Assembly (NCBI GenBank): GCA_963855995.1 | Contig: OY979717.1 | Coordinates: 4,705,728 to 4,769,727, forward strand | Direction of reading: 5' to 3' | Source of the DNA: Muricea muricata | Taxonomy: Eukaryota; Cnidaria; Anthozoa; Malacalcyonacea; Plexauridae | Length of the DNA: 64,000 nucleotides | Part shown: piece by piece, positions 1-64,000 of the stretch | Layout: every line of letters begins with the position of its first letter | Numbering within the stretch: position 1 is the first letter of the stretch | Program-made: the position numbers and the translations under genes | Notes under the pieces: model-generated | The model's database searches: none | Seen by the model: only the letters and a program-made list of their open reading frames with translations | Told to the model about the DNA's origin: nothing

Positions 1-47
1 CAACATTTTGCTGTTTGTCGCCCATTCACCTACTGCTTCTAGATTTT

Positions 48-300
48 TATTCATACCTCTGTCGGTGACTGAATATTTGAATAATGTACACTTGCTGGGA
101 TTGTCATGTCATCTGCAAATATATCTGTACTTGAACTTGATAGAAGAAAGGTATATCATTTACGAGCAATAGAAACAGAATGGGACCTAACAAGGATCCC
201 TGGGGCACCCCTTGTTTTATTTGCAGGAAGTCCGATCTTACTCCATGGATAGTTACAAACTGGTGTCTGTAAATCGTAAAGCAGACCATTTCTCACAAGA
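48..300 (-). pseudogene. LINE reverse transcriptase fragment
   Basis: A remnant of a non-LTR retrotransposon reverse transcriptase. The minus strand shows the RT block QGVPQGSLLGPILFLLLVND in one frame (about 104–289). The catalytic box FADDM follows in a different frame near 85–110, then a stop, so at least one frameshift separates the two catalytic blocks. No endonuclease domain or 3' end is visible and the fragment reaches the window edge. It abuts the LTR-type gag/protease remnant to its right, so this corner is a patchwork of dead elements. The RT identity is secure from the GVPQGS and FADD motifs; the clade is not determined. Confidence 0.75.
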
Positions 301-537
301 TAATCCATAAAGGATCCAGCCATATGCTTTTTCAATAATGTAGACCTGTATACCATCAGGGTCGAGAGAAACCTGATCAGAGTGGAACGTGCTTGTCTGA
401 GGTAGTGAGCATTTGGTTGCAGTGTAGGGCACATCAAGTGGTAAGGATGTGGTAGTGAGAGCATCGGTGATGAGGCGAGCCTGGCAGATATGATCGTTCT
501 TTTTAATAAAGATTGGCTCAGCAGAGGGATTGCAAGT

Positions 538-1290
538 CTAAGCTTCCCACCGACAGAGTCGAGAATGTCGGGCTGGCAAGGCATGAGATGTTTTGGTGGA
601 ACAGCAACAGGCGGAGTCAACACGAGGCTCGATGGCAAGTTGGGCGTCGGAAGGAAAACCGTTCGGAACATCAACCTCGAGGAAGTTGCCGGTCCAGATT
701 ATGGAACTGACCGGAGGGGCACGCAATATCTGGCAACATCTCGCTGTAGAAGATTTGGATGGTGTGCTGGAGGAGCCATAAGACACAATGTCACAACCAG
801 CAATTAGGATTTCTTGAGTGGCAGGTCGAACAGCGATGTCATTACATGCCATGAAGGGTGTACCGGCCAGAATGTCAACATCGAGGTTTTTCACGACGAG
901 GGCTTCGAGGGTAAGGGTCCTGTCGTTACGAGACAATGACAAACGGGTTTCACCAACAATGGTCAACGGGGTATGACCATTAGATTGCAGTGCTTGCGGG
1001 AAACTCTTGATGATGGAGGCACCTATGTAAGAGGCCAATGAGGCCTTTATCATGTTGGTCTCGGCGCAAGTGTCTATCGTGAGACGAAGAGGATGTTCAC
1101 TGAAGAAGACGTGAAGATATGGAGGCTGTGTATCACACGACGTGCTGAGGGATGTTGTGTCATCAATATCTGCCACATGGCGGACTTTAGACTTGAACCA
1201 ACGGTCAGACTCGGGTAGGTATGGGCATGTACTTAAGAAGTGGGATCAGTGGTCAGGCCGACCAGCTTGGAAGCAGAGGGTGCAAGATTT
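538..1290 (-). pseudogene. retroelement aspartic protease and zinc-knuckle remnant
   Basis: The minus-strand reading frame 538–1176 carries a retropepsin-like domain: a degenerate active-site stretch IDTCAETNMI (normally D-T/S-G-A), followed by the downstream pattern DVDILAGTPF of protease domains in animal retroelement polyproteins. Just upstream (about 1180–1290, minus) a zinc-knuckle-like CTLC…H…C segment is seen but is broken by a TGA. This matches the gag–knuckle–protease order of LTR-type retroelements common in marine invertebrates. The Gly in the active site is replaced by Cys and the linking frame has a stop, so it is probably dead. The superfamily (Gypsy versus BEL/Pao) cannot be decided from this piece. 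Confidence 0.6.
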
Positions 1291-1503
1291 GGTTGGGCGT
1301 GGCTCGTAAGCTGGTTTGGGTGTGGATGGGTGTGGTTGTTGGTATGGAGGTGAACGGTGGCTGGGTGTTTGAGGAGGCTTGCCAGAATTAGAGAAAGCAG
1401 TACGCATAACTTTGGCTTCCTCACTGGTATGTAACTCATCTAACAGGGAGTCTAGGGCTTGGGAGATCTTGGGCTTGACGGAAGCAAGGGTGCGACTGCG
1501 AAG

Positions 1504-2001
1504 CTAAGTGCCATATCTTTGTTTGACCAGGCTAGGGAGGCTTAGGTGGAGAAGCTGAAGCCACATAAAGACGGCAAAATTTTCGAGGGAAGGAGAAAGT
1601 TGTTTATCTGCCTCTGGAATAGCACCATGATGGGTTATGCCACTGGCCCTTGTGAGCAAGTTGTCCTCGATGAAGGACATTAGACATCGATACAGGTTTT
1701 CTGGTCGTTGATCAGATTTAAGTTTGATGTTGGCGAGATCCAGGAAGCGTGAGCAAGTAGACTGCAGGCCATAGTGTTGTCGAATAACTTGCCAAACTCC
1801 ATTGATAGAAGTGGAGTTGCGGAAGATTGTATTGCGAGAGATGATAGTAGCGTAATTGGCAATTTGACCAAGCATCATTTCAAGATGGGTGACTCTTTGT
1901 GCAGCGTACGACGTTGAGTCGGTTGGGACTTCTTCGGAATCGTCAGTGAAACAACGAAGAGGCGAAGCGTTAGTTGTTTTTTTGCCATGTGGCTCTGTCA
2001 T
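1504..2001 (-). pseudogene. retroelement gag-like fragment
   Basis: A 165-codon minus-strand frame starting MTEPHGKKTTN and containing a helical stretch with NGVWQVIRQHYG and RPENLYRCLMSFIEDNLL. This is the style of gag capsid-like regions of LTR retroelements (a W-x-x-I-R-x-x-Y-G core and a short 'R-P-E-x-L-Y-x-R-L' segment). It lies directly upstream, on the same strand, of the zinc-knuckle and protease remnant, in the expected gag-to-pol order. The frame ends at 1504 and does not read into the protease. Identification rests on motif style and context rather than a diagnostic signature. Confidence 0.55.
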
Positions 2002-2240
2002 TTAAGAACGTAGCAAAGCTTGGGTCTAAGGACAGAATGTATCTCAGATTATTTTCCCAGGCTGCTATGGACGAGATGCTTTCGTTGGTTGTGAGGGACC
2101 ACTCTCCTCCGCAGGGGCTTTATTGGTTTAAAATAGTTTTAGTTGGATAATAGGGGGTAATGAGGAGGGGGGAGGGAAACAGTTGAAATTTGAGAAGCAA
2201 ATTTTTACCCGTAGACCGCTTTCCGTGTCCTACTGACCCG

Positions 2241-2486
2241 TACACAGCAAAAAATGAACAACCTGTTCTGGCCTGATTAAAACAGCATTGAACAATGTTT
2301 TGGCAGCCCACATTGTTCAATGTTGTCAACAATACTGAACAAGTTGATGAGCCTGAATCCAGCCCGCAATCAGGTGTAACAACGCTGAACAATATTGTTG
2401 ACAACCTTGAACAATGTGGGCAGCAAAACATTGTTCAATCCTGTTTTCATCAACCCAGAACAGGTTGTTCATTTTTTGCTGTGTGG
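2241..2486. repeat. palindromic foldback element
   Basis: A near-perfect ~245-bp hairpin. It begins CACAGCAAAAAATGAACAAC and ends with the reverse complement GTTGTTCATTTTTTGCTGTG, with matching internal blocks (ACATTGTTCAATGTTG against its complement) and a centre near 2360. Short reading frames on both strands are artefacts of the palindrome. A partial copy in the opposite orientation sits at 9060–9125. Probably a non-autonomous MITE; no target duplication was identified. Confidence 0.75.
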
Positions 2487-4640
2487 GGTTGGTTTTGACA
2501 GGTGAAACGTGACGAATTCGCGACAGATTGTAAAGAATTCGCTTTATAAAATCGCTGTAGCTTCTTCAATATTTAATATTTTTCGCTCAAAAGCGGCAGA
2601 TATGTTAAGGAAACGATAGCGATTCATTCGGTGGTATTTTGGGGAAACACAATGCAGGATAGCAGACTTTCGAGGTGAAATGTCAAAATAATTTGTATAT
2701 CAAAATTAATATTTCGAATGTCAACACAGTAAACGCACTGTATTGTAGATTTCGCTGTATTTTTTTTTTGCTTTTTCATATTTTCCAACGAAACTTGGCT
2801 TAAAATGTAGAGAAAACGGCAACGGTGTTTTTGGTGGCATTTTCAGAAATATATGTATTTTCCCGGCTAAGATATCGCTGTATATTGGGCCCGCTACAAG
2901 GCCCGATAGGCAGAAATGCGATGTCCAGGCCTAAATTCATCGAACTCATATTTATTGTATTTCTTCGATCAGCAAGCGACTTACGTCTTGCGAAGTGGGA
3001 AGCGATGCAAGATGACGCTAAAGTTTATTTCGTAGTTCACGGCAAGCTGACAACCACTGCTGACAACAATCTGGGGAAGTTCGGATGGCAGAATTACCCA
3101 TAGGATTTTAATCACTGTAGCAAAGTGCCGTGTACGTAAGCACCATAAAATGCATTGCGCTTCAGCACGGTAAGCCACCAAACAGTGGGGCTCGCTCAGG
3201 CTCGCCCAACTACGTTGTGCGGTCGAGTGTCTCTCTTTAGATTTGCTTGGTGAGCTATCGCTATGGTATGATGAAGATTTTGGCCTTAACCAGCCATCCT
3301 GTGTGACAAGGACAGGACAATATGGTATTCCGTACTGAGCTTGGGAGTCAAGGCCTTCATCAAAAGTTGCAGTATGGAATGTAAGCACATAATTTTGATA
3401 ATCATTGTGTTTTAGGTGTCTAATGTTTCTGGAAGCTAAGCAGTCTGGCAAGCGAAAGATTTAATACATCATTAGTCAGTGAGCGTCGTATTTATTAATT
3501 TAATGTTTTAGTAACCTGACTACACAATTATATAATTTTTGGACAGTAAGTCGAATCTCCACAGTCTGGCGTGAGTCCCTAATCATATGATTTGTCGCAG
3601 CTGGGAAATTTGCCACCGCTGTGCAAAAAATATTGTTGGCGGCTGAACACAAAATGTAATTAGCATATTATTTGCGAAATACAGATTGGTTTCAGAGGTG
3701 CTCGGAATTTAGTTTCTTTGACGAGCCAGTTATAATTTTGTTCACAATTTTTCATTGATTTCAGTAAAGGACTGATATATAGCTGTCAGTTAATCATATT
3801 TTGAAGTGATGACATCGTCTGTTGAAGCAAATTTCCAAACTTTGACATGTGAGTAGGTTGCCAAGAATTAAGCGCTATGTTGAATTTACGTTTGACTTAA
3901 TACTGAAAAATTTAGCTTTTGCTCCAAAAAGATATTTGTTTCCTGTTACTTCCAATATGTTTATGTTCCTTTCGAAACCAATTTTTTTGTTTTATAAATT
4001 CCTCTCATGGCCAATAGTTTGTTGTGAAACTCGCTACCGGAAAAGTACTTTAAATTACGGTTGTTGTTGAAATGGTCGTGAAAGTGATAAAACATCCACA
4101 ATCACGTGGGCTGTTAGTGCAATGATGTCTTTTCGTACAAATGGTAAAGATATTTTTTAATTAACTAATGCGTTCAGTCGATCGATTTTGGTGACATTTT
4201 TGTATTGTTGTTCGAGTACGAGCGTTGACTAGTTTGAGTCGAATTTTGAAAAATCAACCTTTTGCTCCAACATGATCTTAGCTGGAACTTGGCCTTCATA
4301 TTTATGTCTACACACCTGATTTGTTAGCGTGCTCTTAAAAATTACGCTAAAAGGTCGTTTAGTCCACTGAAAATGCTTGTGATCCATGTTTGTTATATTA
4401 TTTTTAAATATCGCGCGTAAATCACGCCATTTCCACGCGTTCACGCAGGCTTATCTGGCGCATGCTCAGACAAATTTCCCAGCTCCTATGATTTGTTCAT
4501 TTTGGAACAGTGGCAGTGTTCGTGGCACTTCATGATCAATCGAATACTTGATCTTGTACTTTGAATTTCATACTATAACATCACGCAATGCTTTGCACTT
4601 TGTATCGTACGATATGATTCGGTACTTCCGGTCATTGTTC
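2487..4640. other. gene-free stretch
   Basis: No convincing gene was found. Frames at 2825–3103 (+) and 2981–3451 (−) overlap each other, lack recognisable domains and have no visible splice partners. The one notable item is an 18-bp sequence at 3222–3239 (GTCGAGTGTCTCTCTTTA) that recurs exactly at 4665–4682, at the predicted transcription start of the gene at 4709. Confidence 0.5.
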
Positions 4641-4648
4641 ATCAAGAC

Positions 4649-4682
4649 TATATAACAACCTTATGTCGAGTGTCTCTCTTTA
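4649..4682 (+). promoter_or_regulatory. TATA box and probable transcription start
   Basis: CTATATAAC at about 4649–4657 is a good TATA box. The expected start ~25–30 bases downstream falls in the 18-bp motif at 4665–4682. The ATG at 4709 follows after a short leader. Basis: sequence match and spacing only. Confidence 0.5.
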
Positions 4683-4708
4683 TATTATTATATACAATTA
4701 TATAAGAA

Positions 4709-5959
4709 ATGAAGGTGTTGAGCTTTCTGTTTTTTCAATTCATAGCTGTTTCATCAGTCGTCGGTTGGTTTAGTATTCCGCGTAACCCCATTTTTTGGAG
4801 ATGGATAGAAAAGCGATCAGCACCACTACCACAACCAAAGCCACCACAACCAAAGCCACCACAACCATGGGTATGTTTTCAGTCAAAATTAGACGGCAAT
4901 CACTATGTTGCTGTCAGAGAAAATCATGATAACGATATAGAATGTTTAGGGTCGAAGATGTCTGGTCATTGCTATTGGAGCTACACAAAAAGTCATTGTG
5001 TCGATAATGTAGCTAAATACAGTAACGTTGGTGTAGTTTGCGGAGATCATCATAAAAGTAAATACGGTCACACCGGCTATGAGAAAAAGGGCCACTGGTG
5101 TCAAGTGGTTAGTGATCAATGGTATGATATTGCTCCTCACGCCGATCCTTGGTTTTGTCTTCAACCTGCTATAGACAGTTTTGTCGCAGTTCGACAAAAT
5201 AAAGACAATCACATTGAATGTCTTGGGCCAAAAATGTCTGGTCACTGCTACTGGTCCAGTACCCAGAATTGTTGCTTTAGAAGAGTATCAAAGAATAACG
5301 AAGTTGGTGTTGTGTGTGGCGACCATCATGAAAACATTCACGGAAGAACTGGGTACGGTACTGATGGACACTGGTGTCAACTAAAGGAAAGCACGCCTCC
5401 AAGACGACTCGGTGCTAAAGATTTTAAAATTAGTGAAAAAGAGGACTACTTCAACCCAGGAGAAGGATTGATGAACATAAATTCCGTTCGAGTGACAGAG
5501 AACAGCGATGATTATTCTCCAAATTTTAGTGACATAATTGGAATAATAGTGTATGACTTTGGAAGTTACAGTCCGAGATATGGTGAAAAACGGGGTGACA
5601 TTCATCTCAAACGTGTATCTTCGTTACCAAACACAGGAATGACAGCCCATTTCAGGACCGTTTTGGACTATTTCAGCAATAGATTTGAACGTAATGACGT
5701 GAGGAGTTATTCTATGGTTTTTGGAGGATTTGCAATACAAAACGGAAGACCAGTCTACAATTCAGGCACTTTTAATGTCAACGGGCAAACGAAAGATCGC
5801 AAAAGAGAAATGAGTGCTGCCGAGAGTCGTTTCTTATACAAAGCTTTAGATTACTGGAAAAACAATAAAAACGCCAAGAAGGGAATAGTAATGAAAGTTG
5901 AAGACATTTATGATAAGCCTGCTAAAATTCGTAAAGTTATTCGCCACGATGAACTTTGA
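4709..5959 (+). CDS. predicted ER-luminal two-repeat Cys-rich protein
   Basis: An intact intronless frame of 416 codons. Residues 1–20 form a signal peptide (KVLSFLFFQFIAVSSVVGW). A proline-rich linker with PKPPQ repeats covers about 38–52. Two copies of an ~75-residue module follow (about 53–131 and 148–225). Each has W-x-CFQ/CLQ, VAVR-x-N, a D-N-x-IECLG core, KMSGHCYWS, VGVVCGDHH and a terminal GHWCQ. A C-terminal region of ~180 residues has no motif I recognise. The last four residues are HDEL, the classic ER-retrieval signal, so with the signal peptide the protein is predicted to be ER-luminal rather than secreted. A TATA box lies ~55 bases upstream and an AATAAA at 6289–6294 is a candidate polyadenylation signal. 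I recall similar GHWC modules in unnamed eukaryotic secreted proteins but no assigned function. Confidence 0.85.
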   Translation: MKVLSFLFFQFIAVSSVVGWFSIPRNPIFWRWIEKRSAPLPQPKPPQPKPPQPWVCFQSKLDGNHYVAVRENHDNDIECLGSKMSGHCYWSYTKSHCVDNVAKYSNVGVVCGDHHKSKYGHTGYEKKGHWCQVVSDQWYDIAPHADPWFCLQPAIDSFVAVRQNKDNHIECLGPKMSGHCYWSSTQNCCFRRVSKNNEVGVVCGDHHENIHGRTGYGTDGHWCQLKESTPPRRLGAKDFKISEKEDYFNPGEGLMNINSVRVTENSDDYSPNFSDIIGIIVYDFGSYSPRYGEKRGDIHLKRVSSLPNTGMTAHFRTVLDYFSNRFERNDVRSYSMVFGGFAIQNGRPVYNSGTFNVNGQTKDRKREMSAAESRFLYKALDYWKNNKNAKKGIVMKVEDIYDKPAKIRKVIRHDEL

Positions 5960-7158
5960 TGTTTTTCCGCATCTATTTGTTAGTTTATGTTTGTGAAATT
6001 GAGTGAAAACTTCCAGGTCGAGAATGATTAAATTAGCAACTTCAGATTTAATATATTTGTTTGTTTCTTGCTACTTTTTAAATTTTTACGAAACATAGAG
6101 CAGGTATAGTGAGCGGTTTTATACAATACAGTTCTGCAAGTACTTTTTCTAATTGATGCAAGTTTTGGTTATACTGATCTGTTTCATTTCTGAGCGCAGA
6201 AGCAGCTAAGGTAGTTAACTGACATTAATTTATTTTTGAGTCGGTTTTCTTTGATGTACCGTGGGTTGTATATAGGTTATTTACCTTGAATAAATAATTA
6301 GATCAAAGTTGTGGAAAAATCTCGACGAATCTTGACTTAAATTGTTTAAAGTCAAAAGACTCTGTTAGAAAACCTCTTCAAAAATAAATTAAGTTAGTTA
6401 AATACCTCGAAAGTCGGGATGTATGTCATATACAGTGTTGTATATGACATACATCCCTCCTTCTCGGTATTTAACTCTAACTCAAAGTCGATCAAGACAT
6501 GGTCTGGAAACTCGGCGAACTTCAAAGCGTTTATGATGCACTGTGATTTAATGTTGAGACGGCTTCACCGTGCACAAATCTTTTGAAATTTTGCTGATCA
6601 ATATTTTAACAGTAAGGTTGAGTGATTTGGTGATGCCATGCGACGCTATTGGACGCTGCTTCATTATACCAAAAATTCATTGTCTTCACCGTGCACAAGT
6701 TAGCATAAACACGAACAAAAAGATTAAACAAAGACGTGAGTCAAGTATCCAGACCATACTTTTATTGACTTTGCTGACAGAGCCGTAACTAAAGCGTTAA
6801 TTGGGGGGAGGTGTGGATATTCATATATATTTTGAAATCAGTTGTCATTAATGAGCAGTGTGAGCATGTGCTGAGTTCGTATAATTGAAAACATTCTCCT
6901 AATGAGCAGTTTTGCGGAGTGGTAATGAGCAGTGCGAGCATGTGCTCACGAAAATTTATTAAAGTCCAGTGGAGGGACAAATCGTGTCCCGCGAGTGCCG
7001 TTTTAACAAAACGAACCCATACCCACGCTATCCCCCTCCCCCAATTGATTAACATGTAATGACCGTTGCTAATGGTGAATTTTACCTGTTTTGAAACGCA
7101 CAGAATATAGTGACAAGTATACAGCAAGTTTTGAAATGATTTATAATGTGTTTAAACT
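5960..7158. other. 3' flank and short repeats, no gene
   Basis: Contains the candidate poly(A) signal of the upstream gene (6289), a strong hairpin (next entry) and three near-copies of ATGAGCAGTGNGAGCATGTG between 6850 and 6950. The frame at 6789–7127 (−) runs through those repeats and is not credible as a gene. Confidence 0.5.
6390..6482. repeat. short hairpin element
   Basis: Inverted arms GTTAGTTAAATACC … CGGTATTTAACTCTAAC enclose an inner perfect stem GGATGTATGTCATATAC / GTATATGACATACATCC with a 6-base loop AGTGTT (centre about 6438). Likely a miniature foldback element; it could also fold as RNA. Confidence 0.65.
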
Positions 7159-7623
7159 TCATTCAGTTGACGTGAATTTCAATTTACACACACAAATAAT
7201 ATATTCAATAAGACTGCTAATACACTCTGTTCTTTTCGATTCAGAATATATCTGAAACCAAATAAAACATGACATATCAAACAATGTTTCAAAGTAGTCT
7301 CTGTGCATCGCCGATGGCTCGGGATACTTCAAAATCTTGCATGCTTCAACGATTCCTTGCCACATAACTTCATGATTCAATAGTGATAGAGCCTGTTCAG
7401 CATAGGTTATCCAACGTTCTTCATGGTCGAGTACCTCAGAACACTTTTTAAACCTTGACCTGTGATTGCCATCAGTTTGATCTTGTCTTGCGAGTTCCTC
7501 TTTTTCTAGTTGTTGCATTTTATCATGAATCATCTCCGTGAAAACGAGGTCGACTATTCTTTCAATAGTCACCGCTTCGAAGTCAATTTTATCCACATAC
7601 ATTTGTTTAAGTAGGTGTGCCAT
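7159..7623 (-). CDS. hypothetical small protein
   Basis: The open frame begins at 7701, but its first codons contain a TATA box (TCTATATAAG, minus strand, about 7683–7692). Translation therefore more likely starts at the internal ATG at 7621–7623, giving MAHLLKQMYVDKIDF… (154 residues). The product is charged and helical-looking, with an EKEELARQDQ segment, a pair of W residues and a hydrophobic C-terminal ~35 residues rich in Cys and Ile. I do not recognise a family. Upstream lie three CCAAT-containing repeats. The clean frame plus a well-placed core promoter argues for a real, probably intronless gene; this is inference. Confidence 0.45.
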   Translation of the reverse strand: MAHLLKQMYVDKIDFEAVTIERIVDLVFTEMIHDKMQQLEKEELARQDQTDGNHRSRFKKCSEVLDHEERWITYAEQALSLLNHEVMWQGIVEACKILKYPEPSAMHRDYFETLFDMSCFIWFQIYSESKRTECISSLIEYIICVCKLKFTSTE

Positions 7624-7682
7624 AGTTTTCTTTACAATTTTTGTGAGCAGTCGTTTGATGTGAGTACCACTTGAGGGCGAAC

Positions 7683-7830
7683 TTATATAGACTAATCCCA
7701 CTGACTATCAACCAATCATATCGCGGTTATAGCATTATATTACAACACCGCTCGACCAATCAAAGCACTGGTATAGGATTAGTAACACTTTAGTAATGGC
7801 TGCTAAACCAATCAAAGCACAGTTTAAAAC
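7683..7830 (-). promoter_or_regulatory. TATA box with upstream CCAAT repeats
   Basis: On the minus strand a TATATAAG box (7683–7690) lies ~60 bases upstream of the preferred ATG at 7623. Behind it are three copies of an ACCAATCA(A/T)A-type motif at about 7710, 7755 and 7810, spaced 45–55 bases and each followed by GCACNG- or GCGGTTATAG-like sequence. The same unit makes up the larger array at 12841–13250. Confidence 0.5.
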
Positions 7831-9055
7831 CGGCAGCAACTGACGGCAAAGAATAACTGTGCTTATGCTATAGTCTCTGGACTGTGATTTTACAATCATA
7901 TAACCCAACACATAAAAGCTGCTATATGAAATATGAGACCTGTAGTTAATTATCTATTACCTTCCCTCGAATAAGCAAAATATTCTAAATTACAATTCAT
8001 TTCACACAACTGTGCCTACTGTCTTTGGGCTGCCATTTTTAAACATTTTACTCATGCAATAATAAAAAATTACCATACGATTATATAACACAACATATAA
8101 AAGCTGTAAACAAAGTTACGTAATTAATCTATATCGCTTTATACTAATAAGCGTTAGTAAAGCATTGAAATAGAATTACTGAAATAAAATCAATACCACC
8201 ACAATGTCTCAGACAGTAACGGTTATTTATTACTTTCTCAGTTTCTCTCCTGTAAGCAAGATATTCTAAAATAAAACTCATTTTACGGTCTTCCTTGTTT
8301 TTGTGCAGTTGCCACAAAGTATACAAAGCGATTTCAAACTTTCCCTCTCTAAGTGTTTTAAAGCTCAGTTCCAAACCGATCGATTATCGTTCACTAATGC
8401 GACAGCCTTTTTGCGTCTACGTTGTTATAGCAACGTAACGCTATGTAAGCGATAAATTTCTGTGTGGCAGGCTGTGGGAAGCAACGAATATGACGTATTT
8501 TGACGTCACAAGATACACTCTAACACTCAAACGCGTGTTTACATCGTGGCAGAGATCGTGGGCTGTTCGAATTCGGATTAAAAGCAGTTTCATTCTTCAT
8601 TTTTCTGGGATTTTGTGAAGATATTTGCTCATGGTTTTTGATATACTTTCTTAATTTTGATCCATTCCATTCTCATTGCAGAAGCGTGAGATTTGTTTCG
8701 CAAAATGCCAATATTTTCACGTATAATCATTGAACTCACTGCGTATAATACAAATATGTTGTGCTCGTGCTGTCGTCACTATGATCGAATTTCAACAAGA
8801 TAACTTTTGTCAACTTAAAACGTTTCGTCGATTCAATATTGTTCATTATAGCTTCTCAAATAATTTAAGACTTCATAAAGAATGCGTAGCTATGAATCAA
8901 CGAAGAAATCTAGTTTGTTTTGATCAAAACACGTTTATTTTGAGACAGAAGCGCGTTAATCACAGCGTTTTATTTATGTTGAAACTTTCAGTAGTCGATA
9001 CTGAAAATATAAAGCAATTATCTTAGAATATCACCAAATACAAGTATAAGAAATT
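7831..9055. other. duplicated non-coding stretch with CRE-like site
   Basis: Two diverged copies of one segment are recognisable: AGCAAAATATTCTAAATTAC near 7975 and AGCAAGATATTCTAAAATAA near 8258. A third, weaker relative lies near 12700–12790. A 76-codon minus frame (8144–8374) falls in one copy and has a stop in the other, so I do not call it a gene. TGACGTATTTTGACGTCA at about 8490–8508 includes a consensus CRE. The 98-codon plus frame at 8730–9026 has no recognisable feature. Confidence 0.4.
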
Positions 9056-9059
9056 CTAA

Positions 9060-9128
9060 TTTGTCAACAATATTGTTCAGCATTGTTACGCTGATTGCTT
9101 GTTCATTCAGGCTCAACAATATTGTTGT
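9060..9128. repeat. partial copy of the 2241 foldback element
   Basis: GTCAACAATATTGTTCAGC…TTACGCTGATTGCTTGTTCATTCAGGCTCAACAATATTG is the reverse complement, with substitutions, of the central part of the hairpin at about 2335–2405. It shows that the element is dispersed. Confidence 0.6.
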
Positions 9129-9141
9129 CCCAGGAATATTT

Positions 9142-9245
9142 AACAATTATTCGCCAAAGGCGGGGTGATTATCGGGAATATTCCCCGAGACGAAGTCGAG
9201 GTGAATATTTCCCGAAAATTACCGAGCCTGAGGCGAATAATTGTT
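9142..9245. repeat. AACAATTATTCGCC palindromic MITE, copy 1
   Basis: A ~104-bp palindrome starting AACAATTATTCGCCAAAGGC and ending GCCTGAGGCGAATAATTGTT, with internal GGGAATATTCC / GGTGAATATTTCCC arms. A second copy in the opposite orientation is at 22499–22604 inside the HACL1 gene. I recall this type of palindrome as common in anthozoan genomes. Confidence 0.75.
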
Positions 9246-9246
9246 T

Positions 9247-9441
9247 TAGTATTTTTACACAAGTTATTTTAATTTTGTTCATTTCTTTGTCCGTAATTTG
9301 CACAAAACGGCGGCTAGTCGCCATTTTGTAAACTTGTTTTTACTGTTATATTCACCTGTAGGTGAATATAAAGGAATGCACGTCATATTGGACTAATCAT
9401 AATGTCGGATTTCTTCTGTTCACTTGTGTAAAAATACTAAT
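9247..9441. repeat. foldback element with AGTATTTTTACACAAGT ends
   Basis: Terminal inverted repeats TAGTATTTTTACACAAGT (9247) and ACTTGTGTAAAAATACTA (ending 9441) enclose ~160 bp, including the inner palindrome TATATTCACCTGTAGGTGAATATA. It directly adjoins the preceding palindrome; the two may be one composite unit. Confidence 0.6.
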
Positions 9442-9929
9442 GTTGCATACTGTTTTCAATATCGTGTAACAACTCAATCTTTTGCGGTATACTATTATAT
9501 GCATTGCACAATTATTAAATATGTAGAGAGCAGGGATTTACCTTGACTAGTGATTACAGTGAACTATAAATAGGCATTGACAGCTACAGTCTACACTTAT
9601 TAATTGGTTTTATATTGTTATAAACTGGCATCTAGAACTTACAAGGACAGGATATACGGATAGTATTAGTATATGGCAATGAACAGTCGATAAGAATGGC
9701 CAGTCAGTGCAGAGTAAAAATGGTCATCCAGTAATCGAGAATGCTAATCTGCCTAATCATCATCAGTATGTTTGTCTCTTGAATGCTGTGTTCAGAGCTT
9801 AATGTGTATACTGTTCAGAGACTTTGTAGAATTGAGTATTTGTACAATTAATTTGATTGTTGGCTTTTGGTTAGAACTATGTAGTTTTGCTTCGAATTTC
9901 ACAATGTGCAAATGATTTTTTTATTTAAC

Positions 9930-10747
9930 TTAAAGTGCCACTGCAACGAAAAAATCTTTGATCCAATTTTAAACACAACAGAACAACATTTCCATACGAG
10001 CCTTAATGGCGTTTTCAGTTTCTCGATATCTTGTTTCGTTTTAGAGATATTAAGGTTTTTTGAAACATGCAAATTAGGTGTTTTTGTTTCTGACGTCATC
10101 TACTCACGAATAATAAATTACATTTATCAAATGGTGAATATCTCTATAAATAGCAGGCAGAAATTTTTCACACTTTGCATGACTATAACAATTTGATAGC
10201 TTCACACCACTATTCCTATTGTGTTGTTGCAACATAAATGGTTTCGGAATAAAAGCTTTTAAACTGTAAAATAAATATCTTAATTTTCATTTTTTCTTTA
10301 CACTGTATAATAATTTAAATTCAATAAATGCGATCTAAATGTACATACAACCATTGTATTATGTGCAGTGAAGTAAATATCGTCTAAAAGGAGAGAAATA
10401 AGACATTTTTGCTTTTCAAATACAAGACATTTGCATCCGAACGATCTCCAAGGCAACAGCATAGTGTGAACAGTAGTGTGCGTTTACCTAATCACTACAC
10501 TCTTGCAAAGTTAGAAAAGGTTCTGGCCATTACATCCAAAGATATTCATTATTTTAGATATATAATTTATTATTCGCGAGTAAATGACGTCAGGAGACAT
10601 CTAATTTGCATACTTTAAAAACCTAAATATCTCGAAAACGAAACGAGATTGTGAGAAACTGAAAACGCCATTTTAACTCATCTAGAAATGTTGTTCTGTT
10701 GTGTTTAAAATTGGATCAAAAATTTTTTCGTTGCAGTGGCACTTTAA
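9930..10747. mobile_element. TTAA-bounded element with ~200-bp inverted arms
   Basis: The left end TTAAAGTGCCACTGCAACGA and the right end TCGTTGCAGTGGCACTTTAA (allowing one or two changes) are inverted repeats that continue inward for ~200 bp each (9930–10130 and 10550–10747). A unique centre of ~420 bp lies between. Both ends coincide with TTAA, the target used by piggyBac-type transposases. No transposase is encoded (frames at 9906–10196 and 10409–10618 are not recognisable), so it would be non-autonomous. Confidence 0.7.
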
Positions 10748-10849
10748 AACACACTTTTACAACTGTGTGGCTAACTGATTATACTAATATAGTACAGTGA
10801 TGCAACGTGTTAAAAACAATAACGTAGACGCATGTACGCATTTTGCGTA

Positions 10850-12502
10850 CCTATTTTTGTAATATAATTAATAATAATAATAATTTAATAATTTATAAAG
10901 CTCTATTTACATAAAATGGTCAAGAGCGCTATATTTTTATAAATTTATATTTACATTATTGACGCTGGATTATGGACTAAAAGTCGTTTGAGTGTTAGAG
11001 TGTATCTATATATACAATATAAAATTAACATACAACATATTAACACTACTAAACTTATACGCAATTATAAAACTAGATACTGAAAGCTGATTTAAAAAGA
11101 TGAGTTTTAAGAGCTGTCTTAAAAACATTAATTGACGAAATGTTATGAATATCTTCCGGAAGCTCATTCCAAAGTTTCGTCACAGCTACACTAAAAGAGC
11201 GATCGCCAAATGATCGCAAAGATTTTTCCTTAGGATATTCTAACATCATACTATCATTAGATCGTAAAGAATAGTTGCCTTTCTTTTTAATGTTAAGTAA
11301 ATCAGCAATATAATTCGGAGCCATTCCATATAAAGCCTTAAAGGTGATTAATAAAAGTTTAAAATTAATTCTAAATTTAACAGGCAACCAATGTAGTTCG
11401 TATAAAATTGGCGTAATATGACAGTATCTTGGGGTCGAGGTCACCAATCTTGCAGCAGCATTTTGTACTCTCTGCAACTTAATTAGTTCAGAGCTAGGTA
11501 AACCATATAAGATACTGTTACAGTAGTCTAAGCGGCTTGTTACGAAAGCATGTATGACAGATATTAAATTCTCTTTAGATAAAAACTTGCTTATACGTTT
11601 GATATTATATAACCAATAAAATGCCGCACCACAGGTCTTTGTGATATGAGTTGACATCGATAAGTGAGAACCACACCAAACCCCAAGGTTACAGACTTTT
11701 TGGACTGGAAATATGTCAACACTCCCTGCAACACTGACACGACAAGGACTTAGTTTCTGCAATTGTTGTTTTGATCCAATCATTAGAAATTTTAAGTTTT
11801 TCCATCATTTAGTTTAAGTTTATCTTTAAGCACTGATACAATTCTCCATCGCCAAAATCGCTTCAGATTGACCGCACAAATCATCAGGCTTAAATGGCAC
11901 ATATAGCTGGCTATCATCAGCAAAACAATGTGAGTCTGGCAAGTGACTGCCCACAATATCGAACAATTTGGAAGCATATAATATGAAAAGAGGCCCCAAG
12001 CAGGAACCCTGCGGAACGCCAAAGTTCAATTCATATTTGTCAGAAGATGTACCATTCAGCATAACACGATAGCTTCGACCAGGCAAATAAGATGAAAACC
12101 AGTTCAGGACTTTGCCACGGAACCCAAATTTGGAACTTAACCGTTCAAGCAAAATTTTATGGTCAATAGTGTCAAAAGCTGAACTTAGATCCAAAAGTAC
12201 CAGTAGAATAACACGCTGACTGTTCATGTTCATTAAGATACATTCAATACTTTAAGTAATGCAGTTTCAGTGGAATGGTATTGCCGGTATGCTGATTGCA
12301 GAATTGGATAAAGATTCCAGCAAAGAAGATGGTCATGTATCTGATTGTAAACTAAACTGCCCCTCTCAACTAGCTTAGAAATATATGCTAAATTACCAAT
12401 GGGACGAAGATTGTCAAAAGAGGGTTCTAGGCCAGCTTTTTTCAAATTCCCAACAGCGCATAAGATAACACAAAAACATATCACCTTAGAAATGTTAGAC
12501 AT
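10850..12502 (-). pseudogene. 5'-truncated CR1-like LINE reverse transcriptase
   Basis: Three successive minus-strand frames cover one reverse transcriptase. 12502–12233 has LRPIGNLAYISKLVER and SAYRQYHSTETALLKV. 12233–11826 has LVLLDLSSAFDTIDH, GVPQGSCLGP and the catalytic FADDSQLY. 11783–11073 has the C-terminal domain with SRLDYCNSILYGLP, LQRVQNAAARLV and LHWLPVKFRI, typical of CR1/Jockey-group LINEs. Frame breaks and the absent endonuclease domain make it inactive. The 3' end on the minus strand runs to a TTATTATTATTAAT microsatellite near 10865–10885, a common tail in this group. The TTAA-bounded element lies just beyond that tail. Confidence 0.85.
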
Positions 12503-12840
12503 GAACCTTACTAATGTTGTATATACTTCTATGATGAAATAAACCCTTCTTACTCACAAATATCACTTGTATTTCTTTCTTTAAATTTTGTACCAAGATA
12601 CTAAACATATTCTAAATAGTATCCAAGATATCGACAACTCTTGTCGTTTCGGAACCAATATTGTGCGACAAAGTAGCCAGAAAAATACACGATCAGATAA
12701 CGCGACACATAATAGCTATATATTACACAACACAAGCACGACATCATGTGAAATATGAAACCCGTAATTGTTGAAAGAGTGCAGACAATGTAATCAAAGT
12801 TATTATTAAACCCGATCTTAATATTGCAAACCATTAACTA

Positions 12841-13250
12841 ATTGGAGCGCGGCTAGAGCGTTATAAAACGCAGTTGTTCGACCAGTCAGAGCACAGGTAT
12901 AGCGTTAGAAAACGCAGTTGTTCGCCAATCAGAGAACGGCTATAGCGTACGTAACGCTGTTCGAGCTAAGGCTGCTCGACCAATCCAAGCACGGCTATAG
13001 CATACGTCACGCTTCGACCGATCAGAGCGCGGCTATAGCGTACGTCACCCTGCGTACGTCACGCTACGTACGTCACGCCACTTGTATGTACGTACGCTGT
13101 TCAACTAATCAAAGCTGGCGTATGCTTTGCGTACGTCACGGGGCGTACGTACGCTGTTTGACCTATCAGAGCACGCGTACAGCGTACGTACAGGGTGTAC
13201 GTCACGGGGTGTACGTACGCTTTTCGACCAATCAGAGCACGGCGTTCTCG
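12841..13250. repeat. degenerate tandem array with CCAAT and TACGTCA motifs
   Basis: About eight units of 40–60 bp, each starting near CGACCAATCAGAGCACGGCT and continuing ATAGCGTACGTCACGCTG. Units start near 12841, 12872, 12919, 12975, 13012, 13100, 13156 and 13222. The CCAAT box and the TACGTCA / TACGTACG steps are better preserved than the spacers. The plus frame through it (12918–13262) is a by-product of the repeat. Three related units form the upstream region of the gene at 7623. Confidence 0.7.
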
Positions 13251-13254
13251 CATA

Positions 13255-14120
13255 CTAATTAGTGCGGCACCCTGTGGAGGCTTGCGCCCCCCTCGCCCCC
13301 CCTAAAAATCCGGGTCGATCGGCCTTTATAATACTACTTGTATAGCCTCCTAATATATTTAATAATGTTTGTAGTATTCGAAATATTGTAATACATCTTT
13401 TAGGACTTTCTAATACAAAATGTACTTTAGGACAAATAAGGAACATTTGCATGTTTGTACCTGTTTCGTTTATCTGAAAAACAGCCCGCCAAATTGTCAC
13501 CTTACATGAAACATCAATGATAATTGCACGAAACGACACCAAGAGCATGTAATGTTACAATGTTATATATCTATAATGTTAGAGTAGACTTTACATTTAG
13601 GATTAGATATTTACTATGCAAGTTTCTGAATATATGTGAACACTGATTCAAGTATTCATATTGTCCACATCACAATCGTGTACTTACGCAACTTTAATGA
13701 CAAACATATACTTGTAAATTTACTACTCATTTATAGCTAAAGAACACCCATTCTAAAAGTTATAAACAATATTTATACATAAATTACAATATTAAATACT
13801 TTCAATTGTAAGAATTGCATGCATAATTCAATTATTATATATGATTCCCATGTTTGGAGATTTGACATTCATGAACCAAAGAAACTAAAAAAGTCAATGA
13901 ATTGCGATTTGTGGATATTAGCCGTGAACGTGTGTACGTAGGACTGAAGATGGCTCAAAGTTGTAACACAATTGGATTTTTTCATTTTTGCGGATAATTT
14001 CTGAAGCGTTACTTATATTCTTATGTGGAAATCATTCAAGCATCGAACATGTGAAAAAAACTTCATCATCAACTACAGGTCCTCCAACAGAAATCAAACA
14101 CAAACCTTTACAAAGGCAGT
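13255..14120. other. gene-free stretch
   Basis: AT-rich sequence with no exon-like or RNA-like feature that I can support. Confidence 0.4.
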
Positions 14121-14121
14121 C

Positions 14122-14300
14122 CAGTGGCAGCACCAGGCAAAACTGAAGGGGGGGGGGGAGGGGGCAATTGGAGGGCAAAGGAATGTTTTTTGAGGGGGGG
14201 CAAGTTTGTTTTAGATACTAATGATATTAAATAGATTGCACAACATTGTAATGATTGAGGGGGACAAACTTGCTCTCTCCCCCCTTAGTGCTGCCACTAG
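14122..14300. repeat. MITE with CAGTGGCAGCAC ends
   Basis: Terminal inverted repeats CAGTGGCAGCAC (14122) and GTGCTGCCACTA (ending about 14299) enclose ~155 bp with G-runs (14148–14163) and a second, partly complementary C-run near 14278. The CAGTGGC end resembles hAT-type termini, but the flanks do not give a clean 8-bp duplication. Confidence 0.5.
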
Positions 14301-14906
14301 CAGTCTATTGCTGTGATTGCTATGATGAACATTTCCACATATTAGTTATAACTACTCCCATCTTGAATGTTGACATGTTTGTGATTTTCAATCAGGAATA
14401 AGATACATTTACCTCAAACCATACTACATACACCTCGGCGATTATAAGCGATGGGCTATATAAGCTTTTTGGTGGGCTTATCAAACATGGGTGGGCTTCA
14501 ATATGGGGAGGGAGCTTACATATGGGCAACAACTTAGGTCATAATGAGTAGTAATTTTTTTCAGTTTTTAGATAGAAGGGCTTATATTTTTCGGGGGAGG
14601 ATTTTTAATTGAAGGTTTATGATAAAGAAAATTTCCATAAAGAATATAATTTAGTAAAATGGCAAAATTTAGTGATAAAATGCTGTAGTTTGAGGCATAT
14701 ATCCTTGCAAAGTTTGAAGATTTTGGTTATGATAATTAATTGAACTACCAGCAGAAGTTGTTACCATTTTTCAATCAAAAATTGCAAACAATCTCTGCAC
14801 CTATTATACAAACATGAAAAAATCTGCAAACTTTACAAGGCTATAATTTCAAATCTTTACAACATTTTGCAACTACCAAACTACCAATGAATACTAATCC
14901 TACTCA

Positions 14907-15026
<120 letters not shown>

Positions 15027-15289
15027 TTATTTATGTCTTATTCTATAAATAATACATGTGGTTTAGAAGACATTTGTGAATCATTGGGAATCCTGCAAGT
15101 TGCAGTAAATTTGCATGATATATAACTAGACTGTTTTCTGCAAGAACAATTCCTGCTAAGTACCTGCCTGAGAGGGACACTGCAAATAAACATTCCAAGA
15201 GAATAGGATAATGCATAAAAAACAGCTATAGTACTTCTCTTTTATGCAGCCAATTCATAACAGAATTCTCACCCAACATTTTCAGTACA

Positions 15290-15478
15290 TGTTATAATAA
15301 TTGTATAGATGCTTATGCCATGTAAGGCTATAAGGAGTATCTGTATCGGAGTAAACCCACAACTTTCCGCATATCTAACATTGAAGATACTTAGGTGAGA
15401 ATCAAACTCGCAACCTCATAGGGGAAAGGCTAATGGTTTAACCACAATGCTATCCAAGCTCCAGTCATGTGACAATGT
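15290..15478 (-). repeat. tRNA-derived SINE
   Basis: On the minus strand, GGATAGCATTGTGGTTAAACC resembles a pol III box A (TRGCNNAGTGGTTA). About 45 bases on, GGTTGCGAGTTTGATTCTC resembles box B. The tRNA-like head is followed by ~100 bases of unrelated body and an AT-rich tail near 15290. Spacing suits a tRNA-derived SINE rather than a functional tRNA. Confidence 0.6.
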
Positions 15479-16031
15479 ATTCTTAACCATCAGTTTGTAT
15501 TGTGATGTAAAATGGGAATGTGTTTTAGGCCCCAGTTACCTTTGTCTGTTTACCTCCTGTTGAGTATTATGCTGACTGATAGAAATATCATGAGCTACAA
15601 TACACTGAACATTACGGTACCTAGATTTGGTTCTTCCTCTCCAAAATTTTCTGTCGGATCTTTTCTTTTCCTAGTGACATAACCAAAAATAATCACAATA
15701 AACAAATAAGTATGTTAAAAACATATCACATATAACTGTTAAAAACATATTGCTGTGTGTCTGCTACTTTTTCAATTTCTTGGCTTCTTCTAAGCTTCTG
15801 GTAAATTAAGATGTTATGTCAACTTCCTGCAAATATTTTCAAAAAGGTAAATCATCCTGAATGACTGAATCTACAAATGTTTTGCATCAATATATATAGA
15901 CCTATTTTTATTACATATATGTCACAAAGAAATAACAACTTAGGCTATTTGTCCAGCAAACAGCAAGACATCTGAGGCAATTACATTCTAACCCAAACCT
16001 TCTCCTAACCGTAAAAATGACTAAATACCAA

Positions 16032-16268
16032 GGGCCAGTTGTATCAAAGGCATTTAGCTTAAACGGTGGATAAGTAAAAAGTGAAACAAGTTTACATGTT
16101 GTGTAAACAAACCAGCTGAAGTTATTTGGCCTGAGAAGAACAATTATATATAAAACTAAATATTTATTCTATTAAACTCATAATTTCGGTTCCGTGCTAG
16201 GTGGAAAAGTGATTTTTAAATTTCTCTTATCCACCATTTAAGTTAAACGCCTTTGATACAACCGGCCC
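16032..16268. repeat. GGGCCGGTTGTAT-family MITE, copy 1
   Basis: Inverted ends GGGCCAGTTGTATCAAAGGC and GCCTTTGATACAACCGGCCC enclose ~200 bp with matching inner arms (TTTAGCTTAAACGGTGGATA / TATCCACCATTTAAGTTAAA). Related copies are at 40095, 46591 and 56205. Confidence 0.75.
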
Positions 16269-16299
16269 CTGAGTGGAAAGTTTGCCCTGTGTAGGGTAA

Positions 16300-19160
16300 C
16301 TCTCCCCCATGTAGTTTTGTTGTCTTCCACATTAATTAAGGGACGATGTGGAGTGTTTTCAGCCTGGCTAAAGACTATAGTCCTAGAATACAGCGTGCAA
16401 TTACATGACAAGATTGCCGAGCTAAAAATTTTCCTCTAGGCTCTCAAGATTCCTGACTGAATCATATAAACAACTTTATTTTTGTCAGTTTTGCTTTTAA
16501 ATGCAGCTACAGTTTCATAGAAGTCAAATAATAAACATAAACAGCATTTTAAATTCCTCAAAGAAGCGACATAGGGTTTTTTTTAGACCTAATCGTTTCA
16601 CTCCAGGCCGAAATTTCATCCTGGTTTTTGCTGAAATCTTAATTAGCCCAGGCTGAAACCTCCCATGTAATCGTGAAACAATTTGAGCTTGGTAAACCAG
16701 GCTGAAACTCACCCCTTAACTTTTGTTAATCTACCCTGCAGATTTCACAAACTTTCTAATTTGAATTGAATCTACAAATATTTTACAAAATAAAGGTGTT
16801 CTTTGGAATTGAACCTGGAACTACATGGTAGCTCTCAGCAACTACAGCTCAACTGAATTTAACCAGTTTACATGAAACAGTATAGAATATACTGTTTGGT
16901 GGACAAATAGCCAAAATTGTTATTTGCCCTTTACCGGACAAATAACAAAAACACCAGTTTACAGACACACCACTTCATATCAACAAACTTACAGTTTAAA
17001 GTTAAGAACAGCGCATGCGTTCACCAGAAGGGTCCTGTAAATAAATTATATACCATCATTTATTCATATTAAATTGTCAGGAGTAAGTGATTAAGTTACC
17101 AAGTAATAATTTGAAAGAGACACAACTTCAATCAAACCATAGAAATAATATATATTTATTATCATTGCATCTTGATATCATATAGCGATATATTAAATTG
17201 GTGTATAATTATAAATGTATTATGTTTCTATAAACACTGAAAAGCAATACCCAAAAATGAGAAAATCAGATATTATTGCCATCCTGAAAATACCACTGTG
17301 CTTTGAAAAATATCAAACACTTTTATACGCTTTAAACACTAAAATCGTGACTAAAATTGCACTCCAATTTAGCATTTATATTTTGACGTTGCATTTCATG
17401 TCCGCCATATTGGTATTTAAACCATTTATCCCATAATGCATTACAGGTTAACAAATTTGCAATTTACATCTTTTACATTTACAGAGATGTAAGAACGTGT
17501 TTATTAGAGGTAAGTAATAATATCCAACATATATGACTTATGCATTCAATAACTTTATACTGATAAATGCATACCTTTATATGCATAAGGGTCATCAACT
17601 AATAGATTTACCCACCTATCACAGACTTGCTCCATCAGCCTCCATGATGGAGAAACATGATGGAGAAGGGGGGGGGGGGGGGTTACCCTTGAATCTGCCA
17701 TAACAAAATAAATAGGATGGAAACAGGTTTTTTGGCTAAAAATATGTTAATCTGGTCTGTGATGGGATTAGGGTGATACCGTTGAAGCAATAGTGGACAA
17801 AAGTCTACAATTGGAAGATGAAATCCATTTGGCCAGACTGGAAAAGCCATGGTCTGGCCTGGTAGCTGGTACCAAATGACCAGACTGGTCTGTTTTGAGT
17901 GCTAATCTTTTGACAACATGTTACAACCCATACAATGTTTTTGTATCATGCAAGAAGAGCAATTGAATTAATCAATCCTCTGCTAAAAGGTAAATGGCAT
18001 GGGTAGAATGGACCAACAATATAATTGGTATAGATATATGCTTATTTGTGGTGACCATACCCTTGTGGGGAAGCCTAATAAAAATATAATGTGCCAGCTT
18101 TGGTTTACCAGTCCAATCATTAACGAAATGAACTGAGATCGGAAAGTTTGTATTCTTTGGTTATAAATATATGGCTATACAATATTAAATTTTTCATGTG
18201 TTTTAATTGCTTCTATGCATTACTTTCTGCTGGTTGATGAACAAAAGTGGCAGAAAAATGTTTCTTCTGCACTGCTAGGGGCTGGGTTAGGATGGGTTCA
18301 AGATTTTGCTCACCTTGTGCTAGCCTGACCTGTATCCACACCACCCACACATACACAATTAGTTTTTGTTAAATTGGAGATGTTATTTGTTATTATGGCA
18401 ATGAAATTTATGTAATAAAGGTCAGGTTTGCTTGTATAATCTGCCCATCAGCAGTGTGTGAGAAATATTCTTTCATACATATCTACTTTAAGTGTTGGCA
18501 ACATTCAGTTCAAAACCCAACTGCCCCCTTTCCCTTCAAAGTTTTCAGTCCCCCTCCCCCCAAATTTAAAGACACTTGCTTTCTGTTTCTGTCATGCCTT
18601 TGGGGGGGGGGGGGCTTAAGTTTGGGGTCTGAGGAAAATTGCCCTTTTTGCCCCTGCCTTTTGAAATTCCCTGTCCATTCATCTACCACACAATTTTCAA
18701 ATTATGTATCATAAATCATTCACATTCATTTCATTGCAAGTTATTATTTCACAATTAGTGAACACGAAAATATTTGCATAGTTAGCTGGTTCATGTTACG
18801 AATCACGAAACAACGGCCTTTGATCTTAGCGACAAATTACTAGGAGGATGTTACGCTATGAAACTCATTAACTTGCAACTGATCACTAATGTCTTTGTGC
18901 TCTCATTATTCGTGATCATTGGTCGATTAAATCTTGTGTTTCTGAAATATTAGTTTCTCGTTCAGTCATCTCCAACAAAAGACGGGCGATAAATTACGAT
19001 ATATGAAAATCAGACTTTATAATAACTTACATCAGAGCGATGACTAGGCTGTATTGTTACAGTTTATGCAGATCATGAGACCTTTACTCTGTGATTATAG
19101 AGTGCTTTCACTCTATAATCACAACAGCAAAACAACAAAGGAGTTGAAGAACACATTGGT
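16300..19160. other. gene-free stretch
   Basis: AT-rich, with long G-runs at about 17668–17682 and 18601–18613 and no exon-like structure. Small frames such as 17215–17436 and 18454–18714 lack domains or splice context. Confidence 0.4.
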
Positions 19161-19165
19161 GTATC

Positions 19166-19499
19166 CATAGTTAATAGAGTAGATGGTTTGGAAGCTCATT
19201 TGAATGACAATATAACTCATTATCTATGTTGGTAAACGTTACGCAAAAAATATGTTCTTCATCGTCACATGTGTATTGTTTTTTTGCCAAATCCACCAGT
19301 AGGAATTCTTGAATTGCCCTATTGTTCAAGTGGCGGATGGATAATATTCCTAAAACGTTCTTATTGGTTAGTTAGGTAAAAATACACTACGCACGTGACG
19401 ACGAAGGACCTCATTTCTGGAAGAAAACAGAACGAAATAATAGATAATGACTTATATTGTAGTTCTAATGAGTTTCCAAACCATCTAACTCTAACTATG
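19166..19499. repeat. CATAGTTAATAGAGTAGATGG MITE, copy 1
   Basis: Inverted ends CATAGTTAATAGAGTAGATG and its complement around 19470–19499 (CCATCTAACTCTAACTATG) bound a ~334-bp element. A second copy of nearly equal length and high identity is at 48754–49091. It lies ~110 bp upstream of the HACL1 ATG and carries CACGTGACG and ATTGGTTAG motifs. Confidence 0.75.
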
Positions 19500-19606
19500 A
19501 TGCAAGGGAAACCATCTTTTTATAAAGGGTTTTAAGTTTGGTACAAATATATGATTTCTTTTTTACTGTTTTTCTTTGAAAGGACATATTTATAAAGAAG
19601 ATTAAG

Positions 19607-22600
19607 ATGGATTCAGTCCAAGGATGTCAGGTTCTTTGTGAAGCGCTAGTGAAACAGGGAGTAAAATATATGTTTGGAGTTGTTGGAATTCCTGTCATAG
19701 AAATTGCTCTAGCAGCTCAATCGCTGGGAATCAAGTATTTTGGCATGCGCAATGAACAGGCTGTAAGGAACGTGGTTGAAATGTTGTCTACTGCAGTTTA
19801 GTGTGAAATAATGGGATCTTGGGCTCAGATAAGGCTTGGCTGCAAAGCCGGTTGAGAACTTACGGTTAGGTTAGGATTAAGGCTAGGGTTATGGTTGAGG
19901 TTAGATTATATCGGTCCGCTAAAGTGCAGTTATCCAACACAATCAAAATATACATTTAATCAGTTCATCTCAACTGATTGCTGACACAAAAAACTGTCGC
20001 TTATACTACTACCAGTGCAGACATCTTTTCTCAGGACAACAAACGCGATTGATTTACATTTAATTATCTCCGTATTTACAAGACATTATGCTTTCGCGTA
20101 TAAAATCATTTAAATATATATCTATGTATGAACACTTTTATGAAAAATACTGCCAGCTACTTGCAGCGTACTTAATTTGACATAGTATATTATGTATATT
20201 ATCTAGCTTTACAGTAAGTGATCTATAAATAAGGGCAATAACTATTCTTGATCAATAAGGCAATATCTGTGCATGCACGCACAACCATGTTGTTGGTATA
20301 GAAACAAAAATATCATAATCTTTTCAGTATTCAATTTCGCAACAACATGACCACCATTTTATTGTCTTTTATCCCTCAATGGATTGTTTTGTAGTCAAGG
20401 AAATGTTCGGTATATTTAATATTTTCTTCTCTAGGCATGTTATGCGGCGTCTGCTATTGGTTATTTAACACAAAGGTACGGTAAAGTTATCATAAGAAAA
20501 TTCTTTGTAATTCGCTTGATTTGTGTTCGCCTAATTGGCTACCATTTATATTGCTAGCGAAGAACTTTACCTCCTCTGTATGACAGCATATTTATTCAAA
20601 AGTTATCCCTTTTTAGACCTGCTGTTTGTCTCGTTGTCTCTGGTCCTGGTTTATTGCATGCGTTCGGAGGAATGGCGAATGCAATGATTAATTGTTGGTA
20701 ATTTTTTCGAAATTATGAATACTGCAATCATTCTGACTTACCTTGACACCAATATAATCAGTTTAGTCGTATAATATTAAGTGAGAGCAGGGATCAAAAT
20801 AACGGCTGATTAACGCACAGTGACCGGCTAAAACGCTGGCTGATCATTCGCTATCACCTCAGCGGTCATTTTGAGTAAAAAGTAAAAAATCGTTACGCCT
20901 CCCACAAGAATTATAAACCACGGCAAATGAAAAGAAAAAGATCAATAAACGGAAATGTGTTATGAATCCATTGAACTATAAGTAAACTGGAACGATTAGT
21001 CAGGGGGGAAAATTGAAGCCAATTTGATTCAGTTTTTCTGGGTTTTGAGTTGAAATACTAAACGTGACAAAATGGGCCATGTACCAAATGAAAGCTATTA
21101 GAAAGTTGTATTTGGTGTAAAAATTTTGAGGCTTTAGGTGAAAAACAAAACCTTAAACTTTGAAGGGAAATTTGCCGTATTTTTCAAAATTGTAGTTTTC
21201 GTATTTTTTAGGCATTTCTTTTTTGTCTAAAGTCTTGAATTTTTTATAATAAATGTAACTTTTTAATAGCTTCAATTTGATTTACGGTCGATCTTTGGCG
21301 TTAAGTATTTCGTCTCAAAACTCAGAAAAGCTAACTTGGCTTCACCCATTAACTGACCTTTTGTATTGAGTTAGCGTTCTAGTTGTATTACAATTCACTG
21401 TATGAATCTAAGAATTCTTAACCAATTAAAGAAGAAAGGAGTAGCACTATTAATAATGACGGATGCATGCACGAACTGGAATGTTGACCTGATTTTGTCT
21501 GGAAACATGCGTTACCGTTATTGTGAGCCCTGTGAAGTATGGCTTGTGGCAATGTTTGTGACTTTCTTTTACGCTCGTTGACTGTCATCATGCAGAGTTT
21601 CAGTTCCGCCTCTAATCCCTTAGTGAAGTAAATTAATTTGAATTTTAGGCCACTAATAGTGATTGGTGGGAGTAGTGATAGAGACCAAGAAAGCAGAGGA
21701 GCTTTTCAAGAATTTCCTCAGGTTAATGCTATCCATAATTTTTGATAAAAATGTATTGTGTAATGTTTAATGCATTTAGTGAATTGGATAATTTACAAAT
21801 TAATGGTAAACCTATTTAATTTGTACACTGTGCATGATGCCGTCTGACAAAAGCAAAAAGTTAATTCTCAAATGAATACCCCTGTGCTGGGATTGTTTGA
21901 ATCACATTGGCAATCCATCCCTGCCAATCTAAGTGAGATGTTTAATTTTTTTTCACCCATCTTCATTTCAACATATTAGCGATGATAAACACCGGAAGCT
22001 AATATTTACACGTGTCTTTTTTGTCTCTATGAGGAATTCTTATACTGTATATCTCCTAAAAATGCACAAAAATGTATGTGAAACCTTTTAAGAGAATAAT
22101 GAACATTAGTATAATTTCTTTAGTAAATAATGGTTTTCAAGCATTTTGATTGGTTGACTGACTAGTAAATCTAAGGCATTATTTACTAGCTGGCATTTTT
22201 TTCAAAATAGCCGCCAATGAGAGTCGTTTTGATGTATTATACTTTTGCCAAAATTAGCAAATGGAGAAAAATTGCATTAATATAAACTCAAAGAATACAA
22301 TAACAAACTTTGATGTTAAACTATCGTAAGCGGTGAGGTAATAGATCGTCTGCAAATACCTCATTAAATAATTTTTCACTATTTAAAAATTACAAGTAAA
22401 CTTTAGTCTTTACTTAGGAATTTTCAGAAGTAAACTGTATTCATAAAAGACGACAGTGCATTTTATACATGTAAATTTTACTAACGAAATTATGCTAAAA
22501 CAATTATTCGCCTCAGGCTCAGTTATTATGGTAAATATTCACCTTGATTTTGTCTCGGTGAATATTTACCAATAATCACTTCGCCTTCGGCAAATAATTG

Positions 22601-25600
22601 TACAATATAACCCCTTTGTCCAGATCCATGAGAGCGAAGCATCCAGACGTTTGAAAAAATATGTTATATCAATAGGTTACCATTTAATTATCATTTATGT
22701 ATACTATATTGCACCGTTCATTCAATAATAATTTTTGGGAAAATAATTAAGATTACACATTTGGACAGCGAAATAAGAGGAAATATTATTAGAAAGAAAA
22801 CACAGAACTACAGCAAAGAAACTAAGAAAAGTGTAACCATAGTAAACGTTAGCTGAGTGCTCCAAGTTGTACCGTGTACAAGGTGTATCTTGTCCAAGAT
22901 ATAAGTTTTAAATTGAGTTTTTATGTGCTACACTTATCTATACAGGTTGAAAGTTCGCGATTGTACACAAAGTACGCCTGTAGGCCACATGATATTAAAA
23001 GTATTCCATTCCTAGTTGAAAAGGTACTGTTGTTTACCTCGTAGTTACATTGTCATTACAACAGAAATCTTGTCTTCGCGCCACAAATTTAACCTACACT
23101 GTCTTATTTCACTGCCTTTAAATGCTTTTTTGAACAACTTATATCTTGATATCATGTATGCTGAGTTTTTTTTATAATCTCTCTCGTTAATTTTTTTACT
23201 GTAAAGCTTAATGTGACCAAATTCACCTCACTTTTATAAAATAAAATGATATCTTCTGTTAAAACAATTTCGGTTCTTTTTTTAGGCCGTTCGGACCAGT
23301 ATCTATGGTCGTCCAGGTGTGTGTTACATTGACATTCCTGGTGATATGGTGCTTGCGACAGCAGATGACGTCAGGTTTGTAATTGGAAAATATTAATAAA
23401 CCTCGAATTTAAAGTCAAATTTGTCAGTGTCACAGAAACAAACTTCTTCGGTGTTGTGAATTCAATAACAGAAATACAATTGATTCAAAATATTGGCTCT
23501 TTCTTTTGTTCCAGTGTAATTCCGCCATGTTTAGCACCACCAATAGCTATGGCTGAACCAAATGCCATCCAGCAAGCTTTTGCCGTCTTGAGAGCAGCAA
23601 AACGACCGCTAGTTATAATAGGAAAAGGTTTGTAAATCTTCAACAAAAAGTAGAAAGTAATGTCACTGTTTGCTGCACTTGACGTACACTGACTGCCTAG
23701 TTCATGGAAGACATTCATTTGATCAATTAGTTGACTGTCAATCGAACGCAGGTCACTGAGATGTATTACATGTGTAGCAGATATTAGATTTGAATCTTTG
23801 TATCCTAAGATTGAATCATTGAATCCCAAGATTGAATCATTGAATCCCAAGATTGAATCATTGAATCCCAAGATTAAATAATTGAATCCTAAGGTTAAAT
23901 CATTGAATCCTAAGATTGAATAATTGAATCCAAAGATTGAACCTTTGAATCTTTGTAAAGATTGTAATAACTTCAGGTAACAATTCAAAACGATAAGATC
24001 GTTGTCTTATGTTCTTTTATGTATGATTTTGGTATAAATATGTAATAATGAAAAATCCTATGATAGGTGTGGGTGTTATTCACGATGTTTTCTAGTATAT
24101 ATGTTCAGGTTTAAAAAAAGCGTACAGTAGCGTACAAAGAGGGGAGGGGTGTGAAGTATTCACGAAATTTTGCGTGCGTACTAAATGGATGTCCCCATGC
24201 AGGAATAATAGTGCCAACTCATTCATCTTCCCCAAGGTGCTGGATATGGTCGTGCGGAGAAGGAAATATGCAAGTTTGTAGAGAAATTTGAATTGCCATT
24301 TCTGCCCACGCCCATGGGGAAAGGCGTCATTTCAGATGAACATCCACTTTGTGTGGCTGCTGCACGATCAAGGTGAGATTATTGTTTGGAATACATGAAT
24401 TCGCAATGTAGTATCAATTAATACAGTAGTCTAATCAAGGACGATCATGCAAACGTTGTAGTGAATACATTCATAACGTCCGCCTTTTCAAGTTTCACAA
24501 ACATATCACGTGACGTGGTCATGTGATTTCCCTATTTTGAGTGTCAAATGTTTGCAGCTAATTAAACAAACGCAACATCAATTAACCTTCAAATTTCCTA
24601 AATTTACTTCGTTAACGCTCTAAATAACCGCTTTAAATTTCGATGTCTTCATACGTCATTTCCTTGCGATAGCGATCAATAGTGTCCAGAATTGGTTTAA
24701 CCTTAAAAAGTTCCATTCTTCCACTCTTCTTCAAAATGATTGGATTATTTTTTTTTCTAGAGCATTACTGCACGCTGACGCTATATTATTACTTGGTGCA
24801 AGATTAAATTGGATTCTTCATTTTGGTCTTCCTCCAAGATATAATTCTCAAGTCAAACTTATTCAGGTTAGATACCCCTGTCCTGGGATTGTTTGAATCA
24901 CATTGGCCATCCATTACTGCCAAACAATGTGAGATGTTTAAGTTTTCTTTTTCACCCATCTTCATGTCTTCTCAGCATATTAGCGAAAATAAACACACGA
25001 AACTAATATTTACAAGCGTCTCTATTAGGAATTCTTGTATATCTCCTAAAAATGCACAAAAATCTATGCGAATGTTTTTAAAGAGAATAAAGAACAAGAT
25101 AAGCTCTTTTTATATATATGTACCTAATATCATTTTTCTTTGTTTACTCGATTCTGATTGGCTAAGAACTGTGCCGATTAATCGGCATAGTGTGCCGATT
25201 AAAAATTAATCGGATCGCGAGTCCCGCGGGGCGCGGGATTTTTAAAAACTAAAAGCATAAATAAATCGCCAAACACGCGTGTGATTTTTCATTAATACAT
25301 CTCGGACCGTGTAATTTCGTATACATACTGCTATTTTGCCAAGATTCACGAGAGAGCGAGGCGTCCAAGCCATTGAAAAGATATGTTATATCAATAGGTT
25401 GACATATGTCCAGAAGAGCTTGGTAACAATGTCAAGCCCACCGTTGCTTTGTTTGGTGATTTATCTTCAGTAATGATGCAGGTAAGTGAAACATTTATTT
25501 TGTAAATATTTTTGCAAGCATTTCTAGCCTGTGAGATTTGTGTTTTTGTCATAGCATAGCGGCATGTATATAGTTACCTTCGCTCTGTTCGCTGCATGTA

Positions 25601-28600
25601 TGAGATTTAGTCTGCTGGTTTGTAACACCAGTAGACGTATGGAATTTTTTCAGCTGAATTCCGCTGCAGAACACATGCCAAGGACACAATTTTCTATGTC
25701 GCAAAGCTGGAGAGGAGAGTTGAAAGAAAAGATAAATGCAAACTTACAATCCAAAAAGGTAATTTCAAGCCAATGCCAACAACTGGCCGAATGTGAACTT
25801 TTATTTTACAGCTGTAATAACTCGCGTAGTAAGCATGTTTAATCAACATTCAATCCTGGTTTAATTCTCAGGAACTCGAAAATGATGAATCCATTCCAAT
25901 GAACTTTTATAGAGCATACAAAGAGGTATTTTTGTTTTTCACTCTTGCGGTTATAGTGCGTGTGTGACAGCTAGCATGCAGTAGGTACAGTGAATAATAA
26001 TAATATATCTTTCGTGGGAAGTACAACGGTTATATTTCCGTAACACGCAGGCTGCACGACAAGTTTGGTAACTGGTAGTACGGATAATGTCCAACAAGAA
26101 CTGGTGTGTGTATCAGAAAAATATTTTTCTTATTATTCTTGTTTTTCAGATTCGACAGTTCTTGCCCCGAGATTGTATTCTAATAAGTGAGGGTGCGAAT
26201 ACTATGGACATTGGCAGAACAGTCATACCAAGCCATCTTCCGAGACATAGGTAGGCCTTAATGTTTATTTAGGTTGCGGTTATGTAGGCTAACAGTATAC
26301 AAATAATAAATGTTTATGAGTGCAATGGTAAGAATATTTTCATGAGGTGAAAATTCATTGTTCCATCCAAAGAGGCGATAGCCGAGTTGAACTTTCACCG
26401 AATGAAAGTATTCTTACTATTGCACGAATAAAAACATTCATTATTTGTTTTAAACAATTCTTGGGTTTCACTAGGGTATTTTGGCGTTAATCTGAGTGGG
26501 GGTCAACCGAAAATCTATTGATGATTATGCTGTACTGGAGTGAAAAAATCTCATGAAATTGCACATATTTGCTACCATACACAAGGTCAACACATACAGT
26601 GAAAAACTATTCCCTCCGATGACTGTGCATCGATTTGGAGTTGACCCCAGTGAAATTATGACGTCACGTGAAACCCAAGAATACCAGACTATTGTTTTTC
26701 AAAACAAATTTATTTGACATTTAAAACAACACGCATTTGAGTCGTAAACTACGAAGACCGTACGTAGAGCTTTTTGACGGATGCGAATTCTGAGAGTGCA
26801 ATGGAAAAAACTATTGCACTCCTAGGAGTGCAATGGAACGTTTTCCATTGCACTCTTGGAAAATGGAACTTTTTATTTATTATCACCTGGCCATAATCAA
26901 CCAAGTAAACGACCAGAATTTAATAGGTATTATATAATAAGAGTTTGTTCGCAAAATGCATGACTTTTCCCCCATTCCCCCCCCCCGCCTGCCCCCCGTG
27001 GCACGCTGTGAAACATTCGGTGTTGCAACCCATTCAAAACTAGGTGACGTTAGCGACCCCCCCCCCCACTGTTTATTGTTAGTAACCATGCATGATTAAT
27101 TTGAATTTATCATAATAACATCAACTGATCCTTAATTCTGAGATTTATTACATGTATAATTATGTTTCATCCAGGCTAGATGCAGGCACATTTGGCACAA
27201 TGGGAGTTGGTGCAGGTTTTGCAATAGCAGCAGCAGTCTTAGTGAAATACGAAGATGAAAGATTAGACCCTCCTGCAAGTAGAGTGGTTTGTATTCAAGG
27301 CGATAGTGCTTTTGGTTTCTCAGGAATGGAAATGGAAACTGTTGTAAGGTTTGTTTTGCCATTTTTGTCAATCTGAGCTCGGTAGGAAAGATGAATAACA
27401 CAATCCACCGGTGAGATTTTATCAGACTTACTAAAGAGGGTAAAATGAATATTTTTCTTCCAGCGAGCACTGCGTATCAAGGTTATATTTCCTGCCGATC
27501 TTTTCTTTAGAATTTTATCAGTATTACAAATCTTCAATCACGCAACCAGTGTTCCGCGCAACTCGCGTGTTCGCATATTTTTCCACCCGTAATCCTAAAC
27601 ATGTTCAGTAACTGGTAAAACCCATATTAAAGTTCAGCATTTTCGAGTTAAATCACGTTTTGGAGTTAAAATCTCTTGCGAATTAAATATCTTTGGTGTC
27701 ATTGTTTTTTATGCCGCTTTTTGTGGCAAAAGCACGATCCGCTGGGTGCCACTGTCCACCTAGTTTCCTACAACCGGCTTCTTGATTCAAAGGCCGTCTT
27801 CCACTAGGCGAATTTTCCGCTCAGAAAGAAATTATTCGTTGGCCGTTGTGTTTATGCACCAAGGTAAAGTTAGTGGAAATTGCAAAATAAAATTCATTCT
27901 GTAGTGGAAAACGGCATTATAATATGTGCTCTTCATTCTTTTACTACAAATCACATTCTTGAAATTGAAAAAATCATTAATTATATTCATAAGATATAAC
28001 CAGTCTAGTTTCCTGCATGGTCCTTTCGCTCACATTCAATTTTGATTTGAAACTTATCACGAATTAATGAACGGATTTCTTTCAAGATTTAAGCTTGAGA
28101 CTTTCAGAATGTTATTTTAACTTAATTGTGTAATTTATGTTGATAATTATGACAAAGCGTTTAAAACTCATTTTTTTACTATTAATTAAAAAAATTGAAT
28201 TATAATGTTTAGATTGCATTAGAATTACAAAAAATTCTCCTTGGATACGGGAGTTAATGTTATATAAGTATTGAAGCACAGCAAATTGTTTATATAAAGT
28301 AAAAAATGCAACCGTAATTGTTCAGCGTTTTTTACATCTTGCAATACGGCATTACGTGTTTTGTTTGATCCAAAATTCTAGCGATCGTGTCAATTAATCA
28401 TCTCTATTCAGGCACAAATTGCCCATAGTCTTCATTATCTTAAACAATAATGGCATTTATAATGGGGTTGATGAAGAAAGTTGGAAAGATATTGCAAGTT
28501 CGCCTGAAGGAGCGGCAACGAGGTTTGTTGATTGATTAAAGATGATAACTGAGAATATTTATTGAAAATATGTTTGTCATTTTAGAAGTCTATTTTGAAA

Positions 28601-29051
28601 TTCTAGGACAACTTATGGGTTTTTACCACAGAAATGATATCTTACATTTCAATAAAATGACCTAATCAAATGACCTATTGGATAGTGAATATTATGTTTC
28701 ACCTTCTTTAGTGCTCCTCCGACATCATTACTGCCTTCAGCGCGATATGAGAAAATTAGTGAAGCATTTGGCGGAAATGGATGCTTTGTTAAAACACCAC
28801 AAGAGCTAAACTTCGCTCTCAAGGATGCATTTAAAAAGAAAAATGAGGCGTCACTTATAAACGTTATGATCGATCCTTTCTCTCAGAGAAAGCATCAGGT
28901 AACAGCGAAATATTTTCCTCATCATTAAAAGGGAGAGAAATTAACCAGTGCATACTCTTGTGATGAAATTCGACCTGCTGATTTCGCAGATTTTAAACTC
29001 TCTAATTTCTCTTTACAGGAATTTGCTTGGTTAACACGGTCAAATTTGTAA
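19607..29051 (+). CDS. HACL1: 2-hydroxyacyl-CoA lyase 1
   Basis: A thiamine-diphosphate enzyme of peroxisomal alpha-oxidation that cleaves 2-hydroxyacyl-CoA to formyl-CoA and an aldehyde. I read 17 exons: 19607–19762, 20435–20475, 20617–20697, 21649–21721, 22946–23023, 23286–23374, 23515–23627, 24237–24372, 24761–24866, 25398–25481, 25654–25758, 25872–25925, 26150–26250, 27175–27348, 28412–28522, 28712–28898, 29019–29051. They sum to 1722 nt (573 residues plus stop), all GT–AG with consistent phases; human HACL1 is about the same length. Visible: FGVVGIP; the catalytic Glu in GMRNEQA (residue 50); [44 protein letters not shown]; and the ThDP/Mg motif GDSAFGFSG…NNN (about 448–477). The C-terminus SNL is a PTS1-like signal, matching SNM in the human enzyme. 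Many introns hold MITEs. Confidence 0.96.
21003..21350. repeat. palindromic element in HACL1 intron 3
   Basis: The left arm TGAAGCCAATTTGATTCAG…GGTTTTGAGTTGAAATACT is matched by an inverted right arm AGTATTTCGTCTCAAAACTC…AACTTGGCTTCA. The arms are >100 bp, with a short centre near 21175. MITE-like. Confidence 0.65.
22123..22330 (+). repeat. dispersed repeat shared with 43250–43445
   Basis: TTTAGTAAATAATGGTTTTC…GCATTTTGATTGGTTG…GCATTATTTACTAG…GCCGCCAATGAGAGTCGTTT matches, as reverse complement, the sequence at 43250–43445 inside the LRP-like gene. Confidence 0.65.
22499..22604. repeat. AACAATTATTCGCC palindromic MITE, copy 2
   Basis: AACAATTATTCGCCTCAGGC … CGCCTTCGGCAAATAATTGT, the inverted copy of the element at 9142–9245, inserted within the intron 4 duplicate. 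Confidence 0.75.
23795..23955. repeat. 21-bp minisatellite in HACL1 intron 7
   Basis: About seven units of TTGAATCCCAAGATTGAATCA with small variants. Because 21 is a multiple of three, the minus strand stays open and gives a false repeated heptapeptide (LGFNDSI). Confidence 0.85.
24869..25397 (+). repeat. HACL1 intron 9, source of (or partner to) the intron 4 copy
   Basis: Essentially the whole intron, from just after the donor to the acceptor ATCAATAG, has its match in intron 4. It also holds TGCCGATTAATCGGCA, a perfect 16-bp palindrome at 25172–25187. Confidence 0.7.
26301..26450. repeat. foldback element in HACL1 intron 13
   Basis: AATAAATGTTTATGAGTGCAATGGTAAG and its inverted partner (CTTACTATTGCACGAATAAA… CATTCATTATT) bound ~150 bp. 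A related TGCAATGG hairpin is at 26790–26865. Confidence 0.6.
26458..26681. repeat. foldback element with TTCTTGGGTTTCAC ends
   Basis: TTCTTGGGTTTCAC (26458) and GTGAAACCCAAGAA (ending 26681) enclose ~195 bp with inner GGGGTCAAC / GTTGACCCC arms. It lies next to the preceding element in HACL1 intron 13. Confidence 0.65.
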
Positions 29052-32000
29052 ACTGAAGACAGTCATTAACGTGGAACAGGAAAAAGATCTTGGAGAATAA
29101 TTTTGAAATAGATGGTGTATTTAATGAGTATCAAGATTTTTTTAATCTTCAAAGATATGTAAACTGTGATTTATTGAGATTGTACAAAATTTATTACAAA
29201 CCTGATTTATTTACTATTTGTACTTCAAATTTGCAAGTTGTCTGAAAGAAACTATCGCTGAATGTTATCTAACATTGCCTCGGTAGTCTTATGATTCGGT
29301 TCAAAATTTTTTTAAAGATAATCCCCACATACACACAAACCATGCAATGTGTTTGTCATGTGTATAAATATGACATAAGACGGCTTAGTTGTTTTTGTTC
29401 ATCAGACATTAGACATATGGATCTGTAAGTGGAGTCCCAGTACAAAAATACTTAGCACCAAAATTAGGCATTACCTTTCTAGGGTTAAGGTTACGGTTAG
29501 GGGTTAAGGTAAAAAATGTGGCCTATTTCTTAGAGTAGCTATGAGGGAGTTATCCCCTAGCAGTCGCCGAAAGTAGAAATGCATACGCAAAGACAAAGTT
29601 CAGACCTTTCTTATCAGTGTGGTTGACCTGTAGTAACCGTTACAATGATTAAAATAATGATTTAAAGGGTAAGTGCATCCCGGCAGGGATGAAGCGGGGG
29701 AAAATAAGGTAGTGTTTAGGGCTAACCTACAACCTAGTCAATTTATGAATCATGTAAGTTCAGCTCTAAACTGTACAGATTACGGGCTCTCTTTGATTTG
29801 GTAAAATGTATATTAAATGTAAAATGTTTATTAAATGTATATTAAGTTTTTGTTTTATCATCCTCCAGCAAATATTAATTAATGCTATGGATGCATGTAC
29901 TTCTTTCATTATGCACCGTAATTTGCAAGCAAAATTTCTCATGCTATCACGAGTACGGATGACGTTACGATAGTAAAATATTTAGCAGACGTGCGACTTG
30001 TGTTCATATGTCGTTCACACGCAAGTAGTTGCGCTAAATATGCAAATTAGGAAATTCTCGATACACTATACTTTCCTCTGCGTGTGTGCACGCTCATCAG
30101 AACTACATTAAGTGATTCTTTGAGATAAGTAAACCTCACGCAAGCTTGTAGTATGAATTAGCAAGCCACATATGGCGCTATCGTCATGCGGGACAAGCGC
30201 CACTGGGAAAATAGATTTCATCCTCGTATCAGACGTTTTTGACAGTTTTGTCATAAAAGCTAGTTATCTACTCCCGAAAATCGTGGATTTCCTCCAAACC
30301 GTAATGCTGACAGCGTGGTTAGGAATGTAAAAAGGAAAGCTTTTAATTAAAGAGTTTCATAAAAGGTTTCATAAATTGTGTAAAACTGAAACTATATGGA
30401 ACTGAATTGTATAAGCAAAAGTTGTGTGAAACGAAATATATTGTTCTTCCACCTTGTTCCTCGATCCGCCTGTGTGAAGAATGTTAGTTTAGACGGCGAT
30501 TTTTCACCTTTGTTTTACCTCACTCAGTTCCAACATAGACATTAATCCGGTAATCCATAAGTAGATAAGTTCATTCTTCAAAAAATCACAAGCCGCTCCG
30601 TAATCTCTGGATTGAGGTAAACAATGAAAAATTGCAGGAAGATATTCTATTACTCGACGTACGTAAAAATCACGGGTTTTGTTATCTTTTTACAGGGAAT
30701 GTCGACTAGGTTGGTAGGACATCACTATGTCCCTTTCTGAATCCAATTTCAGGACGGACGTGATCATCACCCTTGAGACATCCTTCTTTGTCGTACTGAG
30801 CCGCGTCTCTCGTAAGACGTAAGTCAATACTCGATCAATATAGCCCTCATTGCTTTTAAGTGGGATGATTAGCACACGCACTTAACTTTTCTGCGATAAA
30901 TAAGCATATTTTGCGTTATTATGAAGTGTTCAATCACAAATCATCTCGATATTTGTTTAAAATCTAACTAAACAAACCACAAATTTACACATTTTGGGGT
31001 TGTAACTTACATTGCTCTTTTCTTTGATCTACCGCGTGATAAGACCAAGTTATTTTCCTTGAATAAATAATGAGATTTTCAAAACAGCCGAAATGAAAAC
31101 TAATTACTCAATGTAAATCGGCTATATTATGTACCGCAAATTTTGGACACAAGTATAATATTGACCAATGGAGCCTGTCGCTTGTTAGAATAACATTTCA
31201 CTTATATCCCGCTTTCGCGGTACATAACTAAAGCCATTCATATAGACACTAGCGTGGTAGGTCGTACTCTCTCAAAAAGGAATCGCAAGTCGCATGACTT
31301 GTTGTTGCAAAGGGACAGTTCACACGTGAGCATGACTTTATTTGGCTCAGATGGAAGACGATAAATTTGTTAGCCGCTTCACCTAGCCTGTTCAGTCCTG
31401 TTGGTTCAAAAGAGACATCATCGTTTCAAAACTAAATGATTATTGCTATTCCTTGCATGATTTTCTCTCTCGCTATCGTCAGGCTCAGTTCAATTTCGGT
31501 CTGCAGTCCTTGCTTGCATGTTTTGTAAAATAACATACCGTGAGAAACTTGACTTTGGCTTTAAAATAAGTTGCCCGAGAGTTTATTGCCCTGATAATAT
31601 CTTCTTATAGATGCCCTTTTTAAGAAATTCTCTAACAGCGTCTTTTATTAGCTGTGCATATGTTTTCATAAAACTATGAACGATGGGTTAGGCAATGATG
31701 CTAAGAGTTGTCGATATCATTGTCCAGGATCTTTTTCTCCACTTGCTTCGGCGCTAGCATTTGAAATAAGATGAAAGGTCGTTCCCAGTCTTTTCTCATG
31801 TGAAGCGCACAAGAGCTCTGTCAGCGTGCTAGCCTCACTTGGGCAATGAATGTAGCTAGTAGATAAATAAATGAATCTTAGCTAAGCCTATATTGGCATC
31901 AAGAGAGTTGATAAAAACATTCTTGCAGGTTATAAACTTAATCTTGTTAGTATGCTGATAAAACTCTGTACCGCAGGAAGACGAACTGCGAACTATACGA

Positions 32001-35000
32001 CTTCCTACTGCTCAGTAAATGATCTTCTTTGTGATCTTTGATGGGGCAGCTCAATTTGAATTACAATGAGCGCGTGCGAGAATGCTTCACATTCTTTCTT
32101 GGCAAATCATCCATGTTTTCTCAGTATTAAACCTGTCATCGAAAGTATGTAATGGTAAAAATATGACCATGAATCTCATTTACACAAAATAACACGAAGT
32201 ATGTTTTGTATCAGATGTGTAATGTCTTTCCGTTTTGTGATTAAGAAGTCGCAAACTACATGAGGTGAGGTCCAGTTTGAATAATAACGCTCTATCGCTG
32301 TAACTTACATTGAACGATTATTAACCGGGGGTGTATTAATAGTGAATGCCAGAAAGCCATATCACACTGCGAGTTTGACAACCAAATATTGCTACAATTA
32401 TTCACCGCTGGCAACAGCATGGTAAGATCGTATTTGTTTTTGATGATTGAGGACGTTGCATGAATGGAATAAGAAAATATATATTTCCTTGCAAAATAAC
32501 TTCGTGATAAAGTGTATTTTTATAAATACCTTGGAGTAAAAATACTGGAAAGAATACTGGATTGGTTTGGATCGGATTATCCCAGGGCGTTGATGCTTAT
32601 CAATTGACAATACTACTCACGGTGCTCATGCCAGCAGTCTTGCTTACACTGACTGTAGTCTCGTTTTGGAACGCAAGGGAATGTTACGACGCACAAATAA
32701 TGTCGACGCAAATGTGAACGGACCAACGTCAACGCGCAATTTAATATAGGTACGTCATTGGAATATGTAGCGCGAACAATTATCTGTTAGCATTTTTAAA
32801 GGTTATATTTTCTCAACACATGTTCAGGGCAAATGTGAGCTTATTTGTTGATAAGGGTACATGTGAGCAAACACTGTGACATATTCATTTTCATTGTGTT
32901 CGTGCATAAATGTATCTTTAGTAAAAATGTACTTTGTACGTCGCCAGCGAATGCGACAAGAATTCAAACGAACGGAATGTTTACATGGGTTATGTCTTGA
33001 ATCTAGCATTAGGAAATAGCAGGCTTATCTCACCCTGTAAATCTCCAGATGAATCAAAGAGTTAGCTTAGGAGAATGTGACGGAAAACAATTAAGCGTAA
33101 CAAGCGGTGAGAACACATTATTCTATCCTTGAAGAAAGGTCATTGATCTATTTATTCGTCATCGTTTCTATCTTTTACAGTTGAAGTGGAATTTTCATCA
33201 GTTATTTCGTGATTACAGTTCATCTTATCGTTCATCGACAAACATTGTCATTGCTATTTACTATACAGCTAAAGCATACCGTGAATATTTTCTGTCGTTT
33301 AATAAGACAGCATTTTTTGTACCTCACATTACAATTTCACCGTGAATGTAACATATTTTGCTGTTCCTGCCTGCTGAGCGATGAAACATGTAAGGCGATA
33401 TTATAGTTTCATGCAGTGTTTTCAAGATCATATCCTGCTCAAACGTCGCCCATGGCTATCGAAATTTTCTTTGTTGCTTGCGCTCGCGTAAATACACTAA
33501 CGTTTTATTTTCTAAAACTGTATGGTAATCGCGTTAGCAAAGCGAAATGGATCCTACGACAAAATATATCACTCACATTCGAATGTCTTCAGTTCCTTAT
33601 TCAACAATATTTCAACTCCGATGATTGTCAGTGAATAGTTTTTAAGTGCTCATATTATATTCTGAAGTGCTGTCTTCACTTTTCGTGCAAGACTCTCAAG
33701 GGTTTCATAAGGTGACATTATTAGTTGGTATTTGGGTTGATATTGAATTTCTCACGCCAGTAACACTTCATGTTGAGGGGAAAGTTGCAGCAACTTCTGG
33801 CATGAAACTTGACCCAGCGTCGCTAAGGACTGGCGGGAACAGGAAGAAACTGGCGCCAAGAACTACACACGCGCAATTTGAGGGTGACAAGATGTACGAG
33901 AATTCAATTCACTTTGGACAACAATTTACACAATTCAGGACAGACTTTTGAAATGATCTTGTTTTCTCTTACGATATTGTCAATAACTGAAATTGTTAAC
34001 ATGCCTCATTGATTGCATGAAGAAATCTTGACAATGTCAATATTGTATTTAAAGCCCAATCGTCAAGTATGACCACTTCACTTCGACGAAAAGTCCGTAA
34101 AAGTGTTAAAAATCCACTTGTAGATATAAAATAAAAATTGTCTTATTCATAAATTTTACTTGTGAATAAAATAAATTTTATATTTGTTAATTGTTTTATT
34201 TTTAACATTTTCCCTCTTAAATATTCGGTAGTCCAACTTAGTAATATTATGCGAATAATAAGAGCGCTGACTACCAATATATTAGCAGGGAATCCTCATT
34301 AATTAACTAATATTTATGTGTCTGAAGGTCTACTCGATCCTCACATTGTAACCCAAATAAGATTATTGTGTCCAATAAATTATATGAGAATGGTTAGGGT
34401 CAGGGTCATACTGTATGCATGAAAATATAGTTCCAGTTATTGCAATTATTTAAGTGTTTATGAAACGAAATTTTCTCCCACGATTTTTTGATTGCGTTGT
34501 GAAGACCAGTTCAACTCACACTATAACTTCTCTAATAAAATTTTTGCAACTCTCTTACTTCTCGAGATATTATTAATCTATTTGACACGAAAATAACACA
34601 ACCACCCACGTCAACTTTATAATGTTTCATTTAGTTAAAAAGTAGATATAATACTACAAAAAATTGCCAGCTCTGTGTTAGCACACACACGTGAAAGTGT
34701 AGTTTATTTAGTTATTTTACATTTATATTACGAAATAAGCCATCTCATAGAAACTCATTATACAGTATGACGTCGGTGGTTATTTGCATATCCAGCAAAG
34801 TTGAATATCCGACAAAAATTCTAGCAAAGCCAGTTGCGTCATTATTTAGATTGATCTTCGCAATGCAATCAATAACATTTTTAAACAAATTTCGTTTCAT
34901 AAACACTTTGTGATTATAGTGATCTTACTGGGCTACAACGTGCGGGTTGCCCACTTACATCGTTCCGATTAATGAACAGATTTGTTAAAAACTATAAAAA

Positions 35001-35202
35001 GAATCGTATCATACAGTTAAAAAAGGAAGTTGAGAGTTGTACAGATAGAGGATCACTTATTTGTTTGGTATATAGTGAAGTAAATTGATATCAGTTAATT
35101 GCTTATTTTGAATACATTAACTAAACGATAGGCATGCTTTGCTCATTTTTTAGTTTTTCCCAAGGTTCCTTTGTTCACTAATTTCTCCTATTTGGTGACA
35201 AG
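29052..35202. other. 6-kb intergenic stretch without a recognised gene
   Basis: Between HACL1 and the LRP-like gene, both on the plus strand. Frames of 60–100 codons (30690–30881 −, 32398–32610 −, 33209–33406 +, 33416–33634 +, 33646–33951 +) have no domains or splice context. Degenerate TTAGGGTTAAGG-like runs occur at about 29478–29510 and 34393–34410. An inverted pair GGCTATATTATGTACCGC / GCGGTACATAACTAAAGCC near 31125–31235 marks another possible foldback element. Confidence 0.4.
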
Positions 35203-38200
35203 ATGGTTTTGTCATGGCTAAAGTTTATTCTTCTTATCACCACAACATATCAAGTAAACGCAGAAGGTATTGAATAATTGCAGCTAGCTCACCGTGACTG
35301 CCATGTATCTTAGCTTTCACAACACCGTATTTGCCTAGAAAATAAGGAGATAGCGTTGTCAGGTTTAGAAAACAAAACAACATTCTCTGACTACTGAAAT
35401 ATTTTATTGAACGAGCTTTCAACTACCCAACTGTTAGTCTTCGACGGGCTGAAGCCGAATGGATTACTTACATGCAAGATTGCAAGTGTGTGTTGAAATG
35501 CGAAACTTGATTTAGCAGGAAGTAATTCGTTATGTCTTGAAGTGTAGTTTGATGTGTGAAGTGTAGATAATGGTGATGAGAAAACTCGTCTAATAAAATA
35601 TTTAGTCAGAGAACGTTGTGTTTTAGATACTGGATTTGTCTTTCTGGGGCTGCATGATTGTACGAAGGGTGGATAGCGGTATCCATCGAATTTAGTGGGG
35701 TTTTCAGCTGCTGCAGAAATTCATAAAAAGCAAGGACGGCAGGGATATTCACCCCTGCAATAGCTAAAACCTATTTGTCCTTCTGTCTACATGATAACGA
35801 CGTTTTTAATGCAGTTTTAGGCAAAGCCAAAGGTTTGAAGATTCATCCTGAAGGTGGCTACTTTCAAAAAGACGAGAAAGTTACGTTGTCTTGCATTCCT
35901 ACGACTGGTCAGTCTGTGCCAGTATCATGGTACAAGAATAACTTGATTATTTCCCTGGATAATGATAATATAATCATTGGTAATAATGGATCATTGACCA
36001 TCATCAGTTTTCAACCACGTGATGAAGGTTACTACCAGTGTGAAGGATACCGAGGGCAATTTAGACAAAGCCCAGTGGTTGCTGTCATTCTTTTTGGTAA
36101 GATGCATTCTGTCTTGTAACAGGGGCCTGAAGAGGGGTCCTACTCGCATTTCCCAGTTCAAACTTTGACTAAATTTTAGTGCACAAGCCACATACTCCCA
36201 GCTCAAATCGTAATCGTATTCCCATTTTCTATATTGTTTTTTGGTTGTGAATGAATCGCAGGCCCAGTGTATGGAATCCACTCATTTTTCCAGCACAAAA
36301 TAACTCCCAGCTCTCATTTTACCTCTTCAGGAACCTCTACGTATGACCACGTTAACTATCACATGAAAATATAGGATTTTTAAGAAGTCTAGAGCATGAG
36401 AGGAATTACTAATTCTTATTTTCTTATTAAGAAAAGAAATACTTAAATCAAACAATTTTTTCTCCATTCTCTAGTTCCTGTGTACTTCGTTCAACACCCA
36501 GTTGACGCCATTGTTCGCCGCGGTTCAGTCGCAACGTTTTACTGTTTGGCTGACGGTAGCCCTAAGCCAGAATTATTATGGCAAAAAGGCGATACATATT
36601 ATACCCGAGGTGAGAGTCTTGGTAAAATTCAGGTCTTGGACGATGGTACACTGGAGATTGGTAATGTTCAACTGCGTGATGAAGGCGTGTACACATGCAT
36701 TGCTAGAAATAACATGAGCCAAGCTCTGATGGGTGATGCACATCTTACTATCATGTATCCACCAATCATTGTAAACATGAGCAAAAATACAACAGCAACA
36801 AGAGACACTAGGCTGACTTTACAGTGTGAAGTGCAAGGGTACCCAATGCCGACAGTAACCTGGATCACGGAAGATAATGTTAAAACTAAATATGCTGAAA
36901 TGATGACCCTGGATGGAACGCATTATCTGAATATCGCTAGAGTTCAAAATAGTCATCAAGGACAGTTTATCTGTGAGGCCAAAAATAAACTGGGCACCGC
37001 GAGGAAAGAATTGTTTTTGAATATTAAAGGTAGAAATATAGTAGCTAAGAGAATTAATATGAACTAGTCTAAAGGCCTATCTTCACAATATTTTGTGGTA
37101 TCCTACCCAAGGGTGTGTGATCAAATAAACAGGCATAAAAAGTCAGATTTCAAAGCTCTCCGTCAGGGAATCATCTCCATACGCCAGAATGACAATCGTA
37201 TTATTTGTTTGTAGTAAACGTCACACCCTGTTTTGTGTGGAATATTTATGAGATGTACGAGTTGTTCTTAATAGAATTCTTTCTGGTCGATATTTAGCGC
37301 GCGGCGGGCAATATTTCCCGTCACCTGAGGAAAATAACAAGATATATGAGCTGAGTGTAAACAAACAATGCGACAACTGCATCGCTTATATCGAAAGAAA
37401 ATTGGGCTAAAATATTGTAGGCAAACTATACCACTATGCACAAGTTGCAGTGAAAATCTGAATTAAACATATATATGAAATTTGAGTGTTAAAAAACACT
37501 GGGGAGCATTGTAAATGATTGAATTGATAGATGCGTGCGAATGAATGAAATCACTTACAATTTCAATGTTGTAAAATGACTTTAATAAAGAAGATGCTGA
37601 AAGCTTGTCAATTGATTTAAAATTAAGTACATGGTGATGATTAAAATGCATTCATAAACTAATCTAGAGATATCAATTCAAATTTTCCATGGTGCTTTTC
37701 TGCATGTTTTTTCTTCATTCATTAGATTACCTTGTCAAATGTTTTGATTTAAAAAATGTTATTTTAGGGCGTACCTGTCGTGACAGAGATGAATTCACAT
37801 GTAGTAACAATGGTGATGATGGACACTGTATCCCCAAAGTTTGGGTTTGTGATCTGGATAATGATTGCGCTGATAGTATTGATGAACTAAATTGTGGTGA
37901 GTCAGTGTGAAATCTATTTAACATTTTTACATACGAGCATACACAATATTCAGTTCACTCCCCAGTCTTTTAGTGACCGATTACAATTTCTACATTTTAC
38001 GTAACCATTGCGTACACTATGTGCAATGGGTTAGTTTTGGAGAGGGAGGAAAACCTGAATACGTTTTGTAAATTTTGCTGTTTAGTGGACATCAAGCCAT
38101 GTTCATCAATATACGACTTTGCGTGCACGAATGGTCGTTGTATTCCCTGGAGTTTGACGTGCGATGGTGATAATGATTGCGGAGATAATACTGATGAACA

Positions 38201-41200
38201 TCGTGATTCATGTAAGTTTTTTTTATCGTGGAAATTGCAAGAAAATTTATCAACAGCGATCCCCACTAGAACTAATATAATTTATTGTAGGATCATCCAA
38301 ATTTTAAATATTTTACTCTTTCTGACTTTTCGTCTACGTTTACGGCAGCCATTACGGCAGAATGTACATTAAATTTAATTAACGAAAGAACCCGCATCTA
38401 AAATCTGGTTGAGGAACATCCCTTGAACAGAACGACCCCCCCCCCCCCTACACCAGCTTTTGTTCTCGCTACCTTCGTTGTCATTGTTGCTCTTATTTTT
38501 ATCTGTGATTCTTTGTCCATTCTATAAAAAGTATCTCAACCACATGTACAATTTTTATTCAAGGTTTTCACAAATGTAACAGTTCCATATTCTTTACATG
38601 TCGAAATTGGAAATGCATCCCGAAGTTATGGCGCTGTGACAATCATGATGACTGTGGAGATGGTAGTGATGAAATGGGATGTGGTGAGTTGAGCTCCTCG
38701 ACGTTTTTCATAGAACTTTAACATTCTTCTAGTATTTTAATACTTAGCCTCCTAACTTTTAAACATATTTATTATATGAAGTACAATGCTTTATATGGAT
38801 TTCGGGCACTGATAAAACTGATAATCTCACATGTGAGATTATTTATGATAATTTAATTTCACATGTGAAAATTATCGCTTTTCAAACATCGCAATCATCA
38901 ATCATAGCGTCTGGACATTTTATATTGGTGGAAAACCTGTAGTTTATATAATAGACAGAAAAATACGTGGGTACTTGGAAATACCAGATTTATTTCTCGT
39001 GTTGAACCTGATATTTCTCACTCGTGAGATATCATGTTCAACACTCGAAAGAAATCTGGTATTTCCGCGCACGCATGTATTATTCTCTATATATTAACAA
39101 GTGTACTGCTCATGAGACGTAAGAACCTCGTTGTTGTTTTGATGTTTCAGTAAAAATGTGTGTTTAGTTCAGAACTTCGCCAACCTCATGGACAGGCGGA
39201 ATGACTATTTAAAGAGCTCGGTTGATTGGGCGAAAAAGAAGGTTAAACCATAGACAATCAAAAGAATGGTTGGAAACGCAAGCTAAAGCGTCAATGTTGC
39301 TGACGCGACATCCGTGATACGGCCTGATATGCTATAACCCTGTAATTTCACTTTAAATATACCTCAGGACTTTCTATTTACATATTTTAGACAAGAACGG
39401 CAATGTCTATGGAACTATCGACTTTTAAAATTTTTTATGGATATAACACAGCTAAAACCCAACCCAGAATGTTTGCATTCTTTTTGACTACAGAAATGTC
39501 GCCATTGTTGTTGTTGAAAAAGGTTTACGGAAACATTAAATGGTGATTTTCCGCCTTGTTTATCCCTCTCAAAAGTTTTAAAAGTCGATAGTTCCATTCA
39601 CATTTCTGTTCTTGTTTAAAATATGTAAATACGAAGTCCTGAAATGTATTTAAAGTGAATTTACAGGGTTCCAAAGTAAACCGTATCACGGATGCCGCGT
39701 AAACTTTAGCTTGCGTTTCCAGTCCATTCCTTAGATTGTCTATGGTTAAACACAACTAACTACAAACCCTAGTATATAAGCGTGTGCCAAATACACTCCA
39801 TTTTCCGACTTTAACTACGGGAAAATTTCAGTATTTTAATAAAATTCAAAAGAACAGTAACTTTGAACATCATCTTTTTTTCATCTAACGTTGCGACTAG
39901 CTAAATATCAAAATGTTCTTCGGAGTTATAGTTGTTTTAAATTTTCTGACTTTGTCATTGTCATTCATGAGTTACAGCTAGGTATATAGTGTTGAAAAGC
40001 AAAAATATTTTATTTAATGTACCTGTCTCATACTCAGTTGCGGTCGCTACTCCAGTTTTAAAGCTCAAACCCTTAATTGGACGTTTTCTAAAGGCCAGGG
40101 GGTCGCTTGTATAAAGCTCTTAATCACTTTTTGATCACTATTTTGTAGTTAAATACTGATTAAGTACAAAATACCACTAATCATAGTTAACATATTAATC
40201 ACTTTTTTATACAACCGGTCCCAGGAAAGGAGGAGGTTGAATCGTATGTACCTCGGATCCCCGGTAACTGAGCAAGAACTAAAATCCAATCATTTTAGTG
40301 TCGAAGCTAATCAATGGAACTTATCTAATTTTGTGTAGATAGTGGAGCGTTTTGTCTAGCAGATGAATTTCAGTGCGAGGAAAGTAAGAAATGTATCAAG
40401 AAAGCTTGGGTGTGCGATAAAGATGATGACTGCTCAGATAAATCTGATGAAAGAAATTGCGGTAATGTCATCGTTGAAGTGCATTTAAACTCTTGGTTTT
40501 TTTTCAAAATATACATTCCTGGTGACATATATAGTCTCTTGTAAAAAGAACTATTTCATTTGCCACTAAATACGATTAATAATTGTAATTAGCAATTTGT
40601 AAATTGAGAATTGCAAGTTAACTATATGGATTGTTGAGTGGAGGGGAAGGATCTTTAAAAGTGATAGGAGCTTTAAGGTTCAAATTGGATGAAGAAAATA
40701 GAAAGGATGCCTCGTTATCTCTAAGGAAAAGCCTCAAAGGTTGTTCGCATTATTCGTTCCATGTCTCATGAGTGGTCCTCTCTAATGCGCTGTCCCAACA
40801 AACAATCCATGCATGCTTTGTGATGTTGACTGGGAGAGCCATGAGTTTTCTAGTTTCCATCCTTTGTAAAATAGTAAGTAGTTCAGTGTTGAGCTGAACT
40901 GCAGACGAGGAAGCTCGATCTGATTCGGGTAATGGTTTGTTAAAGAATGAGGGCGCATCTGGAAAAATGTAAATCTTATTTGATAGTATATTTATCGCAA
41001 AGTACGACCATAACGGAATGAAGAGATTGCCTCAATTTCCTTGTTTGAAAAAATCTGTCTGAATCTGTCTGCATGAACGACGACTGAGCCGATAATTATG
41101 TGATCTGATAGAGCTTATTCATAGATGATATTCTCTATTAATAGTGTCTGGTTACAAAACTACAAACTTACAGGTACAATTTATTATTACATCGGGGTAC

Positions 41201-44200
41201 TTAAATAATTTCCTTTTACAATCTGCTGTCATTTCAGAATACGCTGCATGTGGTGCTGATAGTTCCACGTTTCCTTGTGATGATGGCGAATGCATTCCGT
41301 TGCCATGGAAATGTGATGGAGAATTCGATTGCCGCGATAGATCAGATGAGATTGAGTGCAGAGCGAAACCTTCAGCTGAAGATCAAGTGTCAACTAAATG
41401 TAGGAAGAACGACCACCTGTGTGATGGTGTTTGGTGTATACATAGTACGTGGTTATGTGACGGAGAGAGGGATTGTAGAGATGGATCCGACGAAAGAAAT
41501 TGCGGTATGATATAAATAGAGCTTCAAGCCAATTTCCACTTGGAGAATTTGTTCGCGCCAACAGAAAAAAGTATGAACTACTTTTCCTACTTGTTCGCGG
41601 CGAATATTATCGTGAACCAATTTTACCCAATCACGTAACCGAATTCTTGTTTTCGCTTCTCGTCTTGCGAAGAGGTGGGATAATTAGCCTACGTGAACGT
41701 GACCGTGTTTGGATGATTAATCCTCGTGAAGGTGGTCAAATGAGCATATGTGACGGTAGTCAGATGTGCCCATCTGATGGTGGTCAGATGCGATGGTGGC
41801 CGGATGCCTCTAGAAACTTTGTATCCATCTATGCTTGTATTATACTAAAGTATAAACTGCAACAAAGGAATCTAGTTTCTTCTGAGTTTTAAATGAAGTT
41901 GCAAATTGCGTATTGGAATTTTTACAAAATGTTTAGTTTTACTCGACGTTTTCCGACGTTGTGCGTATTTTAATTGTTGCACATGTAAACCCTATATAAA
42001 TAGTCAAAATAGTGTAAACAGTTAAATAGACGAAGATTTCTCTCTGAATCTTAACTAGGTAACTCTCCGCACATTTTACGCTCACGATGTCGTCAAGATC
42101 AACACGAATGCGATAACAAATGCATTCCAGGAAATAAAATTTGTGATGGAATTAATGATTGTTCCGATTTATCGGATGAAGACACATGCCAAGGTAATTA
42201 AAGTTCTGGCTGAATAGCAGCTTAGTAAGCTTACTGTACAGAATATTTGAAACATTCATTTGCTCAATTGAAATTATTTCACACAATCTTAACGAGAAAA
42301 TAGAAGAAGTTGTTCATTCTCCTCAGAAACCGGAGAAAGTTCTGCTTTACAGCGGAGGAAGTTCTGCTAACTCAGTCACGGGACTCAACAGTATATTGAT
42401 GGTAGAATTTTAAAAGAAAATCTAGTTTAGAAGTGGTTCAAATTTGGATTATTATAACATACAGTGTATTCTGCGACCTTTCATTACAATTCGTTTTCCT
42501 TCTTGGTTTTATAGAGTACATCTTGTATAGTTCACAAAACAGCATAAACAAGTTAGATCTACATGATTACGAATCCAGAGTTCTAATCAATGAATTGCCA
42601 AATGCTGTCGCCATCGATATTGATATTGAACAAGGAATGATATATTGGACTGATATAGCTCATGACAGCGTGCAACGCGCTAAGATTGGGACAAATAACA
42701 ACACGTTTGAAATTGTAATACAGTTTAACTTGGAAAGTCCTGAGGGAATAGCGATTGATTGGATTGGAAGAAAGGTATATTGGACAGATAGAACTCCAGG
42801 AAAAATTGAAGTCTCGGAACTGGACGGAAGAAATCGTGCCGTATTGGTCAATGAAAACATTAAAACACCAAGAGCCATTGCTGTTCATCCTCGATACAGG
42901 TATTTTTATACATATCCTCGATACAGGTATTTTTATATATTTTTTGATATGACAATCATTCTATCTACTGCTATATAAATGACATAGTATCAAGAGTACA
43001 GCTGACCAGTCTATTACTCACTGTGTTCTGTCCGCCATTGAGAAAGTCGTCAATCACATCAACGCAGAATTATTTCATTTTTTATATTTGTGATCTTAGT
43101 TCACAGATATTATAAGTAAAGGCTACAACTAAGTTTACTCATTAGGTTTACCTAAAAAAAGTTTAAATAGCTTTTAGATGTAGTGTTTAGCCTTTTTTGA
43201 AATTGTTAGTGTGGTCATGAAAGCATTACTATTATTTAGCTAACAATTGTTTATACTCCTTGACTTTGTATTAATGCAATGTTTCTCCATTTGTTAATTT
43301 TGACAAAATTATAACACATCAAAACGACTTTCACCGGCGGCCATTTTAAAAAAATACCAACTGGTAAATAATGCCTCGTTTTAACTGCTCAGGCAACCAA
43401 TCAAAATGCTTGAACTATTATTTACTAAAGAAATTACACTTAATTTATAACTTAATTTACAATTGTTAGTATCATATGATCAGAAACAACTGGTAGTGAT
43501 TATTGTGGCCTGAGGATCATGATTTATCTTTTAAGATTGCTTTTTTGGACCGAATGGGGAGCAAACGCAAAAATTGAACGATGCGGGATGGACGGTGACC
43601 CTGCAACACGCCAGGTTTTAGTGAATACGAATATCAACTGGCCAAATGGTTTGACCATTGATTACCAGACAGAGCGACTCTGGTGGGTGGATGCTAAAAC
43701 TATGAGGGCAAAAATTGAAAGCGCGAATTTCGATGGAACACGGAGAAGAGTAGAGATCGATGGTAAGAATGGCGAACTTGGCCATCCATTCTCTCTCGCT
43801 GTCTTTGGTCAAAGTATATTCTGGACTGACTGGAGACAGAAATTAATATATCGAGCGACAAAAGAAGATTCTAGTGGAAAGACAACAGTTGTTAAACGTG
43901 TAGAAAACTTGTTGCCAATGGACATAAAGGTTGTACATCCACATCAGCAAGTTAAAGGTATATAAAACTTCTTTGTATGTTTGCATGGTGCATAAACGTA
44001 AATTTATTGTCGCCAAGCTTTTTATTCGCAAGCTCGGATCTTCATCAGTGCTAATAATGCGAATAACTTAAGTAATAGTAAGAAATAATTTTTAATGAAT
44101 GCCACTAATTAATTTTAAATTAGTCGCATTATTAGCACTGATCGAGATCCGGGCTTTACGGACCGAAAGCTTTGCGACAACAGATCTATATGGTGTTTTA

Positions 44201-47044
44201 TAGCACTGTACGACCATATACTCGATACCTAATTATCCATAGACGTATTCTCAGGTGTGAACGGAAAAGTCGTTTTCAATCTAGAAAAGTGAAAAAAAAA
44301 CGTCTAGAAAAGACGTTTCAATCTAGAATTGTCACATGAAGAGAATCATTGTAGATCAGTAGATCTGCTAATGATAAAATTGCTCTTTTGCAGATTTAAA
44401 TCCTTGTGGTTTAAACAATGGCCAGTGTAGTCACCTGTGTCTGTTGTCTGCAAACCACGAGCAAAAATATTCATGTTTTTGCCCGATTGGTATGAAGTTA
44501 TGGAAGGACAAAAGAACTTGTACAATAGAAGGTATGCTGCAATGCGTGGAGGGGGGGGGGGTTATAGGCTCAATCATCCAATTACTTGTTCGTATTTCGG
44601 ATCAATCACGGTTTTTTGCCGGATTTGTGGATTGCGGATTATAACAGATATGCGGATTTAGCAGCTAATTTTCTTTGTTGTTTTTTACGGATTGCGGATT
44701 TTGTTTGATAGGGCAGACAGGGACACCTTGTTGAAGCATGGAAATTGTGGGTATTTTAGGATCTTCACGGATCGGAATTTTAGACCAAATATTTTCGGAT
44801 TTGAGGATTTAGTAAACATTATAATCACCTGCCCCCCCCTCCCCATGTCTTTAAAAAACGAAGCCCATGTATTTGTTTCAAAACATTGGAGCAATTTTGG
44901 AACAAATTGACAGCGGCTCCATTTATGTGGTTCCATTAATGGCAAACGTTCCAAAATTAATGAGAATAAGAGGTAGTAGAGCAGAATAAGAGCAAAACTT
45001 TGTTTTTGAAACTTTATAGAATTCATTGTTATTTCAATGTTAGGCCTTAAATAAAGATGGTAAACACTACAGAAAAAAATAATTGCAAAAAATACTTAAA
45101 TAGCTAAGATATAGTTTAAAATTTACGGTGGACAGTCAAAGTAACCAGATCCTGCACTAACTGTAAAGTTTTCTCATTCATTAAACTGTAAGTTTTCTCT
45201 TTGCAGACAGCCCTCCATACATTCTGTTCGCCAACAGCGCTGGAATATTCTACGCCGATGTGAATTTGAGACACATCAGTCCAGTTTTAGCGGGAATTGA
45301 TGGAGGTGCTGCATCTATTGATGTTGATCTCAAAATGAAATATCTGTACTGGTCTAATGTGGTTAATGATACCATAGAACGTGTTTCATTGAGTCATATT
45401 GGTGCTGTTGAGACGGTCATTAAAGATCATTTGGAGTTAGTTGATGGGATAGCTTACGATTGGATTAATCGGAAGTTATATTGGACTGATGGTAGAAGAA
45501 GAGTGATTGAAGTAGCTGATCCTGAAGAACGAAACTCAAGATTGACTTTGGTTGATGAAGGTCTTAACAAGCCTAGAGCGATCGTTTTACACCCTAAAAC
45601 AAAGTAAGAGTTTTATGTGTGTTTCGAAATGTCACATGCTCAAATGAACCTGACCGCGTAGCTCAATTTTTTCATTCCTTGGTCATGGGTTCGATTTCCA
45701 CCGTGGTCAGGCATATTTTTCGGCCAACTCGATGTTGATATAAACTCAAAGTAACATCTCAGACCACACACATTAAAGTTAGCGTACTTAACTGCGATTC
45801 ATTGCAAGGTTTTTTTAATGTATCTTTGGCGTCTTCTTTCTCTACTCCATGTTTCCTTGTTTCCCAAATTCTGTTCAATTTTTATCAAAAAGCATTGGAT
45901 TTTTATTTCATAATACGTGTCTGAAAACAGTGAATTCGCAATAATGATAACGCGTCAAATATTGACTCATTGTTTTGAGACGTTTAACAAACGAGTGTTG
46001 ATTTATAATTATTTTATTCCTACAGGTATATGTACTGGACTGACTGGGGTGTGGATGCTAAGATTGAAAGATGCGGCATGAATGGTGATTTAACAACACG
46101 AGAAACGGTCGTGAATGGAATGTTTGGTTTTCCAAATGGACTGGCAATTGATTATAAAGAAGAGAAATTATGGTGGGCAGACGCGATGTTGGATAAGATT
46201 GAAACATCAAATTTGGACGGTTCATTAAGAAGAATTGTAGTGACAGAAGAGTCAATTCATCCATTTGGCTTGATTGTTTACAACAGTTCAATAATATGGA
46301 CAGATTGGGTCGATAACATGATCTTTAAAGCTGATAAATTGACTGGGAAGATATATTTCTCCAAAGACGTTGGGTCGTTTCGACCAACTGGAGTCAGAGT
46401 AGTACATGAACAGATGTACCCTAGAGGTAAGAGAGTTAGGAATATAGATACCTAATTGTTTAATTTACTTTAGTTTTGTACTTGTGCTTATGTTTCGTCA
46501 CGGTTTACTGATAGATTTATCCTATATTGCTGTTTGCGGATTTATAACAAAACTAAACGTTGTCCAGGATAGCGATTGATCAATTTTTGTCTGGGACCGG
46601 TTGTACGATAGGTAGATATAGTTATCCACCGGATAGCGACTTTTTCAAGCATCCTGAAGTTGTTGATTTACTTTAATGGTCAAAGTCAGTGTTTAGCATT
46701 TTAAAGTTAAAGGGAGAACTTACAATTTTGGTTAAAGTTTATTTAGTTTTTATTGCATTTAAAAGCATTTTTAAGACAGGATAAAAAATCACTATCCAGT
46801 GGATAGCACTGTCCATCTTTCGTACAACCGACCCCTGGTGTTCTATACTCGATACTCGACGGCATTTAAATTTACTTTATTAATAACCCTTGTTATATTT
46901 TTTCCAGAAATTAATCCTTGCGGACGAAAGAAAAAAGGCTGCAGTCATCTATGTCTACTCAATCCAAAACCTCCATATTACAGCTGTCACTGCCCCAATG
47001 GAATGTTTCTTCTAACAAATAAAAAATCATGTCGATTGGTGTGA
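35203..47044 (+). CDS. secreted Ig–LDLa–YWTD/EGF (LRP-like) protein
   Basis: 15 exons: 35203–35266, 35821–36096, 36475–37029, 37768–37896, 38086–38211, 38564–38683, 40339–40461, 41238–41504, 42059–42193, 42515–42899, 43536–43957, 44394–44531, 45207–45603, 46026–46426, 46908–47044 (3675 nt, 1224 residues). Order: signal peptide; Ig (exon 2); two Ig (exon 3), each with C…W…DEGxYxC-like cores; seven LDLa modules (one each in exons 4–7 and 9, two in exon 8) with the Ca-binding C-D-x4-C-x-D-x-S-D-E pattern; a YWTD propeller (exons 10–11: IYWTDI, VYWTDR, LFWTEW, LWWVDA, IFWTDW); EGF (exon 12); a second propeller (exons 13–14: LYWSNV, LYWTDG, MYWTDW, LWWADA, IIWTDW); EGF (exon 15); TGA. Module-bounding introns are mostly phase 1. 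The propellers resemble LRP4/5/6, but there is no transmembrane segment and only two propellers. Extracellular ligand binding is inferred. Confidence 0.88.
38809..39070. repeat. foldback element(s) in LRP-like intron 6
   Basis: ATAATCTCACATGTGAGATTAT is a perfect 22-bp palindrome at about 38822–38843, followed by a long hairpin AAATACCAGATTTATTTCTC … GAAAGAAATCTGGTATTT (38978–39064) with centre CTCACTCGTGAG. Typical foldback MITE structure. Confidence 0.65.
39240..39752. mobile_element. ~510-bp element with long inverted arms
   Basis: The left arm GGTTAAACCATAGACAATC, continuing TGGAAACGCAAGCTAAAG and CATCCGTGATACGG, is matched in reverse by the right arm ending GATTGTCTATGGTTAAACA at about 39750. 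The arms are >200 bp. No protein is encoded (frames 39415–39597 and 39525–39755 are incidental). It sits in LRP-like intron 6. Confidence 0.7.
40095..40224. repeat. GGGCCGGTTGTAT-family MITE, copy 2
   Basis: CCAGGGGGTCGCTTGTATAAAG … CTTTTTTATACAACCGGTCC, with an inner AATCACTTTTTGATCACTA segment shared with copy 4 at 56205. Lies in LRP-like intron 6. Confidence 0.7.
42886..42940 (+). repeat. 27-bp tandem duplication of an exon end and its splice donor
   Basis: ATCCTCGATACAGGTATTTTTATA occurs twice in tandem. Each copy ends an exon-like CGATACAG before GTATTT, so donors exist after 42899 and after 42926. The 27-base difference keeps the frame. The first donor gives the canonical propeller sequence across the junction (HPRYR then LLFWTEW). 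Confidence 0.85.
43250..43445 (-). repeat. dispersed repeat, second copy
   Basis: Reverse complement of 22123–22330 (shared AACGACTTTCACCGGCGGC-like, TAAATAATGCCTCG and CAACCAATCAAAATGCTTGA blocks). Located in LRP-like intron 10. Confidence 0.65.
44007..44182. repeat. foldback element in LRP-like intron 11
   Basis: TTGTCGCCAAGCTTTTTATT…CAGTGCTAATAATGCGA is matched in reverse by TCGCATTATTAGCACTGA…GAAAGCTTTGCGACAA. The arms are ~55 bp each. Confidence 0.65.
45645..45706 (+). other. short tRNA-like sequence
   Basis: TGACCGCGTAGCTCAA … GGGTTCGATTTCCACCGTGGTCA has box A-like and box B-like parts and a near-pairing acceptor stem, but is only ~59 bases, too short for a full cloverleaf. It is a tRNA pseudogene or SINE scrap in LRP-like intron 13. 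Confidence 0.35.
46591..46837. repeat. GGGCCGGTTGTAT-family MITE, copy 3
   Basis: CTGGGACCGGTTGTACGATAG … CTTTCGTACAACCGACCCCTGG, with inner TATCCACCGGATAGCGA / ATCCAGTGGATAGCAC arms. Lies in LRP-like intron 14, ending ~70 bp before the last exon. Confidence 0.7.
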
Positions 47045-48341
47045 TTCTTAGGTTAAATATTTAAGCATAATTATACCTTGGTTTATCTTTTTGCGTCTCA
47101 CACAGCCAAGAAACACTGCTCAAGAGCAAAGTTAATATTAGCTAGATTATATATGTAACAACTATATATTTAAATAGACGTCCACGTTAATATATGCTCA
47201 GCCTATAAAATGTAAAGATTTAAATTTTTATGTAGAATTCTACTGGAAAATATGAGCCCACGTACTGGAAAAAAATGATCAGTGTGATAAAGGCTGTTTC
47301 CACTAAGTGGAATTTTGCGCGCGGAATGGAGTTTTTTTAGTGGGTTTTTTTTCTGAGAGCTCACAAACGAAGAAAAATTCGCTCTGCGCGGAAAATACCG
47401 TCTAGTTGAAAACAGCTTTAACAAGGTAACGAAACAACACGAGAAGGATTTCAGATATTGGAAGTTACAGGCTTGCCTCACTCGCTGATAACATTTTTAG
47501 GTTTTTCAACGCATTGAAATGTCTACATTGCTATTTGTAATGACATTACTATTCTCATGAATAGGATATAAAGGGATTACAAAAATTATAGATATGCATA
47601 CGGCCAAAAGTGGAATATATGTAAATTCAACATACAGAGATTTTTTCCCACAGTAGCTTTATTAACCATGAATAATTTGTTCATGTTTTGTATAGCGATA
47701 ATATTATACTAAAAGCAAAAATTGTTCTTATATATTTAATTTACTAGAAATAATTACTTTCATGATACTGTCGTAACAAAAAATTCTTAAGTGAGGAACA
47801 AAAATTATCGCCCCGTTTGTATCAAGGATAATTCTAAGCTGAAATGAATGAGCCGTACTGAATGTGTCCGAGCAAAAGGTGAGCGATTGCATTTTTAATA
47901 CAACAGGAACATTCATGTTAAGTTAACATTAAGAAAGCCAAAACTTCAAATTTCAGAAATATATTTCCATTCAAAAAGGTTGCCATATATATAGTGCGAC
48001 ATTCGGTTCACGTACCAAAGAACTACAAATGAGAAAATTTGAAGAACTGTAATTAGTTGGTTCTAATTTTATTATACCAACGTGCTATAAAATCATTTAA
48101 ACTGTTAAACAGATTACTACGTTAAAGAAAAGAATTCTCTATTGTATGAACAATATTGTCGTTTACTGCATGTTTTTAAACGTTTGATCAATAAAAGCTA
48201 ATTGTACTCATTTTCATTTTTTTTTCATTCGTCGAGTGCAATGCACGCACATGATAATACGAACTGTCTAGAGACTACAAAAACTAAAATAAATCATGAA
48301 AACTAACTAAATAGTACCATATCCAGGCGATAATAGTCTTT
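47045..48341. other. convergent intergenic interval
   Basis: Separates the 3' ends of the LRP-like gene (+) and the ABCG gene (−). Plus-strand AATAAA at 48190–48195 and minus-strand AATAAA (plus TTTATT at about 47658) are candidate poly(A) signals. They would make the two 3' UTRs overlap, but neither is certain. No further YWTD, LDLa or membrane exon is seen here. Confidence 0.4.
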
Positions 48342-51300
48342 TTACTGTTGCTTTCCACGATTTGTAAAAAGCAAGAAAATTAAAGCGATACAACGATACA
48401 CTACAGCCATGATAACAATTACTCCCAAACAAAAACAATAGTTTCCATCCAAGCTATAGTGGTCAGGAAAAGCAATTTTATCTCGCAATGGGCGATCAAC
48501 ATCAGGATAACGTAAGGCTTCTTTCTCAAACAAAGCTTCGACAAACCAACGAATGTAGGATAGATTATAAGCAAGTGGCCCAAAGAAATCAAACTTATCC
48601 AATTTACACAATGTTGGAGAAAAACCTAAATAAAAATAAATTTAAATATAACATATCAAAATGTCCAACACTGCAGTTTTCGCCATAATACGTGGAACTG
48701 TGTACGACTTAAACGTACATGCATGCACAGGTAGTCTTTAAACTAAAAAGTACCATAGTTAATACAGTAGATGGTTTGGAAACTCATTAGAATAACAATA
48801 TAACTCATTATCTATGTTGGTCAACGCTTAATTAAAAAATATGGTTCTTCATCGTCACGTGTGTATTGTGTTTTCGCCAAATCCACCAATCGGAATTCTT
48901 AAATTACCCTATTGTTCAAGTCGCGGATGACTAAATTTCCTAAAACGTTGCTATTGGTTAGTTAGGTGAAAATACAATACGCACGTGACGACGAAGGACC
49001 TCATTCCTGCATAAACCAGAACAAAAACATAGATAATGACTTATATTGTTGTTCTAATGAGTTTCCAAACCATCTAGCTCTATTAACTTTGAAAGTACTG
49101 AAATTAGTAATGGAAACTCCGCAGGAAAGTACTGGAATTAGTTATCAAATAGAAATCCATTTTCGACCCAAACGACCATGCAAATTCCTTACTTCCTGTA
49201 CTCGGTCTGTAAATTTCTGCCTGGTAGAGTTGAAATTTCCTTTACTAATCGTAATTACTGTAAGTTCTCGTTTTCAAAAAGTTAAGCAAAATAAAAGATA
49301 TGAGTGAGGGATTAAAAACCGGAAATGATTTCTATTAGCTAGTTCCAGCCTGTGGCAGAACATATAACAAAACAATACAATGACAACAAGTCTGCACACT
49401 TTTAAAGGTTCAACATGAAATGTTTTTACAGAAAGAGTTAGGGAATTGTTAGTATAAACATAACATAAAACAAAGCATAAACAGAGTATTTACCTGACAA
49501 CATCGCCATTACTAACACTACAACAACAGATGCCATTTGAGAACTTTTTGGATTGAAGATCGTAGAAATAGCATAACCAATACCAGAGCAGCACAACTGA
49601 GCGCAAAATACTGCGGTATAATGCGCAGAAAAGTAGGCTAAAAAAGAAGAGAACATAGTTAAGAAAGTGGAAGTCAAGTGCATCTAATATGCGCATGCAT
49701 ATGTTGTTGGTAGATTTTATGAATAAATAAGCCAAACCGTCATTAGTATCGTCAAAATAACAAAGAGAGCAACAGGCAAATACAAAAGAAACAATGAGTA
49801 TTGTTAAAAATTTGGCTTATTTATGCAGACAATCCACCAACCCTGGCCAGTTGCCAAGGGAAAGTTCAGCCATCTTGAGAATTCAAGAATTAAGTTTCGA
49901 TTAATTACTCCGCCTGCCGTCGGCGAGGCGGAGTTTTAAATTTGCCCCGTTTCTGTTTTTTTTTCAAATCATGAGTTTTCAGCAATAAATTAAAATTCTT
50001 ACATCGTGGTGACGTCAGTGTGTAAAGAAGGCTGAGATAGACCAGTGGCATCATAACCAAGATTGGTAGTTGAGCAAAATTTACCGCCAGGAAATAGCTA
50101 ACACGATTAACACCAGCAGCACTTTCTCTGAAAATATAAAACGCACATATTTGGAGACTACTTGTTTGTTAAATAATAATTATATTAAACGTGTTGGTCA
50201 ACACTGCATACATGGAAGTTTACAAAAGTCTGTTTTTACCGCCAATATGTAGTTCTATGGTTTCCAAAACATCTCAAAGACGCCAACATTGCAGTGAGGC
50301 CGATAGCCATACCACTCATACGAACAAGTCCAGTGAATTTTTCTAACTTCACCTGTATTATCAAAAAATTATGTCGAGAAAATTTTATCATCTTTTAATT
50401 AATAAGTAAAGATTAAGTAAAGCGACGCGGTTTTTCAGGTTTTGAAAATGCATAAAACTGTTCAAGGAAGAAGGTACTATTTATTTATTTAGATCCGTCC
50501 CCAGGGCAGGGCCAGCACGGCAACGTGAGCCAACTATACTCGTGGCCAGCAGAATACCCCAACTCAATCTGTCGACTGTCCCTGTGGGAAGAAACGCGCT
50601 CGGAGTACACAGAGAAAATCCAGGAATTTCGGCACAGCGTTGACTTCTGCCATTCAACGTTTCACTATTTAGAAAATATGTGAACCTGACGAGTTGTGAT
50701 ATTCTGCCACCAAAAATGTAAGGAGGAATAATGTTTGCTTCTGAAAGCTAAAAAATCGCGCAGCGTTACAGCGATTCACGTCCAATGTGTGCACGATTGG
50801 GCGTGAAGTACGGTACGGCGTACGGACCCCTTAATATTGGCCAATGGCGTAACGTTTCATCAGGAGGGGAGGGAACGAGGCAGAAATTTGTGAAGGCCGC
50901 CTGCTACGAGTGCCAAAAGCACGAGTCGGGAGTGCATGCCTCTTCAGGGAAAACTTTCAAATATAAACATAGAGCCTGTTTCGTCCATAATGCTTTTAAT
51001 GACTCGTTTCTGCCTATAGCCTGAGCAATGGGCCCGAATTTTGTTAGAGCTCCTGGGTTTATCCGGCCAGAAACCATAGTAGTTACTGGTACATTGATAT
51101 TAGCCTACAAATAGACATTCGAACTACGGCCTGTGGAGAGGTAGCTTTTTCGATACTATATGTAAGGTAGTAATTACGGTAACGTAAAATAAATTCTAAT
51201 TTCAGTATAAACTTTCAAGCAGTTGTATACTTTTTCTGTCCAAAGCCGCGAGCTAGTTATACAGGGTTGCCGATTTGAGAATGTTTGGGTAGAACCTGCT

Positions 51301-54300
51301 AAGCCAATCATATAAGAAGCAGCAAAAAAACTGAACATTGCTGGTAGTGGAATATGTGTCTATTAAATACATTCAATACAAGTGTTGAATTGAGATTATT
51401 TATGTGGGTAGGGCGGAGGAGTTAAATATTCCAAGTACATACCTACAACAATAGAGACGCCTACCTCAATATACAAGGCTCCAAGAACACCACCAGCAAA
51501 GAATACGAGAAAGACGTCAATAAGCAATGTTTTCACGAGACGAATTTGTAGCAGAAATTCTCGTTGAGTGAACGTCAAGAATTGCATTAGCTGGTTGGGC
51601 AGTACACGTGCAGCTAAAAATATAAATTTATAAACTGGTTACGATCCAAAACCAATTAAATTTATCTTACTGCTTTGTTTAACCATTCAAATAAATAATA
51701 AAAAGTTATGATTATATCATTAGAAGAAAAGACTAGGATTTCAAGTTCAAGTGCCGTTACCTTGCCTTGTGGAATTGTGGAAATACGTACAATCCTCTCT
51801 GTGTGGCAAAGTATAATTAAAAAGTCACACATTGCACAACAATTACGTCCTACCTTCAGGATCGACCCTAGTCAGCACTGTCAGGTCTTCCTGAGAGTTA
51901 GCCTGATTTTCCTCAGCGTTAGCTCTTTCTTTCCAGGATTCAAATAAATCTATTTTTTCATCTCCTACTTTCACCGAACCTCCAATAACATCCATATAAA
52001 AATCAGCCGGGTTGACATTGGCAGGAGTGGCAAAACCAAGAGATGCGGAGAAATATTCGGCAGCGTCCGCTACAGTTCCTTGATAGACTGTCTTACCACC
52101 AGGACCAAGCAGTAAAATATTGTGAAACATATCTACACAGAAAAGGAAGATTATCTGGGTTAGTCTCGACCTGTTGCTTTGTCAAGAACAAACTTTGTTC
52201 TTGATTTGTAATGACAAAAGAGGCAATTTATAAACATCATTCTTTGAATGACGAATCATAAACTGTGATAATTTGTTTCTGAAGCGAAAACCATTCACAA
52301 AACACGTCATTAAAGATGAAGTACATAGTGTACTCAGGTGAAATTATAGTTGAGATATTGCCACACTGATTACACCACAATGGACAAAGCAGAAAAATTG
52401 TGCTAGGTCACCCTGTCAACCGAACGGACTACACGGCTGAGAATATTCGACTTGTATGTAACATTGGAGGTGCTTGCATATTCGAATCCCGCAAGCAAAA
52501 TTTCCTTACTTGATCCAGTGACTTTACTGAAACATGTGAGCTATCCTCAACGTGATTAAACTCTCAAGCACTTTAGAAACGTCAACATTGAGGGAAGACA
52601 TAAAAACGCTGGTAATAAAACTAACGGCAACGATCTAAGTTCAAATATTTTAAGAATTTCTTTGAAATCAATCAAACTATTCTTTTAATGCCAATGTCCC
52701 TTACAATTCGCTAATGCCAAAGTTTCACGCATGCTCTTCTAAAATATCTAAAAATAGTTAGCGATTACTTACTGAATATTTCGAAACGTGGCTGATGAAT
52801 AACGCAAAGGATAGTCAATTTTCCTTGTTCAGCAACAGCCCTCAATGATCTCAATACAGACAAACTCGACGTACTATCTAGCCCACTAAAACATAAAATT
52901 TCATATACGTCAATATATCTTAAAATTCATTAATTACCAGGTCCAAAATAGTGGAGACAAGGCCGGTTTACGAATATCACAATCCACATCAGCGATGCGC
53001 GCTCAGGCACTACCATTATTAACAGAAAGCTTTAAGATTTGATTAAATTCAAATATGTTTCAAACATCATAAAGTCTTCTGTTTTGAATAAGTATGTTAT
53101 TCAAATACAACCCAACCTGGTAGGTTCATCGAGAAATAACATATTCAAATATAACCCAACCTGGTAGGTTCATCGAGAAATAACATGTTCAAATATAACC
53201 CAACCTGGTAGGTTCATCGAGAAATAACAAAGTTGGATCTGCAATTAATTCCATTCCAATGTTTACTCTTTTTCGTTGTCCACCAGAAATGCCCCTTGTT
53301 TCCTACGATAAACAAAGCAAACTTAATTTATACCGTTAGAATGATATAACGCACTTTCGTATTCGCATACTTTCGTATACATTTTCAATACATGTAACCT
53401 TTCAAATATTTCTCACTGATTTATTAGAAATACTTTTTATAACCTGATCATACGCTGTATATCCTAACTTAACTAGACAGACTCTTAGATGAACTCGTGA
53501 GGAAATTATACTGTAATTCGTTATCATTGTATAATAAGTTAATGTTTTCAGTCAAGAAAACTAGCAAACCTTTCCCCCCTTAATAGCCTATCAAATAAAC
53601 AATTAGTTGTTAAACATACTGTATATATTGTATACGTATATTGTATTGTTCTTGAAGCAAAATGTCAAACATAGGTACCTAGTTTTTATCTATAACTTCC
53701 CTCAGACTTATTTCTCTCTCTTAAATGGTATCTGCATTTACGCTGTGACCTCTACAGGCAGGCAGGCAGTCTAACATACATGTACGTACCTCATCACCAA
53801 TAAGGGAGTCAGCAACGTGAGAGATTTCTAAGATGGTGAGTGTCTAAAGCGTAAAGAAATGCTCGTGAAATTACATGATAAAATGAAGAGCACTATAGTA
53901 ATCTCACATGTCATGTCTTTGCTGTCACGTCGGACACGAAAAATAATTGGACTCGAGTCAACATTGCCATTCAAATAACTCGACTCGGATTCGACTTGTT
54001 GATTTATGCATTAAATTACTCGAGTCAATTCAGCTGCAACGTGCTCAGAAAAAAATACATTTTGCAGTGTGTGTGTGCACGTACGTATAAAAACGCGTGT
54101 TCTAATTAACCCTAAGTAACCATAATATGGATGTTGACATTAAATAAATACGTAATTATTTTGGAGTAAAAGAGAAGATGATTTCTAACAAGGCCCAGGG
54201 GTTTTAGACAGTTACATCAAATGTTGTTTAGACAGATGAGTTTTCCTCATACAACGTGATTGATTTAACTCATCGTCTCCACCTGGGTGGAGCCATGACT

Positions 54301-57300
54301 TGATTCGTGAAATGACTTGGCCTGACCCGTGAGTCAGCCCATAGACAATCAAACAGAAATTTAAACACTTTATTATCTATATGGACAGTCTTTCAGTCGC
54401 TCGACTTGACTCGTGGCTCGACTGTGGTTGACACTGGGTTGTACTATAGTGTCACTGTGTATATTTTACAAGGTGTGTGTACATTAGTGTGTATGCTCTA
54501 CAAGTGTGTATATTCCACAAGGAGTTAGTGTTTCCTAACCTCGAGTGCACGTCAGGCCCATGCATCTAATTCAACTTTTCCCCGGCCTAAATTTCGATAT
54601 GTGTATTGTTTCCACTCAAGATTAAAAGTCATTTACTCTTTAAAAACCATACAACAATGATTGAAGTACCACTAAATCATATTACATTAAATGTTGAAAC
54701 TATTGTAAAGATAAATAGCATCACGAAAAGAAACCTCATTCTAATTTCCATGCAAGTAATTATCATTATTCACATTACCTGACGTATCTTATGATTGATA
54801 GTTCGTTTATTAGTTCCAGCAGGCAAGCGCAACATAGCTTGGTAATACAAAACCTCATTAACAGTTAAATTTCTGTGCATCGTATCTTCCTACAATTAAA
54901 GGTAGAAAACTTTGTATTTTAATTTTACAAACGCGGAGTCACTAGAAGTTTCTTTTATTTAGTGAAGCTGCTTTTATTTTCATGCATCGTTAACTAAGAC
55001 AAAATATTTGCATAAATCGCGTACCTGAGGGACAAATCCTGTTATAGATCTGAACTGTTTTATTCCTTTGACTACTTCGTTGTTAAATAATATCTGCCCT
55101 GTCGAGTTCTAAAAAAAATTAAAAACCTTTTAGAGCAGGTTTTCAATTCATATTTCGTTCGTAGAAGGTGCTCAATTTGAGAAAAATAATATTTCCACAA
55201 ATTTAATTAATTGCTAGTTGACTTAACTGCTAGCTTTAATTGCATAATGCTGTCCATTTAAGATTTTCTACTTACCGACATGAAAGAACGGGGACATAAA
55301 GAAAGACCTACCCCGTAATAAGCTTTTCCACTCAGTGTGTTTAGAAATGTGGTCTTTCCAGCACCGGAGGGTCCCATGACAGCTGTGACTTCACCTGAAC
55401 GTACATGACCTGTTACTCCTTGTAACACTACCTTGCCTTTGTTTTCTCCCTGCAAAAGAATATAAATGGAATTACGTAAGGGTACGTTGACACACAGCGA
55501 TTTGTCAGACACTATCCGTATGCTGGCGTATTCATCTATTTCAATTAACGGTTGTCTTCTTAAAAGCGTAAACCATGAACTTTGAGCGCTCACGTGTACC
55601 ATAGCCACTACCCTGTAGGTGTCTCTGAGAACGCAATCTTAGACTACCTCGCATCATCGCTAACTACGATCGAAGGACGTTACCCTGGGTACATCGCTAA
55701 CTACGATCGAAGGACGTCACCCTGGGTTACCGAAGGACATTACTCACTGGTGACTTCAACCGTTTAAATTTAAGTCGTCTCCTTGTGCAATTTAAGCTGA
55801 AGCAGCTCGTTAATTTTCCAACTAGAGGGGAGCGAACTCTCGCTCTGATAATCACTAACAGGCCTCAACATGAAAAATTGTATTTCAGCCTTTCGTGTTA
55901 TCTGATTATTCAGTTTTGCTGATGCAGCCCAAACCGAGACCTTTACGAAGCTGCATAGCCGTAAATAAACGATAATCCATCATCTCTTGCGCGCTCATAG
56001 TCTACAGTTTACGCTTTTGGAAGGACAACCTTTGTTGAATTAGCTTTATACAATTTTTAATTCGCTCTTAGCTCAAGGATAGTGTGACAATTTACTGTGA
56101 CAGTGCTGAAGGGTCATAAATTATTGCGTGAGCACCAATTTTTAAACAATAAATTCAAATCGCACCCGACAAGTAGTGGCGTGTAATTAAACTCACCAAT
56201 TGACCAGGGGCCTGTTGTATAAAAAAGTGATTAAAGTTAACCATGATTAGTAGCAACGTCTACCAATCAGAACCACATATTTTGTACTTAATCACTATTT
56301 AACTGCAAAACAGTGATTAGAATAAGTTATTAAGAGGTTTATACAACCGGCCCCTGGTTTTTAAAACCAAAATATCCAAATGCTGACCCATTTGAATAAA
56401 ATTTATGTCTCAACTGATAAAATTGCGTTGACCTAAGCTAATCGGAGTTTCGTTTATGTTTATTCACTATTTCTGTTCACTGTGAAGTGAACCCAGGTGG
56501 AGACGATGAGATATTTTCATCTACATTATAACAGTGTTTTGTGGTCTACCGGTCAAATTGTAAAAAAAATTTGTAAAATATTGGCTAGGATTGATATTTG
56601 GAGAAAATATGTAAAAACCATACTGATTTTAAAGTCAGTCCAAGGTCTCTGAAACTAATGTCAATTGTATATGATTTTTCCTCAATCTGTTTATCCAGGT
56701 CAGTCTCTGAGAAAATGCCAAGTTTAGTAGCACCACGAGATGTTCCTGCATCTACACTGAAAATCAATGAAGATGAACGACGTTCTCTGCCAGTGTATCT
56801 TGTGTAGTATAAGTTATAGTAAAATTTAACCGTCCTCCACTTGTGATACAGTATGAGTAAACCAATGAAAATTAACAAGACGAGGACATCCAGTAATGGC
56901 GCGATGAAGTTAATGATTGGAGCTGAGCTTTTCCTCTTACATTTTGTAAGCCACTACAAAAAAAATTAAATATACATGCACCTTTACCTACATTATCAGC
57001 ATATTGTGTGGTGTTGTGGTCACCACTCTTGTCTTCCAGGCTAAGAGGCCTGGGTTTAAGCCTTGATCGGATCTTTACTCAAGGTCTTATTAAAATAAAT
57101 TAGGTGAAAGCGCTATCTTTACATTGACATCTTTCGCGTGTTCTTGGGTAAGGACGTTAAACCCGCAGGTACATCGAACCCCTTCTATTAATTGGGCAAT
57201 AGCCTCAGTACTGTAAATCAATTACCCAAGACTGGAGAACGGAATAAATAAAATCAAAACACATCTTTCATATTTGCTCATGCATGTAATGTAGTCGTAT

Positions 57301-59938
57301 GACTTTCTAAAACGTCATAAGTTTATACTTTCGTCAAGAAATAAGCCTTTACTTTGAATTGTCATACTTGATCATGTTCGATCATAGCCAGAGAGAAGGT
57401 AGCCCACGTACACGCAGATTAGCGAGAAGGGCATTGGGTACCGTTGTATTTTTATTTCACTTAACGATGCAATCACGTGCACGAAATAAGCTAGCCAATC
57501 AAATCCGCTACCCTAACCACTCAGTCAATCATATCTCAAGACTACTTCATGACTGCGTAACCTGAAAATGTAACCCAAAATACCCGGCGGCATTAGGAGA
57601 AAGCTGGTCGAAAGGCTAAGATTAAAGTAGAAGCAGTCAAAAAAGTAAAAATCAAAACAAAATCATGTTAAAATGAAATTTAAAATCCCTTGTCGTTCTT
57701 TTTTTTAAATGAAGAACGCTGATCGTTAGTGAAAAATAGAGAGGGATTCGCGAAATAGAGAAGTTTACCAATCAATACTAGGATCTCTGTGAGCAAGGCT
57801 TACCCTAGCCTGCGTAGCAGGCAGTTAGGGGGCGGGCGAAGGTTGGGCCTCCTTACCCCTGGCCCGTGACCGCTGTTCTTGATGTTCAATATTTGTGTGC
57901 ACAGTAGATCATGGCTCTCAAAGCTGACATGCATGAATCAAAATTGAATTAAAGACTGTGAGCTACTCAGCACGCTCTCGCTTTACTCATCATAATTTTA
58001 TTACAGTTACAATTATGTACCAACCGGACATGGATCAGGCTCAGTACTACCGGCGCGACAATAATCACCAGAGCTACATGGTATCTTCTTTTCGGGTGTT
58101 GGACAGTAATAACCACCAGGACAGGGTTCCGGTGTGGCTGTTCCACCACACAGACAAATAGAATCATTAAGACCGTTGCATTTTCTTCCTAGTGAAGTAT
58201 TTAACACGAGAGGAGGCTCATTGTCGCCACAGCACACACCGAGACCACTGCAACGCACTCCTTTCTGTCAATAAAGAATGCTAAGTTTATTTATTTATTT
58301 AATATCGATTGCGTAACATAACAACCGTACTCAAGTGTTTGTTGAAATAATTAATATCACAATCCTGACTGCCCGGACACAAACTGTCGCAAACCACCGA
58401 CCACCGTGAGCATCAAACCCATGTGCTTTGAGGTGAAAGGCGCTTGTATGGACATGGATAATAAAACTATTTATATACGATTTTCAACTAAGTTTTTGTA
58501 TAACAACGTGGTAGCAGCGGTGAAAATGTGCTTATGAAAGAATTACAGTACAGAGCATCGTAAATTGTTTAATAAGCGCAGGTAAGGTAGAGCGACGTGT
58601 GGTCTTCGTGTGTCCTATATGCGTTGATTTTAGAGACGTGGAAGCAGAAGTACCCAAAGAAAAACCCTGGAAGCATAAGCGAGATCAAGTGCGGGAACTC
58701 TGTCACGTGAGCACTGCACACAACTAGGTTTAAGGTTACCAGTGATGAGAGGTAAAATGCGCTAACCGCTTGCGCCAGGTTAAGTTGGGGGTTTTTTTTC
58801 TGTGATGAGAAGCGATGCTACAGCGAAGAAGAGTATAAATCATGTAAATCTTTCTGCCATTTACAAACTTATGCTGAACTATAATTAATTTCCCGACAAA
58901 TACAGGTGTGATCCTACACACTCAGCCTGTACAGTACTTACAGCTGGATTTTCAAGTTTCTTTTGCTTCGTCGCACAGTAAGCACCGGAAGGACACGGAA
59001 TAATACAGAACATTCCAGGTGGGCAATAGAAACCTGTGTTGACACAACCAAAGTTACATACAGTATATAATAATTTTATGTAGTATTTCAAACACTGATG
59101 CTGAATACGGGACAACTCTAAAATACTCGTACAAAACGCTGGCTAAAACTGTACACCCTGGAACTCAACATGTGCTATATGCGTAGGCTAAAACATTGAA
59201 CGTATGCACACTATGCACTTTAACTGTGCATGCTTTCAGAGTATTACACCAGCTACACGAAAGAAAAATGTCAGATCTTTACGAGGTACGCACGCTTATA
59301 ACGACTACGGGCTTAATGTATTTTCAAATACTTTAAATCCTTCAATCGTATGGAACTTGTTAACTAGTTATTTACTAAGAACAGCGACGCCAGAGGAGAC
59401 CACGGAGGCATTTCCCATCGCAGATGAAGTTCCTTACTGCACCCTTGGGACTTAGGTTACACAGTCCTGTAAAGTTGCAACAACTGCAGCTAAAAACTCG
59501 ATGGCCAAATCATAGGTCATATTTTCGAAGTTATAGTCCTTAAAGTCCCTGCACCCCTCCGAACCACCCTAATACCTCGTCACCTTAAATTAGGTCGTGT
59601 GGGTCCTGTTACGTATTGTATATATTTACACGCTCACTTTGTGGAAAATTTTTGTGTAAAGATAGCCATCATCATGATATACTTACCCAGCGGGCAAGCT
59701 TTTGGAACTGGCTGTCCTTTAGCATCACTGGATAAATAAAATCCACCTGCGCATGCCGGAGTACGCCACTTTTCAATACAGGCAGTCAATGGGTTGAACA
59801 TGGAAGGTGGTGCTGGTCTTGGAGAAGATGTTGGCAGTTGTTCACAAGGTTGAATAGTTTCATTGTCACCTGCTACTTTACAGCAGAGCGTCGTGTAATT
59901 CCTTGGACAGCATCCGCTGGGAAAAGGTCTGACTTTCT
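48342..59938 (-). CDS. ABCG half-transporter, plant ABCG24/28-like
   Basis: Coding segments in order of translation: 59938–59687, 59033–58942, 58264–58021, 56953–56624, 55449–55312, 55108–55025, 54889–54779, 53843–53790, 53302–53205, 52885–52773, 52132–51854, 51613–51465, 50352–50240, 50127–50003, 49637–49494, 48625–48342 (~870 residues). The extracellular Cys-rich N-terminus has [22 protein letters not shown] and DYCRAGST. A membrane helix follows ([18 protein letters not shown]). The nucleotide-binding domain has Walker [11 protein letters not shown]-loop GFVPQ, signature ISGGQRKR, Walker [14 protein letters not shown] and H-loop VIHQPR. The C-terminal multi-helix ABC2 domain ends at TAA 48342. 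The start codon is not visible. The junction 58021/56953 is out of phase (1 versus 0), so a small exon is probably missing there. Substrate unknown; lipid-type cargo is only a family guess. Confidence 0.88.
48754..49091. repeat. CATAGTTAATAGAGTAGATGG MITE, copy 2
   Basis: Same family and length as 19166–19499 (shared CGCACGTGACGACGAAGGAC and GAGTTTCCAAACCATCTA). Lies in the last ABCG intron. Confidence 0.75.
49700..49845. repeat. hAT-type MITE, diverged copy
   Basis: The body GCCAAACCGTCATTAGTATC…GAGTATTGTTAAAAATTTGGC matches the MITE at 63080–63224 (GCCAAATCGTCATTAGTGTA…GAGCATTGTTGAAGATTTGGC). Terminal repeats are eroded. Lies in an ABCG intron. Confidence 0.6.
53097..53228. repeat. three 44-bp tandem copies of an exon end plus donor
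   Basis: Units start CTGG at 53117, 53161 and 53205, exactly 44 bp apart. On the minus strand each holds TTATTTCTCGATGAACCTAC (coding LFLDEPT of Walker B) followed by AG and GTTGGGTT. The first copy in reading order (donor after 53205) splices in frame to the next exon; reading through meets TGA. Confidence 0.9.
55640..55735. repeat. ~37-bp tandem duplication
   Basis: TCGCTAACTACGATCGAAGGACGTTACCCTGGGTACA occurs twice in tandem, with a third partial copy (ACCGAAGGACATTAC). Intronic in the ABCG gene. Confidence 0.75.
56205..56357. repeat. GGGCCGGTTGTAT-family MITE, copy 4
   Basis: CCAGGGGCCTGTTGTATAAA … TTTATACAACCGGCCCCTGG, with AGTGATTA… / TAATCACT inner arms. Lies in an ABCG intron. Confidence 0.75.
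57000..57240 (+). repeat. putative tRNA-derived SINE
   Basis: GTGTTGTGGTCACCACTCTTG (box A-like) and GGCCTGGGTTTAAGCC (box B-like) ~30 bases apart are followed by a ~170-base body (CTTTACTCAAGGTCTTATTA … GGGTAAGGACGTTAAACC). The head–body structure suggests a SINE; family not determined. Confidence 0.45.
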
Positions 59939-60703
59939 CTGAAAAACAACTTGTACGTAAATGTAACAATTAAATTTGGACTGGACTTTCTCATCCAGGC
60001 AAGTCGTTACAGTCCAATGTCTTTTATGTGCACCGCACACCGTGTGGTTGGACTGTCCATGAACAGGTCTACAGGCTGACTATTAGATTTGGACAAAGTC
60101 CTCTCTCTATAGCGTAAAAGCGACGCGGTTATTTTTATTCCTTGGACCCTATAGAGAGACGGAGTTGATCCAAGTTTAGGTAATTATTAATAATCTTCTT
60201 TTGTAATCATTTTGTGTATTTTGTCTGTCTATATTTTGCTTAGTAATTTGTGTTACTTAAAAGGAGGTGTGGTAACTGTGGTTGCGTGGCAATCACGTCG
60301 TTCTTCAGGAATGACCGCGTCTATAGCTTCAATCAATGTTTTTACAACGTCTTGAAAATAAGACGGCGATTGGCATAAAGTTCAGACAGTGATAATTAAC
60401 CGATTCAAGACTCAAAATTCTGTTACCAAAAGTGCCTATCGGATAAAAACGATGAAAAATCTAGGGCTAAACTGCTTCATGTGATTCTTTAATCAATTCT
60501 CCTTCACTTCTTCTCCGACTGATACTCACAATACTAATGCAGATCTCGCGCGGCAAGAGGTCTGGATACCACAATAATAAAAATTTTATACGCATGCGCA
60601 AATATCCTCTTTCTTTCGTGGCGTGCTTCGGTCAACCACAAACTTTTGTTCGTAGTCTAAATTTACATAAAATCAGAAGAAAACAGCATCATATTTTTAT
60701 CAA

Positions 60704-61557
60704 ATGGATGAGCAAACAAACGGAAATGTAAGTACTTGTTTCAACTGTATTTTCCTAGGTTTTTTGTCGCAGGATGGATCGAAGATTTCGGAGAATACAA
60801 ATGCTAAATCGAAGGTACGAGTCACTGACCGCCTTCTGTTGTCTTTTAGGACAACTCATATCCGTTAGCCCCGATCCATACGGCGGTAGCTGCGGACAAA
60901 GGCCTTACTGGGGCTTCAAGTGTTGAGACTGGAGCTAGTACCTCCGCTCACTATACCCTTGATGCAAAGATTATCGAAAATGTAGTTGCAGAAACGGTGG
61001 CCAAATCATTACCAACAGTTTTAGCTCGTTTCTTATCCTCGGGGGGTTTGGTGCCACCAACGATTGCCACTCAACAGGTGGAATTGGCATCTTCTGAACA
61101 ATCTAAAGATACCGGTGTCGATTTACCCTCAACTAGTCGGGAAGACAGGTTCTTTTCTGAAAACAAGAAAACCAAGGTGTCAGCTGAGCTTTTAGATCTC
61201 ACAATGAAAGCCTTTTCAAAAGCTTTGTCAGTAGAGAAATGGAAAGAACTTATTGACTCCTACCCACCTATTGAAGGAGCTGACTCCATATTGGTTGCTC
61301 CTACCATGGAAGCTGGCATGAAAGAAGATTTGAGAAATCGCCATGGTTACCAGAAAACCAAAGAGGTGCTGGCATTTGACGAGGGTCTCTCTGAGAAGCA
61401 AGCTTCATATATATGTGTTGCCCGACCTATTCTCTTAGTCTTGTCAGCTTTGGATGCAATTTCAGAGGATGGGGAGCCAGATGGTCCAGACCCAGACACT
61501 ATCAAAGCCATGTTGGAAGATGCCTTGGTAATGTTAGGCAATGCCAATGCACGATGA
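60704..61557 (+). CDS. DIRS-like retrotransposon gag, with an intron
   Basis: Exon 60704–60727 (MDEQTNGN) ends at a good donor GTAAGTACTT. Exon 60850–61557 begins after the acceptor CTTCTGTTGTCTTTTAG and stays in frame to the stop. Total 243 residues. The middle has SAELLDLTMKAFSKALSVEK and YPPIEGADSILVAPTMEAG, and the end LVMLGNANAR, in the style of DIRS ORF1 proteins. Without splicing the frame has no upstream ATG. It precedes the reverse transcriptase frame and overlaps it by a few codons. Assignment rests on position in front of a DIRS-type RT/RNase H. Confidence 0.65.
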
Positions 61558-63079
61558 AATGGGTGGCGCCAACGTCGTTTTTCAGAGTATCTCACTGAAA
61601 TTGGTTAGCGGACACTGCGTGAAGGTATTCCAACTGACAGTCACCTATTCCCTCATAAGTTCCATGAACGAATACGTAGTGAACATGATCACAGAGCGTC
61701 AAATAAGAAGATTATCAGCCAACCCAAAGAACCTCGCCCGAGATTCAACCGTCCCCAGCCCTTTCACAACTCGGGCCCTTCCAGAGGGCCCTCACAGAAC
61801 ACCTCTTCCAAGCGAAGATGATCCTTCCACAACAAGCGAACTGGATTCAACAAGAAAGCCAAAACCGGAGAGCGATCCAGTCTCCCCTCCTGATCTAATA
61901 ACAGTTGACAACTACTGTTTTCCGGTGTTAGAGACAATCAATCAGCCCAGCAGTATAGCAGCACGACTAGGACATTTCAAAAGAAAATGGATGACACTGA
62001 CACAGGATCCATGGATCCAGCAGACTGTTTTGGGGTACAAAATCCCCTTTACAAGTCCCCCACGACAGTGGCGCCCCAGAATAACCAGAGCAACACAACT
62101 GGAAATGAAGCAGAATTTGCTAACTGCAATCAATTCCCTGGTCAACAAAGGAGCAGTCAAAGAGGTAGCCCCCCCCTCCAGACGAATTCCTGTCCACACT
62201 TTTTCTAGTCGAAAAACAGGACAAAAGTGGCGAATATCGACCAGTAATAAACCTGAAAGCTCTCCATCAGTTCCTTCCGAAAGAGACATTCAAAATGGGG
62301 GGTCTCAACACAGTTCGGTCACTCCTACGTCCGGGAGATTTCATGATGAAAATGGACTTAAAAGACGCATACTATGTGGTACCAATTTATCCTCATCACA
62401 GAAAGTATCTGAGGCTCCAGTTCGAGAGGGTGACCTACGAGTTCCAGTGCCTTCCCTTTGGCCTGGCATCAGCTCCAAGGGCATTTACCAAACTCCTGAA
62501 ACCTATTGTTGCAGTGATTCGGTCCAAGGGCATACGGATAGTTATATTTCTGGACGATCTCCTCATTATGCATCAGGACAAAGTGCAATGTCAGAAGATA
62601 TTCAGCCAAGTCACCAATCTGTTATCCAATCTGGGATTCCTGATCAAACAAGAGAAATGCTCGAGTTGCCCAACCCAACAAATAACATTTCTGGGTGCAC
62701 TTTTGAACACCATTTCAATGACCATTGCCTTACCAGAGGAGAAGATGGAATTGATTGTACAGAGCAATCATCAGACTCATTTAACCCACCAATGCTCATT
62801 ACAAGAGCTCTCTACGCTCCTAGGACGCATGAGCCATGCGGCTCAAACAGGTTTTTGGACAGCCCCGCTCCATTACCGCATGCTTCAGAGGATACACATA
62901 GAAGAAATTCAGCGCTGGGGTTTCAAGTCGAAGAAGCACATTCTTCAGCTACCGGATTCTGCCTTGAAAGACCTGGGATGGTGGATAGCACCAGAACTTG
63001 TTCAGTTCAATCAACAAGCAATTCAATTACCTCCCTTCGACTGTCGATCAGAACGGATGCCTCTCTGACAGGGTGGGGA
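61541..63079 (+). pseudogene. DIRS-like reverse transcriptase, frameshifted
   Basis: The N-terminal part (frame from 61541) has LGHFKRKWMTLTQDPWIQQT and LVNKGAVKEV. At the C-run 62169–62176 the correct frame changes. The RT then continues in another frame with LRPGDFMMKMDLKDAYYVV, QCLPFGLASAPRAF and the catalytic IFLDDLL (to ~63040). A second shift returns to the start of the RNase H domain (RTDASLTGWG). WxxLT…W and DLKDAYY are typical of DIRS/Gypsy-grade RTs; with the RNase H style they point to DIRS. Two shifts suggest a dead copy, unless the homopolymer is a sequence error. Confidence 0.8.
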
Positions 63080-63224
63080 CAGGGTTGCCAGATCGCTGCA
63101 TTTTTGAGGCCAAATCGTCATTAGTGTAGTCAAGTAAACAAAGAAAACAAAAGCCAAGTACAAAGAAAAACAAAGAGCATTGTTGAAGATTTGGCCTCAA
63201 AAATGCAGTGATCTGGCAACCCTG
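63080..63224. mobile_element. hAT-type MITE nested in the DIRS element
   Basis: A 145-bp element with inverted ends CAGGGTTGCCAGATCGCTGC and its complement (GCAGTGATCTGGCAACCCTG). It is flanked by a perfect 8-bp direct repeat GGTGGGGA (63072–63079 and 63225–63232), the target-site signature of hAT transposons. It splits the RNase H region of the retrotransposon. Confidence 0.9.
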
Positions 63225-63827
63225 GGTGGGGAGCTCCAGCTACTGGACAACCAGTCCACAGGGGGTCATTGGGGCCCACTGGAAGCAAAACAGCATATCA
63301 GTGCATTGGAATTGAAGGCTGCCTACCTGGCCCTGCAGTCATTCCTTAGCCAGATACATCCCCTTCCTCGGCATATCCTCCTCGAGATGGACAATACCAC
63401 GGCAGTGGGATACCTCAACAAGAGAAGTGGGACTCACTCCACAACACTCTCTGATCAAGCCCTGCAAATATGGGAATATTTGTTGAACAAAGGATCTTGG
63501 ATAACGGCTCGTCACATTCCTGGAGTGCTCAATGTGGAAGCAGACCTAGCATCAAGACAGTTCAACCCTCACACGGAGTGGATGTTGGACAAGACGATTT
63601 TCAAGAAGATCACAGTGCGCTTCTTTGTTCCGGAAATCGACTTGCTTGCCTCTCGTTTGAACCACCAAGTACCCCTCTATATGTCTCGGGACCCAGACCC
63701 TGGGTCGATGGTAGTCGATGCTTTTCGGCAGAGCTGGGCAGATGGAAGAGTTTTATTCACCCGCCAGTTGTACTTCTTTCACGCATTATCCAGAAGGTGC
63801 GACAGGACAAGGCGACAACACTGCTAG
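63225..63827 (+). pseudogene. DIRS-like RNase H domain
   Basis: Contains STGGHWGPLEAKQHISALEL, ILLEMDNTTAVGYLNKRSGT and RHIPGVLNVEADLASRQF, the RNase H layout of DIRS-type elements. It is separated from the RT by the nested MITE and by a further frame change. The tyrosine recombinase expected downstream would lie beyond the window edge; sequence after 63827 still looks like coding remnants (TVVSGIV-like frame). The strand matches gag and RT. Confidence 0.8.
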
Positions 63828-64000
63828 TTGCTCCCAACTGGACCGGGCAACCGTGGTATCCGGAATTGTGTGAGATGCTGATAGATCACCCACTGCAGCT
63901 ACCAATCAGGGAGTCGCTGCTAACCCTGCCATTCCGACCCGGGATGACCCACCCACTGTGGCGTTCTCTGCGCCTGACAGTATGGCCCATATCAGGAAGC

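Follow-up and report, generated by a model that had tools for sequence, protein, structure and literature searches.

A predicted gene of Muricea muricata joining Ig domains to LDLa repeats and two YWTD propeller–EGF units, with no recognisable membrane anchor

Does the gene predicted on the plus strand at 35203–47044 of a 64,000-nucleotide stretch of the Muricea muricata genome encode a single secreted protein in which Ig domains precede modules of the LDLR family, and, if so, what genes are its two halves related to and what might such a protein do? The whole stretch, hereafter the window (G000:C2:4705728-4769727), was analysed, and relatives were sought in the genome of 453 Mb in 74 contigs. 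A first-pass annotation of this DNA had proposed a signal peptide, three Ig domains, seven LDLa repeats and two pairs of YWTD propeller and EGF domain with no membrane anchor; it had called the propellers LRP4/5/6-style and suggested a soluble decoy for Wnt- or agrin-type ligands.

The exons in Table 1 were chosen by eye and joined by script, with no gene finder. Fifteen exons join into 3,675 nt, that is, 1,224 codons and a TGA stop, with no frame break across them; the introns (189–1,655 bp) are GT–AG in 14 of 14 cases and compatible in phase, with 12 junctions in phase 1 and the remaining two, which interrupt the propellers, in phase 2. The donor of exon 10 is doubled in frame by a repeat with a 27-bp period (42889–42936, copies starting at 42889 and 42916), and use of the second copy would add nine residues. 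The predicted protein begins with a signal peptide (its first 20 residues, judged by eye), followed by three Ig domains, seven LDLa repeats, two successive propeller–EGF units and the stop. Its estimated mass before glycosylation is about 135 kDa. The coordinates, domain order and exon phases are as the first-pass annotation gave them.

Table 1. Coordinates of the predicted gene and of other features of the window.
Feature	Position	Strand	Evidence
Exon 1: start codon and putative signal peptide, phase-1 exit	35203..35266	+	signal peptide judged by eye
Exon 2: first Ig domain, phase 1-1	35821..36096	+	joined exons, Pfam
Exon 3: second and third Ig domains together, phase 1-1	36475..37029	+	joined exons, Pfam
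Possible alternative start: in-frame ATG (37689) and hydrophobic stretch into exon 4	37689..37767	+	reading frame
Exon 4: LDLa 1	37768..37896	+	joined exons, Pfam, cysteine/calcium-site check
Exon 5: LDLa 2	38086..38211	+	joined exons, Pfam, cysteine/calcium-site check
Exon 6: LDLa 3	38564..38683	+	joined exons, Pfam, cysteine/calcium-site check
Exon 7: LDLa 4	40339..40461	+	joined exons, Pfam, cysteine/calcium-site check
Exon 8: LDLa 5 and 6	41238..41504	+	joined exons, Pfam, cysteine/calcium-site check
Exon 9: LDLa 7	42059..42193	+	joined exons, Pfam, cysteine/calcium-site check
Exon 10: first half of propeller 1, entered in phase 1 and left in phase 2	42515..42899	+	joined exons, Pfam
Exon 11: second half of propeller 1, insert included	43536..43957	+	joined exons, Pfam, alignment
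Exon 12: EGF 1	44394..44531	+	joined exons, Pfam
Exon 13: propeller 2, first half	45207..45603	+	joined exons, Pfam
Exon 14: second half of propeller 2, insert included	46026..46426	+	joined exons, Pfam, alignment
Exon 15: EGF 2 and TGA stop (47042-47044)	46908..47044	+	joined exons, Pfam
Doubtful hydrophobic tail of 18 residues before a stop	47654..47712	+	short-tail scan
Candidate polyadenylation signal: first AATAAA/ATTAAA after the stop	48190..48195	+	hexamer match alone
ABC2_membrane_7	51846-52181	-	Pfam
ABC_tran	55261-55638	-	Pfam

The domain matches lie far beyond chance, with E-values from 1e-13 to 1e-63: Pfam returned three Ig stretches (Ig_3, 6.5e-40), seven Ldl_recept_a (1.9e-61), seven Ldl_recept_b, each passing alone (2.3e-63), and two EGF domains (FXa_inhibition, 2.5e-13). 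Six Cys and the calcium-site motif are present in all seven LDLa repeats, and five of the seven also have the Trp that marks ligand-competent repeats of this kind. The Ig and EGF cysteines are conserved as well (by eye). The sequence match spans the whole propellers of solved LRP structures, which is consistent with six-bladed YWTD propeller–EGF modules. The most hydrophobic 19-mer of the predicted protein (mean 1.7) lies in the linker between Ig1 and Ig2. The fold predicted for exon 3 (mean pLDDT 54) was too weak for a structure search.

At the 3' end, the TGA falls three residues past the last cysteine of EGF 2, where the sequence reads TTGG/TGTGA, a phase-1 position without GT. The matching site of a related gene at C2:14.38M reads TTGT/GTAAGT, a strong phase-1 donor, and since that gene keeps the donor, its loss would be a simple route to the ending seen in the window. 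The best donor near the end, TTG/GTGTGA (47039), scores 5.1 against 7.3–11.4 for the 14 used donors, from which the scoring matrix was itself built. If it is spliced to the acceptor before 47105, nine codons follow and then a TAA, in line with the stop within ten codons that the first-pass annotation had foreseen.

An anchor was also looked for further on. A scan for an acceptor followed by a helix exon of at least 28 residues gave nothing in 47045–64000 in any phase; the same scan recovers the helix exons of an LDLR-type gene downstream and of a gene on C6, and yields two hits in the reverse complement. In the C2:14.38M gene it finds no helix within 6.75 kb beyond the EGF2 donor, a sign that far-off anchors can escape it. 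A looser scan, to 52000, returned 37 candidate splices, the best of which combine weak donors with poor acceptors and enter the hydrophobic stretch TVALLTMNNLFMFCIAIIL in phases 0 and 2. As a tail, this 18-residue stretch could anchor the protein if it were reached; it lies behind a fair acceptor at 47653 and is readable in phase 1 alone, and EGF 2 is without a usable phase-1 donor. Short hydrophobic tails occur here at the chance rate: with the three phases summed, there are seven in the 17 kb downstream, 24 in the reverse complement of that region and 11 in the 21 kb upstream. Past the stop, nothing matches the EGF, helix or tail exons of the downstream gene beyond chance level, and no other LDLR-like exons were found elsewhere in the window (best outside match, E 0.46). 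The sequence scans therefore mostly favour the claim of a missing anchor, none being recognisable in the 17 kb past the stop, and because the gene stops before any recognisable anchor, the protein is probably secreted.

Searched against the PDB, the Ig exons match Robo2 best (217 bits); Dscam, Robo1, titin, DCC and contactin come next. Within the same genome, the best relative of Ig1 outside the window is C3:51495449-51495670 (36%, 44 bits; 12 matches including the window, 46 of 46 candidates scored), and that of Ig2-3 is C3:51492362-51492910 (34%, 58 bits; 61 matches including the window, 150 of 236 candidates scored). The two places were found independently, lie 3 kb apart on the same strand and follow the order seen in the window. 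They belong to a Robo-like Ig-CAM at C3:51.489-51.497M (minus strand, L042), in which five Ig domains, FnIII-like exons and a helix can be read by eye; an exon with two Ig domains is common to this gene and to exon 3 of the window, and the two matched exons are separated by an additional Ig exon (by eye). The similarity is modest; this Ig-CAM is the nearest relative of the Ig cassette that was found and is not a proven donor. A fusion of MuSK and LRP4, with three Ig domains and LRP4-like propellers, was set aside: MuSK reaches 94 bits (8s9p_C) where Robo2 has 217, within the crowd of general I-set proteins, and the best Ig relative in the same genome is an Ig-CAM.

The combination of the two halves was then judged by whether Ig domains accompany propellers elsewhere. 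The propeller search of the genome gave 84 matches (150 of 170 candidates scored), and, among the candidates scored in the propeller and Ig searches, no Ig match besides that of the window lies within 100 kb of the propeller places listed. No Ig domain was detected by the downstream gene (tblastn and motif) or by the C2:14.38M and C6 genes (motif check), with a motif that recovered two of the three Ig domains of the window itself and could miss a divergent one. At this sensitivity, the unusual order Ig–LDLa–(propeller–EGF)x2 without a recognisable anchor, which the first-pass annotation had singled out, is seen once in the genome. The available portions of the open-access literature yielded no protein that joins Ig, LDLa and propeller domains. 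Within the reach of these searches, the combination looks new, while its parts and the way in which it would have arisen are familiar.

In the PDB search, propeller 1 with EGF1 scores 253, 256, 222 and 247 bits against the propellers of human LRP4 and about equally, 253 bits, against LRP6 E1; lower scores were obtained for LRP8 (223), the best LRP2 propeller (212), LDLR (211) and nidogen (136). Within the same genome, propeller 1 scores highest with propeller 2 (130 bits), then with the downstream gene (122) and C2:14.38M (109), and next with C10 and LRP5/6-like loci (108–104 bits). Two extra residues after DG are found in six propellers of four loci, namely both propellers of the window, that of the downstream gene, both of C2:14.38M and that of C6 (5 of the 24 rows of a half-propeller alignment, plus C2:14.38M propeller 1 from a whole-propeller alignment). 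The other 19 of the 24 half-propeller rows, including human LRP4 and LRP2 and the LRP5/6-like rows of the same genome, lack the insert. By this shared insert, both window propellers group with LDLR-type genes found in the genome itself and not with LRP4 or the LRP5/6-like genes.

Neither of two trees, of 24 half-propellers and of 13 whole propellers, resolves the placement of the window propellers. For the former, rows were filtered by length, absence of a stop and DW in the first 14 letters, which kept 18 of 30 rows from the same genome; the 12 dropped rows were mostly other blades or first halves, and C2:14.38M propeller 1, also lost, was restored in the latter. The whole-propeller tree held the two propellers of the window, two of human LRP4, two of LRP2 and seven others of the same genome (one from the downstream gene, two from C2:14.38M, and one each from LRP5/6-like C1:121.16M, C1:114.7M, C10 and C12). 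The wording "LRP4/5/6-style" is fair as a statement of resemblance and not of membership; the first-pass assignment of the propellers specifically to that type is not supported, as the insert groups them with LDLR-type genes and the trees do not resolve the matter.

The downstream relative lies on the same strand, 42 kb away, at about 89465–103110 in window coordinates (L033, L034). Eight LDLa repeats, an EGF pair and a single propeller are followed in it by another two EGF-like stretches, a helix and an FMNPVY tail, the last EGF, helix and tail being read off the translation and the first exon not being among those identified; by this make-up it is an ordinary LDLR-type receptor. A continuation of the window gene into the LDLR-like exons from about 89465 was considered and rejected: those exons form a separate gene with its own LDLa repeats, propeller, helix and tail, and an opposite-strand ABC transporter gene and a reverse transcriptase lie between. 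The C2:14.38M gene (minus strand) is itself unusual, with the order LDLa–propeller–EGF–LDLa–propeller–EGF and a single LDLa between its two propellers; no 3' end was found for it. LRP5/6-like propeller loci were noted at C1:113.65M, 114.72M and 121.16M; at C1:113.65M and C1:121.16M, propellers are followed by LDLa repeats, as in LRP5/6. A tandem array of similar propeller-bearing loci occupies C12:11.827-11.947M (minus strand), where the 150 scored candidates include no LDLa.

With LDLR and VLDLR, the window gene shares the string of LDLa repeats and a YWTD propeller followed by an EGF domain. The known receptors have an EGF pair between the LDLa repeats and a single propeller, a transmembrane helix and an NPxY tail, and they have no Ig domains; the window gene has two propellers, three Ig domains and no EGF pair, exon 9 (LDLa 7) joining exon 10 directly, and neither the helix nor the NPxY tail of the family is recognisable in its sequence. 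LRP5/6 are similar in their propeller–EGF tandem, but their LDLa repeats follow the propellers, the reverse of the order in the window gene, and they have a transmembrane helix. In the part of the source available, LRP6 is described with four propeller–EGF pairs (PMC5678438). An engineered soluble LRP6 E1E2 resembles the window gene in having two such pairs and no anchor and differs in being man-made and without LDLa or Ig domains. LRP4 likewise places an LDLa cluster N-terminal to propeller–EGF units and gives high scores per propeller in the PDB; its eight LDLa, two EGF, four propellers and transmembrane helix (PMC6966886, accessible passage) contrast with the seven LDLa and two propellers of the window gene, which has no EGF pair, no transmembrane helix found, and Ig domains in addition. 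Ig-CAMs such as Robo, contactin and DCC have in common with it only the Ig part, of I-set type; FnIII domains and the transmembrane helix of the Robo type are absent from the window gene. A parallel for the shuffling of LDL-receptor modules onto other ectodomains in an early-branching animal is provided by the SRCR-LDLR-YWTD combinations of the sponge Stylissa carteri (PMC4772301), where the partner named is SRCR, not Ig, and the available passage describes no equivalent gene. From Nematostella, an LRP4/5/6-like gene expressed in the forming apical organ is reported in the accessible text (PMC9720753).

On balance, we consider it probable, with some reserve, that 35203–47044 is one gene that arose by exon shuffling and encodes one secreted protein, a soluble ligand binder. 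An Ig cassette bounded by phase-1 junctions, of the kind seen in Robo-like Ig-CAMs, would have been placed before an LDLR-type gene or behind its signal-peptide exon, and the last extracellular exon of that gene would then have run into a stop, with loss of the anchor. Ligands of the LDLR-family type may be bound by the acidic, calcium-loaded LDLa repeats and by both propellers, and a cell-surface or matrix partner by the Ig domains, so that the protein could act as a soluble scavenger, a presenter or a competitor of its membrane-bound relatives; with no helix or NPxY tail, it could not itself internalise a ligand. We infer from the sequence that all exons share one transcript and that the product is secreted, and likewise its ligands and role. 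If the transcript is real, exon shuffling has detached the ligand-binding machinery of an LDLR-type gene from endocytosis and attached it to adhesion domains, giving a natural soluble LRP-type protein; to our knowledge, few secreted LDLR-family antagonists are known in this animal group. Relatives of both halves would then persist, the LDLR-type gene 42 kb away and the Ig-CAM on another contig, so that gain of the cassette and loss of the anchor can be tested across related species.

The alternatives concern both ends of this reading. We regard it as unlikely that the protein is membrane-bound and its anchor exon was missed, through another donor in exon 14 or 15 or an assembly error that destroyed the EGF2 donor. 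Relatives in the same genome do have helices (the downstream gene, with FMNPVY, and the C6 gene), yet the 17 kb without a helix exon of at least 28 residues in any phase, and the lack of matches beyond chance level to the neighbour's EGF, helix and tail exons, argue against a similar continuation here. C2:14.38M retains a donor at the matching site, where the sequence of the window differs very little, and a one-base assembly or sequencing error at TTGG/TGTGA could hide one; the best alternative donor, however, is weaker than all 14 used donors. The 18-residue tail stands behind a fair acceptor in phase 1 and 0.6 kb downstream, but such tails are common here by chance, and the 3' end of the opposite-strand ABC transporter gene (by eye) follows about 1.3 kb downstream. 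A pseudogene, in which an LDLR-type gene has lost its anchor and is now decaying, is highly improbable: donor loss is commonly an early step of decay, but all 15 exons are open, the domain cysteines are conserved and the other splice sites are all good. It is also doubtful that two genes or promoters are involved, exons 1-3 encoding a small secreted protein of three Ig domains and exons 4-15 a separate one with its own ATG in intron 3. That ATG, in frame and 27 codons ahead of exon 4, opens a frame with a hydrophobic core and keeps this possibility alive. An in-frame upstream Met occurs at 3 of the 14 internal acceptors, and a hydrophobic stretch of signal-like length only before exon 4; T-rich acceptor tracts, however, inherently encode hydrophobic residues, the tracts without Met before exons 10 and 15 are about equally hydrophobic (2.46 and 2.88 against 2.57), and the intron-3 peptide has no clear cleavage site (by eye). 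The AATAAA/ATTAAA hexamers in intron 3 (37124, 37462, 37584 and 37640) would suit an upstream gene end, but AT-rich introns carry them by chance, and this intron, at 738 bp, is ordinary for the gene. Exon 3 ends at an ordinary phase-1 donor and exon 4 follows an ordinary phase-1 acceptor; at the same time, the available part of one study recognises fused or otherwise erroneous gene models as giving rise to spurious novel architectures (PMC3927609).

A further possibility, a special case of the single secreted protein that we favour and the idea of the first-pass annotation, is a dedicated soluble decoy of the Wnt pathway, whose propellers, like LRP6 E1E2, would bind Wnt, Dkk or sclerostin-like ligands. 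We think this improbable. When the window residues are mapped onto the LRP6 sequence, the NXI pocket of E1 is only partly conserved: propeller 1 retains the lining Asn, Ala and Arg, and Asp takes the place of E73, yet the other acidic contacts, D52 and E115, are not conserved on this mapping, and the pocket Asn is kept in most aligned propellers, related or not. N185, A201 and E73 are the pocket residues named in the accessible part of the structural source (PMC7585440). Engineered soluble LRP6 E1E2, with its two propeller–EGF pairs, lowers Wnt/beta-catenin signalling (PMC5678438, available portion), and the genome contains two Dkk genes, both cysteine-rich domains of which were read by eye; no orthology of the window propellers to LRP5/6 or LRP4 emerged from the trees, and the insert points to LDLR-type genes. 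A role as a decoy for Wnt- or agrin-type ligands is thus not specifically supported. It is equally improbable that a secreted two-propeller ectodomain of LRP type, held to neighbouring cells or matrix by its Ig domains, captures Wnt-pathway or agrin-type ligands; were it to do so, it would be a natural counterpart of the engineered LRP6 E1E2 in one early-branching lineage, made by fusion of an Ig-CAM-type cassette to an LDLR-type gene.

Several other features of the window and genome were noted. One GFP-family match in the genome, with internal stops that may be an intron, and the two Dkk genes are in keeping with a cnidarian. The ABC transporter gene on the minus strand, ABCG-like by eye, extends over about 48300-59969 (Pfam matches in Table 1); the exon at 59637-59969, for which Pfam gives nothing, is assigned to the gene as a guess. 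A single long reading frame at 4709-5953 (plus strand) shows by eye a signal-like start, a proline-rich stretch and a Cys-rich repeat present twice, and has no Pfam match. Retroelement pieces lie at 541-1245 (minus), 11829-12251 (minus) and 62169-63065 (plus), comprising two reverse transcriptases and a weak aspartyl protease match below its cut-off.
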